Shown here in pieces: positions 1-64,000 of a DNA stretch of 64,000 nt. The notes below the pieces were generated by a model. It did no database searches, was not told the origin of the DNA, and saw only the letters and a program-made list of their open reading frames with translations. Position 1 is the stretch's first letter, and each line of letters starts with the position of its first letter. The position numbers and the translations under genes were made by a program. The stretch spans positions 1,930,001 through 1,994,000 of the forward strand of contig NC_013959.1 in assembly GCF_000025705.1 (NCBI RefSeq), in the 5' to 3' direction. The stretch comes from Sideroxydans lithotrophicus ES-1. GTDB taxonomy: Bacteria > Pseudomonadota > Gammaproteobacteria > Burkholderiales > Gallionellaceae.

Positions 1-253
1 CCGATGGCGGAAGGTCAAGATTTTGCTTGGCTGCCTGTTCATAGACGATGACCGGCTTGCAAGAAAGTGCCGTTTTTGGCACGTCTGTCACTTGCGAGGC
101 AGTCTTTGCTGGCTGCCACTGTCCAACGGGTGCGGGCTTCGGTGTAGCGACCCACCAGATGATCGCGCAGAAGATCAGCGACGCGGCAATCTCGAGCTTC
201 GCGCGCAGCGATAGCCCGCTGGCAGCCGCGACGACTTCTTGTTCGGTTGTCAT
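1..253 (-). CDS. small membrane protein of the lysis cluster, partial (3' end missing)
   Basis: An open minus-strand frame starts at ATG 253 and runs without a stop to the window edge (84 codons). The ATG overlaps the stop of the transglycosylase gene (ATGA), showing translational coupling. The N-terminal part is charged and followed by one hydrophobic stretch with a WW pair (about residues 26-40), then a soluble part. It could be a spanin-like or other lysis-associated protein, judged from position only. I recognise no family. Confidence 0.6.
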   Translation of the reverse strand, partial: MTTEQEVVAAASGLSLRAKLEIAASLIFCAIIWWVATPKPAPVGQWQPAKTASQVTDVPKTALSCKPVIVYEQAAKQNLDLPPS

Positions 254-864
254 GGCTTCACGCCCTCGCATGTGTAGGTTCCCCAGCCCTCGTAATGCGG
301 CTGGCGGTCAAATATGATCTTTCGCGGGTAGAGCCTAGATGCGGCGAAGTTGGCCGCGCTCTGCCGTGTCTTAACGGTTTCTGCGCCTTGAAACCACTGG
401 CCGCGAATAGTCGCCCGACTTTGCGAATCCTGAACGTAGCCGAGGCCGCCGTTGTAGGCAGTCAGTGCGGCTGCACGCCGGTTGCAGTCATCGACGGCTT
501 GGACACGCTGGCCAAGCCATATGTTGTAGCGGACAAGCGCGCGGATCGCCCATGTCGGGTTCATGGGTGCCGGCTTCCCTAATTCGGGATAAGTGCGCAC
601 GATGTCGCCGGCCGTGGCATCCATGAACTGCGCCAATCCCTTGCCACCGTCCCATGCTGTGATGCCAGCTTTCCACCCGGATTCTTGCTCGATCTGTGCG
701 GCGTACATCGGCACAGGTGCAGACAGCCCGTTCACGAAATGTGCCTCGCGCGTCAGGATGCCGCGGTATTGCTTGGCGGCTGCGGGCTGGCCAGCGAAGG
801 CCGGAAACATGCAACTTGCGCAAAATAGCAAACTGCACAGTGCTTGAGCGATGGCCCTGTTCAT
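250..864 (-). CDS. phage lytic transglycosylase (SLT-like endolysin/exolysin)
   Basis: 204-aa protein with a signal-peptide-like N-terminus (hydrophobic run ending AFA-G at about residue 25). The SLT fold is indicated by the catalytic-region motif IEQESGW, followed by KGLAQFM and TAYNGGLGYV, as in Slt70-family lytic transglycosylases that cleave peptidoglycan glycan strands. An upstream ATG at 897 exists, but ATG 864 overlaps the stop of the preceding gene (ATGA) and starts directly with the signal peptide, so it is preferred. It lies in the lysis cluster beside holin candidates. A signal sequence suggests Sec export, so the lysin may be timed differently from a holin-dependent cytoplasmic lysin (inference). 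Confidence 0.85.
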   Translation of the reverse strand: MNRAIAQALCSLLFCASCMFPAFAGQPAAAKQYRGILTREAHFVNGLSAPVPMYAAQIEQESGWKAGITAWDGGKGLAQFMDATAGDIVRTYPELGKPAPMNPTWAIRALVRYNIWLGQRVQAVDDCNRRAAALTAYNGGLGYVQDSQSRATIRGQWFQGAETVKTRQSAANFAASRLYPRKIIFDRQPHYEGWGTYTCEGVKP

Positions 865-1178
865 TTGATTTCGCCGTTGGTGATGAAGCCGTGCCAATTT
901 CCGCTTGCGCTTGCATCAATCGACGGCGTGACCGTCAGCGTGTTGAAGTCATTACCTTCGAATCGCCATGCGCAATCTGGCGTTGTCAGCACGACGCTCT
1001 TGCCAACCCATTCGGTTTTTGTTCTTGGGTCCATGTGATCGCCCCACACCAGCCGTTGCTGGTCGCGTGTCGACATCGCTACGCGCTTGCATGTCAGCCA
1101 ATCCTTGCCACCCGTGGGGTTGCGGAATATGAATACGTCTGGCGTCAACCAGTGCGGCTCAAGATCGACCAGCCTCAT
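861..1178 (-). CDS. DUF6527-like phage protein
   Basis: 105 aa. The C-terminal half has the pattern seen in DUF6527 phage proteins: a tryptophan-rich beta region ending in TVTPSI and SGNWHGFITNGEI. The usual N-terminal CPCGCG metal-binding cluster of that family is not visible; only single cysteines remain. Starts at ATG 1178, overlapping the stop of the holin candidate upstream (ATGA); a longer in-frame ATG at 1406 would overlap that gene almost completely. Function unknown. Confidence 0.6.
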   Translation of the reverse strand: MRLVDLEPHWLTPDVFIFRNPTGGKDWLTCKRVAMSTRDQQRLVWGDHMDPRTKTEWVGKSVVLTTPDCAWRFEGNDFNTLTVTPSIDASASGNWHGFITNGEIK

Positions 1179-1438
1179 AGCCCGAACGCCATACCAATAA
1201 TCGCAGCTGCAACGATGATTGCCCGAGCCAGTACGCGCGGGACGTATTTGTCGTCGTGGTTGTACCGCCCGAACAGGTGCCGGTCGATCCAGTAGCCCAA
1301 GAACGCGCCACTGGTGATGTGGCCCGCTTTCCACAGACCGGTTTCGATCTGTGGTTGTTGGACATACAGCGCACCAGCGTAGAAGCAGGCGGCCAGCAGA
1401 AACCACTGGAACATGCGGGAGTAGTCTTTATCGTTCAT
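1175..1438 (-). CDS. putative holin (two-TM membrane protein)
   Basis: 87 aa with two hydrophobic segments (about residues 10-26 and 68-86) separated by a polar loop with GYWIDRHLFGR. Size, topology and position just before the lytic transglycosylase fit a class II-type holin that permeabilises the inner membrane. Evidence is topology and context; the family is not identified. Confidence 0.55.
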   Translation of the reverse strand: MNDKDYSRMFQWFLLAACFYAGALYVQQPQIETGLWKAGHITSGAFLGYWIDRHLFGRYNHDDKYVPRVLARAIIVAAAIIGMAFGL

Positions 1439-1441
1439 GGT

Positions 1442-1651
1442 TTAAGTCCCTAGTTTTTTGCCAACGCCGCCACCGATCAGCAACGACCCAACGCCAAGGC
1501 CGTAGGCTTTCAGGTCGAATGCTTTCCCTGTCAGCGTGCAGTAAATCTCCAAGCCAAGCCCAACGATGACGGCGATACACCACCAAACGTATGCAGGCTC
1601 CAAGGTGATGTTGTCGTCGCCTGTGATGAGTTCGAGTAGTTTTTTCAGCAT
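1442..1651 (-). CDS. small two-TM membrane protein, second holin or antiholin candidate
   Basis: 69 aa starting at ATG 1651 (MLKKLLELI). Hydrophobic segments at about residues 21-38 and 53-66, the second glycine-rich. It sits between the HNH-like gene (3 nt away) and the holin candidate (3 nt away). A paired holin/antiholin arrangement is possible; no family recognised. Confidence 0.55.
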   Translation of the reverse strand: MLKKLLELITGDDNITLEPAYVWWCIAVIVGLGLEIYCTLTGKAFDLKAYGLGVGSLLIGGGVGKKLGT

Positions 1652-1653
1652 GG

Positions 1654-2130
1654 CTAAACCTGTTCGTGGTGGATGATCTCGACGTCGGAAAACTTGTAGC
1701 CTTCCTTGCCGTAGCGCTGCGCCAGCCAAACAGGCTCCGGCAATGCGTGCACACCCTCATCCTTGCCGATGTGGTGCGCCTTACAGAGCAACCGGCCGTT
1801 CACGTTCATGTCGTCCACGAAGGTGTAAGGATCCTTCTCATCGAAGCTGCCCCATCCGAAGTTCGGAAAGTCCTTGCGAATCTGCGAACCCTCCGACCAG
1901 TCCACCATTTCGGCGAATGAACGTTCGATGGGGTAATGATGTGCCTCGATGGGATGGCCGGTCTCTTCGGCTGTGCAGCCACAGATGTAACAGCGACCAC
2001 CATCGCGCTCGATCAGGTGCTTGCGGGTCTTTTCGAATAGTGCGGTGGCTTTGCGCGGATCGTGGCCAGGGATGAACACATCGACCGAGAGCGTGTTCTT
2101 CTCTTCGTGGGTTTGGGTTACGTCACTCAT
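1654..2130 (-). CDS. HNH-endonuclease-like protein
   Basis: 158 aa. Zinc-ribbon/HNH pattern: RCYICGC at about residues 51-57, EAHHYPIE about 15 residues later, then LLCKAHH near residue 120. This CxxC...HH...C..HH arrangement is typical of HNH nucleases, some of which assist DNA packaging. The start at ATG 2130 has a purine-rich SD (AGGCGG); an upstream ATG at 2181 lies inside the preceding gene. The location in the lysis cluster is unusual for a packaging HNH, so its role is open. Confidence 0.6.
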   Translation of the reverse strand: MSDVTQTHEEKNTLSVDVFIPGHDPRKATALFEKTRKHLIERDGGRCYICGCTAEETGHPIEAHHYPIERSFAEMVDWSEGSQIRKDFPNFGWGSFDEKDPYTFVDDMNVNGRLLCKAHHIGKDEGVHALPEPVWLAQRYGKEGYKFSDVEIIHHEQV

Positions 2131-2416
2131 GGTGCCGCCTTTCCACGCCGACAGCCTGCTCAAGCCTGTCGAATCGCTCATTCAGGTAAAGTTTGAAGTT
2201 GTCGAACAGACCCGTTATTTCATGCTTCGGGTTGTAGTTTCGGGCGATGTCTATTTCCAGTGCCGCGAGCTTTTTTGCATCCTCATCGTGCTTGAGGAAG
2301 AGTTCCTTGATCATCTCTTCCTGCTTGGCATCCTTGTTCGCCAGAAGCCATCCGATAGCGCCTGTGAGTAGGCCCAGCACAAAAAGCCCAACGATTGTCC
2401 ATTCTGCAAAGCCCAT
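2123..2416 (-). CDS. membrane-anchored coiled-coil protein (spanin-like candidate)
   Basis: 97 aa: one N-terminal transmembrane segment (about residues 6-26, VGLFVLGLLTGAIGWLL), then a charged helix rich in K, E and D. Start ATG 2416 follows SD GAAAGGGA. An upstream ATG at 2449 would begin inside the terminator hairpin and is rejected. The topology matches an inner-membrane i-spanin or a phage membrane scaffold; first gene of the lysis transcript after the terminator. Confidence 0.5.
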   Translation of the reverse strand: MGFAEWTIVGLFVLGLLTGAIGWLLANKDAKQEEMIKELFLKHDEDAKKLAALEIDIARNYNPKHEITGLFDNFKLYLNERFDRLEQAVGVERRHHE

Positions 2417-2433
2417 GCTTTCCCTTTCAGCAA

Positions 2434-2456
2434 TAAAAAACCCGCTCAAGGCGGGT
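2434..2456 (-). terminator. rho-independent terminator after tail-fibre genes
   Basis: On the minus strand an ACCCGC stem, CTTGA loop and GCGGGT stem are followed by six T. It lies 26 nt after the stop of the tail-fibre assembly gene and separates the tail and lysis units. Confidence 0.85.
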
Positions 2457-2481
2457 GGATGGTTGGTGATGTTGTTATTGG

Positions 2482-2919
2482 TTAAGTGTTTGCCGGATAA
2501 GGCGGCTTCGTCGGCAGTGATGTCGGGATCGTCTTAGGCTGTGCCTGCGTCAAAATGGCACGCAAATCCTTGCGATACTGCATGAACGCCACAACATCGG
2601 CAGTGGTCGCCGTAGTCGCCCCGAGCGAGATGGCCTCGGAGATACGAGCGACAGTTGTGTCGGTGGCAAGCAATGCACCCTTTGCGCCTGCCTGATAGGC
2701 AGACCACGCTTGGGCAGATATTTGTGCAGATGTGGGTGCAGGAGCAGCCACCAGCGCGCCATTCTGCACATAAGGCGTATTCAGCCGGTTGTCCCATTGT
2801 GCCTGAGTGAGTTGCAGCAGATTTGCTGCTGGAACCAGTTTGCAGGCTGGCGTCATGTCGTCATACCAGCCAGTGACAGGCGTTGGCTGTGTTGCTGTCG
2901 AATCAAATGATGCGTACAT
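2482..2919 (-). CDS. tail-fibre assembly-like protein
   Basis: 145 aa placed directly after the tail fibre gene (9-nt gap), the usual place for a fibre assembly chaperone or fibre-associated protein. The N-terminal part has YDDMTP and LTQAQWDNRL, a pattern common in short phage fibre-assembly/DUF4376-like proteins; the C-terminus is proline-rich. Assignment is mostly by position. Confidence 0.5.
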   Translation of the reverse strand: MYASFDSTATQPTPVTGWYDDMTPACKLVPAANLLQLTQAQWDNRLNTPYVQNGALVAAPAPTSAQISAQAWSAYQAGAKGALLATDTTVARISEAISLGATTATTADVVAFMQYRKDLRAILTQAQPKTIPTSLPTKPPYPANT

Positions 2920-2928
2920 TTCTTCTCC

Positions 2929-4260
2929 TTATTTTCCGATAGCAAACCAGTAATAGTTGCCACTAGTCGCCGCTTGCGTACTCGAATTGTATGAGCTACC
3001 GGTGTAGGAAGCTGCCGATATTGCCGATACGCCCCCGATGATCGTTCCTGCCTGCCCGGTCAGGTATACGCCATAGCATGCCGTCGGGAATGCTACGGGG
3101 AATGTGATAACCGTCGACGTAATTAAGTTAGCCACGCCCCATTTAAGGATTAAGCCACCCGGTAACGTCATTGATCCCGCTGTGCCCAATACAAGATTCG
3201 TTGTGAACTGCCCCAGATTGACCGCATGCGCTGCCGCTGTTGCTGCTGCGACGCTGAATAACTGAGTCGACAGACCAGCAAGGGCGGCATAGCGGGCATC
3301 TCCCTGTGCCTGCGTCAACAAAGCGCTGACCTGACTAAGTACATTCGTGCCATCGCAGAAAAGCGGCAGACAATACCCCTGCGGAACGACGACGCCAGTT
3401 CCTGCGGCGGTCTTGACCGTTACCTGAAATGCGCCGCTGGTCACGTTATTGATGATGCGCTGGCGCGAACTTGCAGGCACGATCAGGTTGATGTTGCCGG
3501 TCAGTGCGCCGTTGATCGTGATGATCGGGAACGCTGCCTCTTGTGCCGTCAGCGTTACGTCAGTATTGCCCGCCACGCTCTTGGTGTAGATCGCATGCGC
3601 CACGTTACTGGCAAGACCATCGGACGGAACAAGGGAAGCCCCGGTGTATTGGACGATGTTTGCAGCAGTGATGGTTGCCTGACCATTGGCCACGGTGACT
3701 ACGGCGAGGCCGATATTGCCCGCATCCGGTGCTGGCGTGGTTTGCGATCCTGTAGTGGCAGCAGCGCCAGCCTTGACCGTAACAACGCACGCATCGGTGC
3801 GCTGGGTAGCCTGCGGCGTACCGCTGTTGGCTGGGCCAGACCATGCAACGGACGGGTTGCTGCTGTTGTAGTAAGGCAGCGCGACGGCGCCTGTGTCGGT
3901 TTCGCTGAATGCCGCCTGAATCAGATAGTTGATCGACTGGCCGACCGTTCCCGGTGCGGGGCAGCTTAACAATGCCACATCGAGCAGAATGCCCTGCTTC
4001 AGCACCTGGTGCGTGGTGTCGGCAGCGATCGAACCGTAAGAAGTCGGGTCGATATATTGCAGTTGGTAGATTTCGCCTGGGTTGACGTTCACGTTCAGCG
4101 ACGCGGGGCCGGTCGGGACGACACCCAGGCCATTGACCACACCATTGACGCCCAACGCAGCAGCGGCCAGCTTGCAGATCGCCACCATCGCGTTCTTGTT
4201 GGTGTTCAGCAGGTCAGTGTCTTGCGGAATCTGTCCTGGGTAAACTATCTGTCTGTTCAA
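2929..4260 (-). CDS. tail fibre protein
   Basis: 443 aa, Ala/Thr/Val/Gly-rich with short beta repeats. The N-terminus (NRQIVYPGQIPQDTDLL) resembles baseplate-attachment regions of phage fibres. The central part has a QGDARYA motif as in fibre shaft repeats. The C-terminal ~90 residues, with LKWG, FPVAFPTAC and YYWFAIGK, fit a gp53-like receptor-binding domain. I see no A-variable region here, so this fibre is not a DGR target. Start chosen at TTG 4260 with SD GGGGG; the TTG at 4272 lies in the terminator. Confidence 0.8.
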   Translation of the reverse strand: MNRQIVYPGQIPQDTDLLNTNKNAMVAICKLAAAALGVNGVVNGLGVVPTGPASLNVNVNPGEIYQLQYIDPTSYGSIAADTTHQVLKQGILLDVALLSCPAPGTVGQSINYLIQAAFSETDTGAVALPYYNSSNPSVAWSGPANSGTPQATQRTDACVVTVKAGAAATTGSQTTPAPDAGNIGLAVVTVANGQATITAANIVQYTGASLVPSDGLASNVAHAIYTKSVAGNTDVTLTAQEAAFPIITINGALTGNINLIVPASSRQRIINNVTSGAFQVTVKTAAGTGVVVPQGYCLPLFCDGTNVLSQVSALLTQAQGDARYAALAGLSTQLFSVAAATAAAHAVNLGQFTTNLVLGTAGSMTLPGGLILKWGVANLITSTVITFPVAFPTACYGVYLTGQAGTIIGGVSAISAASYTGSSYNSSTQAATSGNYYWFAIGK

Positions 4261-4270
4261 AATTGCCCCC

Positions 4271-4298
4271 AAAATAAAAAGCCACCCGAAGGTGGCTT
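4271..4298 (-). terminator. rho-independent terminator between gpI-like and fibre genes
   Basis: Minus-strand GCCACC stem, TTCG loop, GGTGGC stem, then T5-A-T4. Follows the gpI-like gene by about 30 nt. The fibre start region abuts the T-tract, so the fibre gene may need read-through or antitermination. Confidence 0.85.
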
Positions 4299-4326
4299 GT
4301 TGAAAAATAGAATCTGTCGGCTGATC

Positions 4327-5004
4327 TTATGGGCTTGTGCCCACCCATACCGTCGTACCTGCGGGTCTGACGGCTTCTACGGCGTTGTAGATCGCCTGCT
4401 GCGCGACGCTTTCCTGTGCATTGGCTAGGCTGGTGTATTCAGCGCGCGACGCCGTGTTGTACGCGCCTGTCGGTATGCCATAGCCTGCCACCAGCGGAAT
4501 GCCTGCAGTCGATGGCAGGTACGCCTGCACCAACGCTTGATATGGCATCTGCAGCGATCCGTAACCGCCGGCCGTGTTGTAGGCCAGCCCCATCGCCCCA
4601 ACGCCTGCGCCACCGTATGCGCCCGTGTCGGCCGGTCTGGCCGGTTCGAAAATGACCGGCGCGCGACCTGTCAGTCGCAGCAGCGTGTAATAAATGGCGT
4701 TCCGAGTGCCGTGTTCGACAAACAGCGACGACCGGATGCGGGCGCGGTATTGGTCGTCGAATTCATTGGCCAGCCGTGGCAGTCCGGTACCGAAGAAGTC
4801 GGAAGCCGCGATGTCCAACCATACCCCGGATGCCGTCGCGATTCGCATCTGCAACTGGACGTACTGATACATCGAATACAGCCACGAAAGCATCGCAGCG
4901 AAACCAGACATGACCGCGCCAATCGTTGACGACGTGCCGAACCAACGGGAAGGCAGCGCAGCGTTCAGCCTGCCCAGCATGTCATTTGTATCGCCTGTTG
5001 CCAT
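4327..5004 (-). CDS. baseplate/tail protein I-like
   Basis: 225 aa immediately after the gpJ gene (4-nt gap), the position of P2 gpI in contractile-tail clusters. N-terminal LNAALPSRWFG and ANEFDDQYRARIRSS resemble the gpI/DUF2612-type wedge proteins. Predicted to join J in the baseplate wedge and anchor the fibre. Family call from context and weak motifs. Confidence 0.6.
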   Translation of the reverse strand: MATGDTNDMLGRLNAALPSRWFGTSSTIGAVMSGFAAMLSWLYSMYQYVQLQMRIATASGVWLDIAASDFFGTGLPRLANEFDDQYRARIRSSLFVEHGTRNAIYYTLLRLTGRAPVIFEPARPADTGAYGGAGVGAMGLAYNTAGGYGSLQMPYQALVQAYLPSTAGIPLVAGYGIPTGAYNTASRAEYTSLANAQESVAQQAIYNAVEAVRPAGTTVWVGTSP

Positions 5005-5008
5005 GTTC

Positions 5009-6130
5009 TTAGCTCACTGTGATGGTGCCAGCGATGATTCGCTGCTTTGCACTTGCCGCAAGGTCAGCCGTTCCGCTGTTCAAGGTGACCGATGTCACGT
5101 TGGTAATGGTCGGCGATGCGTCGTAGGCCAATTGGGCAAGTTTGGTATAGGGCAGCGACGCGCCGATGCCCAGCGTGGCGATGTAAGCCGCGATGGCTGC
5201 CTGTACCAGCACCGCGTCGGCTGCGTGGTTGGTACTGGTGACAGTCAGCGCGATCGTGGCCGTTTCCAGCACAGGGCCATAGACACCGAACGTCACCGTG
5301 AAGGCGCGCACGGCATCGATCGCGTTGTTGATCGAGGTCAGCAGGGCAGAAGGCGGATTGCCGCTGCCGTCATCCACCACGGTGTAAAAGTAGCCAGGCT
5401 GCGCGGCGCCGGCATAGTTGAAGTTCTCGGTCAGCGTAAAGGTCAGCCCTTGCTGCACACTGGAAATGGCGTTGGCAATCGCGTTCCGTGTCGCTTTTGA
5501 CAGGCTACCGATGTAGGAAACAAAGCGCGCCCGGAAGGCAGTGTCAGTTTCGGCATCCAGACCATTCACGAACGGGTTGGCATTCGTCACCGTGTCGATA
5601 CCGGGAATCGATCCGGTCAGCTGTTTGCACAGACCGGCCAGTACGTTGCCTACTGAACCCAGCGTGGTGCACTGTACTGGCACAGATATTGAAACCGTAA
5701 GCGCCGGCACGTTGTAGCCATTTAGCGTGGCGCTGTAATTCGGGTTTGTGGTGTCCACCGTCACGGCGAACACTTCGGGCGATGAATCGCTGGTCTGGAT
5801 CTGTGTGCCGACCGGGATAAAGGCGGCAAATGTTGAATTGAAGCGCGAGAACGTGACTTGTCCGGTCGCATAGGTCGCGGCCAGCCGGTAGAAGGCATAG
5901 TCAGCCGCCCAGCTGTCGAGGTCTGTGCCCGTTGACGTCGCAGCCCGCGTGATAGCCAGAATCTGCAACAGCAGCCCCTGAAACCACAGCGACACCGTGG
6001 CGTTGCTTTCCACGATAGACCGCAGAATCGAACCGATGGCGAAGTCAATCAGCTGCTGCACGCGGCTTTGGATTGCCGCTACCTGGTCGCTGACTAGCTG
6101 ATTGAATGTCTTGGTATTAAGTGTCGCCAT
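5009..6130 (-). CDS. baseplate assembly protein J
   Basis: 373 aa, typical of the gpJ/Mu gp47 family. It contains the family's central GLDAETDTAFRARF motif and the SKATRNAIANAISSV region, and ends in a beta domain with repeated TVTS strands. Forms the baseplate wedge periphery. 2-nt gap from the gpW gene. Confidence 0.9.
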   Translation of the reverse strand: MATLNTKTFNQLVSDQVAAIQSRVQQLIDFAIGSILRSIVESNATVSLWFQGLLLQILAITRAATSTGTDLDSWAADYAFYRLAATYATGQVTFSRFNSTFAAFIPVGTQIQTSDSSPEVFAVTVDTTNPNYSATLNGYNVPALTVSISVPVQCTTLGSVGNVLAGLCKQLTGSIPGIDTVTNANPFVNGLDAETDTAFRARFVSYIGSLSKATRNAIANAISSVQQGLTFTLTENFNYAGAAQPGYFYTVVDDGSGNPPSALLTSINNAIDAVRAFTVTFGVYGPVLETATIALTVTSTNHAADAVLVQAAIAAYIATLGIGASLPYTKLAQLAYDASPTITNVTSVTLNSGTADLAASAKQRIIAGTITVS

Positions 6131-6131
6131 G

Positions 6132-6527
6132 TTATTGGGTCACGTTGAAGGATAGGACTTGCGGGGTATTGGTCGTCGAGTCGACATACTGAATGTTGCA
6201 ACTGATGCCCTGATCGACCTGCTGCACGTCGATTTGCGGTTCAGGTGTTCTGGCAACGCAGGATTCCATCAACATCTGTCCGCGAATCCGCGCCCGAATC
6301 TTGGACGGGTCGTACAGGTCACCGACGTACTGCGGCAAGCCAGCGCCATAGTCGGGGTGCTGGGCATAATCGCCGGGCGTGATTGAACCGTCTGCATTGA
6401 TCGCCTGCGGGTTCGTCAGCAGCCTGCGCAGGATCCGTTGCTGGTTGCGCACGGTGCCATCGACGGTCGCAAGGTCGCCCGACGATCCGGCGCCGATGTC
6501 GTTACCCCAAAGGTGGAAGATGTCCAT
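6132..6527 (-). CDS. baseplate wedge protein W/gp25-like
   Basis: 131 aa. Contains the gp25-like core: an N-terminal helix with RNQQRILRRLLTNP, then HPDYGAGL and the RARIRGQ helix. Part of the conserved wedge core between V and J. Its ATG shares one base with the stop of the V gene frame, in a tightly coupled operon. Confidence 0.85.
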   Translation of the reverse strand: MDIFHLWGNDIGAGSSGDLATVDGTVRNQQRILRRLLTNPQAINADGSITPGDYAQHPDYGAGLPQYVGDLYDPSKIRARIRGQMLMESCVARTPEPQIDVQQVDQGISCNIQYVDSTTNTPQVLSFNVTQ

Positions 6528-7114
6528 TATTCAGCCTGTACGATTGAGGTTTGCGTGTTGGCCGCTGGCGTTGATGTTGGAACGCCCGTATTTGCGCCGC
6601 CGTTTCCATTCGAGTGCACATGGTTTTGCGCCCAGGTTGAAAAGGCTGAGTTCAGCAGTTTCAACAATGCAGTTCCGGCGTTCTGTAGGTTGATGCCGGG
6701 CGCTTTCACGGTCAGCGTGCCATTGCTGGTCAGTTCCGTCGTACCGTCATTGTGGAATTTCAGCAGCGACCCGCTTTTGTGCACCAGCCAGAATTCGCCG
6801 GCCGGAACAGACAACGGCCGCGATGCGTCCGTGAACTGGCGCAGCCCGACGATGCCTGCGTTGATGTCGTCCTCTTGAAAATTAACCTGCACCAAGTCGC
6901 CAGGCGTGGGCGGCATGAACATCCCCCATCCGTTACCGACCCAAGGCGATGCAACCGGAAGCCATCCGGATTCGTAGCCCTCGGGTTGCAGCATCACCTT
7001 GGCGCAGTAGTTGGTCTGGTCATAGCTGCTGACAACCGCAAGCAGCATCGAAACCTTGCTGCCGCTTTCCATCATGGCCTGCAGGCGCATGGCGTTCAAC
7101 AGCGGCTGCATCAT
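6527..7114 (-). CDS. baseplate spike protein V
   Basis: 195 aa with an OB-fold region (GWLPVASPWVGNGWGMFMPP, PGDLVQVNF) followed by a short beta-helix-like stretch and a C-terminal HVHSNGNGG segment, as in P2 gpV/Mu gp45 membrane-piercing spikes. The HxH near the C-terminus (NHVHS) may bind iron at the spike tip, as in P2 gpV (family knowledge). Confidence 0.88.
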   Translation of the reverse strand: MMQPLLNAMRLQAMMESGSKVSMLLAVVSSYDQTNYCAKVMLQPEGYESGWLPVASPWVGNGWGMFMPPTPGDLVQVNFQEDDINAGIVGLRQFTDASRPLSVPAGEFWLVHKSGSLLKFHNDGTTELTSNGTLTVKAPGINLQNAGTALLKLLNSAFSTWAQNHVHSNGNGGANTGVPTSTPAANTQTSIVQAE

Positions 7115-8229
7115 ATTGTCACCTGCGTTTGGGGCGATTGATTCTTGGCCGTCACTTCCATGCTGTAGCCGCCATCGAATGACATGCTGCGCCGCACATG
7201 GTCGGGGTAATACGTCTGGTCGTATGCGGTGTTGGTTCCGTTAACTTTGATGATATTGCGCGTTGTCAATAAGTTGTCAGCTGGCATTGATGCCGATAGA
7301 TTGACTTCGTGCCTGACGATTTCGTGATACAGCGCCTGTGCCTTCTGCAGCGCTTTTTCTGGCGTCAGATTGGCGAACCGATAACTGAACTTCTGCGCGT
7401 TTGCGCCCGCGGTTTTCGGATAAATCGCCGTGATTGGCTTTCCGTGCTGGTTTAACGATTGCACGGTGACCTGTATTCCCTTGGCCAGCGTCAGCCCGCG
7501 TCTGAAACGCAGCGTAGACCCATTAAAGTTCAAAGGCGCATCGCCCCATTGGAATACATAGGGGTCTGAATTCAGATCAGGCATCGGCTCGAAGTGCAAT
7601 TCGCGCCCCAGCATGTAGACCACGAACTGTTCCTGCTGTGCCAGAAAAGTCAGCAAGTCCCATTCGCTGCGCGCCACATGTAGATGGGCGTGCGCCAGTT
7701 CATAGTATTTGCCTGCCTTCATGATTGTTTTCGTCACTACCGGCGTCAGGCCGTATTTTGTGGCCAGCATGATGGCGATGTCAGACGCTGTGCGGTTGAC
7801 GTACACATTGGTCGTCTTGGCATCGATCATCTTGGCGGTCAGATCGCGGCCGTGCAGATGTATGGTTCTCCCATCCTTTGATTCTTCCACTTCGTCGGCG
7901 AAGCCATATATCCAGCTTTGCAATTCCGATGCGTAGAAGTTGTCCGGATCAGCAGGGAAACCACCGAATATCTCGACGCTGATTTCCTGCTGCAGCGCAA
8001 ACCAATCAATGCCGCGGTCCGCTGGCAATGCGCTGACGGCAAAGCTGACCTCGAAGCGGTCGGCCTGATAAAAGTTGTTGTTGTCGACGTGCCATTCGAC
8101 CCAACCATCCACGCGCATGGGCGAACTGCCAACATTCACCGAACTGTCGCTATTGAACGTGCTGCCGCCGATCTTGACGACGCCGCGCGGCTGGCGAACT
8201 GCCGACGCTTGCCCGGGATCGTTCAGCAT
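7111..8229 (-). CDS. baseplate hub/late control D-like protein
   Basis: 372 aa, gpD/Mu gp44-type hub protein. Features: IYGFADEVE, IHLHGRDLTAKMIDA, then YYELAHAHLHVARSEWDLLTFLAQQE, which is a hallmark of the hub family. Overlaps the V gene by 4 nt. Sits on the spike and caps the tail tube. Confidence 0.85.
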   Translation of the reverse strand: MLNDPGQASAVRQPRGVVKIGGSTFNSDSSVNVGSSPMRVDGWVEWHVDNNNFYQADRFEVSFAVSALPADRGIDWFALQQEISVEIFGGFPADPDNFYASELQSWIYGFADEVEESKDGRTIHLHGRDLTAKMIDAKTTNVYVNRTASDIAIMLATKYGLTPVVTKTIMKAGKYYELAHAHLHVARSEWDLLTFLAQQEQFVVYMLGRELHFEPMPDLNSDPYVFQWGDAPLNFNGSTLRFRRGLTLAKGIQVTVQSLNQHGKPITAIYPKTAGANAQKFSYRFANLTPEKALQKAQALYHEIVRHEVNLSASMPADNLLTTRNIIKVNGTNTAYDQTYYPDHVRRSMSFDGGYSMEVTAKNQSPQTQVTI

Positions 8230-9014
8230 TACTTACCCATCCCCAAGTTGCGCCACATGCGGCCAGTGACCGACTGCAAGTTCAGCAGCTGCGATAGCTG
8301 GTTGGCTGCGATGGCTGAATTGGTGATTTTTGCCGCCTGCAGGGTGACGTTCGAACCGGGCAGCAAACCGCCCAGCGTGCCGATGTTTCCGGCTGTGCTA
8401 CCTACCGAACCGATAAGCGTGTTTACGCGGCCCTGCACGGCCAGCACGGGGCCGGTGACGCTGTTGATCGCAGCGGTGCTGGCACTGGCGAAGCTGCTAA
8501 CCGCCTTGATTGCCGTGTCCAGCGTGGTCAACAGGCCCGTCAGCGGACCGTCGCCAATCTTCTGGCCAGCGGCCAGCGCCTTGGTGATGTCGTCGCGCAT
8601 CACGTCGTCAAGGCTTGGGGATGGTGTCGCCATGATCGGCTGCGATAAGTCCTGCACCACTAGGCAGCTGATGGTGTAGGGCATCTTGTAGAAGCGTTCA
8701 AAGTCGGCGTCGAAGCTCTCGACCACGACCAGATAGGCCAATTCCGACCAGGTAAGCACGCATTGCTTACCCGATTTGCGCAGCCAATCCAGATAGCGGG
8801 CGCGTGGCAGCGCACTTTGGCCCAACAGCATCCCCGACCACTGCAGCGGCTTGTCGTCCGGTCCCATCGCATCGACTGAACGACGGCCGCCGACCAGTTT
8901 GTGCACGGTCAGCGCCTGTTTTCCGCCGAATGGGATTTTCTGCGGCACTTCGGCGTAAGTGAAATAGAAGTCGTCGCCGCCCTGGACAGCAAGATGAACA
9001 ACGGTATCGACCAT
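8229..9014 (-). CDS. baseplate/tail protein between tape measure and hub
   Basis: 261 aa. The N-terminal ~100 residues form a beta-rich domain (FGGKQALTVHKLVGGRR, WSGMLLG, SCLVVQD), and an Ala/Ser/Thr-rich helical C-terminus follows. Position equals Mu gp43 (N, 'DNA circulation') or LysM-type tail proteins that connect tape measure and hub. Exact family not settled. Confidence 0.6.
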   Translation of the reverse strand: MVDTVVHLAVQGGDDFYFTYAEVPQKIPFGGKQALTVHKLVGGRRSVDAMGPDDKPLQWSGMLLGQSALPRARYLDWLRKSGKQCVLTWSELAYLVVVESFDADFERFYKMPYTISCLVVQDLSQPIMATPSPSLDDVMRDDITKALAAGQKIGDGPLTGLLTTLDTAIKAVSSFASASTAAINSVTGPVLAVQGRVNTLIGSVGSTAGNIGTLGGLLPGSNVTLQAAKITNSAIAANQLSQLLNLQSVTGRMWRNLGMGK

Positions 9015-9016
9015 CC

Positions 9017-10840
9017 TTAACCTCTAAATCCTGCACCGACCGGGCGCTGCATCATGCTGCCGTCAAAGCCAGATGTGCCGCCTGTCGGGCGACCAGCTGC
9101 GCGGGCCTGATGGCCTGACACGATTTCCCCGACCTTTTTGCCGTCCATGTAGACGGCGCTGTTGCCGGCGCTTGAAAATGACCTGCCCGACCGGACAGTT
9201 TTCGATTCCTGATCGAGCGCGTCCTGTGCTTCCTTGTTGCCAAGCAACGCCAGCAACCACGCGATGTTGTGTCCGCCACGGTCTTTGTGGGCATCCGACA
9301 GGTTGTCGTGGATCACTGAACCGACTGCGTATCCTGCCCCCAGCGCAGCGGCAGCCCCGCCCAAATATCGAAGGGCTGCCGCGCTTCTGCCTAGCGATGC
9401 GGCAACGCCACCGGCACCGCCAAATTCCAATGCCACACCCAGCAGTTTGATGCCGCTGCCCAAGACCATCAGCGGGCCGCTGACCATCATGGCAACGGAC
9501 AGGCCGGCGATGCTGTAAACCAGATTCTTCAAGCCGTCCGGATGCTTTCCTATCCATTCGCCCATCTGCTTTACCAGCGGGATGGCTTGCTCGAGTGCGG
9601 CCTTCAATAACGGCAGCGCTGCCGTGCCGAATTCCAGTTCCAGCTGGTTGACCTTCGCCTGCAGGTCGATCTGTTGGCCGACCGTCGAACCCTTACCCTG
9701 CGCATACAGGGCATTCATGCCCATAGCGTTCTGCGCCTGCGCCATGTAGTTGCCGATCTGGCCGCGCTCAAGGTAAAGCTGCGCCAGAAAGTCGGCGGCG
9801 TTCCGGTTGCTGGCCATCTGGTTGATGATCGGCAGCACCTTGTTGGTGTTGTTGATGTCCACGCCCTTGGCTGCCAGCTTCGGCAGCAGCACGGTATTCA
9901 GCCACGCCAGCGGGTTGTCGATCATCAGCTGCGACTGCGCCAGCGCGCCAGGTGCCACCTTGGTGATGTGGCCGGTCGTGCCGTATTTGATCTGATGCGG
10001 ATCCAGCAGGCCATATTTGGCCATCTGTTCGGCGACCTGCTGCGTCGTTCTGCCGGCGACCAAGTTCTGATAAGCCGACATCATCTGTTGGCCGGATCGC
10101 TGGCCGCCCTTTTCCTGCATGATGTGGCCCAGCGCGAACATGAAGTCGTCGTTCACGCTCTTGCCGGCGACACCACCTGTTTTCATCATGGCCAGAAAGT
10201 CGGACGGCTTGACCATGCCACCGGATGCCGCATAGTTCTTCACGAACAGGTCGGCCATGCGATCTAGCTTTTCGCTGGTGAAGTTGCGCATCAGGCCGCG
10301 CATTTCCATCACCTTCACGATGTCGGCGAACTGCTTCTCTGCACCCGCGCCGTGGCCTTCGCCCTTTCCCTGCCCCGACATATAGGCTTCCATGCCGAAG
10401 CGCATGCGCGCCAGCACAGGGGCCAATTCTGCCGTGTGTTTCATGTCGCCGGTAATGGCCTGCGTTTCAGTCACCAAGCGCAGCGCTTCCAGCTGGGTCG
10501 TGCCGGCCGTGCTTTTGGCGATGGCTTGCGCTTGCGCTGCCAGTGATGCCGTCGAACCGCCCCCGAACTTGTTGTCCAGGTTCAACGCTTTCAGACGGTT
10601 CATCTGCTGTTCGTAGCGCACAGCCTCATTCGTGGCCGCTTTCAGCGTCATCGCCAGCCCGAAACCTGCGCCGGTTGTCAGCGCGCCAGCCTTGAAAAGA
10701 CGGCCGATACGGTCCAGTTTGTTCTGTAATTCGCCTGCCTGGGTGTTGGCTTTGACCAGATGCCTTGTCAAAATGCCCATGACACCGCTAAACTCGTCCT
10801 TAATCCTGAGTTTTACGGCTACTTCGTAGGCATCAAACAT
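9017..10840 (-). CDS. tail tape measure protein
   Basis: 607 aa, longest tail gene. N-terminal coiled region (RIKDEFSGVMGILTRHLVKA), long helical Ala/Gln-rich body, and hydrophobic segments at about residues 450-520 (LVYSIAGLSVAMMVSGPLMVLG and an AAALRYLGGAAAALGAGYAVG stretch), as expected for a tape measure that also forms a membrane channel. Length would set a relatively short contractile tail (family knowledge). Its start overlaps a small opposing ORF. Confidence 0.88.
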   Translation of the reverse strand: MFDAYEVAVKLRIKDEFSGVMGILTRHLVKANTQAGELQNKLDRIGRLFKAGALTTGAGFGLAMTLKAATNEAVRYEQQMNRLKALNLDNKFGGGSTASLAAQAQAIAKSTAGTTQLEALRLVTETQAITGDMKHTAELAPVLARMRFGMEAYMSGQGKGEGHGAGAEKQFADIVKVMEMRGLMRNFTSEKLDRMADLFVKNYAASGGMVKPSDFLAMMKTGGVAGKSVNDDFMFALGHIMQEKGGQRSGQQMMSAYQNLVAGRTTQQVAEQMAKYGLLDPHQIKYGTTGHITKVAPGALAQSQLMIDNPLAWLNTVLLPKLAAKGVDINNTNKVLPIINQMASNRNAADFLAQLYLERGQIGNYMAQAQNAMGMNALYAQGKGSTVGQQIDLQAKVNQLELEFGTAALPLLKAALEQAIPLVKQMGEWIGKHPDGLKNLVYSIAGLSVAMMVSGPLMVLGSGIKLLGVALEFGGAGGVAASLGRSAAALRYLGGAAAALGAGYAVGSVIHDNLSDAHKDRGGHNIAWLLALLGNKEAQDALDQESKTVRSGRSFSSAGNSAVYMDGKKVGEIVSGHQARAAGRPTGGTSGFDGSMMQRPVGAGFRG

Positions 10841-11090
10841 GGCTCGGTTCTCTTTCTCTTTTAGGCTGCGTGACTGGCTGGCAGATCGTGTCCGCGGTAT
10901 TCAATATCCGCGCCAACAATACATGCCGCAAAGCACCCAACGGCCGTTTTTCCGCTATCAGATGCCACTGTGGCAGCGCATTGCGGCGTTGCAGCTTGGC
11001 CTATTCACCACTTTGGCCGGACTGCTTCTGTCGGCTGCCGGCCTATTTGTGGCTTACGTTTTCGTTAAAGCGCTTTTTTCCATTTCATAG
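10839..11090 (+). CDS. possible opposing small membrane protein gene
   Basis: An 83-aa plus-strand ORF fills the only sizeable gap (10,841-11,053) in the leftward tail operon. It begins FSFSFRLRDWLADRV, with a strong hydrophobic helix near the C-terminus (about residues 53-80). Start and end overlap neighbouring minus genes by 2 and 37 nt. The protein looks like a real basic membrane protein, but no clear SD or promoter is visible. Could also be chance coding opposite a spacer. Confidence 0.35.
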   Translation: MARFSFSFRLRDWLADRVRGIQYPRQQYMPQSTQRPFFRYQMPLWQRIAALQLGLFTTLAGLLLSAAGLFVAYVFVKALFSIS

Positions 11091-11557
11091 AACGCCTCGA
11101 TGCTGGGCTGTCCGCCGATCGATGCGGCTGCCGTCTTTCCGATGATCCTGTGCACCTTGTCGCGGCTGTCATAAGCTGCTGGGCCTAAGAATGGCCGCGG
11201 CGGGATGTGTTCTGTGCCGAATTCCTGATACTTGGCCACCGGGTCTTTGCTTCCGATGATGGCTTCCAATGCGTTGTGTTCGGTCACGATGGTGTCGCGC
11301 ATGTCGCCAGTGCGTAGCAAGGGTGCATCCAGCGGGAAGCCTTTGCGCGCCTTGTCTGCTTCGGTGCTGTCGGCAAGTGGTTCCCATGCCGGAAAGGGTC
11401 CGGTTTCTGCCTGGTATTCGCCGATCCGGTCTTGTGCGTCTTTCTGCACCACCTTGGCGGCAAAACCCATCGCGGTTTCCAGATTGACAACCAGCCGAAC
11501 GTTGTCAGCGACCAGCATTTCAGCAAGTCCGCCGAAGCTATCCAGCACCTTATTCAT
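11054..11557 (-). CDS. HK97-gp10/virion-morphogenesis-like tail completion protein
   Basis: 167 aa. C-terminal PLLRTGDMRDTI followed by KYQEFGTEHIPPRPFLGP is the signature of HK97-gp10-like/phage virion morphogenesis proteins that act at the head-tail interface. Here it lies between the tail chaperone and the tape measure. Its ATG (11,557) overlaps the stop (11,550-11,552) of the frameshifted chaperone extension by a few nt. Confidence 0.7.
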   Translation of the reverse strand: MNKVLDSFGGLAEMLVADNVRLVVNLETAMGFAAKVVQKDAQDRIGEYQAETGPFPAWEPLADSTEADKARKGFPLDAPLLRTGDMRDTIVTEHNALEAIIGSKDPVAKYQEFGTEHIPPRPFLGPAAYDSRDKVHRIIGKTAAASIGGQPSIEAFYEMEKSALTKT

Positions 11558-12085
11558 CTTTTTCCCATTTCAGGCGGTCGATGTTGAACTTGTTACCTTC
11601 GAAGCGGCTGAAGTTGATAGCCATCGCCTCGCGGAAAATGTCGTCCATTTCAAAGGCCGCATCGAACGGAACGCCATTTTTAACGAGCCAGCAAACTTCG
11701 AAAAAAACGTCGTTCCTTAGGATTTTTTTAAGTCTGCCTCGGCCTTTTTCTCGTCCTCGGAGTTTTCGCCGAATTTCTCATCGATGCCGGTCATTATGGC
11801 CGCGTAGCCGTGGGCATCCAGGCGCGTCAGTAGTGCATCGACTTCGCGCGGGGTCGTTGGTGTGGTCACTGCGTCATCGTCGATAGCCGCAACAAACAGA
11901 AGCGGGCTGACCATTGAAATGTAGGCGGACGGCACGTTGCCCAGCATCTTGACCATGTTGAATTGCGCCAGAAAATGCGGTTTTTTCAGCTTGATCTTGC
12001 GGCCTTTGGCATCTTCCACCGTATGTTCAGCGGCTGCCGTCGCTTTCATGGCATCGGATGGTTTGTTAAGTGTGAGGTTTGCCAT
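11550..12085 (-). CDS. tail assembly chaperone, -1 frameshifted long form (gpGT-like)
   Basis: If the ribosome slips back one base on the A7 run (11,723-11,729), translation leaves the short form after ...DLKK and continues ILRNDVFFEV...CWLVKNGVPFDAAFEMD... for about 58 residues to TAA at 11,550-11,552. The extension reads as a normal T-type domain, has no start codon or RBS of its own, and exactly fills the otherwise empty 11,558-11,716 gap. This is the conserved G/GT arrangement of long-tailed phages; the slippage itself is inferred. Confidence 0.78.
11717..12085 (-). CDS. tail assembly chaperone, short form (gpG-like)
   Basis: 122 aa, located between tube and tape measure genes as in most long-tailed phages. 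Charged protein with KKPHFLAQFNMVKMLG and VDALLTRLDAHGYAAIM, ending ADLKKS at TAA 11,717-11,719. The last codons are tta-aaa-aaa, which form a slippery A-tract (see next entries). Binds the tape measure during tail assembly. Confidence 0.82.
   Translation of the reverse strand: MANLTLNKPSDAMKATAAAEHTVEDAKGRKIKLKKPHFLAQFNMVKMLGNVPSAYISMVSPLLFVAAIDDDAVTTPTTPREVDALLTRLDAHGYAAIMTGIDEKFGENSEDEKKAEADLKKS
11723..11729 (-). promoter_or_regulatory. -1 ribosomal frameshift slippery heptamer
   Basis: Minus-strand A-AAA-AAA (zero-frame codons tta-aaa-aaa), two codons before the short-form stop. Both tRNALys can re-pair after a -1 shift. It is positioned precisely where the two chaperone frames must join. 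Confidence 0.75.
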
Positions 12086-12088
12086 GTG

Positions 12089-12520
12089 TTAAACCACCGT
12101 CTTTTTGCGGGATGCCTCAAAGCTGACTTTGATTTTCACCGAAGCATCGCCCTTCCAGTCGCCCGCATCATCCAGCGACATAATCACATGCTCGTATCGG
12201 TACTGCGACGTGCTGCCATCCGGATTACTGATGGTTTCCAGAATCGTCGCCGGGATCTCGCTGATGCCCGCGAAGTAGTTGGCCTCGAGTTGTACGAAAT
12301 AATCCTCGACCAAGCTGTCCGCCCGTTCCACTTCGAAGCTGCCAGACCAGCCATCGAAGAAGCGCAGCGTGTCGGTCACGCCGTCCAGGCGTTTGACCTT
12401 CTGCTTGCTGGTTTCCTGCTTTGTGTTAAAGCCGGTGATTTTGTTGATCGTGAGCGGCCCGTTCGACGTAGTGACGGCAAGGCTGACGTCGCGGCCAATG
12501 GAATATCCGTTTTGTGGCAT
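12089..12520 (-). CDS. tail tube protein
   Basis: 143 aa, directly after the sheath gene. Beta-sandwich-type sequence with SIGRDVSLAV, WSGSFEVERAD and YRYEHVIMSLDDAGDWKG, matching Mu/XkdM-type tube proteins. Polymerises into the inner tube of the contractile tail. Confidence 0.82.
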   Translation of the reverse strand: MPQNGYSIGRDVSLAVTTSNGPLTINKITGFNTKQETSKQKVKRLDGVTDTLRFFDGWSGSFEVERADSLVEDYFVQLEANYFAGISEIPATILETISNPDGSTSQYRYEHVIMSLDDAGDWKGDASVKIKVSFEASRKKTVV

Positions 12521-12578
12521 GTTGCGCCTCCAAATAGAAGCAGCCGCACAAGGCGGCCGCTATGGGGTTAAGGTTGGA

Positions 12579-14114
12579 TTACTGCTTGAGGTTGATTTGA
12601 ACGGACTGGCCGCCTTCCAGATTGATCAGGAAGTCGAACACCACGGACAGGTATTTCACCTGCACATCGGCCTGCAGATAGCCAAGCGCCACACGGTTCG
12701 ATGGGTTGTTGTTCGCGTCGATCTGCACGGCAAACGCTGGGCCGCCGTTCACGTCGCCGATCATGCCGGCCTGTTCCAGATTGGACAGGAAGGCATCCAT
12801 CGAACCTTTGGCAGTCTTGCGCAGATCGGTGGTTTGCAGTGCACCGACCACCCAGCCAAACGATTGCGCCAGCGTCATGCCCAAGTAGTTGGTCATGCGG
12901 GTGTAGTTGTCGCCGTTCGTTGCCGAATTGCTGCTGGAGTTGCGTCCGGTCTGTGCGCCGTAGTAATTGCCGCCTGGGCATGGATTGCTAATCAGATCCA
13001 GACGGGCTGCGACGACACCTGCGATGTCGGCGTTGCTGTATGGCTGGTTTGCATTCACGCGCTGCGTGCCGGTGATGCCAGCGATGGGTTTGTTCAGGGT
13101 CGAAAGGTGCGGGCCTTGGCTGGCACATCTGGCAGCGGCGAAAGTGGCCGGCGCCATCATGCGGGACTGGCCGTTCACGTTGTCCTGCCAGTATTCCCAA
13201 TCGCCAACCAGAATCTTGCAGCCGTAGCTGTCCACGCCTGCCGTGTTCAGACTGGTCCCAACTGTCGAATACGATGCACCGGCTGGGCCTTGCCCGAAGT
13301 AGTACATGCCCTCGCCCAAAACGAAAGTGTTGATTGCCGTCCATTGGGTCTGATCGGTCACGTCGACCAAGTTCAGCACTTGCGCACCTGTTCCGCGCAA
13401 TGCGTACATGCCGGTGCGTGCGGTGCCATCTGTGCCAACCAAGACCGAATCGGTCAGGGTTGTGGTGCCATCTGTGCCGCTGGCCAGCGTGTAGGTCGTG
13501 ACAACGTTCGGGGCTGCTGTGCCAACGCCAATGCTGGCGACAACCAACTGGGAAGGTCCGCGCGTGCCGGATTGGCCGTTGTTCACGGCAGAAACCAAGT
13601 TCTGCCAGAAGGTCGCGCCAGTTCCTGCGATGTTGTCGAACACCTCTGGCGCATAACCCGGAAGTGTTACGGTCAGCTTGAAGGTGCTTTGTTTTGTGCC
13701 GGCTGTGATGCCTGCCGTAATCGTGTTGCCGACCGTGCCGGTATAGATACCCGCTACAGACGCGCCTATGGCTGGCGTGGCGTTGGTGTCCATCAGGTTG
13801 ACGGTGGCCGCGCTGTCGGTGCCGTCCGTTACGCGAACAACACGCTGGTTGTATGCGCCGACTTGGAAGCCGATGGCGATAGCCGACGCAAGATCATATT
13901 TGCGAACCTGCTGCACACCATATAAGCGCTGCGCATCAGAAGGTGAGCCGATGACCATTGGGCTGTTTTTTGGCCCCCAAGAGGCGATGCCTACTTGAGC
14001 ATAGATGTCTGTCGGCACGCCGTTGATATAGCGATTCTTCGGCGGGACGATCTGCGGATAGACGCCCGGCGCCTGCAGTGCCGTTGCATTGAGTTGCCCT
14101 AGCTGGAAAAGCAT
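12579..14114 (-). CDS. tail sheath protein
   Basis: 511 aa. N-terminal PGVYPQIVPPKNRYINGVPTD and VGIASWGPKNSP are typical for sheath proteins. The C-terminal domain has DLRKTAKGSMDAFLSNL and a final strand with VFDFLINLEGGQSVQINL, which forms the inter-subunit mesh in sheaths. Proves a contractile (myovirus) tail. Confidence 0.92.
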   Translation of the reverse strand: MLFQLGQLNATALQAPGVYPQIVPPKNRYINGVPTDIYAQVGIASWGPKNSPMVIGSPSDAQRLYGVQQVRKYDLASAIAIGFQVGAYNQRVVRVTDGTDSAATVNLMDTNATPAIGASVAGIYTGTVGNTITAGITAGTKQSTFKLTVTLPGYAPEVFDNIAGTGATFWQNLVSAVNNGQSGTRGPSQLVVASIGVGTAAPNVVTTYTLASGTDGTTTLTDSVLVGTDGTARTGMYALRGTGAQVLNLVDVTDQTQWTAINTFVLGEGMYYFGQGPAGASYSTVGTSLNTAGVDSYGCKILVGDWEYWQDNVNGQSRMMAPATFAAARCASQGPHLSTLNKPIAGITGTQRVNANQPYSNADIAGVVAARLDLISNPCPGGNYYGAQTGRNSSSNSATNGDNYTRMTNYLGMTLAQSFGWVVGALQTTDLRKTAKGSMDAFLSNLEQAGMIGDVNGGPAFAVQIDANNNPSNRVALGYLQADVQVKYLSVVFDFLINLEGGQSVQINLKQ

Positions 14115-14130
14115 GTTTTTGCCTCCTGAA

Positions 14131-14158
14131 AAAGAAAAAGGCCGCGTGCAGCGGCCTT
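14131..14158 (-). terminator. terminator upstream of the sheath gene
   Basis: Minus-strand GGCCGC stem, TGCAC loop, GCGGCC stem and T5-C-T5 tract, following the 50-aa gene. The sheath start lies 17 nt past it, so sheath expression must use read-through, antitermination or its own promoter. Confidence 0.85.
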
Positions 14159-14178
14159 CGTGTGGTTAAGTGAAACGG

Positions 14179-14331
14179 TTATGCGGCGACTTTGTGGCAG
14201 TGATGGGCGTTTTCGCCAGCCAGCACCTTATCGATGGTTGGCTGGTCGGTGATGCGGTCACCGCGCTGGTAGTCGCCGAAGGGCAATACCACCACCAAGA
14301 CGTAAGCGGGTGTTTGGTCGTTTTTGGCCAT
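14179..14331 (-). CDS. 50-aa phage protein
   Basis: Short complete frame from ATG 14,331 to TAA 14,179-14,181: a basic start (MAKNDQTPAY), a central VLVVVLPFGDYQRGD and a C-terminal HHCHK cluster. It lies between the neck protein and the sheath, where many myophages have a small DUF2635-like protein with a similar 'F..YQRGD' core. Assignment to that family is tentative. Confidence 0.6.
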   Translation of the reverse strand: MAKNDQTPAYVLVVVLPFGDYQRGDRITDQPTIDKVLAGENAHHCHKVAA

Positions 14332-14343
14332 GTCTGATGTCCT

Positions 14344-15216
14344 TTATTGGTTGATTGTGAAAGTGCTGATCGGGGCTGTCGCTCCGGTTGGCTGGATACT
14401 GAAGTTTTCCTGTACTGCAATGATTTGCGTGTCGATTTCGGTCTGCGTCGTCGCGTATTCGACGGTGTACAACAGGTCTCTTCGATACAACCCGACCTTC
14501 TGGTTGTTATCAGTGATGGGACTGCTTTTATAAATCAGACGCGCAGCGGTGCCATCTGCCAACATAATGAATTGTGTAACGGCAAGAACAGGATCGAACG
14601 CAGCAACGATCGCGTCACGATGAACTGACGTATCGCTCCAGGTAACAAGCTGAAAAACACGCTCCTGTCTGCGTATCTCACGGATACTGGTACCTGTCGT
14701 CCCCACTCTGGCATGGCTGATATGTGCAGCAGTCGGCAGCGTAATGACTGCGCCTGCGCTGCTTGCCCCGGTGAAATCTACGGCAACCAATGCAGCAAGT
14801 GCGGTTGCGATGCTGTTCAACGTATCCGTCGGTTGTACCGAATAGACATAGTTCTTGGTGCCAACTCCCAGCGCCAGGTTGTGTGTCGAGAATGGCGAAG
14901 GCATCGCGCCACCTACCGTTACCTGTTGGCCGTTGATTGCCAGTGTCAACGTAGCGGGAACAATCGACAGCGTTTCCCACTTCTTCGGATAGCGTGTTGT
15001 GTTGCGCTCGCTGGGGGTCGGGAATACCGACACGTGCGCCTTGCCTATTTTCAGGTCGGCATCCAGCTGAGCTGGAATCGGCCATCCGGCATACACCACG
15101 CAAGGAACATTTGCGACCGGGCTCGGCGGATTCACTCCAACTGGGATGCCAGCCGGATAGAGCGTCTGCGCAATCAGTGTAACTAGCGCGTTTTCAACAT
15201 CTGAAAGATCAGCCAT
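14344..15216 (-). CDS. neck/tail terminator-like protein
   Basis: 290 aa. The N-terminal region (LSDVENALVTLIAQTLYPAG) resembles tail-terminator/Gp37-type proteins that cap the tail tube; the middle is beta-rich and the C-terminus has RRDLLYTVEYATTQ. Overlaps the downstream 64-aa gene by 8 nt. Role from position between connectors and sheath. Confidence 0.55.
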   Translation of the reverse strand: MADLSDVENALVTLIAQTLYPAGIPVGVNPPSPVANVPCVVYAGWPIPAQLDADLKIGKAHVSVFPTPSERNTTRYPKKWETLSIVPATLTLAINGQQVTVGGAMPSPFSTHNLALGVGTKNYVYSVQPTDTLNSIATALAALVAVDFTGASSAGAVITLPTAAHISHARVGTTGTSIREIRRQERVFQLVTWSDTSVHRDAIVAAFDPVLAVTQFIMLADGTAARLIYKSSPITDNNQKVGLYRRDLLYTVEYATTQTEIDTQIIAVQENFSIQPTGATAPISTFTINQ

Positions 15217-15403
15217 TTGTCACTTTTCCAATCAGTTCGACTTCTGGATTTGGAAATGTGATTTTTGCTTCTGCACCGCCGCAAGCATCAACATGCCATT
15301 CGATGGCCGTGATACAACCTGTAATACGGTTGCCGTCCACATCAAATACCTTCATTCCTTGTGGAGTTCCGTCGCTGATTATCTTGATTTGCTTGTTTGA
15401 CAT
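15209..15403 (-). CDS. 64-aa phage protein in the connector cluster
   Basis: Starts at ATG 15,403 (MSNKQIKIISDG), 2 nt after the preceding gene. The earlier in-frame start at 15,433 lies inside that gene. Compact beta-type protein (VFDVDGNRITGCITAIEWHV). In many myophages a similar small gene stands here; no function known to me. Confidence 0.6.
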   Translation of the reverse strand: MSNKQIKIISDGTPQGMKVFDVDGNRITGCITAIEWHVDACGGAEAKITFPNPEVELIGKVTNG

Positions 15404-15405
15404 GC

Positions 15406-15756
15406 TTAAGTCTCCAGGCGCTCGCACACGCAACTGTGACCCAACGAATTCCAGTAAGGCCCGATTACCTGATACCGCTGCCCTAGATCGTCAGTAATGA
15501 CATCACGCATCAGAATCGTGCCAAGAGCTACCGCTTGCAGTGGAATAAACACCTTCCAGAGCGTCTTTCCGGCATCAGCTGGCAGATTTGCGTCAGGCTT
15601 TCCACGCTCTTTTGCCAATTGAATGTTGGCTGGTACAGGAGTCGCGACAACCGGCGTTTCTGTCGATTGTTGCTCACCGCCATAGGCAACAGCACCAACG
15701 CCAGTTGGCTGTGTTGGTCTGGTGACCATCACAGCCCGTGGATATAGAAAACTCAT
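15406..15756 (-). CDS. head-tail connector/stopper-like protein
   Basis: 116 aa between the adaptor-like and neck genes. The C-terminal half has WKVFIPLQAVALGTILMRDVITDDLGQRYQVIGPYW, a beta-barrel-like pattern seen in head-closure (stopper) proteins. Low-complexity Thr/Pro/Val stretch in the middle. Assignment from order and pattern only. Confidence 0.5.
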   Translation of the reverse strand: MSFLYPRAVMVTRPTQPTGVGAVAYGGEQQSTETPVVATPVPANIQLAKERGKPDANLPADAGKTLWKVFIPLQAVALGTILMRDVITDDLGQRYQVIGPYWNSLGHSCVCERLET

Positions 15757-15759
15757 GAT

Positions 15760-16698
15760 TTATGCGAATGCTCGAGCGCGGAACGGCTGCAGCATCGCCT
15801 TCACGTCATCTGACAATACCGACGCAGAAAACTGCTCAATGCCGGTGTCGCCAGCCTTCAGGTTCTTGACGTTGCCGATCTGCGGATTTTGTTGAAGTGC
15901 GGTGATGATCTGCGCGCAGGCCAGTTTTACATCTGCTGGCAGATTCGAATACAGATACCCGGCGACATAACGCACACGGATCTCGCTGTAGTACGCCAAC
16001 ATGATGCCGGCAGGTACCCAAAGCTGTCCGGTATACGGTTCCACGCCAGCCGCTGTGTTCGCCGGCCAGATTTCCCATGCTGGCGGGCCGCCGAACTTGT
16101 TCAAGCTGGCCAAGAGATTGAAGTTGTCGGTATTGGTCGCACCGGCTTCGCCGCGGCGTCCATAACCATAGCGTCCGGTACCGCCGACAATACGCATCAC
16201 TGGCGTAAAGCCAAGCGTCACTTCGCTGCGATTTTTCGGCAGGTACTTGCGCTCAGTGATGAGCAAGCCAGTCTCAATCTTGCAGCCAGAGTTATGCGCG
16301 AATTGCACGCCGCTAGGCACGTTCGCCGAAGTGCTACCCAGCGTAATCTTGCCATTTGGCTGATCAATGCTGGTGACCTGAACAGTTTCAGTGACAGATG
16401 TATTCGCCCGATCCAATACGACGCAATCGCCAATCTGAAGTGCGCCAATTGGGCCAGTCACTGGAATAGAGAGTCCATTGCCCGGACCGAACGATGCAGT
16501 GGCGGTGAGCGTGAACTCAGGATCCTGCGCGGTCATGAAGCACGGATTGCCAACACTATCTGCGGTGTAAAGCAATCCGGACGAGCGCCGCAGATAAGCG
16601 TCGATCAAGACGCTGGCTTGCGCTATTTGTGCCGCAGTCGCTGTGGGAACGCCATAATTCGCCAGATCGCCGCTTTGAAGATAAGCGGATGCTGGCAT
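15760..16698 (-). CDS. head-tail adaptor-like protein
   Basis: 312 aa. N-terminal YGVPTATAAQIAQASVLIDAYLRR and C-terminal LPADVKLACAQIITALQQN helices enclose a beta insertion. The two-helix pattern matches the gp6-like adaptor (connector) proteins that dock on the portal ring. Longer than a minimal adaptor (about 100-150 aa) because of the insertion. Confidence 0.55.
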   Translation of the reverse strand: MPASAYLQSGDLANYGVPTATAAQIAQASVLIDAYLRRSSGLLYTADSVGNPCFMTAQDPEFTLTATASFGPGNGLSIPVTGPIGALQIGDCVVLDRANTSVTETVQVTSIDQPNGKITLGSTSANVPSGVQFAHNSGCKIETGLLITERKYLPKNRSEVTLGFTPVMRIVGGTGRYGYGRRGEAGATNTDNFNLLASLNKFGGPPAWEIWPANTAAGVEPYTGQLWVPAGIMLAYYSEIRVRYVAGYLYSNLPADVKLACAQIITALQQNPQIGNVKNLKAGDTGIEQFSASVLSDDVKAMLQPFRARAFA

Positions 16699-16699
16699 T

Positions 16700-16969
16700 T
16701 TAGTAAGTCAGGCCGTTCATGTTGGTCGCTGTCGTACCGGTGGCATAAACTTTGGTCACTGCTATTTTTAGCAGCGTCCCAGCGGGAACGGCGGTGAATG
16801 TCACGCCAGTTTGACCGTTTGCCATATCAACCTTCACGTTGCCGGCGCCGCCAACCCACAAACCATCGTAAGCCACAGCAGCGGTGTCGCTTGTCGTAAC
16901 AGCGGCAGCACCTGTGTAGTTCTCGCCAACAGCCTGAAGTTCAGCGGTCTTCGGATAGGTCTTATTCAC
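16700..16969 (-). CDS. small capsid-associated (spike/decoration-like) protein
   Basis: 89 aa beta-rich protein with LWVGGAGNVKVDMANG, VTFTAVPAGTLLKIAV and YATGTTATN. This 'GGAGNVKV...VPAGTLLPV' pattern is common in small virion proteins encoded next to the capsid gene. Could be a head decoration or spike-base protein; unproven. Confidence 0.5.
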   Translation of the reverse strand: MNKTYPKTAELQAVGENYTGAAAVTTSDTAAVAYDGLWVGGAGNVKVDMANGQTGVTFTAVPAGTLLKIAVTKVYATGTTATNMNGLTY

Positions 16970-17199
16970 GCCACTTTCCTTTCAATAACGATGATCGGAC
17001 TCGATTGCGCCAGTTCTTTGTCGAGCATGTATTGCCCAAGGTTGTCGGCTACTTCTGCGCGCCCATAACGAAATTCGACCGCAAACATCCTCGGTTTGCC
17101 GTTTTCATCCATCCAGGCCGAGTTTGGATATTCCCTGCCAGGCTGAACAAATACATTGTGAGTAGGCTTGCCGTCGTAGTGCGGAAGGTAGATTTTCAT
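16966..17199 (-). CDS. 77-aa phage protein downstream of capsid
   Basis: Overlaps the next gene by 4 nt (ATGA). Begins MKIYLPHYDGKPTHNVFV; the middle carries a charged FAVEFRYGRAEVADNLGQYM motif. Small head-cluster protein of unknown function, probably cotranscribed with the connector genes after the capsid terminator. Confidence 0.6.
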   Translation of the reverse strand: MKIYLPHYDGKPTHNVFVQPGREYPNSAWMDENGKPRMFAVEFRYGRAEVADNLGQYMLDKELAQSSPIIVIERKVA

Positions 17200-17225
17200 A
17201 GAGACGCGATTGAGATAACGGACAT

Positions 17226-17254
17226 AAAAAAAGCCGCCCCAGAAGGACGGCTTT
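17226..17254 (-). terminator. terminator after major capsid gene
   Basis: Minus-strand AAAGCCG/CGGCTTT stem followed by a seven-T run, 20-48 nt after the capsid stop. Likely limits distal expression relative to abundant capsid mRNA. Confidence 0.85.
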
Positions 17255-17273
17255 CAATCTGCCCGCTAATGGA

Positions 17274-18278
17274 TTACGGACGCAGTACTTGCACTACGCT
17301 ATGAGCGTAGCTCGCACCTTTGAAGATCGCGGTGTCGAACTTCACGCCCACGAACTGGCCAGACAGGTTACCCACCAAGCCCAGTTGGAACAGGCGAGGA
17401 TTGGGGTTGTACTCAGCACCGGAGATCACGGCGATCTCGACTTCATCCTCGCACATGATCACGGCGTAATAGCCCTTGATATTTGCGGGAGTGGCAGTGA
17501 AGCCGTAAGCAGCTGTAGAAGCTGCAGTAGTCGGCATGAACGCATCGGCAATCAGCGGCAACTTACCAGCCTGTGTGCTGATTGCAGCCACAGTCACGCC
17601 CGCAACGACTTCCACGCTGTCCAAGGTGATGCGGCTTGCCTTGGCTTCTTGGTCGATGTAGTCGGCCAACAGCGGGTTGAGGTAGATGGCGCTGATCTTG
17701 CCAGCCAGCTTGTAAGTCTGGTTCGCCAACATCACAGCTACTTGAGACTTCAGGCCGTCGATGATCGATGCGCCATTGGCGATGGTGGCTTGCTGAGTGA
17801 TCTGCGCGAGGCCGCCCATCCACTCCAATGTGGTCGGAGCGGACATGCTTGTATCAGTACCAGCCCACAACATCGAGGCGCGCTTCAGTTCCACAGCGGT
17901 GATGATGTCGTTGACATCCTTCGCCACCACGGAAGCGAACTGACCTTGCTGCTCAGTCACGTCCTTGTCGAACTGGCTGATGTTGCTTTGTGCAGTCACG
18001 GCCTTGATAAAGGCAGGACGCTCAACGCGGGTCGGACCAGTTGCAGTTGCAGAAATGTTGCGCGGATCAACGGCAGCACCAGATGCCAGAGCGGTTTGCT
18101 CGAAGTAACGGTGCGGGTGGCCGGTTGCAGGCTTTTGTTCGATACGCTGAAGGGCCACGCTGGAACGACGCAGCACGTCCATGATCTCGCGATCGAACTC
18201 GGGAACTTCGATGGCACCGGTGCCCAGGTAATCAGCGGCAGCCGACAAATCCATCAGTTTTGCTTGGATATTACTCAT
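17274..18278 (-). CDS. major capsid protein (HK97-fold)
   Basis: 334 aa. Follows the protease/scaffold gene. Pattern of a major capsid: N-terminal helix (ADYLGTGAIEVPEFDREIMDV), P-domain helix region (NDIITAVELKRASMLW) and the C-terminal GYYAVIMCEDEVEIAVISG strands. No long N-terminal delta domain is visible, consistent with scaffolding supplied in trans by the upstream gene. Confidence 0.8.
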   Translation of the reverse strand: MSNIQAKLMDLSAAADYLGTGAIEVPEFDREIMDVLRRSSVALQRIEQKPATGHPHRYFEQTALASGAAVDPRNISATATGPTRVERPAFIKAVTAQSNISQFDKDVTEQQGQFASVVAKDVNDIITAVELKRASMLWAGTDTSMSAPTTLEWMGGLAQITQQATIANGASIIDGLKSQVAVMLANQTYKLAGKISAIYLNPLLADYIDQEAKASRITLDSVEVVAGVTVAAISTQAGKLPLIADAFMPTTAASTAAYGFTATPANIKGYYAVIMCEDEVEIAVISGAEYNPNPRLFQLGLVGNLSGQFVGVKFDTAIFKGASYAHSVVQVLRP

Positions 18279-18306
18279 GTATGTCTCCTAATTGTCGGAT
18301 GGCTGA

Positions 18307-18963
18307 TTACTTGCGGCCAGCAGGCATAACGCCAGCTTCACGCAACTTCAGCTTGGTTTCGATGGCCTTGGTACCTTTGATGCCAGCAGCATCAAGGAAC
18401 TTGTCGACCATCTCCGTTGTGACCTTGCCTTCTGCAGCGACGTCCTCGCCGATGCCAGCCTTGGCCAACAGAGATTTGATCTCCGGGCTCAGAGTCTTAC
18501 GTTCGGGAGCGGCTGCATTGGTGAAGGCCTTGGCTTGCAGGTCAGTCAACTTGGTACCGAGATCAGCAACGCTGGCGGTAATTGTTTCCAGCTGCTTGGT
18601 CAAACCCGATGTCTCAGCGGCAGACGCGGCACTTGCAGCAGCCGCATCGGTACTGAAGAAATCGTGGTCACGGTAGACGTGTGGCAGCTTGCCCATAGCG
18701 GCTTCGGCTTCCATACGTGCGGCCATGTGACGCAATACCTTCACGTGGCCTTGGGTTGCATGCAGACCGATACCGGCAGCTTCCATGCCATCGGCGCAGG
18801 CGCGCAGTACATCGGCATGCGGTTTGACGATATGGGTTACGCCAGCAGCATCAACGGATGCGTTGGTTGTTTTTGCTGCCTTCAGCTCGGTTACTTCTTT
18901 GCCGATGGCGGCAATGCTTGCGCTCAATGGGTCGAGCAATTTCTTCAGTTCTTCAATAGTCAT
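18307..18963 (-). CDS. scaffold protein from internal in-frame start
   Basis: ATG 18,961-18,963 is preceded by GGAG with a 6-nt spacer, an excellent ribosome binding site inside the protease-scaffold frame. The product would be 218 aa, begin MTIEELKKLL and contain only the coiled-coil scaffold region. Nested scaffolds of this type (lambda C/Nu3) are known; usage here is inferred. Confidence 0.6.
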   Translation of the reverse strand: MTIEELKKLLDPLSASIAAIGKEVTELKAAKTTNASVDAAGVTHIVKPHADVLRACADGMEAAGIGLHATQGHVKVLRHMAARMEAEAAMGKLPHVYRDHDFFSTDAAAASAASAAETSGLTKQLETITASVADLGTKLTDLQAKAFTNAAAPERKTLSPEIKSLLAKAGIGEDVAAEGKVTTEMVDKFLDAAGIKGTKAIETKLKLREAGVMPAGRK

Positions 18964-19713
18964 TACGATCTCCGTATCAGAGGTGTCGGTCTGGGCCGTA
19001 GCCTCAAGCGACGTTGTGGTATAGGCCGCCAACTCTTTGTAGAGAAGCGCTGCGCCCGTGAAGATGCAATAGTCAACAACCCAAGGGTCGGCTTCCACGT
19101 CGCGAATAGCAGCCTGGCACTCGTAACTCCAGCCCAACCTGCTCTTTTCTGCGCGGATACGCTGACATTCATCGGGAAAGTCGTTTGCGTAAAAAAATCC
19201 GGCGATCCAAAGTGCATCGCCTTCAATGTATGCCTCGGTGATGAGGCCAATCTTTGCCTTCTTGTCGTGTCCGTCAAAATCTGGCTTGTAGTCGACGGCC
19301 ATACCAAGCAGGCTTGGAATCGCTGCTTCTGCCACATCCGTTGGGATGTACGTTTGCTTCCCGCTGCTGCCATGTGGGGGCGCATCGGAAGTCTGGTCAA
19401 GGCGGGTCATTACCCCCTTGAATGGCATCTTGTTCGGGTGTTCTCCGGTCGGCATGTCCAGCGCCATGGCTTCGAATGTGAAGCTGGTTGCGTGGACTTC
19501 CCACTTTGTGGTGTTGATGTCGAGGTCGTGTGCCCGACGGATAATTCGGCGACGGGCTTCGCTGCGCTCGTCGTCGGTCAGGTCTTGTGTCTTCGGCAAC
19601 ATAGACCACGCCATCTTGACGTGCGCCTCATCATGGATGGGCAATACGCGCTTCCCCGGCACAGCAAAATCGCTGTCCTTGAGTTCTTCGCGCTGCTCTT
19701 TGGTGAGTGCCAT
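18307..19713 (-). CDS. DUF6582 - prohead protease - scaffold fusion
   Basis: 468 aa with three parts. Residues 1-65 match DUF6582 (LKDSDFAVPGKRVLPIHD, then AWSML and a RRIIRRAHDL helix). Residues about 70-235 look like a capsid maturation protease (FEAMALDMPTGEHPNKMPFKG, LIGLITEAYIEGD-type strands, SRLGWSYECQA). From about 252 on the protein is a helical, Ala/Lys/Glu-rich scaffold. A strong internal start at 18,963 can make the scaffold alone. Start ATG 19,713. Confidence 0.72.
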   Translation of the reverse strand: MALTKEQREELKDSDFAVPGKRVLPIHDEAHVKMAWSMLPKTQDLTDDERSEARRRIIRRAHDLDINTTKWEVHATSFTFEAMALDMPTGEHPNKMPFKGVMTRLDQTSDAPPHGSSGKQTYIPTDVAEAAIPSLLGMAVDYKPDFDGHDKKAKIGLITEAYIEGDALWIAGFFYANDFPDECQRIRAEKSRLGWSYECQAAIRDVEADPWVVDYCIFTGAALLYKELAAYTTTSLEATAQTDTSDTEIVMTIEELKKLLDPLSASIAAIGKEVTELKAAKTTNASVDAAGVTHIVKPHADVLRACADGMEAAGIGLHATQGHVKVLRHMAARMEAEAAMGKLPHVYRDHDFFSTDAAAASAASAAETSGLTKQLETITASVADLGTKLTDLQAKAFTNAAAPERKTLSPEIKSLLAKAGIGEDVAAEGKVTTEMVDKFLDAAGIKGTKAIETKLKLREAGVMPAGRK

Positions 19714-19726
19714 TCATTGACCCCGA

Positions 19727-19754
19727 AATAAAAAAGGCCGCCCGGAGACGGCCT
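19727..19754 (-). terminator. terminator before protease-scaffold gene
   Basis: Minus-strand AGGCCG stem, TCTCCGGG loop, CGGCCT stem, then a T-tract; starts 22 nt after the stop of the 167-aa gene. Confidence 0.82.
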
Positions 19755-19776
19755 AACTCGCACTGGTTTACTTGTG

Positions 19777-20280
19777 TTACAGGATTGCTTTGATGCGGCT
19801 CAGCAACGTGGCGACTTCGCCTTCAACCTCATCTTCCACGGCAACAAGCTTTGCCTTGAATTCGGTCAGGTGAACCAGGAAGTTTTCCAGAGCACCATGC
19901 GACGCATGGTTTGCATCAGCCTGTGCAGCTTTAGCCGCGGTGACGATGTGCTCAGACAGTGTGACAACCTTCTCTGTGGCTGCTTTCGCAGAGGTATCGG
20001 CGGCCGTATCCAAGGTAACGAGGGCAGCAGGATCCTTGGCTTTGGCCGCAGCAACTTCATCAGCAGTCAGCTCAACATATTTACCATCGCCGTCCAGTTT
20101 GAACAGCTTGAGCGAATCCGACGTGTTGGCAATGTCGTTCGCGGTAGCCACATCATAAGAACCGTCCGCGATCTGCACATACAAGGCTTCAGCATTCGTT
20201 TGTGGCGCTGTTTTATCTGCGGCACCCGTCTTCTCCTTGTCGCCCGACTGATTGCCAGTCTTTTTTTGATTCTTTGCCAT
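19777..20280 (-). CDS. 167-aa Ala/Lys/Asp-rich head-cluster protein
   Basis: Start ATG 20,280 has a near-perfect SD (AAAGGAGG). Highly charged: N-terminal KNQKKTGNQSGDKEKTG tail, helical Ala-rich middle and C-terminal AKLVAVEDEVEGEVATLLSRI. Gene order suggests a virion or assembly protein; no family recognised. Confidence 0.6.
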   Translation of the reverse strand: MAKNQKKTGNQSGDKEKTGAADKTAPQTNAEALYVQIADGSYDVATANDIANTSDSLKLFKLDGDGKYVELTADEVAAAKAKDPAALVTLDTAADTSAKAATEKVVTLSEHIVTAAKAAQADANHASHGALENFLVHLTEFKAKLVAVEDEVEGEVATLLSRIKAIL

Positions 20281-20290
20281 GATGCCTCCT

Positions 20291-20512
20291 TTACAATGCC
20301 GCAAGCAGGTTGGTCAGGTCTGTAGCGACGGTGCTATTCACAATGCCACCAGCCGCGTTGATCTGAGCAACCAGCAACTTCAGCTCGCCGAGCTTCACTT
20401 CCAGCTGGTTTAATCTGGCCAGCTGAACGGAATTGGTATACGTCGGTGCCGTCACTGCAGTCTTTTCGGCTGCCACCCGCGCCACTTGGGCGTTAGATTG
20501 TTGGGAGGCCAT
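20291..20512 (-). CDS. 73-aa helical phage protein
   Basis: Ala/Gln/Leu-rich protein predicted as helices (LARLNQLEVKLGELKLLVAQI). Shares composition with the following 71-aa gene; the two may be paralogues. Located between portal and protease; unknown role. Confidence 0.55.
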   Translation of the reverse strand: MASQQSNAQVARVAAEKTAVTAPTYTNSVQLARLNQLEVKLGELKLLVAQINAAGGIVNSTVATDLTNLLAAL

Positions 20513-20514
20513 GA

Positions 20515-20730
20515 TTAAGCCAGCGCCGTGAGAGCTGCATTAATCGCCGTCAGATTCGTTCCAGCCGGAACGTTGGCGGCAAGCACAGTGAGCTGCAGCT
20601 TGACCTCGGCAATCGTGGCATTGATGGCGGACAGCATGCCTTGCCCGTCTTCATATCCACCAGCTGCTTGAACAGCGGCTTTTTCGGCGGTCAGCAATTG
20701 CATTGCGGCAAGCGTAGAGAATGTGGTCAT
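20515..20730 (-). CDS. 71-aa helical phage protein
   Basis: Ala-rich (LLTAEKAAVQAAGGYEDG, INATIAEVKLQLTVLAANVPAG), 2 nt before the related 73-aa gene. The shared 'AEKTAV/AEKAAV' and 'LxxLxAxVPAG/INAAGG' patterns suggest an old duplication (inference). Confidence 0.55.
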   Translation of the reverse strand: MTTFSTLAAMQLLTAEKAAVQAAGGYEDGQGMLSAINATIAEVKLQLTVLAANVPAGTNLTAINAALTALA

Positions 20731-20761
20731 GATCTATTCCTTGTGTGAGGTTGTAGAGAAA

Positions 20762-21070
20762 TTAACCGGTGACAATCACGTCGAACGTACCGGCTGCCAA
20801 TGTGTTGGCGGCAAGGCGCGGCGTGAGTGTGACGTTGAAACCGGTGGCCGTCTTGCCAGACACGAACCAGGTGGCATCTTGGCCGGGGTTGACGGCAACC
20901 GCGTAGTTGGCTGGCAGACCCGCCATCGCGACAGCAACAACAACGGCCAGTCCAGCACCACCGCCTGCTCCGTTGGCAACGCCCATTTGCACGCCGAGAA
21001 TGACGCGATCCTGTGTATTCGGCGTAGAACCAGCCGGAGTTTCTACCGAGTGAACAACTTTATTTCCCAT
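20762..21070 (-). CDS. 102-aa beta-rich head-cluster protein
   Basis: Begins MGNKVVHSVETPAGS, has a hydrophobic Gly/Ala/Val core (GLAVVVAVAMAGLPANYAVAV) and the strand motif ATGFNVTLTPRL. Pattern of a small virion beta-sandwich protein (decoration-like). Overlaps the portal gene end by 11 nt. Confidence 0.55.
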   Translation of the reverse strand: MGNKVVHSVETPAGSTPNTQDRVILGVQMGVANGAGGGAGLAVVVAVAMAGLPANYAVAVNPGQDATWFVSGKTATGFNVTLTPRLAANTLAAGTFDVIVTG

Positions 21071-22406
21071 TTTTTGATACTCCTATGTTGTTAATGGGCT
21101 CTTCGCCCGGTGATCTCTTCTCTGCAATTGCCAACTGCACGTCGGCATAGGTCAAACTGCCCCACTTAGATTCAATCGGTGGCAACCCCAAGCGGGCACG
21201 TTGTTCATCGGGCGTCATCGCATTGTTCTTGTAATACGTCTCGAATATCTTTGCGGTGGCTTCTTCGTCCTCGCGATCAAGGCCGAGGAACTTCAGTTCG
21301 ATCTGGCTGAACCCGAGCTTGCCTTCAATGGCTTCGCGCGTCAGGTAAGCCGAGAAGTTAGTTGCCATCGGAATGATGGCTCCGCTCCAGTCGCGGTCAT
21401 CAGAGACTTCAGCTGTGCTGCGATTTACATCAGCCTCAATGGAAAGGTCTTGCGGGCTGATCTCGAATGCCGTCGCAATCTCGCGAATCAGCATCTCCTG
21501 ATATTTCAGATACAGCGCATCGTCCTTACCTTCATGCAGCTTGAGAACTTCGGCGCCATCGCCGCCCAGCATGGGAACTTCGCCCTGTCCTTCGACCTCA
21601 TCACGCCACCAGCCGCGCATTGATTCAAGAGTGGATTTATCCGCGCCCTTGAAAACCAGCATGTTTCTCGGTGCGCCATTGCTGGCAACATTTCCAGCAT
21701 AGTCGGATACACCCAGCAGGCGGCTGATACTATTGAAGGCAATCTCCAGACAGCCGATACCAAACGGATCATTGGTGTTCGGGTCCTTGCGGATATAGAT
21801 CAGCTGGTCATTGGTCAGTGGAATGCCTTGCACACCGCCGACGTTGCCGTATCCCAGCGTCTGGGAATATCGCGCCTCGTTCTTGTCGCCAGTCCAGCCT
21901 GCATAAACTTGAATTGAGGAAGCGTCGACTGGCCACATCCACAGCGGCCGCATCTTGTCGCCTCCAACTTCCTGCTCGATCGCTGCCGCGCCGAAAGATA
22001 GATAGTCCTCCCCCGCCTGTTCGATCATCGTCCGGAACGAGTCGTCATGGTTCGGCTTATTAAAGCAGGATGTGACAATCTCGATCTGGCGCTTGATCTC
22101 CGGCGTGAGCTTTACGTTCGCCTTCGGGACAATCTCCCACTTCAGGCTGGCGACAGCTCCTTTAACGCGGTTGATCGCGCGGCGCGCATATACAGTTCGA
22201 CCAAACTTGCGCAGATTCGACGGCGTTGGCTTGATCAGCGGCCGGTCTTTCTGGAACCGCATGCTGCCCAGGTTCATCAGCCTGGCGAATACCGTTGTTT
22301 CGCGCTCCGGCATCTTGCGCGTGCGGCCAGCCCAGATGGCCATTGCCAACCTATCGCCCGCCCAGTTCGATACGCGCTGGACAAGTGAGAGTTTTTTTAC
22401 GGCCAT
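21060..22406 (-). CDS. portal protein (HK97-type)
   Basis: About 448 aa. Motifs: RTVYARRAINRVKGAVASL, EDYLSFGAAAIEQEV, LIYIRKDPNTNDPFGIGCLE and TAFEISPQDLSIE, characteristic of phage portals (dodecameric DNA channel at the capsid vertex). ATG 22,406 is preferred over ATG 22,412 because AGGA is 7 nt away from it and only 1 nt from the first. Confidence 0.88.
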   Translation of the reverse strand: MAVKKLSLVQRVSNWAGDRLAMAIWAGRTRKMPERETTVFARLMNLGSMRFQKDRPLIKPTPSNLRKFGRTVYARRAINRVKGAVASLKWEIVPKANVKLTPEIKRQIEIVTSCFNKPNHDDSFRTMIEQAGEDYLSFGAAAIEQEVGGDKMRPLWMWPVDASSIQVYAGWTGDKNEARYSQTLGYGNVGGVQGIPLTNDQLIYIRKDPNTNDPFGIGCLEIAFNSISRLLGVSDYAGNVASNGAPRNMLVFKGADKSTLESMRGWWRDEVEGQGEVPMLGGDGAEVLKLHEGKDDALYLKYQEMLIREIATAFEISPQDLSIEADVNRSTAEVSDDRDWSGAIIPMATNFSAYLTREAIEGKLGFSQIELKFLGLDREDEEATAKIFETYYKNNAMTPDEQRARLGLPPIESKWGSLTYADVQLAIAEKRSPGEEPINNIGVSKNGK

Positions 22407-22422
22407 CGTCATTTCCTAGGGG

Positions 22423-23892
22423 CTAGATCACCCATTGAGTTTTTTGCGGGAGCACTAGCTCGGTAAATGCACGGGAAAGCCCGTCTATCTGGTCGTCATA
22501 GCGCCCATTCGGGAACGTTCGCATCTCGTCAACCAAGGCATCATTCCAGCCAGCGCGAAGCATTAACACGTTGCCCGCGTTCACTTGTGAGGCAAACGGC
22601 TCGGCTCGCGTGAGTTTGTCGCCAGATTCCGGCGATGAAACAACGGTGAAGCCAATCAACATCTTGGATAGATACGCGACTTGCGTCTTACCGGCTTGAC
22701 CAGGATCCTGTGGCAAACTGATTTTTGTCTCGTAGCCATCGCGCTTCGCTGTATTCAGCAGTGCTTCGTCGCGCTCATCCGGTCCATATTGAACGCGCAC
22801 CATGTCGGAAATCAGCACGCGACCGTCTGGTAGCAATCCCATCCTCGGGCCTGCTGTCCAGTCGCCATCGTCTTTGGTTGCTGCCAAGTCCCAGCCACGC
22901 GCCCACTTGATGCCGGAAATCGGCAAGGCGTCAATGATCGCTATCTTGTCCGGCTTGAACAGTGTGCCTTCGAGCGGAGATGGTCGCTGTTGGAACAGCG
23001 CATTCCATGTCGTCGGGCTGCTTTCAAATTGTGACCAGTGCTTGCGGTCAAACCACTCTGGCCAGAGATATTCACCCTGCTTGCGTCCCAACGGATCGTT
23101 CTCGACCTCGCAACGCGCCTGAATGCACAGGACTTCCCATTCGAACCCATCCTTGCACAGGAATTTACCGCTCTCGCCGCTCCAGTTGTCTGGCAGGATC
23201 CGGCCAGCCAGATCATCCTCATGCCAACGAGTCTGAATCAGCACAACCCAGCCACCAGGTATGAGACGGGTCAGCAGGTCATCCTTGTAGGCATCGTAGG
23301 TCTTCTGCCTGATCGTCTCGCTATTGGCCTGTTCGCGCCCCTTGATTGGGTCGTCGATAATCAGGCCGTGCGCGCGGTTGCCGGTGATGCCGGACAGAAT
23401 GCCGCACGCCATATACTCGCTGCCGTTCGTCAGAGCGAATTCCTGTGCGGCCGAGCTTTCAGCTGTAAGCTCGGCATTCCATATCTGCTTGTACCGCTTC
23501 TGTTTGATGATCGAGCGAGTTCTGCGCCCCATCTTCCTGGCCAAATCATCACCATAGCTGGCCAGAATCACTCGGCGATCTGACTCGCTGCCAAGATATT
23601 CGCTCGGAAATACCACCGACGCATAACTGGACTTCGCCGAACCAGGTGGCATGAACACCATCAACCGGCCATGCGGCTTACCGCTTACCTCTTCCAGTTT
23701 CTGCAACAGAATACGATGGTGCAACGCCATCGTGGTTTCGATTGGCTTGAAGAACTCGGTATCTGGGTCTTCAGACACCGGAGCGCCTGGTATTTCTATC
23801 GCATTCGCATAATCTTGCAGACTTTCGCGTGCACGCCTTCTAATGAGAAGTTCACGCGCTGCCTCCTGCGGCGATAGCTGCGAGTTCCTCAT
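22423..23892 (-). CDS. terminase large subunit
   Basis: 489 aa. ATPase domain with Walker A variant MPPGSAKSS (about 82-89), Walker B-like HGLIIDDPI and coupling QTRWHEDD; nuclease domain with GWDLAATKDDGD and DDQIDGLSRAF acidic residues. Packages DNA into the head together with portal. Overlaps the small-subunit gene by 41 nt; start ATG has AAGGA 8 nt upstream. Confidence 0.93.
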   Translation of the reverse strand: MRNSQLSPQEAARELLIRRRARESLQDYANAIEIPGAPVSEDPDTEFFKPIETTMALHHRILLQKLEEVSGKPHGRLMVFMPPGSAKSSYASVVFPSEYLGSESDRRVILASYGDDLARKMGRRTRSIIKQKRYKQIWNAELTAESSAAQEFALTNGSEYMACGILSGITGNRAHGLIIDDPIKGREQANSETIRQKTYDAYKDDLLTRLIPGGWVVLIQTRWHEDDLAGRILPDNWSGESGKFLCKDGFEWEVLCIQARCEVENDPLGRKQGEYLWPEWFDRKHWSQFESSPTTWNALFQQRPSPLEGTLFKPDKIAIIDALPISGIKWARGWDLAATKDDGDWTAGPRMGLLPDGRVLISDMVRVQYGPDERDEALLNTAKRDGYETKISLPQDPGQAGKTQVAYLSKMLIGFTVVSSPESGDKLTRAEPFASQVNAGNVLMLRAGWNDALVDEMRTFPNGRYDDQIDGLSRAFTELVLPQKTQWVI

Positions 23893-24328
23893 CAGTCAAG
23901 TCCTTGGATTTTCGCGTCTCGATAGGGCCGCCATCCTTACCGGTTAGTTCGTGCTTAAATCGATTTGTGTAGCTCTCTCCGACTTCCTTAGCTGCTTGTT
24001 CAAGCAGTTGGGCGGCTAATGCCATATTCCCCTTGTCCTCGGCTTTTGCTGCCATGCGATTCAAGGCGCGCAAACGAACAGCGCGGTGGGAGATGGCAAC
24101 TTGGCTGGTATCTTCAAGAAACGCCTTGCGGGTCTCTTCAAATATAGTCAGCCAACGCTTACTTAACTTCGCCGCTGCCGTCTTTCCGGGCTGATATGCC
24201 TCAACCTGCTGGAGCGGCACAATTAATCCAAATTCGGCCTTGATTGCCTTTGCTACTTGAGAAGGCGTATCGAAACACGCCAAGTCTTGAACAATGCGGC
24301 GTTTCACATCATCTGAGAGTGCCGCCAT
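23852..24328 (-). CDS. terminase small subunit (DUF2280)
   Basis: 158 aa. DUF2280 features: N-terminal SDDVKRRIVQDLACFDTPSQVAKAI (helix-turn-helix), FGLIVPLQQVEAYQPGK and the C-terminal TGKDGGPIE region common in terminase small subunits. Binds the packaging start site and recruits the large subunit. Confidence 0.85.
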   Translation of the reverse strand: MAALSDDVKRRIVQDLACFDTPSQVAKAIKAEFGLIVPLQQVEAYQPGKTAAAKLSKRWLTIFEETRKAFLEDTSQVAISHRAVRLRALNRMAAKAEDKGNMALAAQLLEQAAKEVGESYTNRFKHELTGKDGGPIETRKSKDLTDEELAAIAAGGSA

Positions 24329-24360
24329 AATGAATGCCTTAACTCAAGGCCCAGTCAAAG

Positions 24361-25017
24361 TCAGGCCGCTTTCAATAAACAGGTTCCACATGCTCTTGCG
24401 ATGTCCACATTGGCAATCGCTGGAGCGTTCTTGGATGCTTCTACCAACTTGGCGGTTGCGCCAGCAGAATTACCTGCGCCATACCTGCGCACTATCCCGA
24501 CAAACTCTTCTACGTCGTGACCACGCATCTGGAATTTAGGCAACCCACTCTGGGTGAATTTGGGAGAACCAAAGGCGTCGCGCTCTTGCCCACAGTGATA
24601 AAGCTCATGCTCGACCACGGCAGCCCAGACTGCATCGCTGGCAGTTGCGGCATATAGCGCATCCAGCGTAATAACAAAGTCCGGCACATCGCCAAACCAC
24701 TCACGGAGCTGCTGCTCTTGTCGCCCCTTTTGCCATGCACCACACCGGAACATCGGCATTTCGGCAGTTCCAACCACCTGGTGCGCCTGTCTGATGTATT
24801 GAACATTCGTCCACAAGAAACCGATGCTGGCTTCTCTTAGATGGATATGATCTTCGTTAAACAGGTTTCCATCTTCTTCGAGGATGACCGCTCTTACCCA
24901 TGCCTCAATCTCTGGCGCCGGCAGGAACTGCCCCCATAGTGCGCCACCCTCGCTGAGCAAAAGACTTTCTGGCGGCATAGGGCGAATGCTTCCAGATCGC
25001 TGATTCTTGGCTGCCAT
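24361..25017 (-). CDS. phage putative metallopeptidase
   Basis: About 218 aa. Zinc motif HELYHC (HExxH) near residue 125, preceded by FVITLDALYA and followed by RGHDVEEFVGIVRRYG, matching the PhageMetallopep family found upstream of terminase genes. Start uncertain: ATG 25,017 (MAAKNQRSG) is taken because it opens the conserved part; in-frame ATGs at 25,101 and 25,122 exist without a clear SD. Substrate unknown. Confidence 0.7.
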   Translation of the reverse strand: MAAKNQRSGSIRPMPPESLLLSEGGALWGQFLPAPEIEAWVRAVILEEDGNLFNEDHIHLREASIGFLWTNVQYIRQAHQVVGTAEMPMFRCGAWQKGRQEQQLREWFGDVPDFVITLDALYAATASDAVWAAVVEHELYHCGQERDAFGSPKFTQSGLPKFQMRGHDVEEFVGIVRRYGAGNSAGATAKLVEASKNAPAIANVDIARACGTCLLKAA

Positions 25018-25382
25018 GGGATGCTCGATAGGTGGGTGCCCAATTCCGAATATGCCTTGCGGCACATCAGGCAGCGGTATCAAAGGAGAATGAAACGTCA
25101 TGCAAACGGTATCCCAGCCCATCGATGCTGAGCCACGCCGGGTGATCTTTACCTTTGCGGCTTTTACGCATCTTGCGCGATGTGGGCTGGGTGATGCTCA
25201 ATCCGAGAGTACTACTGCGCGATAGGACTCGGCTCCATCTTTGCAGGCTGCTCGGTAAAACAGGGATACTGCGTGAATTCTTGCCGGTTACAGCGTCCGG
25301 CAGCCGTTTGGCTTTACGGCTGATTGTGGCTTAAAGTGCGCAGCGCTCGCCTGCCTAGATTGTCGCGCTGTATGGTGCAATG
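25018..25382. other. 365-bp gap upstream of the late operon
   Basis: No convincing gene. On the minus strand one frame is open for roughly 80 codons after TAA near 25,333 but has no ATG until about 25,168 (a 34-codon tail, MRKSRKG...). It could be a remnant or a short basic peptide overlapping the metallopeptidase start. The late promoter or antiterminator target would be expected in or just upstream of this stretch; I cannot place it with confidence. Confidence 0.4.
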
Positions 25383-25416
25383 CAAAAACGCCCGCCGGAA
25401 TGTACCGAACGGGCGC
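25383..25416 (-). terminator. terminator between regulator genes and late operon (tR'-like)
   Basis: Minus-strand CGCCCGTTCGG / CCGGCGGGCG hairpin with a T5 tail, 21 nt after the stop of the 92-aa gene and about 370 nt before the first late gene. The position after a Q-like gene matches a Q-controlled lambdoid terminator. Confidence 0.8.
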
Positions 25417-25436
25417 TTATGAATTCGCAGGGGGCA

Positions 25437-25715
25437 TTACCCCGCACGAATACTTACACATTCTCTGACACTTTTTCCGGCATCATCTAGCACTTTCCAA
25501 GCATAGAGAGCGAAACTACCGCGAGACTTCGGCACAGACATCTTTATTTGCCCCGACTCCACCAGCGCGAGCAATACCAGAGATACAGCTGATCTGATCG
25601 CGCATCGCTCATCATGCGATGGCTTGGGATTGATGTAGTTCACGATCTGGCGCATCCGGAATTCTCGCCCAGGGTACGCAGCCAACAGCTCGATCACCTT
25701 ATCTGCATGCTTCAT
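25437..25715 (-). CDS. 92-aa winged-helix-like phage protein
   Basis: Compact protein with LLAAYPGREFRMRQIVNYI and IRSAVSLVLLALVESGQIKM, a pattern of a winged helix DNA-binding domain (helix, turn, recognition helix, beta hairpin PKSRGSFALYAWK). Translationally coupled to the Q-like gene (ATGA overlap). Could help late regulation; unproven. Confidence 0.55.
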   Translation of the reverse strand: MKHADKVIELLAAYPGREFRMRQIVNYINPKPSHDERCAIRSAVSLVLLALVESGQIKMSVPKSRGSFALYAWKVLDDAGKSVRECVSIRAG

Positions 25716-26083
25716 AGTTTCCCCTCAAGCTGAACCATGACCTTGTAAACCGCATTCGACAGATGTGCCTTGTATTCACTTACCGACATTTGCGGCCGCG
25801 GTTGATGCCTTTGTGGGTATTCGGCCCTCAATGCCAACTTCGGGCCATGTGGCAGCGTCTCCCAGACTTCCTGCACAATCACGGCTCTCTCTGCGATGGG
25901 CTGGATTGAACGCACATTGTCGCTCGACCCTTCTTCGCTGACGCGACGGTAGAAGCGTTCGATTCCCTTGCAGATCGGCGGGGCTGGGTGCGGATATTCA
26001 CCCAGCCAACACCACCTGGCCCAGTTGAGTAGTTCGGAATGCACCCAAGACGGATATACCCGAAAGTAAGCTATCTTTTTCAT
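25712..26083 (-). CDS. antitermination protein Q-like candidate
   Basis: 123 aa. LLNWARWCWLGEYP at the N-terminus, a middle with AERAVIVQEVWETLPHGPKLALRAEYPQ and a C-terminal helix resemble the short antiterminator Q/QuuD type. Last regulatory gene before a strong terminator and the late genes, exactly Q's position in lambdoid phages. The call is mainly contextual. Confidence 0.5.
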   Translation of the reverse strand: MKKIAYFRVYPSWVHSELLNWARWCWLGEYPHPAPPICKGIERFYRRVSEEGSSDNVRSIQPIAERAVIVQEVWETLPHGPKLALRAEYPQRHQPRPQMSVSEYKAHLSNAVYKVMVQLEGKL

Positions 26084-26274
26084 TGTCGCCCCCGGTTGAA
26101 TTGCTCTCGCCGCACATGATCATCCCGGCAATCTGCATTGCAATACACGCCTTGAGCGATTGGCTCCGAGCAGTTGTAGCAATTTCCAGTCGGTTTAAGT
26201 TCGGGGAGTTTGGTAGCAAGTGCCAAATCGCGAAATCGTTGCTCTGCTTGCTCGGCCAGATCGTCGAGGCTCAT
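26080..26274 (-). CDS. 64-aa zinc-finger-like phage protein
   Basis: Contains CYNCSEP and VYCNADCRDDH, a four-cysteine (CxxC...CxxxC) zinc-binding pattern seen in many small phage proteins; N-terminal acidic helix. Coupled to the Q-like gene (4-nt overlap). Function unknown. Confidence 0.6.
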   Translation of the reverse strand: MSLDDLAEQAEQRFRDLALATKLPELKPTGNCYNCSEPIAQGVYCNADCRDDHVRREQFNRGRQ

Positions 26275-26384
26275 TGACCCTCCTTATCGTCCAACTGCTT
26301 AGCACCCCGCATGAAGAATACGATCAGGATGCCAAAGCACATGCCAACATAGAAACCACCGACGAATATCCAAGTAGGGCTCAT
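26271..26384 (-). CDS. 37-aa membrane microprotein
   Basis: Starts at ATG 26,384, overlapping the stop of the upstream gene (ATGA). Almost entirely one transmembrane helix (WIFVGGFYVGMCFGILIVFF) followed by a charged tail. Overlaps at both ends suggest a real gene in a tightly packed operon. Confidence 0.55.
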   Translation of the reverse strand: MSPTWIFVGGFYVGMCFGILIVFFMRGAKQLDDKEGQ

Positions 26385-26611
26385 GCGTCTTCCTCCCTGA
26401 TGAAAACTTTCCGGAAATGCTCGCAGCGTCGGCCATATTGCTGATATTTGCGCCCGCAGCTGACAAGTTCTTCTCCATACCAATGCATGCTCACGCGCTC
26501 ACGGCATTGGCCGCAGGCTTTCTCTTTGCGCAGCATTTCTTCTTCGTTTCGGATGGCGACCTCTTGCGGATCGCGGTAGGCATAGGCGGGAAGGACTCTG
26601 GATTCGCTCAT
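26381..26611 (-). CDS. 76-aa cysteine-containing phage protein
   Basis: Charged N-terminal helix (NEEEMLRKEKACGQCRERV) and a CxxC plus two further cysteines (SCGRKY, RCEHFRK), a possible zinc site. Overlaps both neighbours by 4 nt. No function recognised. Confidence 0.55.
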   Translation of the reverse strand: MSESRVLPAYAYRDPQEVAIRNEEEMLRKEKACGQCRERVSMHWYGEELVSCGRKYQQYGRRCEHFRKVFIREEDA

Positions 26612-27039
26612 GCAGTCACTCCGATTTGCGTAATCTTCACCTCGGCCCGCGCTGTTTCCGAATATCGCTTGTAGCAGGAAAGGTCGATGACTTGCTTATC
26701 GTCTTGCCACACGATTTCGTTCATGGCGTCGAATATCCCCTTCACAACGTTATCCATATCGGGCTTCGTTGTCGGGAATATTTCGTGTGCAAGAGCCTGG
26801 CGTTGCTTTTTCTGGCTCCAGCTGGCCGGTGGCGTAACCCACAACCAGATGCTTACTTGGGCTGCGCCATCTATGGGCTGACGGCCGTCCATAGCCTTTG
26901 CCGCGGCCAATTTAACTAGATTTTCGTAGCTGGCCGTCTTCTCAGGTGTGTAGGTCGTGACGAACTTGCCGCGGCGCGCGAACTTTGGGCGCCCCTTTCC
27001 AACCGGTGTACCTGGCACCGTAAATGTGATTGAGGTCAT
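26608..27039 (-). CDS. rusA: RusA-family Holliday junction resolvase
   Basis: 143 aa. VPGTPVGKGRPKFARRG at the N-terminus and the acidic catalytic region KPDMDNVVKGIFDAMNEIVWQDDKQV give the Asp triad of RusA, which cuts Holliday junctions at CC sites. Typical length. Works with the replication and recombination genes to resolve phage DNA before packaging. Confidence 0.88.
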   Translation of the reverse strand: MTSITFTVPGTPVGKGRPKFARRGKFVTTYTPEKTASYENLVKLAAAKAMDGRQPIDGAAQVSIWLWVTPPASWSQKKQRQALAHEIFPTTKPDMDNVVKGIFDAMNEIVWQDDKQVIDLSCYKRYSETARAEVKITQIGVTA

Positions 27040-27302
27040 GCTGGCACCTGCAAAACGTTCAGTTTCTCATTCAACGCGATGTTGGCGTCACCGAGCAATC
27101 GACATGCAAACTCATGGTTTGCACAGTCATGCTTGAGTTTGGAGATTTCCTTTTCCGCTCCTGCGGTAGCGGCTTGCCATCCAATCCACCGTTGTTGCAG
27201 GTCAGTGTTGGAGTACTCCCCTTTATCGTTCAGTTCGGTATGCCCACCATTGGCACAGCACCACTCGAACTTCTCCCTGTCAGTCAAATTGCTTTGTGTC
27301 AT
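27036..27302 (-). CDS. 88-aa phage protein
   Basis: ATG 27,302 (MTQSNLTDREKFE) overlaps the stop of the upstream gene; a longer frame to 27,506 would lie wholly inside that gene. Contains FEWCCANGG, a tryptophan-rich RWIGWQAA and a heptad-like C-terminal helix with EKLNVLQ. Unknown function. Confidence 0.55.
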   Translation of the reverse strand: MTQSNLTDREKFEWCCANGGHTELNDKGEYSNTDLQQRWIGWQAATAGAEKEISKLKHDCANHEFACRLLGDANIALNEKLNVLQVPA

Positions 27303-27517
27303 ACCAGCCTCACAATTCCACGTTCGTTGAATACCATGCGCCGCTGAGAGCGTCCCTTTACGCAATGCATTGAACCAAGCGCATACATGCGGCATTCGCG
27401 CTGCTCCAAAACATCCATCGGTTGACGATGGCCTTCGGCCTCCTTCCAGCACATGCCGAGCCCTTTGGCGCACCCCTCCATGACGATCCACTTGCAGGTT
27501 ATGCACTGGACGCTCAT
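27299..27517 (-). CDS. 72-aa cysteine-rich phage protein
   Basis: Cysteines in CITCKW, EGCAKG, GMCWKEA, RECRMY and MHCVKG suggest one metal site (CxxC plus others). Four-base overlap with the downstream 88-aa gene and with the HNH-like gene upstream. No family recognised. Confidence 0.5.
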   Translation of the reverse strand: MSVQCITCKWIVMEGCAKGLGMCWKEAEGHRQPMDVLEQRECRMYALGSMHCVKGRSQRRMVFNERGIVRLV

Positions 27518-27771
27518 GTCATCAACCTCTTAATCGTGACGCCCAGCGCGTCGATCTCGACCATCTTCTTCACTTTCCAGATAAGCCGCTGGCCGTGCCA
27601 TCCATCCTTTGGGTGCCGGTGGCAGTCAGTGCACAGGGCGACGGCAGTCCACGGGTTATCTTGGCTGATGTGGTGCGCTTCGCTTGGCCCGGGCATATCA
27701 CAGACGCTGCAAGGCAGACTGCGGACGCGATCTATATGGGCATGCTCATGTTTGGTATAAGATTGGTTCAT
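27514..27771 (-). CDS. small HNH/Ref-like nuclease protein
   Basis: 85 aa: RSLPCSVCDMPGPSEAHHI, NPWTAVALCTDCHR and GWHGQR form the CxxC...HH...CxxC...H pattern of DUF968/P1 Ref-type HNH proteins. Ref cuts DNA at RecA filaments; whether this short protein is active is unknown. Confidence 0.65.
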   Translation of the reverse strand: MNQSYTKHEHAHIDRVRSLPCSVCDMPGPSEAHHISQDNPWTAVALCTDCHRHPKDGWHGQRLIWKVKKMVEIDALGVTIKRLMT

Positions 27772-28307
27772 ATGAACCCCATCATGCGATCAACAACCGC
27801 ATCCAGTTCGGCGCGGTCCTTGTATGTCTTCAGCACCTCGCGCAGCAGGACGGTGGCTACCGCCGAATACAACTGCTCGAACTCCGTGTCGTCCATGTTG
27901 GCGAAGGCGATTGACTTCGCCCGGATCCTCATGCGCCCCTTCAGGTCGAATGTCTGCTCGTAGAATCCGGCCAGGATGATGATGTCCTCGCGAAACTGCT
28001 CGCGGTTCTTCTCCATCGCGCGGCCCTTGTAGCTCTTGCGCACGCGATTCGGCTCCCAGGCATCGAATCCGACATCGAGCATGGCGAAGAACTTCCGGTG
28101 GAATTTCCCGTTGCGCGGGATGATGAATTCGAGGAAGGAAATCTCCCCGGCATCCAGCGCCTTGAGGCGGTGCCAGAAGCGGTGCCACGCCTTATCCTCC
28201 TCTGGATTCGTACCCTTGAAGCACTCGAACAGTACGCGGCGGACGCCGGATAGTTCAAGCGCCTCGGAGGGCATGGGCTCGTTTGTGCGAGTAATGGCCA
28301 GCTTCAT
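27768..28307 (-). CDS. DUF1367 (NinB-region) phage protein
   Basis: 179 aa. Contains the DUF1367 signature IIPRNGKFHRKFFAMLDVGFDAWEP followed by a basic RKSYKGRAMEKNREQF helix. The family is common next to recombination genes in lambdoid phages; biochemical role not established. Confidence 0.75.
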   Translation of the reverse strand: MKLAITRTNEPMPSEALELSGVRRVLFECFKGTNPEEDKAWHRFWHRLKALDAGEISFLEFIIPRNGKFHRKFFAMLDVGFDAWEPNRVRKSYKGRAMEKNREQFREDIIILAGFYEQTFDLKGRMRIRAKSIAFANMDDTEFEQLYSAVATVLLREVLKTYKDRAELDAVVDRMMGFI

Positions 28308-28954
28308 GCCGCCTCCCGATTTTCGATCCGCGACACACCATTCAGGCGATCAGACAGTCGAGTCAATCCAAGCATCTGCGACCCTTGAATTCCTTCCAAC
28401 ATCACGGCATTAGCTTTAGAGGCATCACCGATCAGCATTGGCTGCGCAACCTTGTGTCCCTCTTTCGCGTTGTGCGCCTCGGAGATGCCGATCAGCCTGG
28501 ATGGATATTCAACGCGCTCGTTGCGAGACTTGAATCCGCGATAGCGGTTCTCGAAGTCACGCGCCACGAACGGCCATTCCTCGTCAGTTTTTTGACTAAG
28601 ACCAATCCAGCCGCCCATGTCATGCAATACGCGATGGATGAGCGGATCATCAAACACAACCGTCTCATAGGGGCCAACATGCCGAACCGCTTTATCCACT
28701 TTCGACCAGGCGGTGAACGCAGCATCTTGGCTTGACCCCTGAAGCATTCGGATGATGTCGGCGATCTTCGGCATGAACTGCCCAGTGTCGGTATTGCGCA
28801 AATGACGCCCTAACGCGTCTCGCACCGCAATCAGTTCGAAGTCTTGCAGTCCTTGCCAATACAAGGCGATCACACCATCCGAAAGACGTTTACCATACTG
28901 CTCAGATACCACCTGGATGATGTCCACGAAATCATCGAATTCACGCTGTTGCAT
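28304..28954 (-). CDS. DUF6475-like replication-region protein
   Basis: 216 aa from ATG 28,954 with SD GGAGG; an earlier ATG at 29,110 lies within the neighbouring gene. N-terminal half (EFDDFVDIIQVVSEQYGKRLSDGVIALYWQGLQDF, then DIIRMLQG) resembles DUF6475/primase-associated DnaT-like helper proteins. Overlaps the DnaD-like gene by 14 nt. Confidence 0.6.
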   Translation of the reverse strand: MQQREFDDFVDIIQVVSEQYGKRLSDGVIALYWQGLQDFELIAVRDALGRHLRNTDTGQFMPKIADIIRMLQGSSQDAAFTAWSKVDKAVRHVGPYETVVFDDPLIHRVLHDMGGWIGLSQKTDEEWPFVARDFENRYRGFKSRNERVEYPSRLIGISEAHNAKEGHKVAQPMLIGDASKANAVMLEGIQGSQMLGLTRLSDRLNGVSRIENREAA

Positions 28955-29687
28955 CTGCGCCTCCAAAAAGTCTGGCCCTGGCTCCCTCACGCGCTTGGTC
29001 CTTGTCGCGCTGTGGGTCGACCTTGTTGACCGTTGGCTTTGGTTCAAACAAACCCTGCCATCCAGCGGTTGCAGCGTCTGAGAGAGCTTTGGCATGGTCA
29101 AGCCCAGCATCGCGCCATTTCGACAGCTTGTTCACTTGGGCCTGCATTTGCTCCGGGATCATCTTTTTCCCTTTGCGCGTTTTTAACCACAAATCCCAAG
29201 TTGGATGATCAATCCAATCCGGCAACGAAAACGCTGACGCGTCAGCGGCTGGTTCCTTTCCTTTCCCTTCCTCTTCCTTTCCCTTCCTTTCCCTTCCTTT
29301 CCCCTTGTGCATGCACAAGCCGCGTGGGTCACGCGTCGAGCACGCGTCAAACGGGCTAGGTATATTGCTTTCTGATTCCCTGTTATTTATCACCTGATGC
29401 TCAAGGAAAGATGGGACGAAACCGAACAATTCTCCTGACTCGGACTCGTACTGCTCAATGAATCCACGCGCGGCCAACGCGTCAAGCACGCGTGAAAAGT
29501 CCAACTCATCGAATGGGAGAACGGCCAATTTGATTGTGTTTGGCTTCCATTTAAAACGTCCCTCACGATCACAAACAGTCCAAAGTCCTGCGAATGCGAC
29601 ACGCAATGGCAACTTTTCCTCAATCTCAGCGACGTACAAATCCTCATGCGTAAAGAACTCAGGCTTTACAGTTCTGATCCGCGCCAT
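28941..29687 (-). CDS. phage replication initiation protein (DnaD/replisome organizer-like)
   Basis: 248 aa. N-terminal winged helix (MARIRTVKPEFFTHEDLY, RVAFAGLWTVCDREGRFKW, DFSRVLDALAARGFIEQY) is typical for phage replisome organizers. A very basic Lys/Glu/Gly linker (about 130-147) precedes a C-terminal domain with WDLWLKTRKGKK and a helix pair, as in DnaD/DnaT-type helicase-loading proteins. The linker is encoded by a 53-bp pyrimidine tract (plus strand 29,253-29,305). Confidence 0.75.
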   Translation of the reverse strand: MARIRTVKPEFFTHEDLYVAEIEEKLPLRVAFAGLWTVCDREGRFKWKPNTIKLAVLPFDELDFSRVLDALAARGFIEQYESESGELFGFVPSFLEHQVINNRESESNIPSPFDACSTRDPRGLCMHKGKGRERKGKEEEGKGKEPAADASAFSLPDWIDHPTWDLWLKTRKGKKMIPEQMQAQVNKLSKWRDAGLDHAKALSDAATAGWQGLFEPKPTVNKVDPQRDKDQAREGARARLFGGADATA

Positions 29688-29689
29688 GG

Positions 29690-32221
29690 CTATGCCGCCT
29701 CCTTTTCAGTTTCAAGGAAGGAGAACAGGTCAGGCATTCCATATTCACGCTCCGCCGCCTGCAGGTACTGCACTGAGTCGAAGAAGTATGCAGAATTGAG
29801 TTCGCTGCCCTGCCCTCGGCGACCCTTCAGGATCGCGCGGTAAGGCACCGTGCCGAGGCCGCAGAATGGGTCGTAGACCAACTCATCCGGATTGCTGTAG
29901 CGCTCAATCAGGCGGTCGACGATGTCGAATTGCAGCGGGCAGACGTGCTTCTCGACGTTGCGTTGCGACTGGTTGCCGTTCAGGGTGATCATGCGATTCA
30001 CGTCATGCCAGACTGCTTCATCATGGCTGCCAGGTGCCAGACTCATGAAGGTTGACGGCAGCGAGCCGCGCGCTTCCAGTTCCTCGCCGATCTTGATGTG
30101 GAACTCGTAGTCGTAGACATGTTGCAGGCTGTATTCGGTAAACGCTTTGGCGAGCTTGTCCGGTCCCATGCCAGATAGTTCCTCGGCTGTCAGTTGCCGG
30201 TTGCCGGATGAGCGCCAGAACGCATGCGCATCAACCTGCCAGCGCGCCCGGGTGTAATCGTCCTTGCTCTTCTTCACCGGCACATCGGCATAGCCGCGGC
30301 TACGGTCAGTCTGGGGCTTACGGAACAGCAGGACATACTCAGGCGAGCCGACGCCCATCTTCGTGCCGTCCTTGCACTGCTCAGACCAGCCAAGGCGGTA
30401 TGTCTGATTATTCTCGCGCACTACATCGGTGATGATGGTGATCATGCCCATGTAGTCGAAGCCGTGCTTTCGCGCGTGCATGATCGCTTCGCAGTGGAAC
30501 GGGCTGACGGTCGGAATTCCGGTACCAGTGACATTGCCGAACAGGATCCGGTCCTTGACGTGGCAGCAGTACATTCGCCCGGGTTTGAGGATGCGCAGCA
30601 GTTCCGGCGTAAGAAAATCCATCTGCTGCCAGAAGTGGTCGTTGTTCTCGGTATGGCCGAAGTCGTTATAACTCGGCGTGTATTCATAATGGTTTGCGAA
30701 CGGGATCGAGGTCACCATCAGATCGACATGGTTCTCGGGCTGGCGCTTGGCCTCAATCACGCAGTCATTGTTGGCGACAGTGAAGCGCTCGCCGGATACC
30801 TCGATACGCTCGACGCCGATGGTTCTAGCCAGCGTGTCTTGCATGGAGAGATTGTTCAAGCCGTATTTGCGGATGATTTCTGTCACTTTGTTCACCATGT
30901 CTTTGTGTTGTTCCCACTTAGCCAACAGCGTGCGCAGGATCTCGCGCTCGGCTTCCGTATGGATGATGTCGATGCGCACCTCGAATTCCTGCTGGAAACG
31001 CTGAACGCGGTGGATCGCCTGGATGAAGTCATTAAATTTGAAGCCGATGCCGGAGAAGATTTCACGGTGACAATGACGCTGGAAGTTGCAGCCGCTGCCG
31101 GCGATGATTGGTTTGGTGGAGAGGATGCGATACTTGCCATCGCTGAAATCGATAATGCGCTGCTCCCGGGCATCGAGGTCTTGGCTACCCCAGACGGACA
31201 TCGCTTCGGGCAATACAGTCTGAATCTCGCGGCGTTCGTCCTCGAGGTCATGCCATACAACGAAATGATCATCGGGCGCTTCGTTCACCAATTCGGCAGC
31301 TTTGGCGACTCTGGCACTCATGCTGTTGCGCTTCTCGGTAGCTGCAGCCTGCAGGCCAAGCGCTGCATTGTTGAATAGCAGCCCCTGCCCGTCTTTTTCG
31401 GTACCGGCGAGGTCGTAATCGCATTTGATTTCATGGAACCTGACATCCAGCGGCGGCAGGTCGTAACCCTCATCCGAGAATCCAAGGTCAGATGGCCTCT
31501 GAATGAACAGAGCCCAACTCGATACCCACAGCCAAAATTCTTCTTCCTTGTGCGGATAGAGCGTCAGGTTGTTGGCTTGCGTGCTGTCGCGCTGGAAGAA
31601 GCGCGTCAAGGCCTGCCCCGTGTCCATGATCCCGAGGTATCCGGCGTAGTGAATCAGTTCCTTGTACCGGTTCGGGCTGGGCGTGGCTGTGTTGACCAGC
31701 TTGAATTCAACTGGCGCGAAAGCGGGCAAGAACTCCTGATAGGTCTTGCTGCCATAGCTGCGCAGGACGCTGGCTTCGTCCAGATTGGACGCGCGGAACT
31801 TGCTGACGTCGATCTTTCCCTCACGCACCGACTCGTAGTTGGTCAGGTAGATGGTGCGCTCGTCGTGAATCTCGGAATCGCTTCGGATGAACCGGACGTC
31901 GATCGCATAATCGTCTTTGAAATGCTCGATGGCCTGCCCTGTGAATTCGTGGCGAACGCCGAGGGGGCACACATTCAGCCGAAGGCCTGGGCGATAGATA
32001 CCGATGAGCCTGAACCACTCAAGTGCCGTGACGGTCTTGTGCAGGCCGAATGAGGCGAACACTGCGCGATTGCCGCCCTTCAGCGCCCATTGAACAATGG
32101 CGCGCGTGTGCGGTTTCAGGTGCGGATTGATCTGTTCGAGATCAACGTCAAAGCCGTCTAAAGCCGCCAGCTTGATCTTCCCTTTCAGGAATTCCAGATA
32201 GTGGTCGTAGGGAGCGTTCAT
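29690..32221 (-). CDS. SNF2-like helicase - DNA N6/N4 methyltransferase fusion
   Basis: 843 aa. Residues 1 to about 450 resemble a SNF2/DEAD helicase: a degenerate Walker A (FGLHKT instead of GxGKT), a DEAS box, FSDGKYRILSTKPIIAGSG and a HRVQRFQQ motif VI. Residues about 480-843 form a DNA methylase: TSIPF in place of the usual catalytic TSPPF/DPPY, FLTPELLRILKPGR, and SAM-binding YDPFCGLGT near the C-terminus. Such fusions occur in phage genomes and may modify phage DNA at replication forks (inference). Confidence 0.78.
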   Translation of the reverse strand: MNAPYDHYLEFLKGKIKLAALDGFDVDLEQINPHLKPHTRAIVQWALKGGNRAVFASFGLHKTVTALEWFRLIGIYRPGLRLNVCPLGVRHEFTGQAIEHFKDDYAIDVRFIRSDSEIHDERTIYLTNYESVREGKIDVSKFRASNLDEASVLRSYGSKTYQEFLPAFAPVEFKLVNTATPSPNRYKELIHYAGYLGIMDTGQALTRFFQRDSTQANNLTLYPHKEEEFWLWVSSWALFIQRPSDLGFSDEGYDLPPLDVRFHEIKCDYDLAGTEKDGQGLLFNNAALGLQAAATEKRNSMSARVAKAAELVNEAPDDHFVVWHDLEDERREIQTVLPEAMSVWGSQDLDAREQRIIDFSDGKYRILSTKPIIAGSGCNFQRHCHREIFSGIGFKFNDFIQAIHRVQRFQQEFEVRIDIIHTEAEREILRTLLAKWEQHKDMVNKVTEIIRKYGLNNLSMQDTLARTIGVERIEVSGERFTVANNDCVIEAKRQPENHVDLMVTSIPFANHYEYTPSYNDFGHTENNDHFWQQMDFLTPELLRILKPGRMYCCHVKDRILFGNVTGTGIPTVSPFHCEAIMHARKHGFDYMGMITIITDVVRENNQTYRLGWSEQCKDGTKMGVGSPEYVLLFRKPQTDRSRGYADVPVKKSKDDYTRARWQVDAHAFWRSSGNRQLTAEELSGMGPDKLAKAFTEYSLQHVYDYEFHIKIGEELEARGSLPSTFMSLAPGSHDEAVWHDVNRMITLNGNQSQRNVEKHVCPLQFDIVDRLIERYSNPDELVYDPFCGLGTVPYRAILKGRRGQGSELNSAYFFDSVQYLQAAEREYGMPDLFSFLETEKEAA

Positions 32222-32520
32222 TGGAATAACGCCAGCTGCCCAACCAATGGCAATCCAACCGGCCGAATAGTGATATTGCTGGCGCGTGACTTGCGCCTCG
32301 GGCGCTCGACAAGATCATGTGTCTCGTAAAGCAATTCATTTACACGGGCACTCACGATGTTGTCTTTCATCCCGAGCGCGTTGGCCAGTTCGCCTATGCA
32401 CCAGTCCCCACCACTCTTTTTGATGAATTCCAGAATGCGAGTGCGCTGGGCATGAGCCTTTCCAGAATCCACATGGTTGTGGAACGAATCGATGGCCGTT
32501 TCGTGCTGGGCAATTCTCAT
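32218..32520 (-). CDS. 100-aa winged-helix protein
   Basis: RILEFIKKSGGDWCIGELANALGMKDNIVSARVNELLYE is a standard winged-helix (MarR/LexA-like) DNA-binding pattern; basic wing RPRRKSRAS. Four-base overlaps with the helicase-methylase and CII-like genes. Probably a replication/regulatory DNA-binding protein. Confidence 0.65.
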   Translation of the reverse strand: MRIAQHETAIDSFHNHVDSGKAHAQRTRILEFIKKSGGDWCIGELANALGMKDNIVSARVNELLYETHDLVERPRRKSRASNITIRPVGLPLVGQLALFQ

Positions 32521-32900
32521 GCTGCCGCCTTGATGTTGGCGCGCTGGATGCGCTCAAGCTGCTGCATCGCCTTGTTGAGTGTTTCGGACGCTCCCTTGAT
32601 GGCATCAACCAGACGCACTTCTTCATCCTTTGGCGCTACCCGGATCGGTCTCGCATGTGACAGTTCGTCGCAGGCATACATCAGAGCGTCGTAGGATTCA
32701 CAGAAAGCCATCACGCGAAGTGTCTGGCCAAAAGTCAGACGCTGATCCCCTGTCGGGCTGCAACATGTTTTGAGTCGCGAGTAAGCCGATTCAGGCTTCA
32801 TGTCAGGGAAGATAAAGCTCGCCACTTGCTTGAAAGTCTTATTGCTACTGGAGATCGCGAGGGAAATTGCCTCGAACTCATCGTCATAAAACAACTTCAT
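32517..32900 (-). CDS. phage regulatory CII-like protein (CP76 family)
   Basis: 127 aa beginning MKLFYDDEFEAISLAI, then KTFKQVASFIFPDMKPESAYSRL, a helix-turn-helix, and FGQTLRVMAFCESYDALMYACDEL with CxxxL near the end: the Phage_CP76/CII family of P2/186-type phages. It would activate lysogeny promoters early after infection. SD GGAGGTG; the leader contains two tandem AGGGGTG units (32,920-32,936). Confidence 0.75.
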   Translation of the reverse strand: MKLFYDDEFEAISLAISSSNKTFKQVASFIFPDMKPESAYSRLKTCCSPTGDQRLTFGQTLRVMAFCESYDALMYACDELSHARPIRVAPKDEEVRLVDAIKGASETLNKAMQQLERIQRANIKAAA

Positions 32901-32996
32901 AAAACACCTCCATAAATTTTAGGGGTGGTTAGGGGTGTGCGTTTTGGGCAAAAAAAATAGGATGCAGTCCATGAACAAACAGACGACACAGGCAAT

Positions 32997-33041
32997 AAAA
33001 AACCCACCAACGGCACAGGTAAGGGACCGGCAATTGGTGGG
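32997..33041 (-). terminator. terminator between cro-like and CII-like genes (tR1-like)
   Basis: Minus-strand 8-bp stem CCCACCAA/TTGGTGGG with a 23-nt loop and six T, just after the cro-like stop. Like lambda tR1 it would limit leftward early transcription. Confidence 0.8.
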
Positions 33042-33054
33042 AAGGAGGAGATCA

Positions 33055-33294
33055 TTAGGCGGCTTTCTTCCCGATCAGCTCTGGCCAGATTTGTTGCCAG
33101 TCATCTGGACGGAGGTCTTTGCGAGTTACTTGGCCGCTGGTGGCTTGCTCAATCTCGACACAGCGTTCCGCAGGAATTGGACGAATGCCAGATTTCCACT
33201 GGCTGACAGTAGGGGCAGATACAGAAAGGATGCGTGCCAATACTCCCAGCCCACCTACCGCCTCGCCTGCTTGAATAATTGGGTTCGTTTTCAT
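33055..33294 (-). CDS. Cro/YdaS-like repressor
   Basis: 79 aa from ATG 33,294; an in-frame ATG at 33,315 lies in the promoter spacer. HTH region GGLGVLARILSVSAPTVSQWKSGIRPIPAERC is typical of YdaS/Cro proteins, followed by LRPDDWQQIWPEL. Opposes the cI-like gene at the genetic switch. The promoter -10 ends 9 nt before ATG, so its mRNA has almost no leader. Confidence 0.85.
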   Translation of the reverse strand: MKTNPIIQAGEAVGGLGVLARILSVSAPTVSQWKSGIRPIPAERCVEIEQATSGQVTRKDLRPDDWQQIWPELIGKKAA

Positions 33295-33303
33295 ATGCGA
33301 CCC

Positions 33304-33332
33304 AATATAAGGCATTGCCTAATGCCTGTCAA
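33304..33332 (-). promoter_or_regulatory. leftward early promoter of cro operon
   Basis: Minus-strand TTGACA (33,327-33,332), 17-bp spacer, TATATT (33,304-33,309). The spacer is an operator, so repressor binding blocks RNA polymerase. Drives cro, CII-like and replication genes. Confidence 0.85.
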
Positions 33333-33344
33333 TAGGTATTGCCT
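33310..33344. promoter_or_regulatory. operators O1 and O2 of the switch
   Basis: Two 11-bp palindromic boxes AGGCATTGCCT (33,310-33,320) and AGGTATTGCCT (33,334-33,344), 24 bp apart, inside and next to the cro promoter. The same pair recurs inverted at 34,805-34,839. Probable binding sites for the cI-like and Cro-like proteins. Confidence 0.8.
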
Positions 33345-33368
33345 AATTGCTTATCGAGAGGATTAAAT
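33339..33368 (+). promoter_or_regulatory. possible cI promoter
   Basis: TTGCCT (33,339-33,344), 18-bp spacer, TTAAAT (33,363-33,368); the predicted start is at or near the cI ATG (33,375), giving a leaderless transcript as with lambda cI from PRM. The -35 overlaps operator O2. Confidence 0.45.
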
Positions 33369-33369
33369 T

Positions 33370-33380
33370 AGGCTATGCCT
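33370..33380. promoter_or_regulatory. operator O3 over the cI start codon
   Basis: AGGCTATGCCT, the same 11-bp box, contains the cI ATG (33,375-33,377). Binding here would give autoregulation of the repressor. Confidence 0.7.
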
Positions 33381-33731
33381 AAAAATACAGAACAACACTT
33401 GGGAGATAAACTCCGCCTTGCAATGGATGCGAAGGGGGTTAATCAGGCGGATGTCGCTAGGGAATTCGGGGTCAAGCCGCCTTCTGTTTCATCTGATTGG
33501 CTTAAATTCGGGCGTATCGATAAAAAGCATTACTCACATCTTGTTGAATACTTCGGTTTGCCATATGAATGGTGGTTTGGTGATGCCGGAGCGGATAAGA
33601 AAATTACAGATGTGATGCTTCACATGCTTAAAATGTCTGAGTCAGAGAAGAATCGCATGGTCAAAGAAGCTTTTTCTGATAAGAAACCGGAAGGAAACGG
33701 CGCTCATCCACCAAAACGGGCCTCTAAGTAA
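33375..33731 (+). CDS. CI-like lysogeny repressor, short HTH type
   Basis: 118 aa. HTH: GDKLRLAMDAKGVNQADVAREFGVKPPSVSSDWLKFGRIDKK; then EYFGLPYEWWFGD, typical of phage XRE-type repressors. There is no S24 peptidase (self-cleavage) domain, so induction cannot be by RecA-stimulated autocleavage and must use another route. Reads away from cro. The best SD (GAGGA) is about 12 nt from the ATG, too far for efficient initiation. Confidence 0.8.
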   Translation: MPKNTEQHLGDKLRLAMDAKGVNQADVAREFGVKPPSVSSDWLKFGRIDKKHYSHLVEYFGLPYEWWFGDAGADKKITDVMLHMLKMSESEKNRMVKEAFSDKKPEGNGAHPPKRASK

Positions 33732-33784
33732 CATTGTGCATGTTCAAGTGCAGCTTAAATTCAATTTTGATTGAGGTTTTCCCT

Positions 33785-34264
33785 ATGATAAAAGAGATGA
33801 TTGTCGCTGCTTTTCTAATAGCCTGTACATTACCGGCCCTTGCTGACGGTGAAAAAGGGAAAGTCCAAATATGTCGAGACTTGAAAATATCATCAATCAC
33901 TGACAGATCGCCCGTTGAACTTTTAGCACCAATTTACCTAGAAAAGCGCATCGAAAGCTACGATGGAGATACCGATCAATGGATTGAAATAGCTCAAGAT
34001 ATAAAACTTGGAGCAAAGCCATCATGTGTGACTGTAGAAGGTATAGTTACCAGGAATACTCAGGACAAGCCAGCGCCAAAGAAAGGAAGTATTTGGAAGG
34101 CCGACGCAAATGCTAAACCTGGTCAATGGTGGGGCAAGAAGCCAGTCATCAAGAAAATCAAGATCGACGGCAAGTATGAGACTTATGAAGAAAGCGACCC
34201 AGCCAAAGGCGGAGAAATTCAAACTGTGGCATTACAAGGGCGCGCACTTGAGAATTTCAAATGA
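33785..34264 (+). CDS. secreted protein of the lysogeny module
   Basis: 159 aa from ATG 33,785 with SD GAGG; the longer frame from 33,734 has no SD. Signal peptide MIKEMIVAAFLIACTLPALA followed by a soluble basic domain (GKVQICRDLKI, IYLEKRIESYDGD). AT-richer than the surroundings. Lies after cI, the usual place for genes expressed in lysogens (superinfection exclusion or conversion). No family recognised. Confidence 0.6.
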   Translation: MIKEMIVAAFLIACTLPALADGEKGKVQICRDLKISSITDRSPVELLAPIYLEKRIESYDGDTDQWIEIAQDIKLGAKPSCVTVEGIVTRNTQDKPAPKKGSIWKADANAKPGQWWGKKPVIKKIKIDGKYETYEESDPAKGGEIQTVALQGRALENFK

Positions 34265-34713
34265 CCATAGATAAAGACGATCCGCGCTCCTTATTAATCT
34301 CTTTTTTGGAAGGATTGCCTCAGACGATTCGCACCGAAGCGTTTTTATTCATAATCGTTTATGCCATTGGAACTGATGTTCCAGACAACCGTGAAGATTT
34401 TGAAAGCGTAGTGCGGGACTATCTGTCGAAATCCGGTATTCGAGGCATTGGCGCTGTTATCTGCGCGATTGCAGTTATAGATCATCATTTCTTTGATGTG
34501 GCAGCCAAGTTCGAGGCAGCAGAATCTATGTTAAAAGAACTGAGCTGCTCGAAACCTGATTTTCCTCAAGACTCCCTACTTTCTATACCTCTTCGCCGTC
34601 GCCATGCGGACCTGGCTTTGGAAGATTGGCAGAAGCTGCGAGCAACGAAATTAACGGCTCGTAAGCTTCAGGACTTTGAATATAGTCAACTAATGCCACC
34701 GCTGGATACATGA
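34261..34713 (+). CDS. 150-aa protein coupled to the secreted protein
   Basis: Overlaps the upstream gene by 4 nt (ATGA) and ends before a terminator, so it forms a cI-secreted-150-aa unit. Mainly helical: SLLISFLEGLPQTIRTEAFLFIIVYAIG, then RGIGAVICAIAVIDHHFF and ADLALEDWQKLRATKL. No signal peptide. Function unknown; lysogenic accessory gene is the likely class. Confidence 0.55.
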   Translation: MTIDKDDPRSLLISFLEGLPQTIRTEAFLFIIVYAIGTDVPDNREDFESVVRDYLSKSGIRGIGAVICAIAVIDHHFFDVAAKFEAAESMLKELSCSKPDFPQDSLLSIPLRRRHADLALEDWQKLRATKLTARKLQDFEYSQLMPPLDT

Positions 34714-34751
34714 TTAGATAGCGTTCGTATTTCATAGCACCCTCCAATTAA

Positions 34752-34774
34752 CCCGCCCCATGCGGGCTTTTTTT
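34752..34774 (+). terminator. terminator of the cI lysogeny unit
   Basis: CCCGC stem, CCCAT loop, GCGGG stem, then CTTTTTTT. Separates the lysogeny unit from the rightward early promoter 45 bp further on. Confidence 0.88.
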
Positions 34775-34804
34775 CGTCCTGAGATTGCATCATACCAAAA
34801 TATA

Positions 34805-34845
34805 AGGCATTGCCTATTGACAGGCATTAGGCAATGCCTTACAGT
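34805..34845 (+). promoter_or_regulatory. rightward early promoter with duplicated operators
   Basis: TTGACA (34,817-34,822), 17-bp spacer, TACAGT (34,840-34,845). Operator boxes AGGCATTGCCT (34,805-34,815) and AGGCAATGCCT (34,829-34,839) are again 24 bp apart. The block is an inverted near-copy of the cro promoter region. It puts the DGR operon under the same repressor. Confidence 0.82.
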
Positions 34846-34851
34846 TCACCC

Positions 34852-35200
34852 ATGCCGCAACTGATGCGGCTACCAGCAGAAACCGGAAAGCGCGAGAGGC
34901 AAGTCAGATTGCAGCGGTGCGCAAGTGCAGTGGAACGAGGCTGAACCGGGATGAAACCGTAGAGCAGACAGAGCAAAGCGGACTGAGGCGACCAACCAAT
35001 GCAAAACGCCTTCGAAGCCTGAACAGCGTCACAGGTAGACCGCCAGCAGTGCTTTAGAAACTGGCCCGTAGCGAGACGGTGAACCGATTGTACGTTTCTG
35101 ATGTGGCGAATTATTAGGGGCTAGCTCCGAACGGTCGAGCCAGAAACGCGGATAGGGGCGACGAAACAGCCCCGCCAAAACTAAATTTTAGGGATTGAAC
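34852..35200 (+). ncRNA. ~350-nt leader of the rightward operon, structured RNA candidate
   Basis: No gene of normal size lies between the predicted transcription start (about 34,851) and the first ATG at 35,201. It is purine-rich and contains short inverted repeats (GGGGC/GCCCC near 35,154-35,173 and GGCT/AGCC near 35,117-35,139). A 30-codon frame starting at the transcription start itself (ATG 34,852, stop 34,944) could be a leaderless peptide. Possible roles: antitermination site, leader peptide or regulatory RNA; none shown. Confidence 0.4.
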
Positions 35201-35455
35201 ATGGCTTCCAAATCAAAAACGGTAATTCGCAATGCAAAAAGGGTTGGCAACAACTCAAGGAGCTACGACGAAAAGCACCCAGAGAATCCAATCTCTTTGC
35301 GTCCCATTGCTGATGTGAAGAAGTTTTGCTTCAAGACTGACAGCAAAGGCTTTGTTTATCTTGATCGCAAGAAATGGAATTCCCTTCTGATGCTTGGAAC
35401 ATTCGCAAAGCCGGATGTGATGGAAAACCGCTTCCGTATTGCGCAGGCGAAGTAA
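35201..35455 (+). CDS. 84-aa early phage protein
   Basis: ATG 35,201 with SD AGGGA 6 nt away; an in-frame TTG at 35,195 is less likely. Basic N-terminus (ASKSKTVIRNAKRVGNNSRS) and a core DVKKFCFKTDSKGFVYLDRKKWNSLLML. First full gene of the rightward operon; no function recognised. Confidence 0.6.
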   Translation: MASKSKTVIRNAKRVGNNSRSYDEKHPENPISLRPIADVKKFCFKTDSKGFVYLDRKKWNSLLMLGTFAKPDVMENRFRIAQAK

Positions 35456-35474
35456 TTTTGTAACGGAAACAACC

Positions 35475-35558
35475 ATGCCACTCAAAGAGATTATCGAACA
35501 ACTACGCGCCGCCACTGAGGAATTGCGCGAATCCAACGACAAAGCGGAGGCGAAATGA
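35475..35558 (+). CDS. 27-aa microprotein
   Basis: ATG CCA CTC ... to TGA: one amphipathic acidic helix (EIIEQLRAATEELRESND). Its stop overlaps the next start (ATGA), and CGGAAAC upstream is a weak SD. Coupling to the next gene supports it. Confidence 0.45.
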   Translation: MPLKEIIEQLRAATEELRESNDKAEAK

Positions 35559-35686
35559 CCAACTGGCAAGCGGAGTTTGAGAAGCACAAAGCGGCGGAGC
35601 GGCGCGAGATTCTGTATTGGACGCTGGCTTGGGGAACGTTCGGCATCGTTCTGGATACCGTTGCTCGCATGTGGTGGCAGCCATGA
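35555..35686 (+). CDS. 43-aa membrane microprotein
   Basis: MTNWQAEFEKHKAAERREI followed by one hydrophobic helix (LYWTLAWGTFGIVLDTVA). SD-like GGAGG lies 8 nt before the ATG inside the previous gene. Overlaps the next gene by 4 nt. Confidence 0.5.
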   Translation: MTNWQAEFEKHKAAERREILYWTLAWGTFGIVLDTVARMWWQP

Positions 35687-35859
35687 TCTACGGCCTCCTT
35701 GTTTCGCTCAAAAACAGACGCCGACGCAATCCGAATTGGCTGGTGCGCTTCGCCCGCTGGATCGGCAGAACGAAGCGTCATTTCTTCCTTTACCGATTCT
35801 ATCGAGGTCTTGGACATTCGCACAGTGAATCGTGGAGCAAGGCAGAGCGACCGCTGTGA
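35683..35859 (+). CDS. 58-aa very basic protein
   Basis: Arg/Lys/His/aromatic-rich: LKNRRRRNPNWLVRFARWIG, HFFLYRFYRGLGHSHSES. A nucleic-acid- or membrane-binding peptide by composition. Start overlaps the stop of the previous gene (ATGA), and the stop overlaps a GTG start. Confidence 0.45.
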   Translation: MIYGLLVSLKNRRRRNPNWLVRFARWIGRTKRHFFLYRFYRGLGHSHSESWSKAERPL

Positions 35860-36023
35860 AGTACCTCGCCACCATTCTAGCTCTCCTTTACTCCGCGGTG
35901 GCGACACCCGAGCAAGACAAAACAGAGTGGTGGCAAAAAGTCGGCGAGCCATGCAGTACGCCAACAGATCGTGCGGAAGGCACGTGCAACTTGGAAGTTA
36001 AACGAATACCTACTTGGAGATAA
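35856..36023 (+). CDS. 55-aa exported microprotein (GTG start)
   Basis: GTG 35,856 overlaps the stop of the basic protein (GTGA). Signal peptide MKYLATILALLYSAVA, then a short mature part with two cysteines (EPCSTP, GTCNLE) that could form a disulphide in the periplasm. Ends 3 nt before DGR target 1. Confidence 0.5.
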   Translation: MKYLATILALLYSAVATPEQDKTEWWQKVGEPCSTPTDRAEGTCNLEVKRIPTWR

Positions 36024-36026
36024 GAA

Positions 36027-36938
36027 ATGAACGCACCCGATCAACATCAGCTGGGCCTGTATCACAAGTTCAACATCACCCGCACGGATGGCAAAGATGC
36101 GCCAGGCGAGAAGCATCACGGTGATGAGCATTTCGTCCTAAATCTGACCACGGACAAGAACGCCATTCTGGCCATCGTTGCGTATGCCGATGCATGTGAG
36201 GCTGAATACCCCCTGCTCGCTGCCGATCTGCGCGCCAAGATCAATCAAAGCGTGACTTCTGTAAACGAGTTCATTCAGGTGCCAGCCATCGCGTTGCCGA
36301 ATGGTGCGGTCGTTCCTTCCTTCCAAATGATGAAATACATCGCCGGTCGTGGCCCAGCAGACATTCCTGTCTCTACATCCGATGCCGAACCGTTCATAAA
36401 CATCAGCTATTTCGATGCTGATGCGAAAGCAGAAAGCGCAGGCTATAAACAAATTACCGCTCTCCAATCTCTGGCGGTGTCATGGGACATTTACCTGCAA
36501 CCGGAAAACTGGCTCAGCGGCAAGGTCGGCGTCGGCTCGCTCAAACAAGGCTTGCACAAAGGAACCGTCGATTGTGCGCAGCCTGGCACTTACATCTCAC
36601 CCGATGCCGAAGAAGATCGCTGGTTCGTTCTCTCTAACGGTGAGCGCATCTGCGACTGGTCGGGGAATCTCTTTCAATGGATGCGCGATGACCTGCATGG
36701 CGATGAGCGCGGCCTGACTGGCGTAATCCCCGCCGACTCTCTCCTGCTCACCACATGTCCTGCGCCTTCGATGAAGGACGGCACCGGCTGGCGTCCTGAA
36801 GGTGGCGCGAATTGGTCTGGCCGTGCGCTCATCCGGGGCGGCTTCTGGGGTTCCGGGTCGGGTGCGGGCGTCTTCGTTCTCTACAGCGACGGCCCCGGGT
36901 ACGGGGACGACGTCATCGGCTTTCGCTGCACCAAATAG
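36027..36938 (+). CDS. DGR target protein 1 (CLec-fold variable protein)
   Basis: 303 aa. Residues 1 to about 75 form a domain with YHKFNITRTDGKDAPGEKHHGDEHFVLNL and ACEAEYPLLAADLR, a family common in phage small proteins and not a tail domain. Residues about 88-303 form an FGE-sulfatase/C-type-lectin-like fold: PSFQMMKYIAG, LQSLAVSWDIYLQPENW, SNGERICDWSGNLFQWM, NWSGRALIRGGFWGSGSGAG...GFRCTK. VR1 covers residues about 263-301 and ends at the C-terminus. SD GGAGAT precedes ATG. The VR position matches Mtd/TvpA-type DGR targets. Confidence 0.9.
   Translation: MNAPDQHQLGLYHKFNITRTDGKDAPGEKHHGDEHFVLNLTTDKNAILAIVAYADACEAEYPLLAADLRAKINQSVTSVNEFIQVPAIALPNGAVVPSFQMMKYIAGRGPADIPVSTSDAEPFINISYFDADAKAESAGYKQITALQSLAVSWDIYLQPENWLSGKVGVGSLKQGLHKGTVDCAQPGTYISPDAEEDRWFVLSNGERICDWSGNLFQWMRDDLHGDERGLTGVIPADSLLLTTCPAPSMKDGTGWRPEGGANWSGRALIRGGFWGSGSGAGVFVLYSDGPGYGDDVIGFRCTK
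36815..36928 (+). repeat. DGR variable repeat VR1
   Basis: 114 bp aligned gap-free with TR 42,437-42,550. Differs at 12 of 20 TR adenines and at none of 94 other positions. Amino-acid changes relative to TR: H to R, Y to F, S to G, N to V/Y/S/G, E to G twice, D to V. Ends GGCTTTCGCTG, after which VR has C where TR has A. The true 5' limit may be 3 bp further out (TR AAA versus TTG). Confidence 0.97.
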
Positions 36939-36980
36939 GTCTCTGAGTCACCGGTCTCAGGTCGCGGCGTAGCCGTGGCC
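36939..36980 (+). promoter_or_regulatory. conserved DGR element downstream of VR1 with stem-loop
   Basis: Starts one base after the target 1 stop codon and is repeated after VR2 (one indel, four substitutions). Its 3' half GGTCGCGGC-GTA-GCCGTGGCC (36,960-36,980) folds into a 9-bp stem with two G-U pairs. In BPP-1 a hairpin just downstream of VR is needed for efficient target recognition; this is the likely counterpart. Confidence 0.75.
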
Positions 36981-37007
36981 CTCTAAAAACAACAGGAGAT
37001 AACTGAA

Positions 37008-38000
37008 ATGGAACAACAAGAAAAAGGAAGTAACCCGTTTGGGGTGGCAACGCAATCGGCTAAACAGCCAGGCAATGCCGTCGCTCAATCCGATCAGCAG
37101 CGGTCAATCGCGGAGGTGCAAGCGGCAATGATGATCGCCCGCATGAACCCGCGCGACCCGATAGCAGCCATGGACCGCATCTTGAATGCATGCACACGTC
37201 CGACTTTAGCCGATGCCGCGGTCTACACCTATTCGAAGGGCGGCAGCGACGTTTCCGGCCCCTCTATTCGACTGGCTGAGGCAATGGCGCAGGCATGGGG
37301 AAACATGCAGTTCGGTATTCGCGAACTTGACCAGTCGGGCGGCGAATCCACTGTCCAAACCTACGCATGGGATGTTGAAACCAACACTCGACGCGAAGTG
37401 ACCTTTCAGGTGCCGCATGTTCGCTACACCAAGAAAGGCAGCTACAAGCTGGAAGACCCGCGCGATGTTTACGAACTGGTAGCCAATCAAGGCAGCCGCC
37501 GCCTACGCGCCTGCATTCTTGCCATTCTCCCAGGCGATGTTACAGAAGCCGCAGTAGCTCAGTGTGAGGCGACCATGAAGATCAAGGCTGATACCAGCCC
37601 CGAGGCGATGCAGAAGATGGTTGTGGCATATGAAGCGTTCGGCGTCACAAAAGACCAGATCGAGAAGCGCATACAGCGCCGTCTGGATGCAATTCAGCCT
37701 GCGCAGGTAGTGAGTCTGAAAAAGATTTACGCCAGCCTCCGCGACGGCATGAGCGCAGCGGCGGATTGGTTCGAAGTTGCTGAAGGTGGCGAAGCTGCAC
37801 CAAAGCAATCAACTGGCAATAAAGATGAGTTGCCAGTATGCACACCCGAGCAGTTCGCCGACCTCAGTAAAGAATGGGAACCCTTGGTGCGCTCCGGCAA
37901 GAAGAAGGCCAAGGCGATCATCGCTACCGCCAAAACCACCATGACCTTCACGGATGAGCAACTGTTCCAGATCGATGCGTGGGAAAAGGAAGGGAGTTAA
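37008..38000 (+). CDS. putative ssDNA-annealing recombinase (RecT-like role)
   Basis: 330 aa. Central region (IARMNPRDPIAAMDRILNACTR, SGPSIRLAEAMAQAWGN, QVPHVRYTKKG, RRLRACILAILPGDV, AVAQCEATM) belongs to a phage family that sits next to YqaJ exonucleases. The pairing with the next gene gives a Red-like exonuclease/annealase module. The assignment is by neighbourhood and pattern, not by a diagnostic RecT motif. Confidence 0.65.
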   Translation: MEQQEKGSNPFGVATQSAKQPGNAVAQSDQQRSIAEVQAAMMIARMNPRDPIAAMDRILNACTRPTLADAAVYTYSKGGSDVSGPSIRLAEAMAQAWGNMQFGIRELDQSGGESTVQTYAWDVETNTRREVTFQVPHVRYTKKGSYKLEDPRDVYELVANQGSRRLRACILAILPGDVTEAAVAQCEATMKIKADTSPEAMQKMVVAYEAFGVTKDQIEKRIQRRLDAIQPAQVVSLKKIYASLRDGMSAAADWFEVAEGGEAAPKQSTGNKDELPVCTPEQFADLSKEWEPLVRSGKKKAKAIIATAKTTMTFTDEQLFQIDAWEKEGS

Positions 38001-38002
38001 TC

Positions 38003-39691
38003 ATGGAACAACACGACTTCTTGCAAGGTTCGCCCGAATGGCACGCACACCGCGCAACCCATTTCAATGCCAGCGATGCGCCGGCCATGCTCGGCATCAG
38101 CCCGTACAAGACGCGCAGCCAGCTGCTTGATGAGTTGGCCACGGGCATCACCCCGGAGGTTGACGAAGCCACGCAGCGCCGCTTTGACGATGGGCACCGC
38201 TTCGAGGCGTTGGCTCGCCCGGTAGCCGAGAAGATCATCGGCAGGAAGCTCTATCCGATTGTCGGCACAGAAGGCAAGCTGTCTGCTTCCTTCGATGGCC
38301 TGACCATGGACGAAGCAATCTGCTTCGAACACAAGAGCCTGAACGGCGCTATACGTGCTGTCGAAACTGCTGCCGACATCCCAGAATACATTCGCGCCCA
38401 GATGGAACAGCAGCTCATGGTGTCGGGTGCCAAAACATGCCTGTTCTTGGCAAGCAACTGGAACGCTGATGGCGAACTGGTTGAAGAAATACACGTCTAT
38501 TACGACCCAGATCAGGCCATGCGTGATCGATTGCTGCAAGGCTGGACTCAATTCGCAATCGACATTGAGAACTACAAGCCGCGCGTCACTGCTGAAATGC
38601 CAAAAGCTGAAGTCTCAATCGAACTGCCTGCCCTGTTCATCAATGCGCATGGCTCGATCACCAGCAGCAACATGGAAGCCTACGGCATTGCGCTCAAGAG
38701 CAAGTTGGCCGAGGTGCGCAAGATCAAGCTGATCACCGATCAAGACTTCTCCAACGCCAAGGAAGCGGCCAAGATGTTCCGCGAGCAGTGCCAGAAGCTG
38801 AAGCTGGCGAAGGAAGCCATGCTCGCCCAGACCGTTTCCATCGGTGAGGCTGCGCAGATGATGGATGCATGGGGCGAAGACCTTCGCACTACTGCGCTGC
38901 AGCTTGAAAAGGATGTCGAGAAGGAAGACTTGGCGAAGAAGCGCCTGATGGTCACCGAGGCCGCTCTCGCTTTTGCTGCTCACGTCGAAGCGCTGGAAAC
39001 CGAGACTCGCCCGATCCAATTGAACTTGCAAAAGCCCGACTTTGCAGCGGTCATCAAGGGCAAGCGCAACTACACCAGCATGCAGGACGCCATCGATACC
39101 GAACTGGCGAGCGCCAAGATCGTTTCCGATGCCGTTGCCAAAGATGTACGAACCAAATTGGCATGGTGCAAGGAAACGTCTGCCGGGTTCGGTTTTCTGT
39201 TTGCCGACCTGTCGCAGATCATCACAAAGCCGCTGGATGACTTCAAGCTGGTGGTGACAACGCGCATCACTGAGCACAAAGCTGCCGAGGCAGCGAAGCT
39301 GGAAGCTGAACGTATGCGCATCCAGGCGGAAGAGGAAGTGAAGGCCCGCGCCAAGGTCGAAGCAGAACAGCGCGCAGCAGCAGAGGCTGAAGCCATTGAA
39401 GGACGCCGCAAGGCAGTCGCTCTGGCCGAGCAGGAACGTGCTCTTGCAACGAAACACCATACCCCCCCAGAGAGCCAAGCCGTCACGCTAGACGGGGCGC
39501 AGCCTTCATTAGTGAAGACGGAACCTGCTGCGCCAGTTACCGCAAAGGTAATTCCAATTCTCGAATCGGCTCCGATCCGTCCGCTTGACATTGAAATCAT
39601 CGATGCTGTTGCCGAGCATTTTGGTGTCGAGTACCAGACAGCAAAAGATTGGGTTCTCGAAGTTGCAGAGAATCTTGCAGTCGCGGCCTAA
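38003..39691 (+). CDS. YqaJ-type phage exonuclease with long C-terminal extension
   Basis: 562 aa from ATG 38,003 (an ATG at 37,979 lies inside the preceding gene). N-terminal ~200 residues are a YqaJ/lambda-exo-like nuclease: GSPEWHAHRATHFNASDAPAMLGISPY, LSASFDGLTMDEAICFEHKSLN (catalytic D...ExK) and EYIRAQMEQQLMVSG. Residues about 230-460 are a coiled-coil-rich extension, with a strongly charged Ala/Glu/Arg helix near 410-460. Together with the annealase it would process dsDNA ends for recombination. Confidence 0.85.
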   Translation: MEQHDFLQGSPEWHAHRATHFNASDAPAMLGISPYKTRSQLLDELATGITPEVDEATQRRFDDGHRFEALARPVAEKIIGRKLYPIVGTEGKLSASFDGLTMDEAICFEHKSLNGAIRAVETAADIPEYIRAQMEQQLMVSGAKTCLFLASNWNADGELVEEIHVYYDPDQAMRDRLLQGWTQFAIDIENYKPRVTAEMPKAEVSIELPALFINAHGSITSSNMEAYGIALKSKLAEVRKIKLITDQDFSNAKEAAKMFREQCQKLKLAKEAMLAQTVSIGEAAQMMDAWGEDLRTTALQLEKDVEKEDLAKKRLMVTEAALAFAAHVEALETETRPIQLNLQKPDFAAVIKGKRNYTSMQDAIDTELASAKIVSDAVAKDVRTKLAWCKETSAGFGFLFADLSQIITKPLDDFKLVVTTRITEHKAAEAAKLEAERMRIQAEEEVKARAKVEAEQRAAAEAEAIEGRRKAVALAEQERALATKHHTPPESQAVTLDGAQPSLVKTEPAAPVTAKVIPILESAPIRPLDIEIIDAVAEHFGVEYQTAKDWVLEVAENLAVAA

Positions 39692-39719
39692 TTTTCCAAC
39701 CACACGAAAGGCAGAAACC

Positions 39720-40004
39720 ATGAACACTGAAACCAAAGAACGTCCAGTCATCGCGATGGACAAGGTGGAATCCTCGCAGATCGCCGCCATTGGTCACCAT
39801 CCGGAAACCAACACGCTCGCCATTCAATTCGCGGCCAGGTCCGGTACCGGCAGCATCTACCACTACTCGAACTTCACAGCCGAGGACTTCGCGGCCTTCA
39901 AGGGTGCTGAGTCCATTGGCAGTCACTTCGGGAAGGTCATCAAGCCGAATCCCGAGAAATATCCGTTCGTGAAGGTCTGGCCAGCTTTGCCGGAGGCAGT
40001 GTAA
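39720..40004 (+). CDS. KTSC-domain protein
   Basis: 94 aa; ATG 39,720. Contains the KTSC core: ESSQIAAIGHHPETNTLAIQF, SIYHYSNFTAEDFAAFKGAESIGSHF. The domain is widespread in phage and lysyl-tRNA-synthetase-linked proteins with unknown biochemical activity. Stop overlaps the next start (TAATG). Confidence 0.8.
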   Translation: MNTETKERPVIAMDKVESSQIAAIGHHPETNTLAIQFAARSGTGSIYHYSNFTAEDFAAFKGAESIGSHFGKVIKPNPEKYPFVKVWPALPEAV

Positions 40005-40474
40005 TGGCCCTCGAACTCGAAGACAGCATCTGCTCCCTCAAGCACATCAACGCACGGAAAGAAGGCTCAGAGGACGACAAGGAACTGGCCGTCGACCTCA
40101 AGATTGAAATCGACGAAGCCGCCGTTGATGTCCTGCCGCAATTCGCCCCCAGCCTGCGCGGCTTCATGTTCGATAAAGACGCCGTGCGCTTTCCGCAGAT
40201 GGGCGCCGTCAAGTGGAGCGGAGAACACGTCAACATGGAAATCGAGTTGTGCGGGTTCATCTTCAAGGAAGCACGTCTCTCTAAGTTCGAGATCGAGCCT
40301 TACATCGAACCGCGCGGCCAAGACTGGGAGGATTACGCCGACTTCCAGCGCATCAAGCTCACGCTGAGCTGTTCCTTCAAGCCTCAAGGTTCCGAGATTG
40401 CCTCTATGGCAGAACTGTTGGGCGAAGACACGAAGATCAGCATCCGTGCCCGTCAGCAAGAACTCGCAATCTAA
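40004..40474 (+). CDS. 156-aa phage protein of the recombination module
   Basis: Acidic, mostly beta protein (DKELAVDLKIEIDEAAVDVLPQF, MFDKDAVRFPQMGAVKW, KISIRARQQEL at the C-terminus). Coupled to the KTSC gene and located right before DGR target 2. A family of this type accompanies YqaJ genes; function not known to me. Confidence 0.6.
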   Translation: MALELEDSICSLKHINARKEGSEDDKELAVDLKIEIDEAAVDVLPQFAPSLRGFMFDKDAVRFPQMGAVKWSGEHVNMEIELCGFIFKEARLSKFEIEPYIEPRGQDWEDYADFQRIKLTLSCSFKPQGSEIASMAELLGEDTKISIRARQQELAI

Positions 40475-40489
40475 CCGGAGACATTATCC

Positions 40490-41515
40490 ATGTGCAATCG
40501 CCACAGCTTCATCCTCACCCGCGCCGGCAAAGTTCTAGACGGACTCGGCCTTACTGACCATCACACAGAAATTCTTGAACTACACGGATTTAAAAATACC
40601 GACGACACTGTAAACAAAGGTGAGTGGCAGCCACCAAAAGGATGGCCCGATGCAGATTGGGAAGACGGATGGACAAAAGACACGACTGTATTTGAATACA
40701 AGAAATCACATCTTGATGCCATTGGGCGCCATTTGAAAAAACTCTATCCAACCATGGCCGAGTGGGATGCGGGCGATAAGCTGCGCGAACTGTCCAAGGC
40801 GGAATGCGACGAAGCCAAACATCTAATGGCAGACAGTGAATTCATCGTTGTGCCGCAAGTCACGCTGCCGGACGGCCTGGTCGTTCCATCCTTCAAAGTC
40901 GCGAAATATCCGATGTCTCGCCGCGCCAATGCCATTCCGGTCAGCGTTGCATCCGACAAACCATGGAGCAGAGTTTCGTATCACTCAGCTTGCGCTGTCA
41001 GCGCCCGTGTCGGCCTGCAACTGATTCGTGAGACGCAAGCGCTGGCAATCGCTTACGACATTTACCTCCAGCCGGAAAACTGGACAGGCGGCAAGGTCGG
41101 TGAAGGGCAACTGTTTCAAGGCATCCGCAAAGGCAACGTTGGCAGCGCACAGGCAGGAGATTGCGAGTCAAAAGACCCAACAGAACGCTCCTGGCATCAA
41201 CTGAGCAACGGCGAGCGCATTTATCACTTCGCCGGAAACATCTTCACATGGGTGCATGACGATGTGCAAGGCGACGACAAAGGATTGAGCGGCAAGATCA
41301 CTGCTGACTCCATATCGCTCACCACCTCCCCGCATAAATCCTGCGAGAAGGGTGTCGGCTATATCCCTGATGGTGCCCGAGATTGGTCTGGCCGTGCGCT
41401 CATCCGGGGCGGCTTCTGGGGTTCCGGGTCGGGTGCGGGCGTCTTCCATCTCGGCGGCGACGACCCCGAGTACGGGGGCGGCGGCGTCGGCTTTCGCTGC
41501 ACCTTCGGTCTCTGA
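40490..41515 (+). CDS. DGR target protein 2 (CLec-fold variable protein)
   Basis: 341 aa. Residues 1 to about 105 form an N-terminal domain unlike target 1: MCNRHSFILTRAGKVLDG, EWQPPKGWPDADWEDG, LKKLYPTMAEWDAGDK, a family also found as separate small phage proteins. Residues about 118-341 share the CLec fold with target 1 (PSFKVAKYPMS, AIAYDIYLQPENW, SNGERIYHFAGNIFTWV, DWSGRALIRGGFWGSGSGAG...GFRCTFGL). VR2 spans residues about 299-337. So one variable module is attached to two different N-termini. Confidence 0.9.
   Translation: MCNRHSFILTRAGKVLDGLGLTDHHTEILELHGFKNTDDTVNKGEWQPPKGWPDADWEDGWTKDTTVFEYKKSHLDAIGRHLKKLYPTMAEWDAGDKLRELSKAECDEAKHLMADSEFIVVPQVTLPDGLVVPSFKVAKYPMSRRANAIPVSVASDKPWSRVSYHSACAVSARVGLQLIRETQALAIAYDIYLQPENWTGGKVGEGQLFQGIRKGNVGSAQAGDCESKDPTERSWHQLSNGERIYHFAGNIFTWVHDDVQGDDKGLSGKITADSISLTTSPHKSCEKGVGYIPDGARDWSGRALIRGGFWGSGSGAGVFHLGGDDPEYGGGGVGFRCTFGL
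41386..41499 (+). repeat. DGR variable repeat VR2
   Basis: 114 bp aligned gap-free with TR. Differs at 14 of 20 TR adenines and at no other position. Changes: H to R, Y to F, S to G, N to H/G/G/D, E to G, D to G three times, I to V. Three 5' changes and one later A to G are identical to VR1. Confidence 0.97.
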
Positions 41516-41548
41516 TCACTGGTCTCCGGTCGCGGCGCAGCCGTGACC
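41508..41548 (+). promoter_or_regulatory. conserved DGR element downstream of VR2 with stem-loop
   Basis: Matches the element after VR1; it overlaps the target 2 stop codon (TGA 41,513-41,515). Stem-loop 41,528-41,548: GGTCGCGGC-GCA-GCCGTGACC. Compared with VR1 a T-G pair has become T-A, so pairing is kept. No such hairpin follows TR. Confidence 0.75.
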
Positions 41549-41566
41549 TAGCCAAATAGGATAAAC

Positions 41567-42412
41567 ATGAACGAAACACAACCCACCGCCGAAGAGCTGT
41601 CCCAGCATAGTCTCCGCACCTTCAAAGGTATTGAAGTCGGGCTTGGACAAGCCGATCCGATTGCAACCATCGCAGCCAAGCTGGAAGAACAATATCCGGG
41701 TCATCTCATCCTGGTGCAAGCTGGCAAGTTCCTCCATGGCTACGACAGATCGGCCTATGCCCTCGCCATTCTGAAGAAGTACCAGCTCAAGTTGGTCGGA
41801 ACTGCGGCCGAGCCGCATATTCGCGTCGGTTTTCCGGTTGGTAACTTCAAGCGCCGATTGTGGACCGTTGTAGAAGAGTTCGGCATTCCCTATGCGGTGG
41901 CGCTCGGCACCTTGGCCATCGGTCGCACGATCTATGTGTCCAGTCAGCCCACCGGCAACAGTCAGGTGCTGGAATCGGTATTACCTAATGTCATCGCGGA
42001 CGTGATTGATGACCTCAAGCAGCGTGGCGAAGTGAACAAAGCCGCTGCCCAGCAACTGTTAACCAATCCAGACAACACCAGCTTCCAACTCAAGACGAAG
42101 GCCAAGGAACTAGACCTGCAGTTGCTTCAAGACATCATCAAGATGCCGCGCGATCTGCGCGCAACCTATGGGGAAAATCTCCGCGTATGTATCGGCAGGA
42201 TCCTGCGCGGTGCAATGGCTTACGGTCTGGAAGATAACAAACCCCAGTTGCTCAAGTCCATTTCCGCCGATGTGGACATGCTCAAGCACTATCTGGCACA
42301 GGCTCCACGGTTAAACGGACTCAAGCTCGCATTCGAGCATCGAGCCGGTTTAGCCGTTGAGCTTGGCAAGCTTGTTGGCGGTCTCATTCGCTTGCAAGGA
42401 GTTCAGCCATGA
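41567..42412 (+). CDS. DGR accessory protein: MutS-like (MSL) domain fused to Avd-like helical bundle
   Basis: 281 aa. Residues about 36-125 follow MutS domain I: EEQYPGHLILVQAGKFLHGYD, then LKLVGTAAEPHIRVGFPVGNFKRRLW and EEFGIPYAVALG. Residues about 180-278 are a helical bundle with LQLLQDIIKMPRDLR, NLRVCIGRILRGAMAYGLED, DMLKHYLAQAPRLNG and a final ELGKLVGGLIRL helix, the pattern of Avd, which binds the DGR RT and template RNA. MutS-like (MSL) DGR accessory factors are known; the visible Avd-like C-terminus suggests a fused two-function protein. SD AGGATAAAC-ATG. Confidence 0.85.
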   Translation: MNETQPTAEELSQHSLRTFKGIEVGLGQADPIATIAAKLEEQYPGHLILVQAGKFLHGYDRSAYALAILKKYQLKLVGTAAEPHIRVGFPVGNFKRRLWTVVEEFGIPYAVALGTLAIGRTIYVSSQPTGNSQVLESVLPNVIADVIDDLKQRGEVNKAAAQQLLTNPDNTSFQLKTKAKELDLQLLQDIIKMPRDLRATYGENLRVCIGRILRGAMAYGLEDNKPQLLKSISADVDMLKHYLAQAPRLNGLKLAFEHRAGLAVELGKLVGGLIRLQGVQP

Positions 42413-42436
42413 CTCAGCAAAGGGGATTCTCTGAAA

Positions 42437-42550
42437 GTCTGGCCATGCGCTCATCCGGGGCGGCTACTGGAGTTCCGGGTCGGGTGCGGGCGTCTTCAAT
42501 CTCAACAACGACAACCCCGAGTACGAGGACGACGACATCGGCTTTCGCTG
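42437..42550 (+). repeat. DGR template repeat TR
   Basis: 114 bp with 20 adenines concentrated in AAT/AAC/GAC/TAC codons when read in the VR frame (…VFNLNNDNPEYEDDDIGFR-stop). This codon bias gives maximal variability in target residues. TR lies between the accessory gene and the RT and is transcribed with both. Confidence 0.97.
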
Positions 42551-42684
42551 ACCCAAGAAATAAAAGCTTAGACGTTGGGCACGCCCTCGGAAAGCAAACT
42601 CTTGGTCGAGAATCTCCTGGTGCACAAGCACCAAAAGCACGGCAACACGCCCAACCGAGAACCGCTGCGCTGCCTACGGGTGGT

Positions 42685-43683
42685 GTGGTGGAATGCGGTG
42701 CGGAATTCTATCGCCTGACCACTCTAGATAATCTCTGGAACTGCTGGATGCATGCCCGCTGCAACAAGGGCGGTCGCTTGCGCATCCAGCGTTTTGGCGA
42801 AGACCCGCTGCGGCACCTGATCACCATTCAGAAGCAGCTACGCGAGCGCCGGTACCAGTTCGGCCCATATAAGACGTTCACCGTTCGCGAGAAGAAATTC
42901 CGCGACGTGGTTGATGCGCCAATGAAGGACCGTATCGTGCACTGGATGCTATACCAGTATCTGCTGCCGATCTGGCAGCCTCGCTTCATCCATGACACCT
43001 TTGGCAACCTGCCCGGGCGTGGCACGCATGCTGCCCTCCGTCGCCTGGCACAGTTCGCCCGCAGCGAGCGCGCCGAATGGGTACTTCAGCTCGACATCAG
43101 TAAGTATTTTTACTCGGTCAATCACGCCCTGCTGAAAGAGCGCGTCTTGCGCCACATCGGCGATCACGAGTTGCGCGCACTGATCATCAATCTGATCGAT
43201 TCCTTCCGGACTGATGGCAGCTATGACCATCTGTTCGCCGAATCCACGCTGTACCGGCAGACACCAGCGAAGGGTATGCCGATCGGCAATCTATCCTCGC
43301 AACTGTTTGCCAACATCTTTCTGAATGACTTCGATCATTGGGTGAAAGAAACGCTGCGCGTGAAGCGCTATGTCCGCTACGTGGACGATATGGCGATCCT
43401 GGGCGAATCACGCGAAGAGCTGCAGGAAGTCTGCGAACAGATCACCAGCAATCTGGCCAGCGAAGGCCTGACGATTCATCCACACAAGATACGCATCGCG
43501 CCAACGCGCGCCGGAGTGCCTTTCTTGGGTTCAATCGTCTGGCCAAATCATATCAGCGCAGGTCGTTATATTAGGAGTCGTTACCTACACAGGATCCGTC
43601 AGCACGAGTCCGGCGCACGGGACAGAACCGAAGCGCTGCGCTCATACCGAGCAATGTTCAAGCACACAGGGGTGACACGATGA
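42685..43683 (+). CDS. DGR reverse transcriptase
   Basis: 332 aa from GTG 42,685. The frame stays open back to ATG 42,409 (424 aa), which overlaps the accessory stop by 4 nt, but those 92 codons read through TR in another frame and give low-complexity Ser/Thr/Arg sequence, so the later start is preferred. RT motifs: VLQLDISKYFYSVNH, GMPIGNLSSQLFANIFLND (DGR-type SQ motif) and RYVRYVDDMAILG (catalytic YVDD at 232-235). The SQ in place of the usual QGxxxSP is linked to adenine infidelity in DGR RTs. No maturase or endonuclease domain. Confidence 0.95.
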   Translation: MVECGAEFYRLTTLDNLWNCWMHARCNKGGRLRIQRFGEDPLRHLITIQKQLRERRYQFGPYKTFTVREKKFRDVVDAPMKDRIVHWMLYQYLLPIWQPRFIHDTFGNLPGRGTHAALRRLAQFARSERAEWVLQLDISKYFYSVNHALLKERVLRHIGDHELRALIINLIDSFRTDGSYDHLFAESTLYRQTPAKGMPIGNLSSQLFANIFLNDFDHWVKETLRVKRYVRYVDDMAILGESREELQEVCEQITSNLASEGLTIHPHKIRIAPTRAGVPFLGSIVWPNHISAGRYIRSRYLHRIRQHESGARDRTEALRSYRAMFKHTGVTR

Positions 43684-43922
43684 GCGAATCCACGCTCTTG
43701 CTCGGTTCCTGCTGCAAGAAACCCGCAATCCACAACATGGACTACAAAGCCTTTGCCAATCCAGAAGGTCATCTGTTCTTTTGGGATGTGCAGGATTTCA
43801 CGCGACCGGTTCAGATCACCAATCAATGCTGCACCAAATGCGGAACGCACTGGTACGGCTGGGATGGGAAAGTTAATCAGTACACCGCCAAGGAATGGCA
43901 AGAAAGGATGAACGAATGCTGA
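43680..43922 (+). CDS. 80-aa cysteine-rich phage protein
   Basis: Starts 4 nt inside the RT gene (ATGA). Cysteines in GSCCKKP and CCTKCGTHW suggest a zinc ribbon; aromatic middle LFFWDVQDF and YGWDG. Overlaps the methyltransferase start by 7 nt. It is the last gene tightly coupled to the RT; a DGR role is possible but unsupported. Confidence 0.55.
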   Translation: MSESTLLLGSCCKKPAIHNMDYKAFANPEGHLFFWDVQDFTRPVQITNQCCTKCGTHWYGWDGKVNQYTAKEWQERMNEC

Positions 43923-45745
43923 CCCCGCAATACATCATGGACCTGAACGACGAGATCATCATCGATAACTTTGCCGGCGGTGGCGGGGCTTCAACTGGTT
44001 TCGAATTGGCGCTTGGGCGACATGTGGACGTGGCGATCAACCACGATCCGGAGGCGGTCTCCATGCACCAGGCAAACCATCCGCAGACGCGACATTATTG
44101 CGAATCAGTTTGGGAAGTTGACCCGCGTACCGTTCATCCCGGCCGGAAGATCGGCGCGCTATGGCTTTCTCCTGACTGCAAGCACTTCAGCAAAGCCAAG
44201 GGCGGCAAACCAGTCGAAAAGAAGATTCGCGGTCTCGCCTGGGTGGCATTGCGCTGGGTAGCCATCCGCAAGCCCCGCCGCCTGTTTCTGGAAAATGTCG
44301 AAGAATTCATTACTTGGGGGCCGCTAGTATCCGATGCCAACGGCAACATGCGGCCATGCCCAAAGAACAAGGGGCGCGAGTTCAATGCATTCGTCAATGC
44401 CCTGCGCCGTCACGGTTATGTTGTGGATTGGAAAGAATTGCGTGCCAGCGACTATGACACTCCGACCATTCGCAAACGCCTATTTCTTGTTGCGCGCTGC
44501 GATGGTCAGCCGATTGTCTGGCCAGAAGCAACCCACGGCGCGCCGGATAGTGAAAAGGTTAAGAGTGGATGGCTGCTGCCATGGCGCACCGCTGCTGAGT
44601 GTATCGACTGGTCTCTACCATGCCCGTCTATCTTTCTGACCAAAGAGGAAGGCCGCGCTATCGGCGTAAACCGGCCTTTGGCGGACAACACATTGCGCCG
44701 AGTAGCCAAGGGCATCATGCGTTACGTGGTCAATGCCGCCGAGCCGTTCATTGTGCCGCTCACCCACCACGGCGCCGACCGCCGCACTGGCATGGAACAG
44801 CCGCTGCCGACCGTTACTGCCGCTCATCGTGGCGAAATGGCGCTGATACAACCGTTCATCACCGAACACGCCAACGGCTCCAATCAGCGGAACATGCCAG
44901 CAGACGAACCGCTGCGCACGCAATGCGCCCAGGTCAAGGGCGGACACTTCGCGGTCGTTCAGCCTTTTATCTCGACTTATTACGGTGACAAGCGCCCGGG
45001 CGATGTGCGCGGTATCAGCATGGATGAACCTCTGCATACGCAAACCACCGAGAATCGACATGCGCTGGTATCCGCCTTCATGGCAAAGCACTACGGCGGC
45101 GTGGTCGGTCACAGCCTTAACGACGAACCGCTGCATACCATCACCAGTAGCGATCACAATTCTCTGGTGACGGCCCACATCGTTGGCGCTGGCGGCCCCG
45201 TCTACAGCGGAAAACCAAAAGCTATTGATGAGCCGTTCGGTACCATGACGGCCGAGAACCATCGCGCTCTGGTCACCAGCAACATCGTCAAGATGCGCGG
45301 CACCAATGTCGGACAGGATAACCGCGAGCCGTTGCATACCATCAGCGCGCAGGGAACTCACTTCGCCGAGGTTCGCTCGTTCCTGATCAAGTATTACGGC
45401 ACCGATCAGGATCCTCAATTGCGCGAACCACTCCACACGGTCACCACCAAGGACCGCTATGGCCTCGTGACCGTCCACGGTGAGGAATATGCCATCGTAG
45501 ACATCGGCATGCGCATGCTGGCACCGCGCGAGCTCTTCCGGGCGCAGGGATTTCCCGAGAAATACATCATCGACCGCGGCCTGCACATCGACGCGGATGG
45601 TAATCATCATTGGAAGCCACTCACAAAGAGCGCCCAGGTGCGCATGTGCGGTAACAGCGTCTGCCCGCCGCTGGCGGCTGCGCTGATTCGGGCTAATTGC
45701 GCGGACATGATCGTCAGCAAAGAAGTGAAACGGAGGTCAGCATGA
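43916..45745 (+). CDS. C5 cytosine DNA methyltransferase with internal repeat array
   Basis: 609 aa. Motif I DNFAGGGGASTGFE; catalytic-loop variant SPDCKHFS with the Cys near residue 88 (usual form PCQ); ENV motif FLENVEEF; and TPTIRKRLFLVA and C-terminal RMCGNSVCPPLAAAL (motif X). Between about residues 293 and 510 seven copies of an EPLHTxT unit recur every 32-40 residues, occupying the target-recognition region. Longer than the usual 330-420 aa. No cognate restriction gene is visible, so self-protection is likely. Confidence 0.88.
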   Translation: MLTPQYIMDLNDEIIIDNFAGGGGASTGFELALGRHVDVAINHDPEAVSMHQANHPQTRHYCESVWEVDPRTVHPGRKIGALWLSPDCKHFSKAKGGKPVEKKIRGLAWVALRWVAIRKPRRLFLENVEEFITWGPLVSDANGNMRPCPKNKGREFNAFVNALRRHGYVVDWKELRASDYDTPTIRKRLFLVARCDGQPIVWPEATHGAPDSEKVKSGWLLPWRTAAECIDWSLPCPSIFLTKEEGRAIGVNRPLADNTLRRVAKGIMRYVVNAAEPFIVPLTHHGADRRTGMEQPLPTVTAAHRGEMALIQPFITEHANGSNQRNMPADEPLRTQCAQVKGGHFAVVQPFISTYYGDKRPGDVRGISMDEPLHTQTTENRHALVSAFMAKHYGGVVGHSLNDEPLHTITSSDHNSLVTAHIVGAGGPVYSGKPKAIDEPFGTMTAENHRALVTSNIVKMRGTNVGQDNREPLHTISAQGTHFAEVRSFLIKYYGTDQDPQLREPLHTVTTKDRYGLVTVHGEEYAIVDIGMRMLAPRELFRAQGFPEKYIIDRGLHIDADGNHHWKPLTKSAQVRMCGNSVCPPLAAALIRANCADMIVSKEVKRRSA

Positions 45746-46965
45746 CCATTCGCGACCTCTCTCTCTTTGAAGGTAGCGCCCGCCTTCAGATGACTGAATC
45801 AATCGAACTGACTATCCAGAGCTTGCAAGCTTATGGCCATGAGCACGATCACTGGGTAATTGCGTGGTCTGGTGGGAAGGACAGCACAGCGACACTCACC
45901 CTGATTGTCTGGCTGATCACGTCAGGAAAGATCAAAGGTCCGAAACGATTGACTGTCTTGTATGCCGATACCCGCATGGAATTACCGCCTCTCGCAATCG
46001 CGGCGAGCGAAATCATGGATGAACTGGCGGATCGCGATATTGAATTCAGGGCAGTTCGCGCGCCTCTGGATAAGCGCTTCCTTGTCTACATGCTTGGCCG
46101 CGGTGTCCCGCCGCCGAATAACAACACACTGCGTTGGTGCACTAGACAGATCAAGGTCGATCCAATGGCGGCCGCTATCGCCGAATCGCTTGGCGACGGC
46201 ACCGCATTGACTATTACCGGCGTTCGGCAGGGAGAAAGTGCTATCCGCGACCGTCGCATTGAGATGAGTTGCGGCAAGGACGGCGCCGAGTGCGGCCAAG
46301 GCTGGTATCAACAGGTCCTTCCGGAGAGTAAAGGTGTGCGCGGCCGCATCGCCACGCTGGCACCACTGTTGCACTGGCGCGTCTGCCACGTCTGGGAATG
46401 GCTACGTAACTGGGCACCCAAGGAAGAGTTCGGAGGCTGGCCAACCGAGATCATTGCCGATGCCTATGGCGGCGATGAGGCCGAAGAGTTAAACGCCAGA
46501 ACAGGCTGCATTGCATGTCCGCTTGCCCAGGAAGAAAAAGCGCTGGAAAGCATCATCGCGCTGCCACGTTGGGGGCATTTAACACCGTTGCGTGACTTGA
46601 AGCCGATCTATCGCTGGCTTCGTGAACCGGCTCAGCGCCTGCGCAAGTCGGGCGTCGAACGCCTGAAGGACGGATCAATCGGGAAGAACCCGCAACGTAT
46701 GGGGCCATTGACATTGGAAGCCAGATTGAAAGCTCTGGAAGACATCCTCTCCATTCAAAAACGCATCAATGCAGCCGATGGCCGTCTGACCTTAAACCTG
46801 ATTGACGAAGAGGAAGAATCTCGCATTCGTGAGCTGATAGCAGCAGAAACTTGGCCGAATGGTTGGGATGGCGATGAACCGCACGCTGATCAATTCTTGC
46901 CGGTTATTTTCTATGAAAACGGTGCCGAACAACATGACCTATTTGGATTGGAGGAAACAGTATGA
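45742..46965 (+). CDS. PP-loop PAPS-reductase/DndC-like protein
   Basis: 407 aa from ATG 45,742 (ATGA overlap with the methyltransferase). PP-loop SGGKDS at 43-48 binds ATP and activates a substrate by adenylation. WCTRQIKVDP and GCIACPLAQEE cysteines fit a Fe-S or zinc site as in PAPS reductase and DndC. DndC acts in DNA phosphorothioation with DndA/B/D/E; no partners are present here. The neighbouring methyltransferase suggests a DNA-modification role (inference). Confidence 0.75.
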   Translation: MTIRDLSLFEGSARLQMTESIELTIQSLQAYGHEHDHWVIAWSGGKDSTATLTLIVWLITSGKIKGPKRLTVLYADTRMELPPLAIAASEIMDELADRDIEFRAVRAPLDKRFLVYMLGRGVPPPNNNTLRWCTRQIKVDPMAAAIAESLGDGTALTITGVRQGESAIRDRRIEMSCGKDGAECGQGWYQQVLPESKGVRGRIATLAPLLHWRVCHVWEWLRNWAPKEEFGGWPTEIIADAYGGDEAEELNARTGCIACPLAQEEKALESIIALPRWGHLTPLRDLKPIYRWLREPAQRLRKSGVERLKDGSIGKNPQRMGPLTLEARLKALEDILSIQKRINAADGRLTLNLIDEEEESRIRELIAAETWPNGWDGDEPHADQFLPVIFYENGAEQHDLFGLEETV

Positions 46966-47558
46966 GTGAACACACGCAAGGACCATATTACGTCGGTGCA
47001 CAGAACGACATGCTCTATATAACTGTGGGAAAGCCGCCCGCAATGAGCAACGACTATCCAGATCATGAGGCTGATCGTACGCCGATTGCAAAGGCATATA
47101 GCCCGGATGATGCCCGTCGCATTGCGGCATGTTTGAATGCTTGCTCATCGATACCGACCGAAGACCTCGAAGATTCTTCCATGAACATCATCGAGTACAT
47201 GGAAGATCAGTACACAGATCGGGTTGACAATCTGATGCGCATCAGCAACCAGCTACGGAACGGCAACACCGAACTGATTGAGGCTCTGATGGGAATGGTC
47301 AATCAGTTTTTTATTCGCGACAGCGATACTCACGACCAAAATGACGTCCTGCGGCATTCATTCATGTCGGCCGAGGAAGATGCAATCCGCGTGCTGATCG
47401 ATGCGGGCTTCGCCGAAGAACTTGAACTCGGCGGCTACCGCCTGCTGTGGGAAAAGCTGGAACAACGCAAAAAGCCGATGACATGGCAGGACGCAGTCAA
47501 TCTTTATGTCACAGACCCCGCGCAGCGTGACAAATTGCTGAGGATGGATCAGGAATGA
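46962..47558 (+). CDS. 198-aa phage protein
   Basis: N-terminal DDARRIAACLNACSSI is a frequent phage motif; the remainder is acidic and helical (EYMEDQYTDRVDNLM, EEDAIRVLIDAGFAEELE, WQDAVNLYVTDPAQRDKLL). Overlaps both neighbours by 4 nt. Function unknown. Confidence 0.6.
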   Translation: MSEHTQGPYYVGAQNDMLYITVGKPPAMSNDYPDHEADRTPIAKAYSPDDARRIAACLNACSSIPTEDLEDSSMNIIEYMEDQYTDRVDNLMRISNQLRNGNTELIEALMGMVNQFFIRDSDTHDQNDVLRHSFMSAEEDAIRVLIDAGFAEELELGGYRLLWEKLEQRKKPMTWQDAVNLYVTDPAQRDKLLRMDQE

Positions 47559-47911
47559 GCGCTTTAGACATCCCTGAGATAGTTAGAGCACAGATGATGA
47601 ATCCGCTATTCATCCCGCTCAAGACTGAGTATTTCGATTCCTTTGCCGATGGCAGCAAGCGCGAAGAGCTGCGTGTCTATGGACCGCGCTGGAATGAAAA
47701 GACCTGCCCAGTCGGTCGCAAAGTGACTCTCAGCAAAGGGTATGGAAAGCGGCACCGGATGGCCGGAATCGTCACGAAATTCAAACGCCAGCACGGCGAA
47801 ACGTTTGGAAGCACCTACCAGGCTGCAATTCTAGAATGCTACGGCACACTGGACATCTGGATTGCTTGCATCCAAGTAAAGCTCGAAAAACAGGGGAACA
47901 TCAATGGCTGA
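47555..47911 (+). CDS. ASCH/PUA-like domain protein
   Basis: 118 aa. IPLKTEYFDSFADGSKREELRVYG...CPVGRKVTLSKGYGKRHRMAGIVTKF fits the ASCH fold (PUA-like), which binds RNA or modified nucleotides. Lone ASCH proteins are common in phage DNA-metabolism operons. Confidence 0.7.
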   Translation: MSALDIPEIVRAQMMNPLFIPLKTEYFDSFADGSKREELRVYGPRWNEKTCPVGRKVTLSKGYGKRHRMAGIVTKFKRQHGETFGSTYQAAILECYGTLDIWIACIQVKLEKQGNING

Positions 47912-48899
47912 TCAACGTGACGGCGGTATTGTCTGGTGCAACGAAACATGGAACCCATTACGCGGCTGCTCGCGCGTCTCCGAAGGCTGCCGCAACTGCT
48001 ACGCCGAGAGCATGGCCGCACGCTTCTGCGGTGCCGGGATGCCATACGAGGGCACGATCAATCCAGAGACGAAGCGTTGGAGCGGCACGATCAAGCTGGT
48101 ACCGGAGCATCTGACAGACCCGTTGCGCTGGACTCGCCCGCGCATGATCTTCGTCAACAGCATGTCCGATCTGTTCCATGAGGACGTGCCGTTCCAGTTC
48201 ATCGCCGATGTATTTGCTGTAATGGCCTGCACTACGCGGCATACCTATCAGGTTCTGACCAAGCGCCCGGCCAGGATGCTGGAATTCTTCGCATGGCTTA
48301 ATGAAGAACTCGATGGCTTCGGACACCCTACTCGCATTGATTCTTTGCGCGTGTGGCCGCAATGGATTCCATCTAAAGGCAATCGCGGAGGATATGACAA
48401 CTGCGGGCCGCTATGGCCGCTTGAAAACGTCTGGCTCGGCGTCACCGTCGAGAATCAGGAAGCTGCCGACGAACGCATCCCACTGCTGCTGCAAACACCG
48501 GCCGCGGTGCGCTGGGTGAGCATTGAGCCGCTGCTGGAGGCGGTCAATATTGCTCTGTGGCTTGACCAACTGCCAGCAACTGTCGACCAACGACCGCGCC
48601 TTGATTGGTGCGTGGTCGGTGGAGAGAGCGGTCCGAACGCGCGCCCGATGCATCCTGACTGGGCGAGAAGTCTGCGTGATCAATGCTCGGCAGCAGATGT
48701 GCCGTTCCTGTTTAAGCAATGGGGCGAGTGGTTACCAGATTGGCATGGTGAATACCTTGAGCCATTGATTGTGACGCAAGATCGACACCATTGGGACGGT
48801 CTCGGCAAGGAATCATATAGCTTTAAGGTGGGGAAAAAGCGTGCCGGTCGCATGCTCGACGGCGTGCTGCATGACGGTTATCCGGTGGTGAATCCATGA
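47904..48899 (+). CDS. phage Gp37/Gp68-family protein (DUF5131)
   Basis: 331 aa. Signature CNETWNPLRGCSRVSEGCRNCYAESMAARF (cysteine cluster), then TYQVLTKRPARM, ENVWLGVTVENQEAAD, VSIEPLLE, VVGGESGPNARPMHPDWARSLRDQC. The cysteines resemble those of radical-SAM/photolyase-like enzymes; the family's activity is not established. Confidence 0.85.
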   Translation: MADQRDGGIVWCNETWNPLRGCSRVSEGCRNCYAESMAARFCGAGMPYEGTINPETKRWSGTIKLVPEHLTDPLRWTRPRMIFVNSMSDLFHEDVPFQFIADVFAVMACTTRHTYQVLTKRPARMLEFFAWLNEELDGFGHPTRIDSLRVWPQWIPSKGNRGGYDNCGPLWPLENVWLGVTVENQEAADERIPLLLQTPAAVRWVSIEPLLEAVNIALWLDQLPATVDQRPRLDWCVVGGESGPNARPMHPDWARSLRDQCSAADVPFLFKQWGEWLPDWHGEYLEPLIVTQDRHHWDGLGKESYSFKVGKKRAGRMLDGVLHDGYPVVNP

Positions 48900-49390
48900 G
48901 CTTATTCGACCAAACCGGAGCCGTATTTTCACCCTGCAAGAAGTACCGCTATCTGCTGTGGCGCGATTGGGATGTGACCAAGCTTGTGTTGACATTCGTA
49001 ATGCTAAACCCTAGCACTGCCGACGAAGTTACCAACGATCCAACCGTGGAACATTGTCAGCGCCGTGCTGTATCGGGTGGATTCGGTCGCCTGCAGGTCG
49101 TTAACATCTTCGCGCTGCGTTCGACCGATCCACAGGCGTTGTATTCTTCAGATGATCCGGCAGGCCCTGACAATGACGCGACAATCCTTGAAGCGGTGAA
49201 GGCATGCGGCGTTGTGATCTGCGCCTGGGGAACGCACGGAAACTTGAATGGACGCGGCGCAGATGTGTTGAAGCTGCTGCGCGGCGCTGGCATACAGCCG
49301 CATTACTTGGTGCTGAACAAAGATGGAACACCAAAGCACCCGCTGTATGTTGGGTACGACGTGAATCCAACACCTTGGGAGCATCCATGA
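48896..49390 (+). CDS. DUF1643 protein
   Basis: 164 aa. FSPCKKYRYLLWRDWD, TFVMLNPSTADEVTNDPTVE, RLQVVNIFALRSTDP and CAWGTHG are the DUF1643 signature. Frequent in phages and plasmids; unknown activity. Overlaps neighbours by 4 nt. Confidence 0.85.
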   Translation: MSLFDQTGAVFSPCKKYRYLLWRDWDVTKLVLTFVMLNPSTADEVTNDPTVEHCQRRAVSGGFGRLQVVNIFALRSTDPQALYSSDDPAGPDNDATILEAVKACGVVICAWGTHGNLNGRGADVLKLLRGAGIQPHYLVLNKDGTPKHPLYVGYDVNPTPWEHP

Positions 49391-49560
49391 GCCGCGCTAA
49401 TGAAATTCACCAAGCCCGCGTCTACCTGACTGAATCCAAGCGGCGCGGGCGCTGTCAGTTCGCGTTCCTGCTTTTGACCTGGGCGGCAAATGCTCGGCGT
49501 CGGGCGATGGCTGCGAAACCTGAACCAGCCCAGCATGACCTATTCGGAAGTGCGGCATGA
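49387..49560 (+). CDS. 57-aa phage protein
   Basis: MSRANEIHQARVYLTESKRRG, hydrophobic FAFLLLTWAANARRRAM and C-terminal QHDLFG. The tail 'QxDLFG' is common at C-termini of phage proteins. Coupled at both ends (ATGA). Function unknown. Confidence 0.6.
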   Translation: MSRANEIHQARVYLTESKRRGRCQFAFLLLTWAANARRRAMAAKPEPAQHDLFGSAA

Positions 49561-49949
49561 CCATCAAATGCGACTACTGCCACCGCGACGCCAAGTTCGT
49601 CACAGGCGCGAAACTTTACCCGCACCGCCCGGACCTGCTGCATAAGAAATTCTGGCATTGCGAACCGTGCGACGCTTATGTCGGATGCCACGACCGGAAC
49701 AAGCGGCTGGGCTTCAATGGCGACGAACCGAAGGGAAGGCTGGCGAACGCCCAACTGCGCAAGATTCGGATCGCCGCGCATGCGGCCTTTGATCCGCTGT
49801 GGAAGTCGGGCGAAATGACGCGCACCGATGCTTACGTCTGGCTGGCGGGTGCGATTGGCCTGTCGATGGTGAATATGCACATCGGCATGCTGGATGTGGA
49901 CGGATGCCGGGCGGTGATTGTGGCGGTTAAGGGGAGGAAGGCGACATGA
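49557..49949 (+). CDS. DUF3268 zinc-finger protein
   Basis: 130 aa. KCDYCHRDAKFVTG, FWHCEPCDAYVGCH (CxxC...CxxC) and LGRLANAQLRKIRIAAHAAFDPLW-type helix match DUF3268, a phage zinc-finger family. The rest is helical. Nucleic-acid binding presumed. Confidence 0.82.
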   Translation: MTIKCDYCHRDAKFVTGAKLYPHRPDLLHKKFWHCEPCDAYVGCHDRNKRLGFNGDEPKGRLANAQLRKIRIAAHAAFDPLWKSGEMTRTDAYVWLAGAIGLSMVNMHIGMLDVDGCRAVIVAVKGRKAT

Positions 49950-50509
49950 AATGGACAGAGAGGAAAATCGCCGCATCGCTTGCCCGTCAGGTATTCGAGC
50001 GCAAACACTTGGTGCTGGTGCCGAACTGCACATGGACAGGCGACGAGTGCGACCTGCTGGTTGTGACGCGCGACCTGCGCATCATCGACGTGGAAGTGAA
50101 GATCAGCCGTGCCGACTTCAAAGCCGACGCCAAAAAAGACAAGTGGTTCCAGAATTGGGATTGGCGCCTCGACGGGCCATTTCGCAGCTATGAAGAACGG
50201 GATGAACGCCGACGCCCCTTGATGTGGCCGCGCAAGGTCTGGAAGCACTATTACGCCATGCCAAAGGAAATTTGGAAACCGGAACTGGCCGAGTTTCTGC
50301 CGTCCTCGACCAGCGGCGTCATCCTGTTGACCGAGGACAAGCACGGAAGCACGAGAAGCGGGGTTATCGCTCAGGTCCAGCGCCGAGCTACGCCATGCCG
50401 TGACGCCGACCGCATTAGCCCATCTGATGCCGTCGACATCAGCAGGCTGGCCAGCCTGCGCATGTGGGATGCGTTTGATAAGCTGGACAATATGAAGGAG
50501 GCAGCATGA
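49946..50509 (+). CDS. MmcB-like PD-(D/E)XK nuclease-family protein
   Basis: 187 aa. ECDLLVVTRDLRIIDVEVKISRADFKADAKKDKW provides the D...ExK active-site pattern of MmcB-type putative repair nucleases; WPRKVWKHYYAMPKEIW follows. Likely DNA-processing enzyme of the phage. Confidence 0.72.
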   Translation: MKWTERKIAASLARQVFERKHLVLVPNCTWTGDECDLLVVTRDLRIIDVEVKISRADFKADAKKDKWFQNWDWRLDGPFRSYEERDERRRPLMWPRKVWKHYYAMPKEIWKPELAEFLPSSTSGVILLTEDKHGSTRSGVIAQVQRRATPCRDADRISPSDAVDISRLASLRMWDAFDKLDNMKEAA

Positions 50510-50766
50510 CAGTCTACGTCGACGACATGCGCGCACCCTACGGCCGGATGATTATGTGCCACATGATCGCAGACACCGCGGAAGAACTGCACGCGATGGC
50601 CGACAAGATCGGTGTCGCGCGCCGCTGGTATCAGGGCGACCACTACGACATTTGCAGGGCGAAACGCGCCCAGGCTGTGCAGCTTGGCGCAAAGGAAGTC
50701 AGCAGCAGGGAAATAGTCGGGATCAGAAAACAGAATAGGAGGCCGCATGACATCAAAGCAAATTAA
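50506..50766 (+). CDS. DUF4031 protein
   Basis: 86 aa. TVYVDDMRAPYGRMIMCHMIADT, ELHAMADKIGVARRWYQGDHYDIC match DUF4031, a short phage/bacterial family of unknown role. ATGA overlap with the nuclease-like gene. Confidence 0.82.
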   Translation: MTVYVDDMRAPYGRMIMCHMIADTAEELHAMADKIGVARRWYQGDHYDICRAKRAQAVQLGAKEVSSREIVGIRKQNRRPHDIKAN

Positions 50767-51049
50767 GAAACAGAAATACGCAGCGATTCGCAAGGCGGCG
50801 GCAAAACATTTTGTCGGACTCAATTACCTGTCTCGCGGCAAGCTGTTGCGCTTGGAGTTTAACTTGCGGTTTGTGCAGAAGATGATACGCATCAAACTGC
50901 AAAAATTTGTTGGTATGCATATCTCACCAGAACTTCGGAAGCAGATGCACGCGGAATCGTGTCGCTCTCTAGAGTCTATGTTTTCGCCTCCAATTTTTAC
51001 CATCAACATTCCGAAGATGGAATTTATATTAGAAGGAGCGAAGAAATGA
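50747..51049 (+). CDS. 100-aa basic phage protein
   Basis: Lys/Arg-rich N-terminal half (TSKQIKKQKYAAIRKAAAKHF, LRFVQKMIRIKLQKFVG), no cysteine cluster. SD AGGAGG just before ATG 50,747, which overlaps the DUF4031 gene by 20 nt. Possibly nucleic-acid binding; unknown. Confidence 0.55.
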   Translation: MTSKQIKKQKYAAIRKAAAKHFVGLNYLSRGKLLRLEFNLRFVQKMIRIKLQKFVGMHISPELRKQMHAESCRSLESMFSPPIFTINIPKMEFILEGAKK

Positions 51050-51093
51050 GCGACCAGGACGACATCAAGCAGGCCGAGAAGCCCGGATATTGA
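51046..51093 (+). CDS. possible 15-aa peptide
   Basis: ATG 51,046 overlaps the previous stop, has GAAGGAGCG as SD and ends at TGA 51,091-51,093 (MSDQDDIKQAEKPGY). Could be a coupled peptide or a decayed start; low certainty. Confidence 0.3.
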   Translation: MSDQDDIKQAEKPGY

Positions 51094-51135
51094 GAATATA
51101 AATCTGACTCTGAGATTATTTTAGAAAGGAACGAC

Positions 51136-51624
51136 ATGAGCGTGAACAAAGTTATTTTGATTGGACGTACCGGCAAGGATCCTGAAATCCGTTACATGAC
51201 CAACGGTGAAGCCGTGGCGAACTTCTCGCTGGCAACCTCTGAAAACTGGAAGGACAAGAGCGGCGAGAAACAAGAACGGACTGAATGGCATAACTGCGTA
51301 GCCTACCGTCGCCTCGCTGAGGTGATCGGCGAGTACATCAAGAAAGGCGCTCTGCTCTACATCGAGGGGAAAATCCAGACGCGCAAATGGCAGGACAAGG
51401 AAACCGGAAAAGACCGCTACACCACTGAGATCATCGTCAACGAGATGCAGATGCTGGGCAGCAAGCAAAGTGGTGAGCATCACGATGGCGCAGAACCAGC
51501 AGCGCGCCCTGCTCCGGCGGCAAAACCTGCGGCACCAGCAGGCAAGGGAAATTTCGATAACTTCGACGATGACATCCCGTTCTTTGAGTCCTGCCGTCAC
51601 TATGGGCTGTGGAGGTCGATGTAA
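51136..51624 (+). CDS. ssb: single-stranded DNA-binding protein with extended C-terminus
   Basis: 162 aa. OB-fold start [54 protein letters not shown]; Pro/Ala/Gly linker; acidic tip DDDIPF at 144-149. In normal SSBs this tip is the C-terminus and binds partner proteins; here 13 further residues ([13 protein letters not shown]) follow. Promoter unclear; SD AAAGGAACGAC-ATG. Confidence 0.9.
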
Positions 51625-51896
51625 TGCTATCCCTCGCCTCCATGTTACTTGGAAATGTGCCGCTCAATCGCGCCAAATTCATTCCAGAACAGAAAGACTT
51701 CAAGGTTAAGTCGAGTAAGACAGTTAAACCCGAATCGGCCAAGGCAATGAAGTCCTATCAGATCAACGCGAGCAAACCATGCGCGCACCCTGGATGTGAC
51801 CAGCCCCGACACAAGTCGAAAAGCGGGAAATGTCACACCACGCTTTGTACACATCATTATTCTTTGCAACAAGAAAGGTTCAGGGTCCGTAGATGA
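51624..51896 (+). CDS. 90-aa basic zinc-finger-like phage protein
   Basis: ATG 51,624 overlaps the SSB stop (TAATG) with SD GGAGG. Lys-rich middle (KDFKVKSSKTVKPESAKAMK) and a C-terminal PCAHPGCDQPRHKS...CHTTLCTHH with four cysteines and histidines, a zinc-binding pattern. Unknown role. Confidence 0.6.
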   Translation: MLSLASMLLGNVPLNRAKFIPEQKDFKVKSSKTVKPESAKAMKSYQINASKPCAHPGCDQPRHKSKSGKCHTTLCTHHYSLQQERFRVRR

Positions 51897-52036
51897 ACCC
51901 CAGCCAGCATGCAATTATCAGCCTTCTCGCCCGTCAAGCCGTGAAGGCCTATGTGACACACAATACCCAACAACAGCGCGGGATTGAGCCAATCCGTTCA
52001 AATCCCCCTGTACAAAACGGGGCTGGGCAGAAGTAA
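51893..52036 (+). CDS. 47-aa phage protein
   Basis: ATG overlaps the stop of the zinc-finger gene (ATGA); ends 9 nt before the integrase. Amphipathic start (SQHAIISLLARQAVKAYV) and polar tail. Unknown; could help control or couple the integrase. Confidence 0.5.
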   Translation: MNPSQHAIISLLARQAVKAYVTHNTQQQRGIEPIRSNPPVQNGAGQK

Positions 52037-52045
52037 ACTGCAACT

Positions 52046-53653
<1,608 letters not shown>

Positions 53654-53669
53654 TCTGAGAAGGGGGCGA

Positions 53670-53698
53670 ACTCTACAGAAATACAGTACAAACGTCAA
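53670..53698 (-). promoter_or_regulatory. sigma70 promoter of tRNA-fMet
   Basis: Minus-strand TTGACG (53,693-53,698), 17-bp spacer, TAGAGT (53,670-53,675), then a GC-rich TCGCCCCC discriminator as usual for stable-RNA promoters under stringent control. Confidence 0.75.
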
Positions 53699-53814
53699 CA
53701 TAAAGATTGCCCGTGCATTTATTAATGCATTCAATCCATGAATGATCCAGCACCAATCACTCAGCCCCCATGTCCTATGAGAAAAGTCGACTATGTTAGA
53801 ATTTCAAGATGCAT

Positions 53815-54192
53815 ATGAAGAAACTCCTCCACATCCTCGCCCTGCTGTTGTTCACACTGATTCAGTGTGTTGCTCCGCTCGTGCATGCCCATGTGGATGG
53901 AATCCAGAGTAGCGCAACATTTCATGCTCATGGCATACCACACTATCAGTACCATATTTCAGCACAAGAACTTTCACGTAGCCATGTCGAATCATATGAA
54001 TCGGCTGCGATCAGCATACCGCATGAGATTCAGCGCGATAACACCATAGCCATTCTCGATATCGCCTTCACACTTTCGCATCCGTCACCACCACAACAAG
54101 CGAAAGTCACACCATACTCACACGACTCGCAACACATCAGTACTTGCGCCTACCGAAAACCGCCAACACAAGCTCCGCCTCAATTTAGCTAA
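53815..54192 (+). CDS. small exported His-rich protein upstream of metal efflux operon
   Basis: 125 aa from ATG 53,815 (an ATG lies also at 53,809). Signal peptide MKKLLHILALLLFTLIQCVAPLVHA, then many histidines (HAHVDGIQ, FHAHGIPHYQYHIS), suggestive of metal binding in the periplasm. First chromosomal gene after the prophage and first before the RND operon. Confidence 0.6.
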   Translation: MKKLLHILALLLFTLIQCVAPLVHAHVDGIQSSATFHAHGIPHYQYHISAQELSRSHVESYESAAISIPHEIQRDNTIAILDIAFTLSHPSPPQQAKVTPYSHDSQHISTCAYRKPPTQAPPQFS

Positions 54193-54331
54193 ACCCCGCC
54201 CCCTCGACCTGCGCCTTCAAATTCTGTAAGGTTGCGTCAAGGAAGCGCAAAGCAATCGTTAAGGAACAGTTAAGATTCCGCTGGCAAAATAAATTAAGTC
54301 GAATGGCCCCACCATTCCGGAGGAAGTATCA

Positions 54332-55420
54332 ATGCAAAAATTTCATTTGTTTTTACTAGGCCTTGTACTGACAACAGCATCCCAGGCTGAAGAGCTGACA
54401 CTGAGTGCAAATCAATCGAAGACGTTAGGTATCGTCACCGCCCCGCTCCCCTCCAAGCAACAAGGAGAACTCGCAGGCATGCCTGCTCAGGTCGTCATCC
54501 CCGGCAACCAATTGTTCACGATCAGTACTCCGCTCTCCGCCATGGTCGAACAAACTTTGGTAGGGGTCGGAGATGCAGTAAAGAAAGGGCAACCCTTGGC
54601 CACCTTGCAAAGTCCGGCATTGGCGGAAGCTCAGCGCGGTTTGCTGCAATCATCAACCCAAGCGCAACTCTCCAAAGAGAATCTGGCTCGAGACGAGCAA
54701 CTCTGGAAGGACGGGATCATTTCAGAAAGCCGCTATCGTGCAACACAAAGCCAATACCGCGAAACCAACGCCGCTCTTGCAGAACGCAAGCAGATGCTCA
54801 GATTATCCGGCATGTCCGATACCGATATCGCACGATTGCAATCAGACAACGTATTGAGCAGCCAACTTACCCTCAAATCCCCCATCGACGGCATCGTGCT
54901 GGAAAAGACAGTCAGTGCGGGACAACGTCTGGACGCCGCCATCCCGCTGTTCAAAGTGGCAAGACTGGAACCTCTGGCATTGGAAATTCAGGCTCCACTA
55001 GCCAGCACGCAAGAACTGAAAGTCGGGGCCAGCGTGGCCGTTCCGGCACATAATGCAAAAGGAAAGCTCACCGCTATCGGCCGCAGCCTTAGCGGCGGCA
55101 ACCAAACGATCCTTTTGCGCGCAATGATTCAGGATGGCGCCAGCAACTTGCGCCCAGGCCAGTTCGTAGAAGCCACGATAAGTACTTCGGGTACGGCACT
55201 GGACCATTGGAATATCCCCAATAGCGCTTTGGCACGCATCGGCAGCAAAGTGATGATATTCATCGAGACCCCCAAAGGCTATCGCAGCGAGGAGGTGACT
55301 GTGTTGCACGAGGGTGCCGACAACAGCGTGATCACCAGCAAACTCAAAGGGAACGAGAAGATAGCTGTAAAAGGTGTCTCCGCTCTTAAAGCCAGCCTGA
55401 TGGGCATCGGGGGAGAATGA
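54332..55420 (+). CDS. RND efflux periplasmic adaptor (CzcB/CusB-like)
   Basis: 362 aa with signal peptide (FHLFLLGLVLTTASQAEE). Lipoyl/hairpin region (VGDAVKKGQPLATLQSP, a coiled hairpin with RYRATQSQYRETNAAL), SPIDGIVLEKTVSAGQRLD and a beta-barrel with NLRPGQFVEA. Links the inner-membrane pump to the outer-membrane channel. SD CCGGAGGAAG. Overlaps the pump gene by 4 nt. Confidence 0.88.
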   Translation: MQKFHLFLLGLVLTTASQAEELTLSANQSKTLGIVTAPLPSKQQGELAGMPAQVVIPGNQLFTISTPLSAMVEQTLVGVGDAVKKGQPLATLQSPALAEAQRGLLQSSTQAQLSKENLARDEQLWKDGIISESRYRATQSQYRETNAALAERKQMLRLSGMSDTDIARLQSDNVLSSQLTLKSPIDGIVLEKTVSAGQRLDAAIPLFKVARLEPLALEIQAPLASTQELKVGASVAVPAHNAKGKLTAIGRSLSGGNQTILLRAMIQDGASNLRPGQFVEATISTSGTALDHWNIPNSALARIGSKVMIFIETPKGYRSEEVTVLHEGADNSVITSKLKGNEKIAVKGVSALKASLMGIGGE

Positions 55421-58400
55421 TGCTGCCCAAACTTGTCGAATTTGCGCTGACCCAGCGCATGCTGGTTGCCGTACTCACCCTGCTGATCATCGGCGCGGGC
55501 ATCGTTTCATTCCGCGACCTGCCTATCGATGCGTTTCCCGATGTCTCTTCCACCCAGGTGAAGATCATCATGAAAGCGCCCGGCATGACGCCGGAAGAAG
55601 TCGAGGCACGCATCGTAGCCCCCATCGAGCTTGAGATGCTGGGAATTCCCAATCAGCGCATGTTGCGATCGATCTCCAAATACGCCATTGCCGACATCAC
55701 CATCGATTTCAACGATGGTACCGACATCTACTGGGCACGCCAGCAGGTTGCTGAAAGATTGAACAACGCGTTGCGCGACCTGCCCGGTGGCGCGAGTGGA
55801 GGACTTGCGCCTATCACCACTCCACTGGGCGAAATGTTCATGTTCACAGTAGAAGGGGAAGGAATTTCGCTCGAGCAACGCCGCACGATCCTGGATTGGA
55901 CCATACGCCCGGCCTTGCGTACCTTGCCCGGCGTGGCAGACGTCAACTCACTGGGCGGCCTGGCACGCAGCTTTGAAGTCGTGCCGGATCACACTGCGCT
56001 CGCCGCACGCGGACTCTCCATGCTCCAGTTGCAGCAGGCATTGGAAGCGAATAACCGCAATGACGGTGCCGGTCGATTGAGCGACGGGGATGAAGCATTG
56101 CTGGTGCGCGCCGAGGGCAGCATCAAGAATCTCCAGGACGTGCGCAACATCGTCATTGCCAGCCCGGGCAATAATCCGATCCGCGTCAGCGACATCGCCC
56201 AGGTTCGCATCGGCAGCCTGACGCGTTATGGCGTAGTGACCCAAGACGGCAAAAGCGAAGCGGTAGAAGGATTGGTGCTCGGATTGCGCGGTGCAAATGC
56301 ACAAAAGGTGGTGGAAGGAGTACGAGCCAAGCTCGCAGAGCTTGCTCCTTCTCTGCCTCAGGGCGTGACCACCAGAGTGTTTTACGATCGCGGCAGCCTG
56401 GTGCAACGCGCCATCGGCACGGTTTCCAAAGCACTGACTGAGGCCATCGTACTGGTGGTCATCCTGCTGGTGCTGTTCCTCGGCAACTTCCGCGCCGCAC
56501 TGGTGGTGGCGTTGACGCTCCCCCTGGCGGTACTGATCACCTTCATCTTGATGCAGCAGTTCGGCATGTCCGCCAACCTGATGTCGCTGGGGGGGCTTGC
56601 CATCGCCATTGGTATGCTGGTGGATGCGGCGGTGGTCGTGGTGGAAAACATCATCAGCCATCTCGGCAGGAAACGACAGCATATCCCGCATCTGCATGTA
56701 ATTTACAGTGCAGTGAAAGAAGTCATCCCCCCGGTCGCAGCAGGGGTCGCCATCATCATCATCGTGTTCCTGCCGCTGATGACACTGCAGGGGCTGGAAG
56801 GCAAGCTGTTCATCCCGGTGGCACTGACCATCGTGTTCGCACTGACCGCTTCGCTGCTGCTGTCGCTCACCGTCATCCCGATGCTGGCATCTTTCCTGAT
56901 CAAGAGTGCCAGCCACGAAGATCCCTGGCTGGTGCGAAAGTCGCTGCAGGTCTATACCCCCCTGCTCAACCTGGCCCTGCGCCGGGAACGAACCATACTC
57001 ATCGCAGCCGTCGTATCGCTGTTGTTGACCGGTGTCGTCTACACCTTCATCGGCAAGACCTTTATGCCGGAGATGGATGAAGGGGACATCATCATGCAGA
57101 CCACAAAACTGCCCTCCATCAATCTGGCGCAATCGGCCAACATAGACGAACGTGTGCAGGCGGCAATCCTCAAAGCCGTACCAGAAGTGAAAAGCATCGT
57201 CTCGCGCACCGGGGCGGATGAACTGGGTCTCGACCCGATGGGTTTGAACGAAACAGACAACTTCCTCGTACTCAAGCCCCAAGCAGAATGGCGAACGCCG
57301 GACAAGAACGCGATCATAGACGACATCCGCAAAGTGATGGGCGACTTTCCGGGACTGGAATACAGTTTCACCCAGCCCATCGCCATGCGCGTTTCGGAAA
57401 TGCTCACCGGCACCCGTGGCGATGTAGCAATCAAGGTCTTCGGCACCAACATCAACAAGCTCAACGAACTCGCAGAGCAGATCGTAAAAGTGGTCGGAGG
57501 TATCAAGGGCAGCGAAGATGCCTACACGGTCAAGAATAACGGCGTTCAGTATTATCGCGTGATCATCGACCGTCTTGCTGCCGGACGATTGGGCTTGAGC
57601 GTGGACGACATCAGCAATACGCTGCGAACACAGGTGGAAGGCCGCCAACTCGGCATGGTGGTCGAAGAAGGTCGGCGTACGCCACTGCTGGTACGTGGCG
57701 ATTCCGAAGTACAACAATCTCCTGCATTGTTCTCAGCGCTCACATTGCCGCTCACCAACGGACAAAGCGTACCGCTATCCGTGGTTGCCAGACTCGAACG
57801 CGCCGACGGCCCCGTGAACGTGAACAGGGAGAACGGAAAACGCATGGTGGTGATCCAGACCAACGTTCGCGACCGCGATCTGGTCGGCTTCGTGGATGAA
57901 GCCAAAGCCGCCATCGCAGCGCAAATCAAGATGCCCGAAGGCTACAGCATCACCTGGGGCGGGCAATTCGAGAACCAGCAGCGCGCAGCAGCACGTCTGG
58001 CCATCGTCATCCCGGTTGCGCTGGGCTTGATCTTCATGCTGCTGTTCGCCACCTTCGGCTCGGTACGACAATCGGTACTGGTACTCACCAACATCCCGTT
58101 CGCACTCATGGGCGGTGTTTTTGCCCTGTGGGTCAGCGGCGAATACATGTCCGTTCCGGCATCGGTCGGATTCATCGCATTGCTCGGTATCGCAGTGTTG
58201 AATGGCGTAGTGATGGTGTCCTACTTCAATCAGTTGCACGCCGAAGGCATGGACATCACCCAGGTCATCATGGAAGGGGCTAAGCGGCGGTTGCGTCCAG
58301 TGCTGATGACTGCCAACATCACCGCCTACAGTTTGCTGCCGGTATTGTTCGCACATGGACCAGGCTCCGAGATCCAGAAACCACTGGCCATCGTCGTGAT

Positions 58401-58494
58401 GGGGGGGCTGATTAGCTCCACCACCCTGACCCTGTTTATGCTGCCGATACTGTACCGTCGCTTCGGCCTTGAGCCGCAGAGGAAAGCACTATGA
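55417..58494 (+). CDS. heavy-metal efflux RND pump (CzcA/CusA family)
   Basis: 1,025 aa, 12-TM RND. N-terminal LVEFALTQRMLVAVLTLLIIG, periplasmic DGTDIYWARQQVAERL, second half similar. TM4 motif AIGMLVDAAVVVVEN fits the HME4 pattern (AIGxxVDAAxVxxEN), which by published classification points to Cu(I)/Ag(I)-type pumps, although DUF3240 neighbours occur with Co/Zn/Cd pumps. Metal specificity therefore uncertain. Confidence 0.9.
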   Translation: MMLPKLVEFALTQRMLVAVLTLLIIGAGIVSFRDLPIDAFPDVSSTQVKIIMKAPGMTPEEVEARIVAPIELEMLGIPNQRMLRSISKYAIADITIDFNDGTDIYWARQQVAERLNNALRDLPGGASGGLAPITTPLGEMFMFTVEGEGISLEQRRTILDWTIRPALRTLPGVADVNSLGGLARSFEVVPDHTALAARGLSMLQLQQALEANNRNDGAGRLSDGDEALLVRAEGSIKNLQDVRNIVIASPGNNPIRVSDIAQVRIGSLTRYGVVTQDGKSEAVEGLVLGLRGANAQKVVEGVRAKLAELAPSLPQGVTTRVFYDRGSLVQRAIGTVSKALTEAIVLVVILLVLFLGNFRAALVVALTLPLAVLITFILMQQFGMSANLMSLGGLAIAIGMLVDAAVVVVENIISHLGRKRQHIPHLHVIYSAVKEVIPPVAAGVAIIIIVFLPLMTLQGLEGKLFIPVALTIVFALTASLLLSLTVIPMLASFLIKSASHEDPWLVRKSLQVYTPLLNLALRRERTILIAAVVSLLLTGVVYTFIGKTFMPEMDEGDIIMQTTKLPSINLAQSANIDERVQAAILKAVPEVKSIVSRTGADELGLDPMGLNETDNFLVLKPQAEWRTPDKNAIIDDIRKVMGDFPGLEYSFTQPIAMRVSEMLTGTRGDVAIKVFGTNINKLNELAEQIVKVVGGIKGSEDAYTVKNNGVQYYRVIIDRLAAGRLGLSVDDISNTLRTQVEGRQLGMVVEEGRRTPLLVRGDSEVQQSPALFSALTLPLTNGQSVPLSVVARLERADGPVNVNRENGKRMVVIQTNVRDRDLVGFVDEAKAAIAAQIKMPEGYSITWGGQFENQQRAAARLAIVIPVALGLIFMLLFATFGSVRQSVLVLTNIPFALMGGVFALWVSGEYMSVPASVGFIALLGIAVLNGVVMVSYFNQLHAEGMDITQVIMEGAKRRLRPVLMTANITAYSLLPVLFAHGPGSEIQKPLAIVVMGGLISSTTLTLFMLPILYRRFGLEPQRKAL

Positions 58495-58802
58495 AAGAAA
58501 TGAATTGCTGCCTGACGATAGCCTGCCACCGCTCGCTGGAAGAAAGACTGGTCGGTCACCTGCTGGAACACCCGGAGTGGGTACACGGCTTCATCATGTT
58601 CAAGGCCGAAGGGGGCAGTCAAAAAGAAATACTGCCCAGCATGATCGAACAGGTGCGCGGGCGTTCGCAGCGCGTGTCGATCCAGGCCGTCATGAACCTG
58701 GAAGATGCGCGCGCGCTAGTCAATCACCTCAAACATGAAGAATGCAATCCGGAAATCGCCTACTGGATCACGCCCGTTATTGAATTCGGAAGGATGGAAT
58801 GA
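58491..58802 (+). CDS. DUF3240 protein of the efflux operon
   Basis: 103 aa. CCLTIACHRSLEERLVGHLLEHPEWVHGF and RGRSQRVSIQAVMNLEDARALVNHL match DUF3240, a ferredoxin-like (PII-like) small domain found in RND metal operons and probably regulatory. Coupled to pump and channel genes by 4-nt overlaps. Confidence 0.85.
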   Translation: MKEMNCCLTIACHRSLEERLVGHLLEHPEWVHGFIMFKAEGGSQKEILPSMIEQVRGRSQRVSIQAVMNLEDARALVNHLKHEECNPEIAYWITPVIEFGRME

Positions 58803-60058
58803 GTAAATTACACATCATCGCCTTGGCACTCTCCCTCTATGCCGTCACGACATATGCCGCAGAGACCGACTACCCCGACCTGCCTCCGCATGGCCAGGTG
58901 GATACAGCTTTGAGCAGCCACATCAACGTGATGAACGCCGAAACCGGGGTCAGGATCGAAGAAGTCAATCAGCGCAAATGGGATAGCGGCAATTACGAAT
59001 TCAATCTACGTGCCGGCTCTTCGCAACGCCAGATCGCCAACACGGGCCAGAAGCTCAAAGAATGGGATGTCACTCTGGAACGCCCGCTGCGTCTCATCAA
59101 CAAGGTATTCATCGATAGCGATATAGGCGAAGAAGTCGTGGCACGTGCAAATTTTGCCCTGGGAGATGCGCGCCATGAAGCTGGACGCACGCTGCTACAC
59201 CTGTGGTTCAACTGGCAACGGGAAGAGATGCAGGTGACACAGTGGCAGCAACAAGTAGAAAACCTCACACAGCAGGCGTTGACTACGGACAAGCGCCTGA
59301 AGGCAGGAGATGCCCCGCGCATGGAACTTAGCCAGGCCAATGCCGCCGTTGCCCAAGCGACCGTATCGTTGCAACAAGCCAAGATGCGCGCCGAACTGGC
59401 TGGCAACGAATTGGCACGGCAATTCCCGTCGATCACGTTGCCGGTTCAGCTATCTACATCGGTACCGCAACCCATCCCGGAGAATCTCGAATATTGGAAG
59501 CAAACCATAATCGGAGACAACCATGAACTGGAAATGGTGCGTTCGGAACGCCGCATCCAGCAAATGCTGGCACAACGCAGTCGCGCCGACCGCATACCGG
59601 ATCCCACTCTCGGCATACGCTATTCGAACGAAATGGGGGGTAACGAAAGAGTAACGGGAGTCATTCTTTCCATCCCTATTTCATTCGGCTTGCGAAGTGC
59701 CAATGCAGAGAATGCCGAATATCAGGCCCAGATCGCCGGCGACCGCGAGAATGCCGTGCGGCGCCGGCTTGAGGGCGATATCTACGCTGCCTACACGCAG
59801 GCGATCAACAGTTACCAGATCTGGCAGCAGGCCAGTGAGGCCGCTGCCAGCATCCGTCAGAACGCAGACCTGGTAGCGCGTGCCTACAGCCTGGGCGAGA
59901 GCAGCCTGTCCGAGACACTCACCGCTCGCCGGCTGGCGCTCGAATCCACGCTTTCCGAAAACCTGATGCGTCTGGACGCCAATGAAGCGCGCTATCGGCT
60001 GCAGCTCGATGCCCATCAACTCTGGAAATCGGATACCGACCACGCCGGAGCGCACTGA
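58799..60058 (+). CDS. outer-membrane efflux channel (TolC/CzcC-like)
   Basis: 419 aa with signal peptide (HIIALALSLYAVTTYAAE). Helical TolC-type repeats: ALTTDKRLKAGDAPRMELSQANAAVAQATVSLQQAKMRAELAGNELARQF and the second ARAYSLGESSLSETLTARRLALES. Completes the tripartite export system. Confidence 0.87.
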   Translation: MSKLHIIALALSLYAVTTYAAETDYPDLPPHGQVDTALSSHINVMNAETGVRIEEVNQRKWDSGNYEFNLRAGSSQRQIANTGQKLKEWDVTLERPLRLINKVFIDSDIGEEVVARANFALGDARHEAGRTLLHLWFNWQREEMQVTQWQQQVENLTQQALTTDKRLKAGDAPRMELSQANAAVAQATVSLQQAKMRAELAGNELARQFPSITLPVQLSTSVPQPIPENLEYWKQTIIGDNHELEMVRSERRIQQMLAQRSRADRIPDPTLGIRYSNEMGGNERVTGVILSIPISFGLRSANAENAEYQAQIAGDRENAVRRRLEGDIYAAYTQAINSYQIWQQASEAAASIRQNADLVARAYSLGESSLSETLTARRLALESTLSENLMRLDANEARYRLQLDAHQLWKSDTDHAGAH

Positions 60059-60312
60059 TGTCCGCCCAAGAATGGATAGGCAGTATCGCGGCCACGCTCA
60101 CCACCTGCTCGTTCATTCCGCAAGTATGGCGTGTGTTGCGCAGCAGACACACGCAGGACATCTCGCTGCTCATGTATGCATTCTTCACCTTGGGAGTGGC
60201 ACTCTGGCTGGCATATGGCATCCTGCTCGATGCCTGGCCCATCATCATTGCGAACGGTATCACCTTGCTATTGGCCGGAACGGTTCTGCTGCTTAAACTA
60301 CGATTCGGTTGA
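60058..60312 (+). CDS. SemiSWEET/PQ-loop transporter
   Basis: 84 aa, three TM helices, with SFIPQVWRVLRSRHTQDIS (the PQ motif) and FFTLGVALWLAYGILLDAWPIIIANG. SemiSWEETs work as dimers and move sugars. ATG overlaps the channel stop by one base; whether it belongs functionally to the metal operon is unclear. Confidence 0.85.
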   Translation: MSAQEWIGSIAATLTTCSFIPQVWRVLRSRHTQDISLLMYAFFTLGVALWLAYGILLDAWPIIIANGITLLLAGTVLLLKLRFG

Positions 60313-60373
60313 ATCCCCGTTTTGCTGGGTTACAATTCCCAGCCATAACTTACCTATAATTCCCCGATCTGCG

Positions 60374-61585
60374 ATGCTGAAGAAGATACATGTACGCTCC
60401 GTTCGTTCCGGCATGTTCATCAATGAGATATGCGGCAGTTGGATGGAGCATCCGTTCTGGAAAAAGGCTTTTCTGCTCTCGACCGATGAGGACCTGAAAA
60501 CCCTGAAAACCTGCGGCATACAGGAGGTATGGATCGATACCGAAAAGGGCCTGGATGTGGAAGGCGAAGTGCTCTCCCCCTCCAGGGAAGAAGAGCAGAA
60601 AAAGGTCGAGGCCGAACTCAAGAAAGTCGCCACTGAAAACAGAGTGGTGCAACGCGTCCCGGTCCAGAACGAGGTCCAGCGCGCACGCGCCATACTGTCC
60701 AAAGGCAAGGCAGCCGTCACCTCCATGTTCAATGAAGCACGCATGGGCAAAGCCATCAGCGTCAGCGAAGCCGAACCACTGGTGGATGAGATCAGCAACT
60801 CCATCGCACGCAATCCGGAAGCCTTCCTCAACCTGGCACGGCTCAAGAATGTCGACGACTATACCTATATGCACTCGGTCGCCGTTTGCGGCCTGATGAT
60901 CGCACTGGGCAAGCAACTGGGACTCGACGGACGCGACCTGAAGGATGCCGGCATCGCCGGACTCATGCACGATGTCGGCAAGGCGTTGATCCCGAACGAA
61001 GTGCTCAACAAGCCCGGCAAGCTGACCGACGAAGAATTTGAAATCATCAAAACACACCCGCGCAGGGGCTGGGAAATACTGAACGTCGCCGAAGGCGCGA
61101 ACGACGTTGCGCTGGATGTCTGCCTGCACCACCATGAGCGCGTTGACGGCACGGGCTATCCGGAGCGAATCTCCGGCGACCTGCTCACCCTGTTCGCCCG
61201 TATGGGTGCCGTATGCGACGTATATGACGCACTCACCTCCAACCGTTGCTACAAGAATGGCTGGGAACCCGCCGAAACGATCCGCAAGATGGCGGAATGG
61301 CGAAACGGTCACTTCGACGAAAGAGTGTTCCAGGCCTTCGTCAAAACCATCGGTATCTACCCCTCCGGCACCTTAGTAAGACTCAAGTCAGGAAGATTGG
61401 CTATAGTCATCGAGCAAACTGAAAAAAGCCTGCTGATGCCTATCGTCAAAGCCTTCTTCTCGACCAAGTCCAATGAGCCGATCATGCCGGAAATGATAGA
61501 CTTGAGCAGATCCCGGGAAAGCATCGCCAGCGCCGAAGACCCAGCCCAATGGGGCTTCGATTTGAAACAGATCGCTGGTTTTTAG
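60374..61585 (+). CDS. DUF3391/HD-GYP cyclic-di-GMP phosphodiesterase
   Basis: 403 aa. N-terminal DUF3391 ([23 protein letters not shown]), charged linker, then [31 protein letters not shown] and [23 protein letters not shown]. All catalytic residues (HD, HHE, GYP) are present. Hydrolyses c-di-GMP and controls motility/biofilm. Own promoter likely in the 61-bp gap. Confidence 0.92.
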
Positions 61586-61613
61586 CAATCAATCACTACT
61601 TGGGGAGTTAACG

Positions 61614-63581
61614 ATGTCCAATATCCAGTCCGTCCTGCACGAAACACGCGTGTTCAACCCTACAGACGATTTCGTCAAACAAGCCAATGTATCCGGCATG
61701 GCCAGTTATCGCGCGATGTGCGATGCGGCAGCAAAAGACTATGCAGGGTTCTGGGCAAATCTGGCACGCGAAACCATCCTCTGGCACAAACCTTTCACCA
61801 GGACACTGGACGAGAGCAAGGCCCCTTTTTACAAATGGTTCGAAGACGGCGAATTGAACGTTTCATACAATTGCCTGGATCGGCATCTGGCGACACAACC
61901 GGAAAAGAACGCCATCATATTCGAAGCCGACGACGGCAAGGTCACCAAGGTCAGCTACCGCGAGTTGCATGGCCGCGTCTGCCAGTTCGCCAATGGCCTG
62001 AAATCGCGCGGCATCAAAAAGGGCGACCGGGTGATCGTTTACATGCCCATGAGTGTGGAGGCGGTCGTCGCCATGCAGGCCTGTGCCCGTATCGGCGCGA
62101 TCCACTCGGTCGTATTCGGCGGTTTTTCATCCAAGAGCTTGCATGAACGCATCACCGACGCACAGGCAGTGGCAGTCATCACGGCCGACGGCCAGTTTCG
62201 CGGCGGCAAGGCCATGGCACTGAAACCCGCAGTGGATGAAGCGCTCAGCCTGGGCGGATGCAAAGCGGTGCACACCGTCATCGTCTATCGCCGCACCGGC
62301 GGTGAAGTGCAATGGGACGACAACACCAATGTGTGGTGGCACGACCTGTTCAATTCGCAACCCTCGGCCTGCGAACCTGAATGGGTGGGGGCCGAACATC
62401 CGCTGTTCATCCTGTACACCTCCGGCTCAACCGGCAAACCCAAGGGCGTGCAACACTCCACCGCTGGTTACCTGCTGGGTACCATGGTTTCATTGCAATG
62501 GGTATTCGATTACAAGCCTTCAGACATCTTCTGGTGCACTGCCGACGTGGGCTGGATCACCGGTCACAGCTACGTTGCTTATGGCCCTTTGGCCATGGGT
62601 GCGACACAGGTCATCTTTGAAGGCGTGCCGACCTATCCCGATGCCGGTCGCTTCTGGAAAATGATCCAGGATCACAAGGTCACGACCTTCTACACCGCGC
62701 CCACCGCCATTCGCTCTCTGATCAAACTGGGTGGAGATTTGCCGAAACAATACGACCTGTCATCCTTGCGACTGCTCGGCACAGTCGGCGAACCGATCAA
62801 TCCGGAAGCTTGGATGTGGTACTACACCGTTGTTGGCCAATCGCGCTGCCCTATCGTCGATACCTGGTGGCAAACCGAGACCGGCTGCCACATGATCGCC
62901 CCGCTGCCCGGTGCAATGCCGATCAAACCCGGCACCTGTACCCTGCCGCTGCCCGGCATCATGGCCACCATCGTCAATGAAGCAGGCGATGAAGTCCATG
63001 ACCAGCATGGCGGTTTCCTCGTCATCAAAAAGCCTTTCCCGTCGCAGATCCGCACCATCTGGGGCGATCCGGAACGCTACAAGAAAGGCTACTTCCCGGA
63101 AGAGATGCATGGCGCCTACCTCGCGGGAGATTCTGCCCACCGCGATGAAGACGGCTACTTCTGGATCATGGGACGTATCGACGACGTGCTGAACGTCTCC
63201 GGCCACCGTCTGGGCACCATGGAAATCGAGTCTGCCCTGGTCTCCAACCCGCTGGTTGCGGAAGCTGCCGTGGTCGGCAAGCCGCACGAGATCAAAGGCG
63301 AAGCAGTGGTCGCTTTCGTGGTCTTGAAGGGTTCGCGCCCGGCCGATGCTGCTGCCGCAAAAAAACTGGCAGAAGAACTGCGCAACTGGGTCGGCAAGGA
63401 GATCGGCCCGATCGCCAAGCCTGACGAGATCCGTTTCGGCGAAAATCTGCCCAAGACACGGTCAGGCAAGATCATGCGCCGGTTGCTGCGTGCCGTCGCC
63501 AAAGGCGAAGAGATCACCCAGGATGTTTCGACTCTGGAAAATCCCGCCATCCTTGAGCAACTGAAGGAAGTCATCAAGTAA
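61614..63581 (+). CDS. acs: acetyl-CoA synthetase (AMP-forming)
   Basis: 655 aa, full family length. ATP-binding [15 protein letters not shown], core [20 protein letters not shown], and acetylation-site region [13 protein letters not shown]. Makes acetyl-CoA from acetate, ATP and CoA in the cytosol. 28 nt after HD-GYP; SD TTGGGGAGT. Confidence 0.97.
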
Positions 63582-63607
63582 TCAGGGATGAATTTCGGGG
63601 CAAGCTA

Positions 63608-63637
63608 AACATGGCGCTTCGGCGCCATGTTGTTTGC
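63608..63637 (+). terminator. terminator after acs
   Basis: Perfect 10-bp stem AACATGGCGC / GCGCCATGTT with a TTCG tetraloop, followed by a weak TGTTTG tail, 27 nt after the acs stop. Confidence 0.75.
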
Positions 63638-63811
63638 TATGGCCAGCATCCAGATCCAACCATCCTTGGAAAAATATAATACGGACGCTCGGATGCTGGA
63701 AAATTGCTTAATACAGTTCTGCAGTGTCATTACGCAACCCCTTAATTGTATTGACTCATCCAACCTCCTCCGCTACCATCGCGGCAGCTTTCAACCATCT
63801 GGTGCCGCATA

Positions 63812-64000
63812 GTGCCTTTCAAAAAACCGCTTCTGCTGATCATAACCGCCGTGCTCGGCTGTACCGTTGTCATGGCATCTCAGGCAGATACGGCTGTCGC
63901 GATGAATAGCCCAGATCTGTCTGTGCAGACCGCAATCCAGACTTTGCCTCAGGCTGCTACGCCTCAGGCTGCTACGCCTCAGGCTGCTACGCCTCAGGCT
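63812..64000 (+). CDS. exported repeat protein, partial (3' end missing)
   Basis: GTG 63,812 opens a frame to the window end: a hydrophobic N-terminus (KKPLLLIITAVLGCTVVMAS) like a signal peptide, possibly lipoprotein-type (LGC), then a Gln/Ala/Thr/Pro repeat. Promoter probably in the preceding 170 bp, where TTGACT occurs near 63,751 without a clear -10. Confidence 0.5.
   Translation, partial: MPFKKPLLLIITAVLGCTVVMASQADTAVAMNSPDLSVQTAIQTLPQAATPQAATPQAATPQA
63947..64000 (+). repeat. 15-bp in-frame tandem repeat (PQAAT)
   Basis: CCTCAGGCTGCTACG repeated 3.6 times to the window edge and probably beyond, encoding PQAAT units. The copies are identical, suggesting recent slippage expansion. Confidence 0.85.

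Follow-up and report, generated by a model that had tools for sequence, protein, structure and literature searches.

The window, a stretch of 64,000 nucleotides from the genome of the iron-oxidising bacterium Sideroxydans lithotrophicus ES-1 (NC_013959.1, positions 1,930,001 to 1,994,000), contains a prophage-borne diversity-generating retroelement (DGR), in which two target genes, each ending in a variable repeat (VR) that encodes the C-terminal part of the protein, lie upstream of an accessory gene, a template repeat (TR) and a reverse transcriptase (RT) gene (Table 1). The proposal of the sequence-only reading that this is a complete two-target hypermutation system is borne out, as the RT, the Avd domain, the hairpins and the A-only TR/VR pairs are all present.

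Table 1. Features of the two-target DGR (positions refer to the window).
Feature	Positions	Strand	Description
Target gene 1	36027-36938	+	303 aa; FGE/C-type-lectin-like fold; phrog_9572, 2.7e-28
VR1	36815-36928	+	12/20 TR adenines changed, 0/94 other bases
Hairpin behind VR1	36960-36980	+	After stop codon; 9-pair stem, 7 Watson-Crick; loop GTA
Target gene 2	40490-41515	+	341 aa; paralogue of target 1
VR2	41386-41499	+	14/20 TR adenines changed, 0/94 other bases
Hairpin behind VR2	41528-41548	+	After stop codon; 9-pair stem, 8 Watson-Crick; loop GCA
Accessory protein	41567-42412	+	281 aa; MutS-domain-I-like N half, Avd C half
RT ORF	42409-43683	+	RT homology from about 42700; ATGA overlap with accessory gene; open through TR
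TR	42437-42550	+	114 nt, 20 A
Structured RNA element	42541-42696	+	Overlaps TR 3' end and spacer; window sequence in model

On recount, the previously reported numbers of changed adenines and of other bases proved exact to the base. The combinatorial chance that all mismatches to the TR fall on A is 2.3e-11 for the 12 mismatches of VR1 and 1.2e-13 for the 14 of VR2, and the 11 sites at which the two VRs differ from each other are, without exception, TR-A sites. A search of the ES-1 genome recovered three TR-like copies, namely, TR, VR1 and VR2; together with the VR1-VR2 spacing of 4571 nt, this agrees with the claim that one template serves two genes about 4.6 kb apart. Just beyond the matched repeats, the TR reads CGCTG-ACCC, whereas both VRs read CGCTG-CACC, a contrast that is preserved in all related loci in which the motif was found (58/58 TRs and 110/110 VRs).

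Counterparts of the accessory protein occur in 68 related loci, in 60 of them along most of its length. One to three A-biased VRs are present in 60/68 relatives and two or three in 46/68, multiple targets being the norm in this phage group, although the relatives are not independent, with several records representing the same prophage. Of the 2120 TR/VR mismatches in the relatives, 1998 are at template A, and 98 of the 122 non-A mismatches lie no more than 15 nt from the 3' boundary. For instance, in one contig (L012), the two targets are identical for 400 nt before the VR, whereas the VRs differ at 20/126 sites, 19 of which correspond to A in the TR. The two repeats of the window might, in principle, be ends of paralogous genes accompanied by a duplicated fragment, with no retroelement involved. 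The targets are indeed paralogues, with 53% identity across 223 aa and a nucleotide identity of 56.9% or 67.6%, with or without gapped columns. However, the restriction of mismatches to A (chance 1e-11 to 1e-13), the presence of the RT and hairpins, and the recurrence of the pattern in the same 60 relatives make this explanation exceedingly improbable.

The RT contains the motifs IGNLSSQ and YVRYVDD, the SQ motif being a hallmark of DGR RTs. Its best sequence match in the PDB is the DGR RT 8ub7 (6.3e-34), compared to 9.4e-18 for the best group II intron RT, and it is recognized by the Pfam profile RVT_1 (1.9e-26), in line with the DGR-type assignment that had been made from the YVDD and SQ motifs. 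In 54 of the 63 relatives that could be judged, the RT frame likewise starts where an ATGA overlaps the accessory stop codon and is open through the TR; in the other nine it is not joined, and five more relatives could not be judged. We considered the inclusion of the TR in the RT frame as a potential novelty and rejected it because control DGR loci show the same openness: among 49 other RT loci, a TR was found in 37 (none in the remaining 12), and the frame is equally open in 18 of these 37. In BPP-1, the 360 nt upstream of brt are free of in-frame stops, and overlap of the TR with the RT ORF is described for group 3 of the DiGReF survey (PMC3521204). Codon tests suggest little constraint at the protein level across the TR and spacer, with pN/pS values of 1.11 for the TR, 0.77 for the spacer and 0.28 for the RT core (23 sequences, left from 26 joined ones once near-identical copies had been removed). 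A stop-codon shuffle test (0 stops versus a shuffled mean of 6.2) is not relied upon, as the sequences had been chosen for being open and the test is accordingly biased.

The end of the TR and the spacer overlap a structured RNA that the sequence-only reading did not mention. Double changes are observed in 20 of its 34 base pairs, a level of covariation reached in none of 500 shuffles. Of the 9 relatives in which the RT frame is not joined to the TR, 8 carry the element, which overlaps the TR end in all 7 of these with a known TR; it was not convincingly found in five loci (L117, L025, L116, L119 and L120). The RNA model produced no convincing match in the 49 other RT loci (the E-value of 0.8 in L075 is taken as chance, as is that of 0.42 at positions 11444-11538 of the window) and none in positions 1-12000 of BPP-1.

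Both VRs are followed by the GC-rich hairpin typical of DGRs. An inverted-repeat scan, which favours the longest stem, detected hairpins with at least 7 Watson-Crick pairs behind 99/115 VRs, 5/60 TRs and in 87/2000 random windows. The hairpins of BPP-1 and kindred phage DGRs are described as having a 4-nt GRNA loop (PMC3240598), a consensus that the window loops do not match; the most common loops among the relatives are GTA, GTAA, GTCA, GCA, GAA and GTGA. Single-stranded DNA folding of the stretches behind the two VRs gave non-significant z-scores (-0.59 and -0.82), in contrast to the inverted-repeat scan.

The accessory protein looks like a MutS mismatch-recognition domain joined to Avd, an architecture that had gone unremarked in the sequence-only reading. 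An Avd accessory component is present: the C-terminal half matches the Avd family phrog_3206 (2e-7), and its model matches the Avd chains of 8ub7, 8ub8, 8ube and 4dwl in Foldseek (target TM 0.68-0.83, E 0.004-0.03). With the Pfam profile bAvd, all 22 family members score E<=1; the best value is 5.5e-5, and the match of the window member, at 0.011, is under the cut-off. For the N-terminal half, the predicted structure points to the MutS domain I fold, as the top Foldseek matches in the PDB are all MutS (8.7e-4 for the first, the only match of the accessory model to pass E 0.001, and 1.4e-3 to 3.5e-3 for the next nine). At the sequence level, Pfam MutS_I reached E<=1 in 11/22 family members, with 0.015 as the best value and no Pfam MutS match to the window protein itself, and hhalign of the family against the MutS of 13 of 20 fetched MutS loci gave E 0.0048 and a probability of 3%. 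MutS reads mismatches through a Phe-x-Glu motif. In the register of the hhalign alignment to MutS, the Phe is kept in the accessory family (F in 66, W in 2 and a gap in 1 of 69 rows), whereas the Glu is replaced (H in 64, Q in 3, R in 1 and a gap in 1).

Among 399 genomes of the order, the profile of the accessory protein matched a single one, that of ES-1 itself, and neither the accessory protein nor target 2 has relatives among 50,697 phage records. Among the 49 other RT loci, the MutS-like half was matched only in L069 (1.7e-9), for which a profile comparison with the accessory family spanned both halves (1.4e-10); the Avd-half profile by itself missed this locus at E 0.01.

The target proteins are predicted to adopt the C-type lectin fold with a C-terminal VR, as is typical of DGR targets. 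The model of target 1, in which most of the VR segment has pLDDT <50, matches FGE (2.7e-5) and Mtd (1.2e-4) in Foldseek, with query TM values of about 0.3-0.4 for FGE, Mtd and TaqVP. In the window, the structural gene lies on the strand opposite to the DGR, the neighbours of which are recombination, SSB and methylase genes. Recombination or SSB genes are on the DGR strand in all 21 relatives that show them; in 47 of the 68 loci, all four of the early marker genes went undetected. Among 19 records searched for structural markers, 13 gave none and all 6 with a marker have it opposite the DGR strand, as does L009; a tail-operon location, as in tropism-switching DGRs, was found neither in the window nor in these seven loci. 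The claim that the DGR belongs to a prophage early operon thus stands as regards the prophage and the location off the structural-gene strand, 'early' being deduced from strand and neighbours. In a search for att sites, exact repeats of at least 14 nt were absent.

By inference, the targets do not belong to the late proteins and may reside inside the cell. Given that they are encoded outside the late operon and that a crude hydropathy scan found no strongly hydrophobic segment in target 1, they are less likely to be canonical tail fibres than binding proteins that are intracellular or expressed in the lysogen, although expression cannot be read from strand and distance, which are compatible with virion incorporation. 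An ordinary tropism-switching DGR, the targets of which are receptor-binding proteins that a different operon supplies for assembly into the tail, is a possibility to be taken seriously, if not the one we favour. Tail proteins are the predominant annotation for the targets of viral DGRs in clades 1, 4 and 6 (PMC8144416), and, besides Mtd, the target 1 model matches those of a T7 tail fibre (1.1e-3) and tail collar fibres (6.1e-3 and 1.2e-2). By contrast, the opposite-strand location of structural genes, both in the window and in each of the 7 relatives for which one was seen, and the character of the DGR neighbours speak against it; furthermore, the BPP-1 DGR abuts same-strand tail genes, and the ES-1 prophage already encodes a separate tail fibre without a VR.

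The DGR itself is not new, because Table 2 of the 2012 DiGReF survey lists a two-VR DGR in S. lithotrophicus ES-1 (PMC3521204); its presentation as the main discovery of the window was, therefore, overstated. The listed element is very probably the one described here: the two are alike in their two VRs and in the prophage near rRNA genes, although the target identity is listed as 62.1%, compared to the values computed here. The table entry gives the RT GI, the number of VRs and the identity only, without the accessory protein, context or RNA (PMC3521204); what is added is the MutS-like/Avd fusion, the multi-VR relatives, the covarying RNA and the opposite-strand context. A close parallel is with the BPP-1 DGR, which shares the order target, Avd, TR, spacer and RT, the hairpin behind the VR, the C-type-lectin-like target and the TR end 144 nt before brt (137 nt before the RT homology in the window), but has a single target, located beside tail genes, a plain Avd and no match to the spacer RNA model. 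MutS-like (MSL) proteins with a MutS_I-type domain (Pfam PF01624), encoded beside DGR RTs, are known accessory proteins (PMC10053308), whereas in the window this domain shares one chain with Avd. Thiohalocapsa DGRs, as described, similarly have several targets per locus with C-terminal FGE domains, a CLec-fold subtype, but these are fused to cellular conflict-system domains (PMC10907252), whereas no Pfam domain was detected in the window targets even at E 0.1. The apparent accessory fusion and the location away from tail genes are unusual features of this DGR.

Under the BPP-1 model, the RT, together with the accessory protein, would copy the TR RNA, with errors arising opposite A, and the cDNA would replace VR1 or VR2 beside its hairpin; the MutS-domain-I-like half might engage the mismatches of the cDNA/VR duplex. 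On the whole, it appears highly probable that a temperate phage with a contractile tail carries a complete DGR here, with a BPP-1-like mechanism, non-late targets and an accessory half that engages mismatches. As judged from its sequence, the cassette may also be active in ES-1. A fixed relic, which diversified its targets in the past and is now silent, is rather unlikely: the data on this copy come from one genome, but its ORFs are intact reading frames and neither VR has drifted from the TR at non-A bases. In addition, in published ES-1 RNA-seq data, the second prophage cluster, taken to be this prophage, is reported to be upregulated on thiosulfate, in an account that, as regards this cluster, does not name the DGR genes (PMC8788666).

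More tentatively, the accessory protein, through its own mismatch-binding domain, could hold the mismatch-rich cDNA/VR duplex or hide it from the host MutS, with the DGR diversifying not tail fibres but non-virion intracellular binding proteins, such as counter-defence or superinfection factors, encoded with recombination and replication genes. We regard this combination as conceivable but less likely than not. If the targets are non-virion proteins, the use of DGRs by phages would extend beyond host attachment. The fate of DGR-made mismatches under host repair appears to be little explored in the literature, and the joining of Avd to a module resembling MutS domain I offers a concrete, testable handle on it. 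The host encodes a MutS of its own, and ES-1 is cultivated.

The window carries a genuine, complete diversity-generating retroelement (DGR), as the sequence-only reading had proposed. The positions given there for the template repeat (TR) and the two variable repeats (VR1 and VR2) proved correct, and the 12 and 14 mismatches fall exclusively on the 20 template adenines. In the VR frame, seven of these adenines occupy codon position 1, 13 occupy position 2 and none position 3. A search of the host's own genome found no fourth TR-like copy. The novelty claimed for the element was too high: in the DiGReF paper, Sideroxydans lithotrophicus ES-1 is listed with two VRs, as one of 24 multi-VR DGRs (PMC3521204), and a later survey reports multiple VRs for 271 of 948 DGRs (PMC6642488); hence, one template serving two targets is not new.

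Features of the DGR and its prophage surroundings
Feature	Position	Strand	Remark
TR	42437-42550		20 adenines, 94 other bases
VR1	36815-36928		12 mismatches to TR, all at template adenines; 0/94 elsewhere
VR2	41386-41499		14 mismatches to TR, all at template adenines; 0/94 elsewhere
Target gene 1	36027-36938	+	C-terminal VR1
Target gene 2	40490-41515	+	C-terminal VR2
Accessory gene	41567-42412	+	
Reverse transcriptase (RT) ORF	42409-43683	+	
Structural genes	2.9-23.9 kb	-	tail fibre, baseplate, tape measure, sheath, portal, terminase (PHROG matches)
Replication genes, NinB	27.8-32.2 kb	-	PHROG matches
Inverted repeat	33308-33347 / 34802-34841		40 nt, 93% complementary
Repressor-like gene	33375-33731		
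Phosphoadenosine-phosphosulfate-reductase family gene	45697-46965	+	phrog_12882, 3.5e-213
Serine integrase gene	52046-53620	+	PHROG match
tRNA gene	53580-53653	-	

Judging from profile searches and a structure model, the DGR appears to be a variant in which a MutS-like domain is fused to Avd. Sequence searches place Avd in the C-terminal half of the accessory protein (bAvd, 0.011, residues 192-275; phrog Avd, 2e-7, residues 169-274), and its AlphaFold model (mean pLDDT 73.9, pTM 0.47) matches MutS proteins first, from 8.7e-4, and then Avd of DGR structures, from 0.004, with a single structure match below 0.001. Pfam MutS_I was detected in 11 of 22 family members at E values up to 1 (best 0.015), and the profile alignment with MutS, which used 13 of the 20 MutS loci retrieved, is weak (E 0.0048, probability 3%). 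This alignment sets GKFLHGY of the accessory protein on GDFYELF of MutS; within the family, 66 of 69 aligned rows retain the Phe of the motif, and its Glu is replaced, mainly by His. MutS-like (MSL) proteins have been described as DGR accessory proteins (PMC10053308), and a partial search of the literature returned no description of an Avd-MSL fusion. The accessory protein might act at mismatches. In one study, mutS was deleted to help preserve DGR substitutions, and an insertion reporter was reportedly unaffected by MutS (PMC12875486). A divergent protein covering both halves adjoins an RT in a Mariprofundaceae genome (L069:1-726).

The accessory protein was matched in 68 loci, comprising 60 viral contigs and 8 bacterial loci with betaproteobacterial names (the latter from 57 bacterial loci found with the RT), although these are counts of records rather than independent cases, some sharing one prophage (e.g. 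L018 and L029). In 60 loci the match covers at least about 260 residues. One VR was found in 14 loci, two in 37, three in 9 and none in 8, most of the last being cut or without flank. TR/VR mismatches number 1998 at A and 122 elsewhere, and 98 of those 122 lie no more than 15 nt from the 3' boundary. The strongest indication of natural activity in this lineage comes from target pairs that are near-identical ahead of the VR and divergent within it. Eleven target pairs are >90% identical over the 400 nt preceding the VR, and the VRs are identical in three of them. The two target genes of L012 (5243-5962 and 7035-7937), a metagenome contig for which misassembly is possible, share 400/400 bases before the VR; their VRs differ at 20 sites, 19 at A of a TR. 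Four further pairs differ at 20, 22, 23 and 18 VR sites, of which 20, 22, 23 and 17, respectively, are at TR A. For three pairs involving locus L007 the share is lower (24/32, 22/30 and 13/21), possibly owing to VR starts misplaced by one position.

A conserved RNA structure is supported by the spacers of 34 joined-frame loci with a TR (RT frame open through the TR from the accessory-gene stop overlap), a set from which five variant-motif spacers and near-duplicates were removed. Their common fold has 34 pairs, with double changes at 20; pairing holds in 96.8% of cells, versus 33-43% with partners slid, and none of 500 shuffles, a lenient control given that the sequences are related, came up to the real alignment on any of the five measures used. 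A covariance model recovered the element in eight of nine relatives with unjoined RT frames, L117 being the exception, and gave no convincing hit in 49 other RT loci or Bordetella phage BPP-1. In the seven of these eight with a known TR, the element overlaps the TR end although the RT is mostly far off and, thus, travels with the TR, as would be expected of template RNA. At the TR/VR boundary, CGNTG is followed by ACCC in 58/58 TRs and CACC in 110/110 VRs having the motif. The VR letters encode Cys-Thr, invariant in 38 aligned targets; the TR letters GACC pair with spacer GGTC, invariant in 34/34 sequences, which would explain the fixed difference in a simple way, never-varying pairs by themselves being no evidence.

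The two targets are 53% identical over 223 aa. The target 1 model (pLDDT 76.9, below 50 across much of the VR) matches formylglycine-generating enzymes, Mtd and TaqVP; among viral models, a sulfatase-modifying-factor-like phage protein ranks first and tail fibre entries lower. In a crude scan, hydropathy exceeded 1.6 over 19 residues in 2 of 38 targets, neither from the window. A host-genome protein outside the three TR-like copies (L126, G000:C1:2689018-2689299, minus strand) is weakly similar to the targets (6.5e-5).

The DGR sits in the plus-strand arm of the prophage, which also encodes a RecE-like exonuclease, SSB and serine integrase (PHROG matches); the exonuclease and a KTSC-domain gene lie between the targets and a cytosine methylase gene lies behind the DGR. 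RecE-, SSB-, KTSC- or phrog_3657-type genes occur in the available flank of 21 of 68 loci, always on the DGR strand. Among 19 records searched, a terminase profile was found in one and baseplate profiles in five; in the six records with a structural marker, the DGR lies at least 8.6 kb from it on the other strand, and L009 carries a tail-fibre homologue on the strand opposite the DGR. By contrast, the DGR of BPP-1 adjoins tail genes on the same strand. This context favours expression separate from the late operon, and a non-late design with several targets appears to be a variant feature common to a group of phages and prophages, the host of which, where named, is betaproteobacterial.

The phosphoadenosine-phosphosulfate-reductase family gene, also in the DGR arm, overlaps a C5 cytosine methylase gene at the latter's end. 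The inverted repeat encloses 1.45 kb with the repressor-like gene and two more ORFs. The integrase gene ends inside the tRNA gene, a possible prophage boundary; a search for exact repeats of at least 14 nt shared with the left flank found none. The second phage cluster of ES-1 (54.3 kb, Slit_1888-1969) is described as adjoining a 16S-23S rRNA cluster (PMC3770913). The partly masked stretch that reaches 9 kb beyond the left edge of the window yielded a 5S rRNA gene and a partial LSU gene, and no SSU rRNA was reported. A published RNA-seq study describes the second prophage cluster of ES-1 as thiosulfate-responsive (PMC8788666), which offers a ready condition for activity testing.
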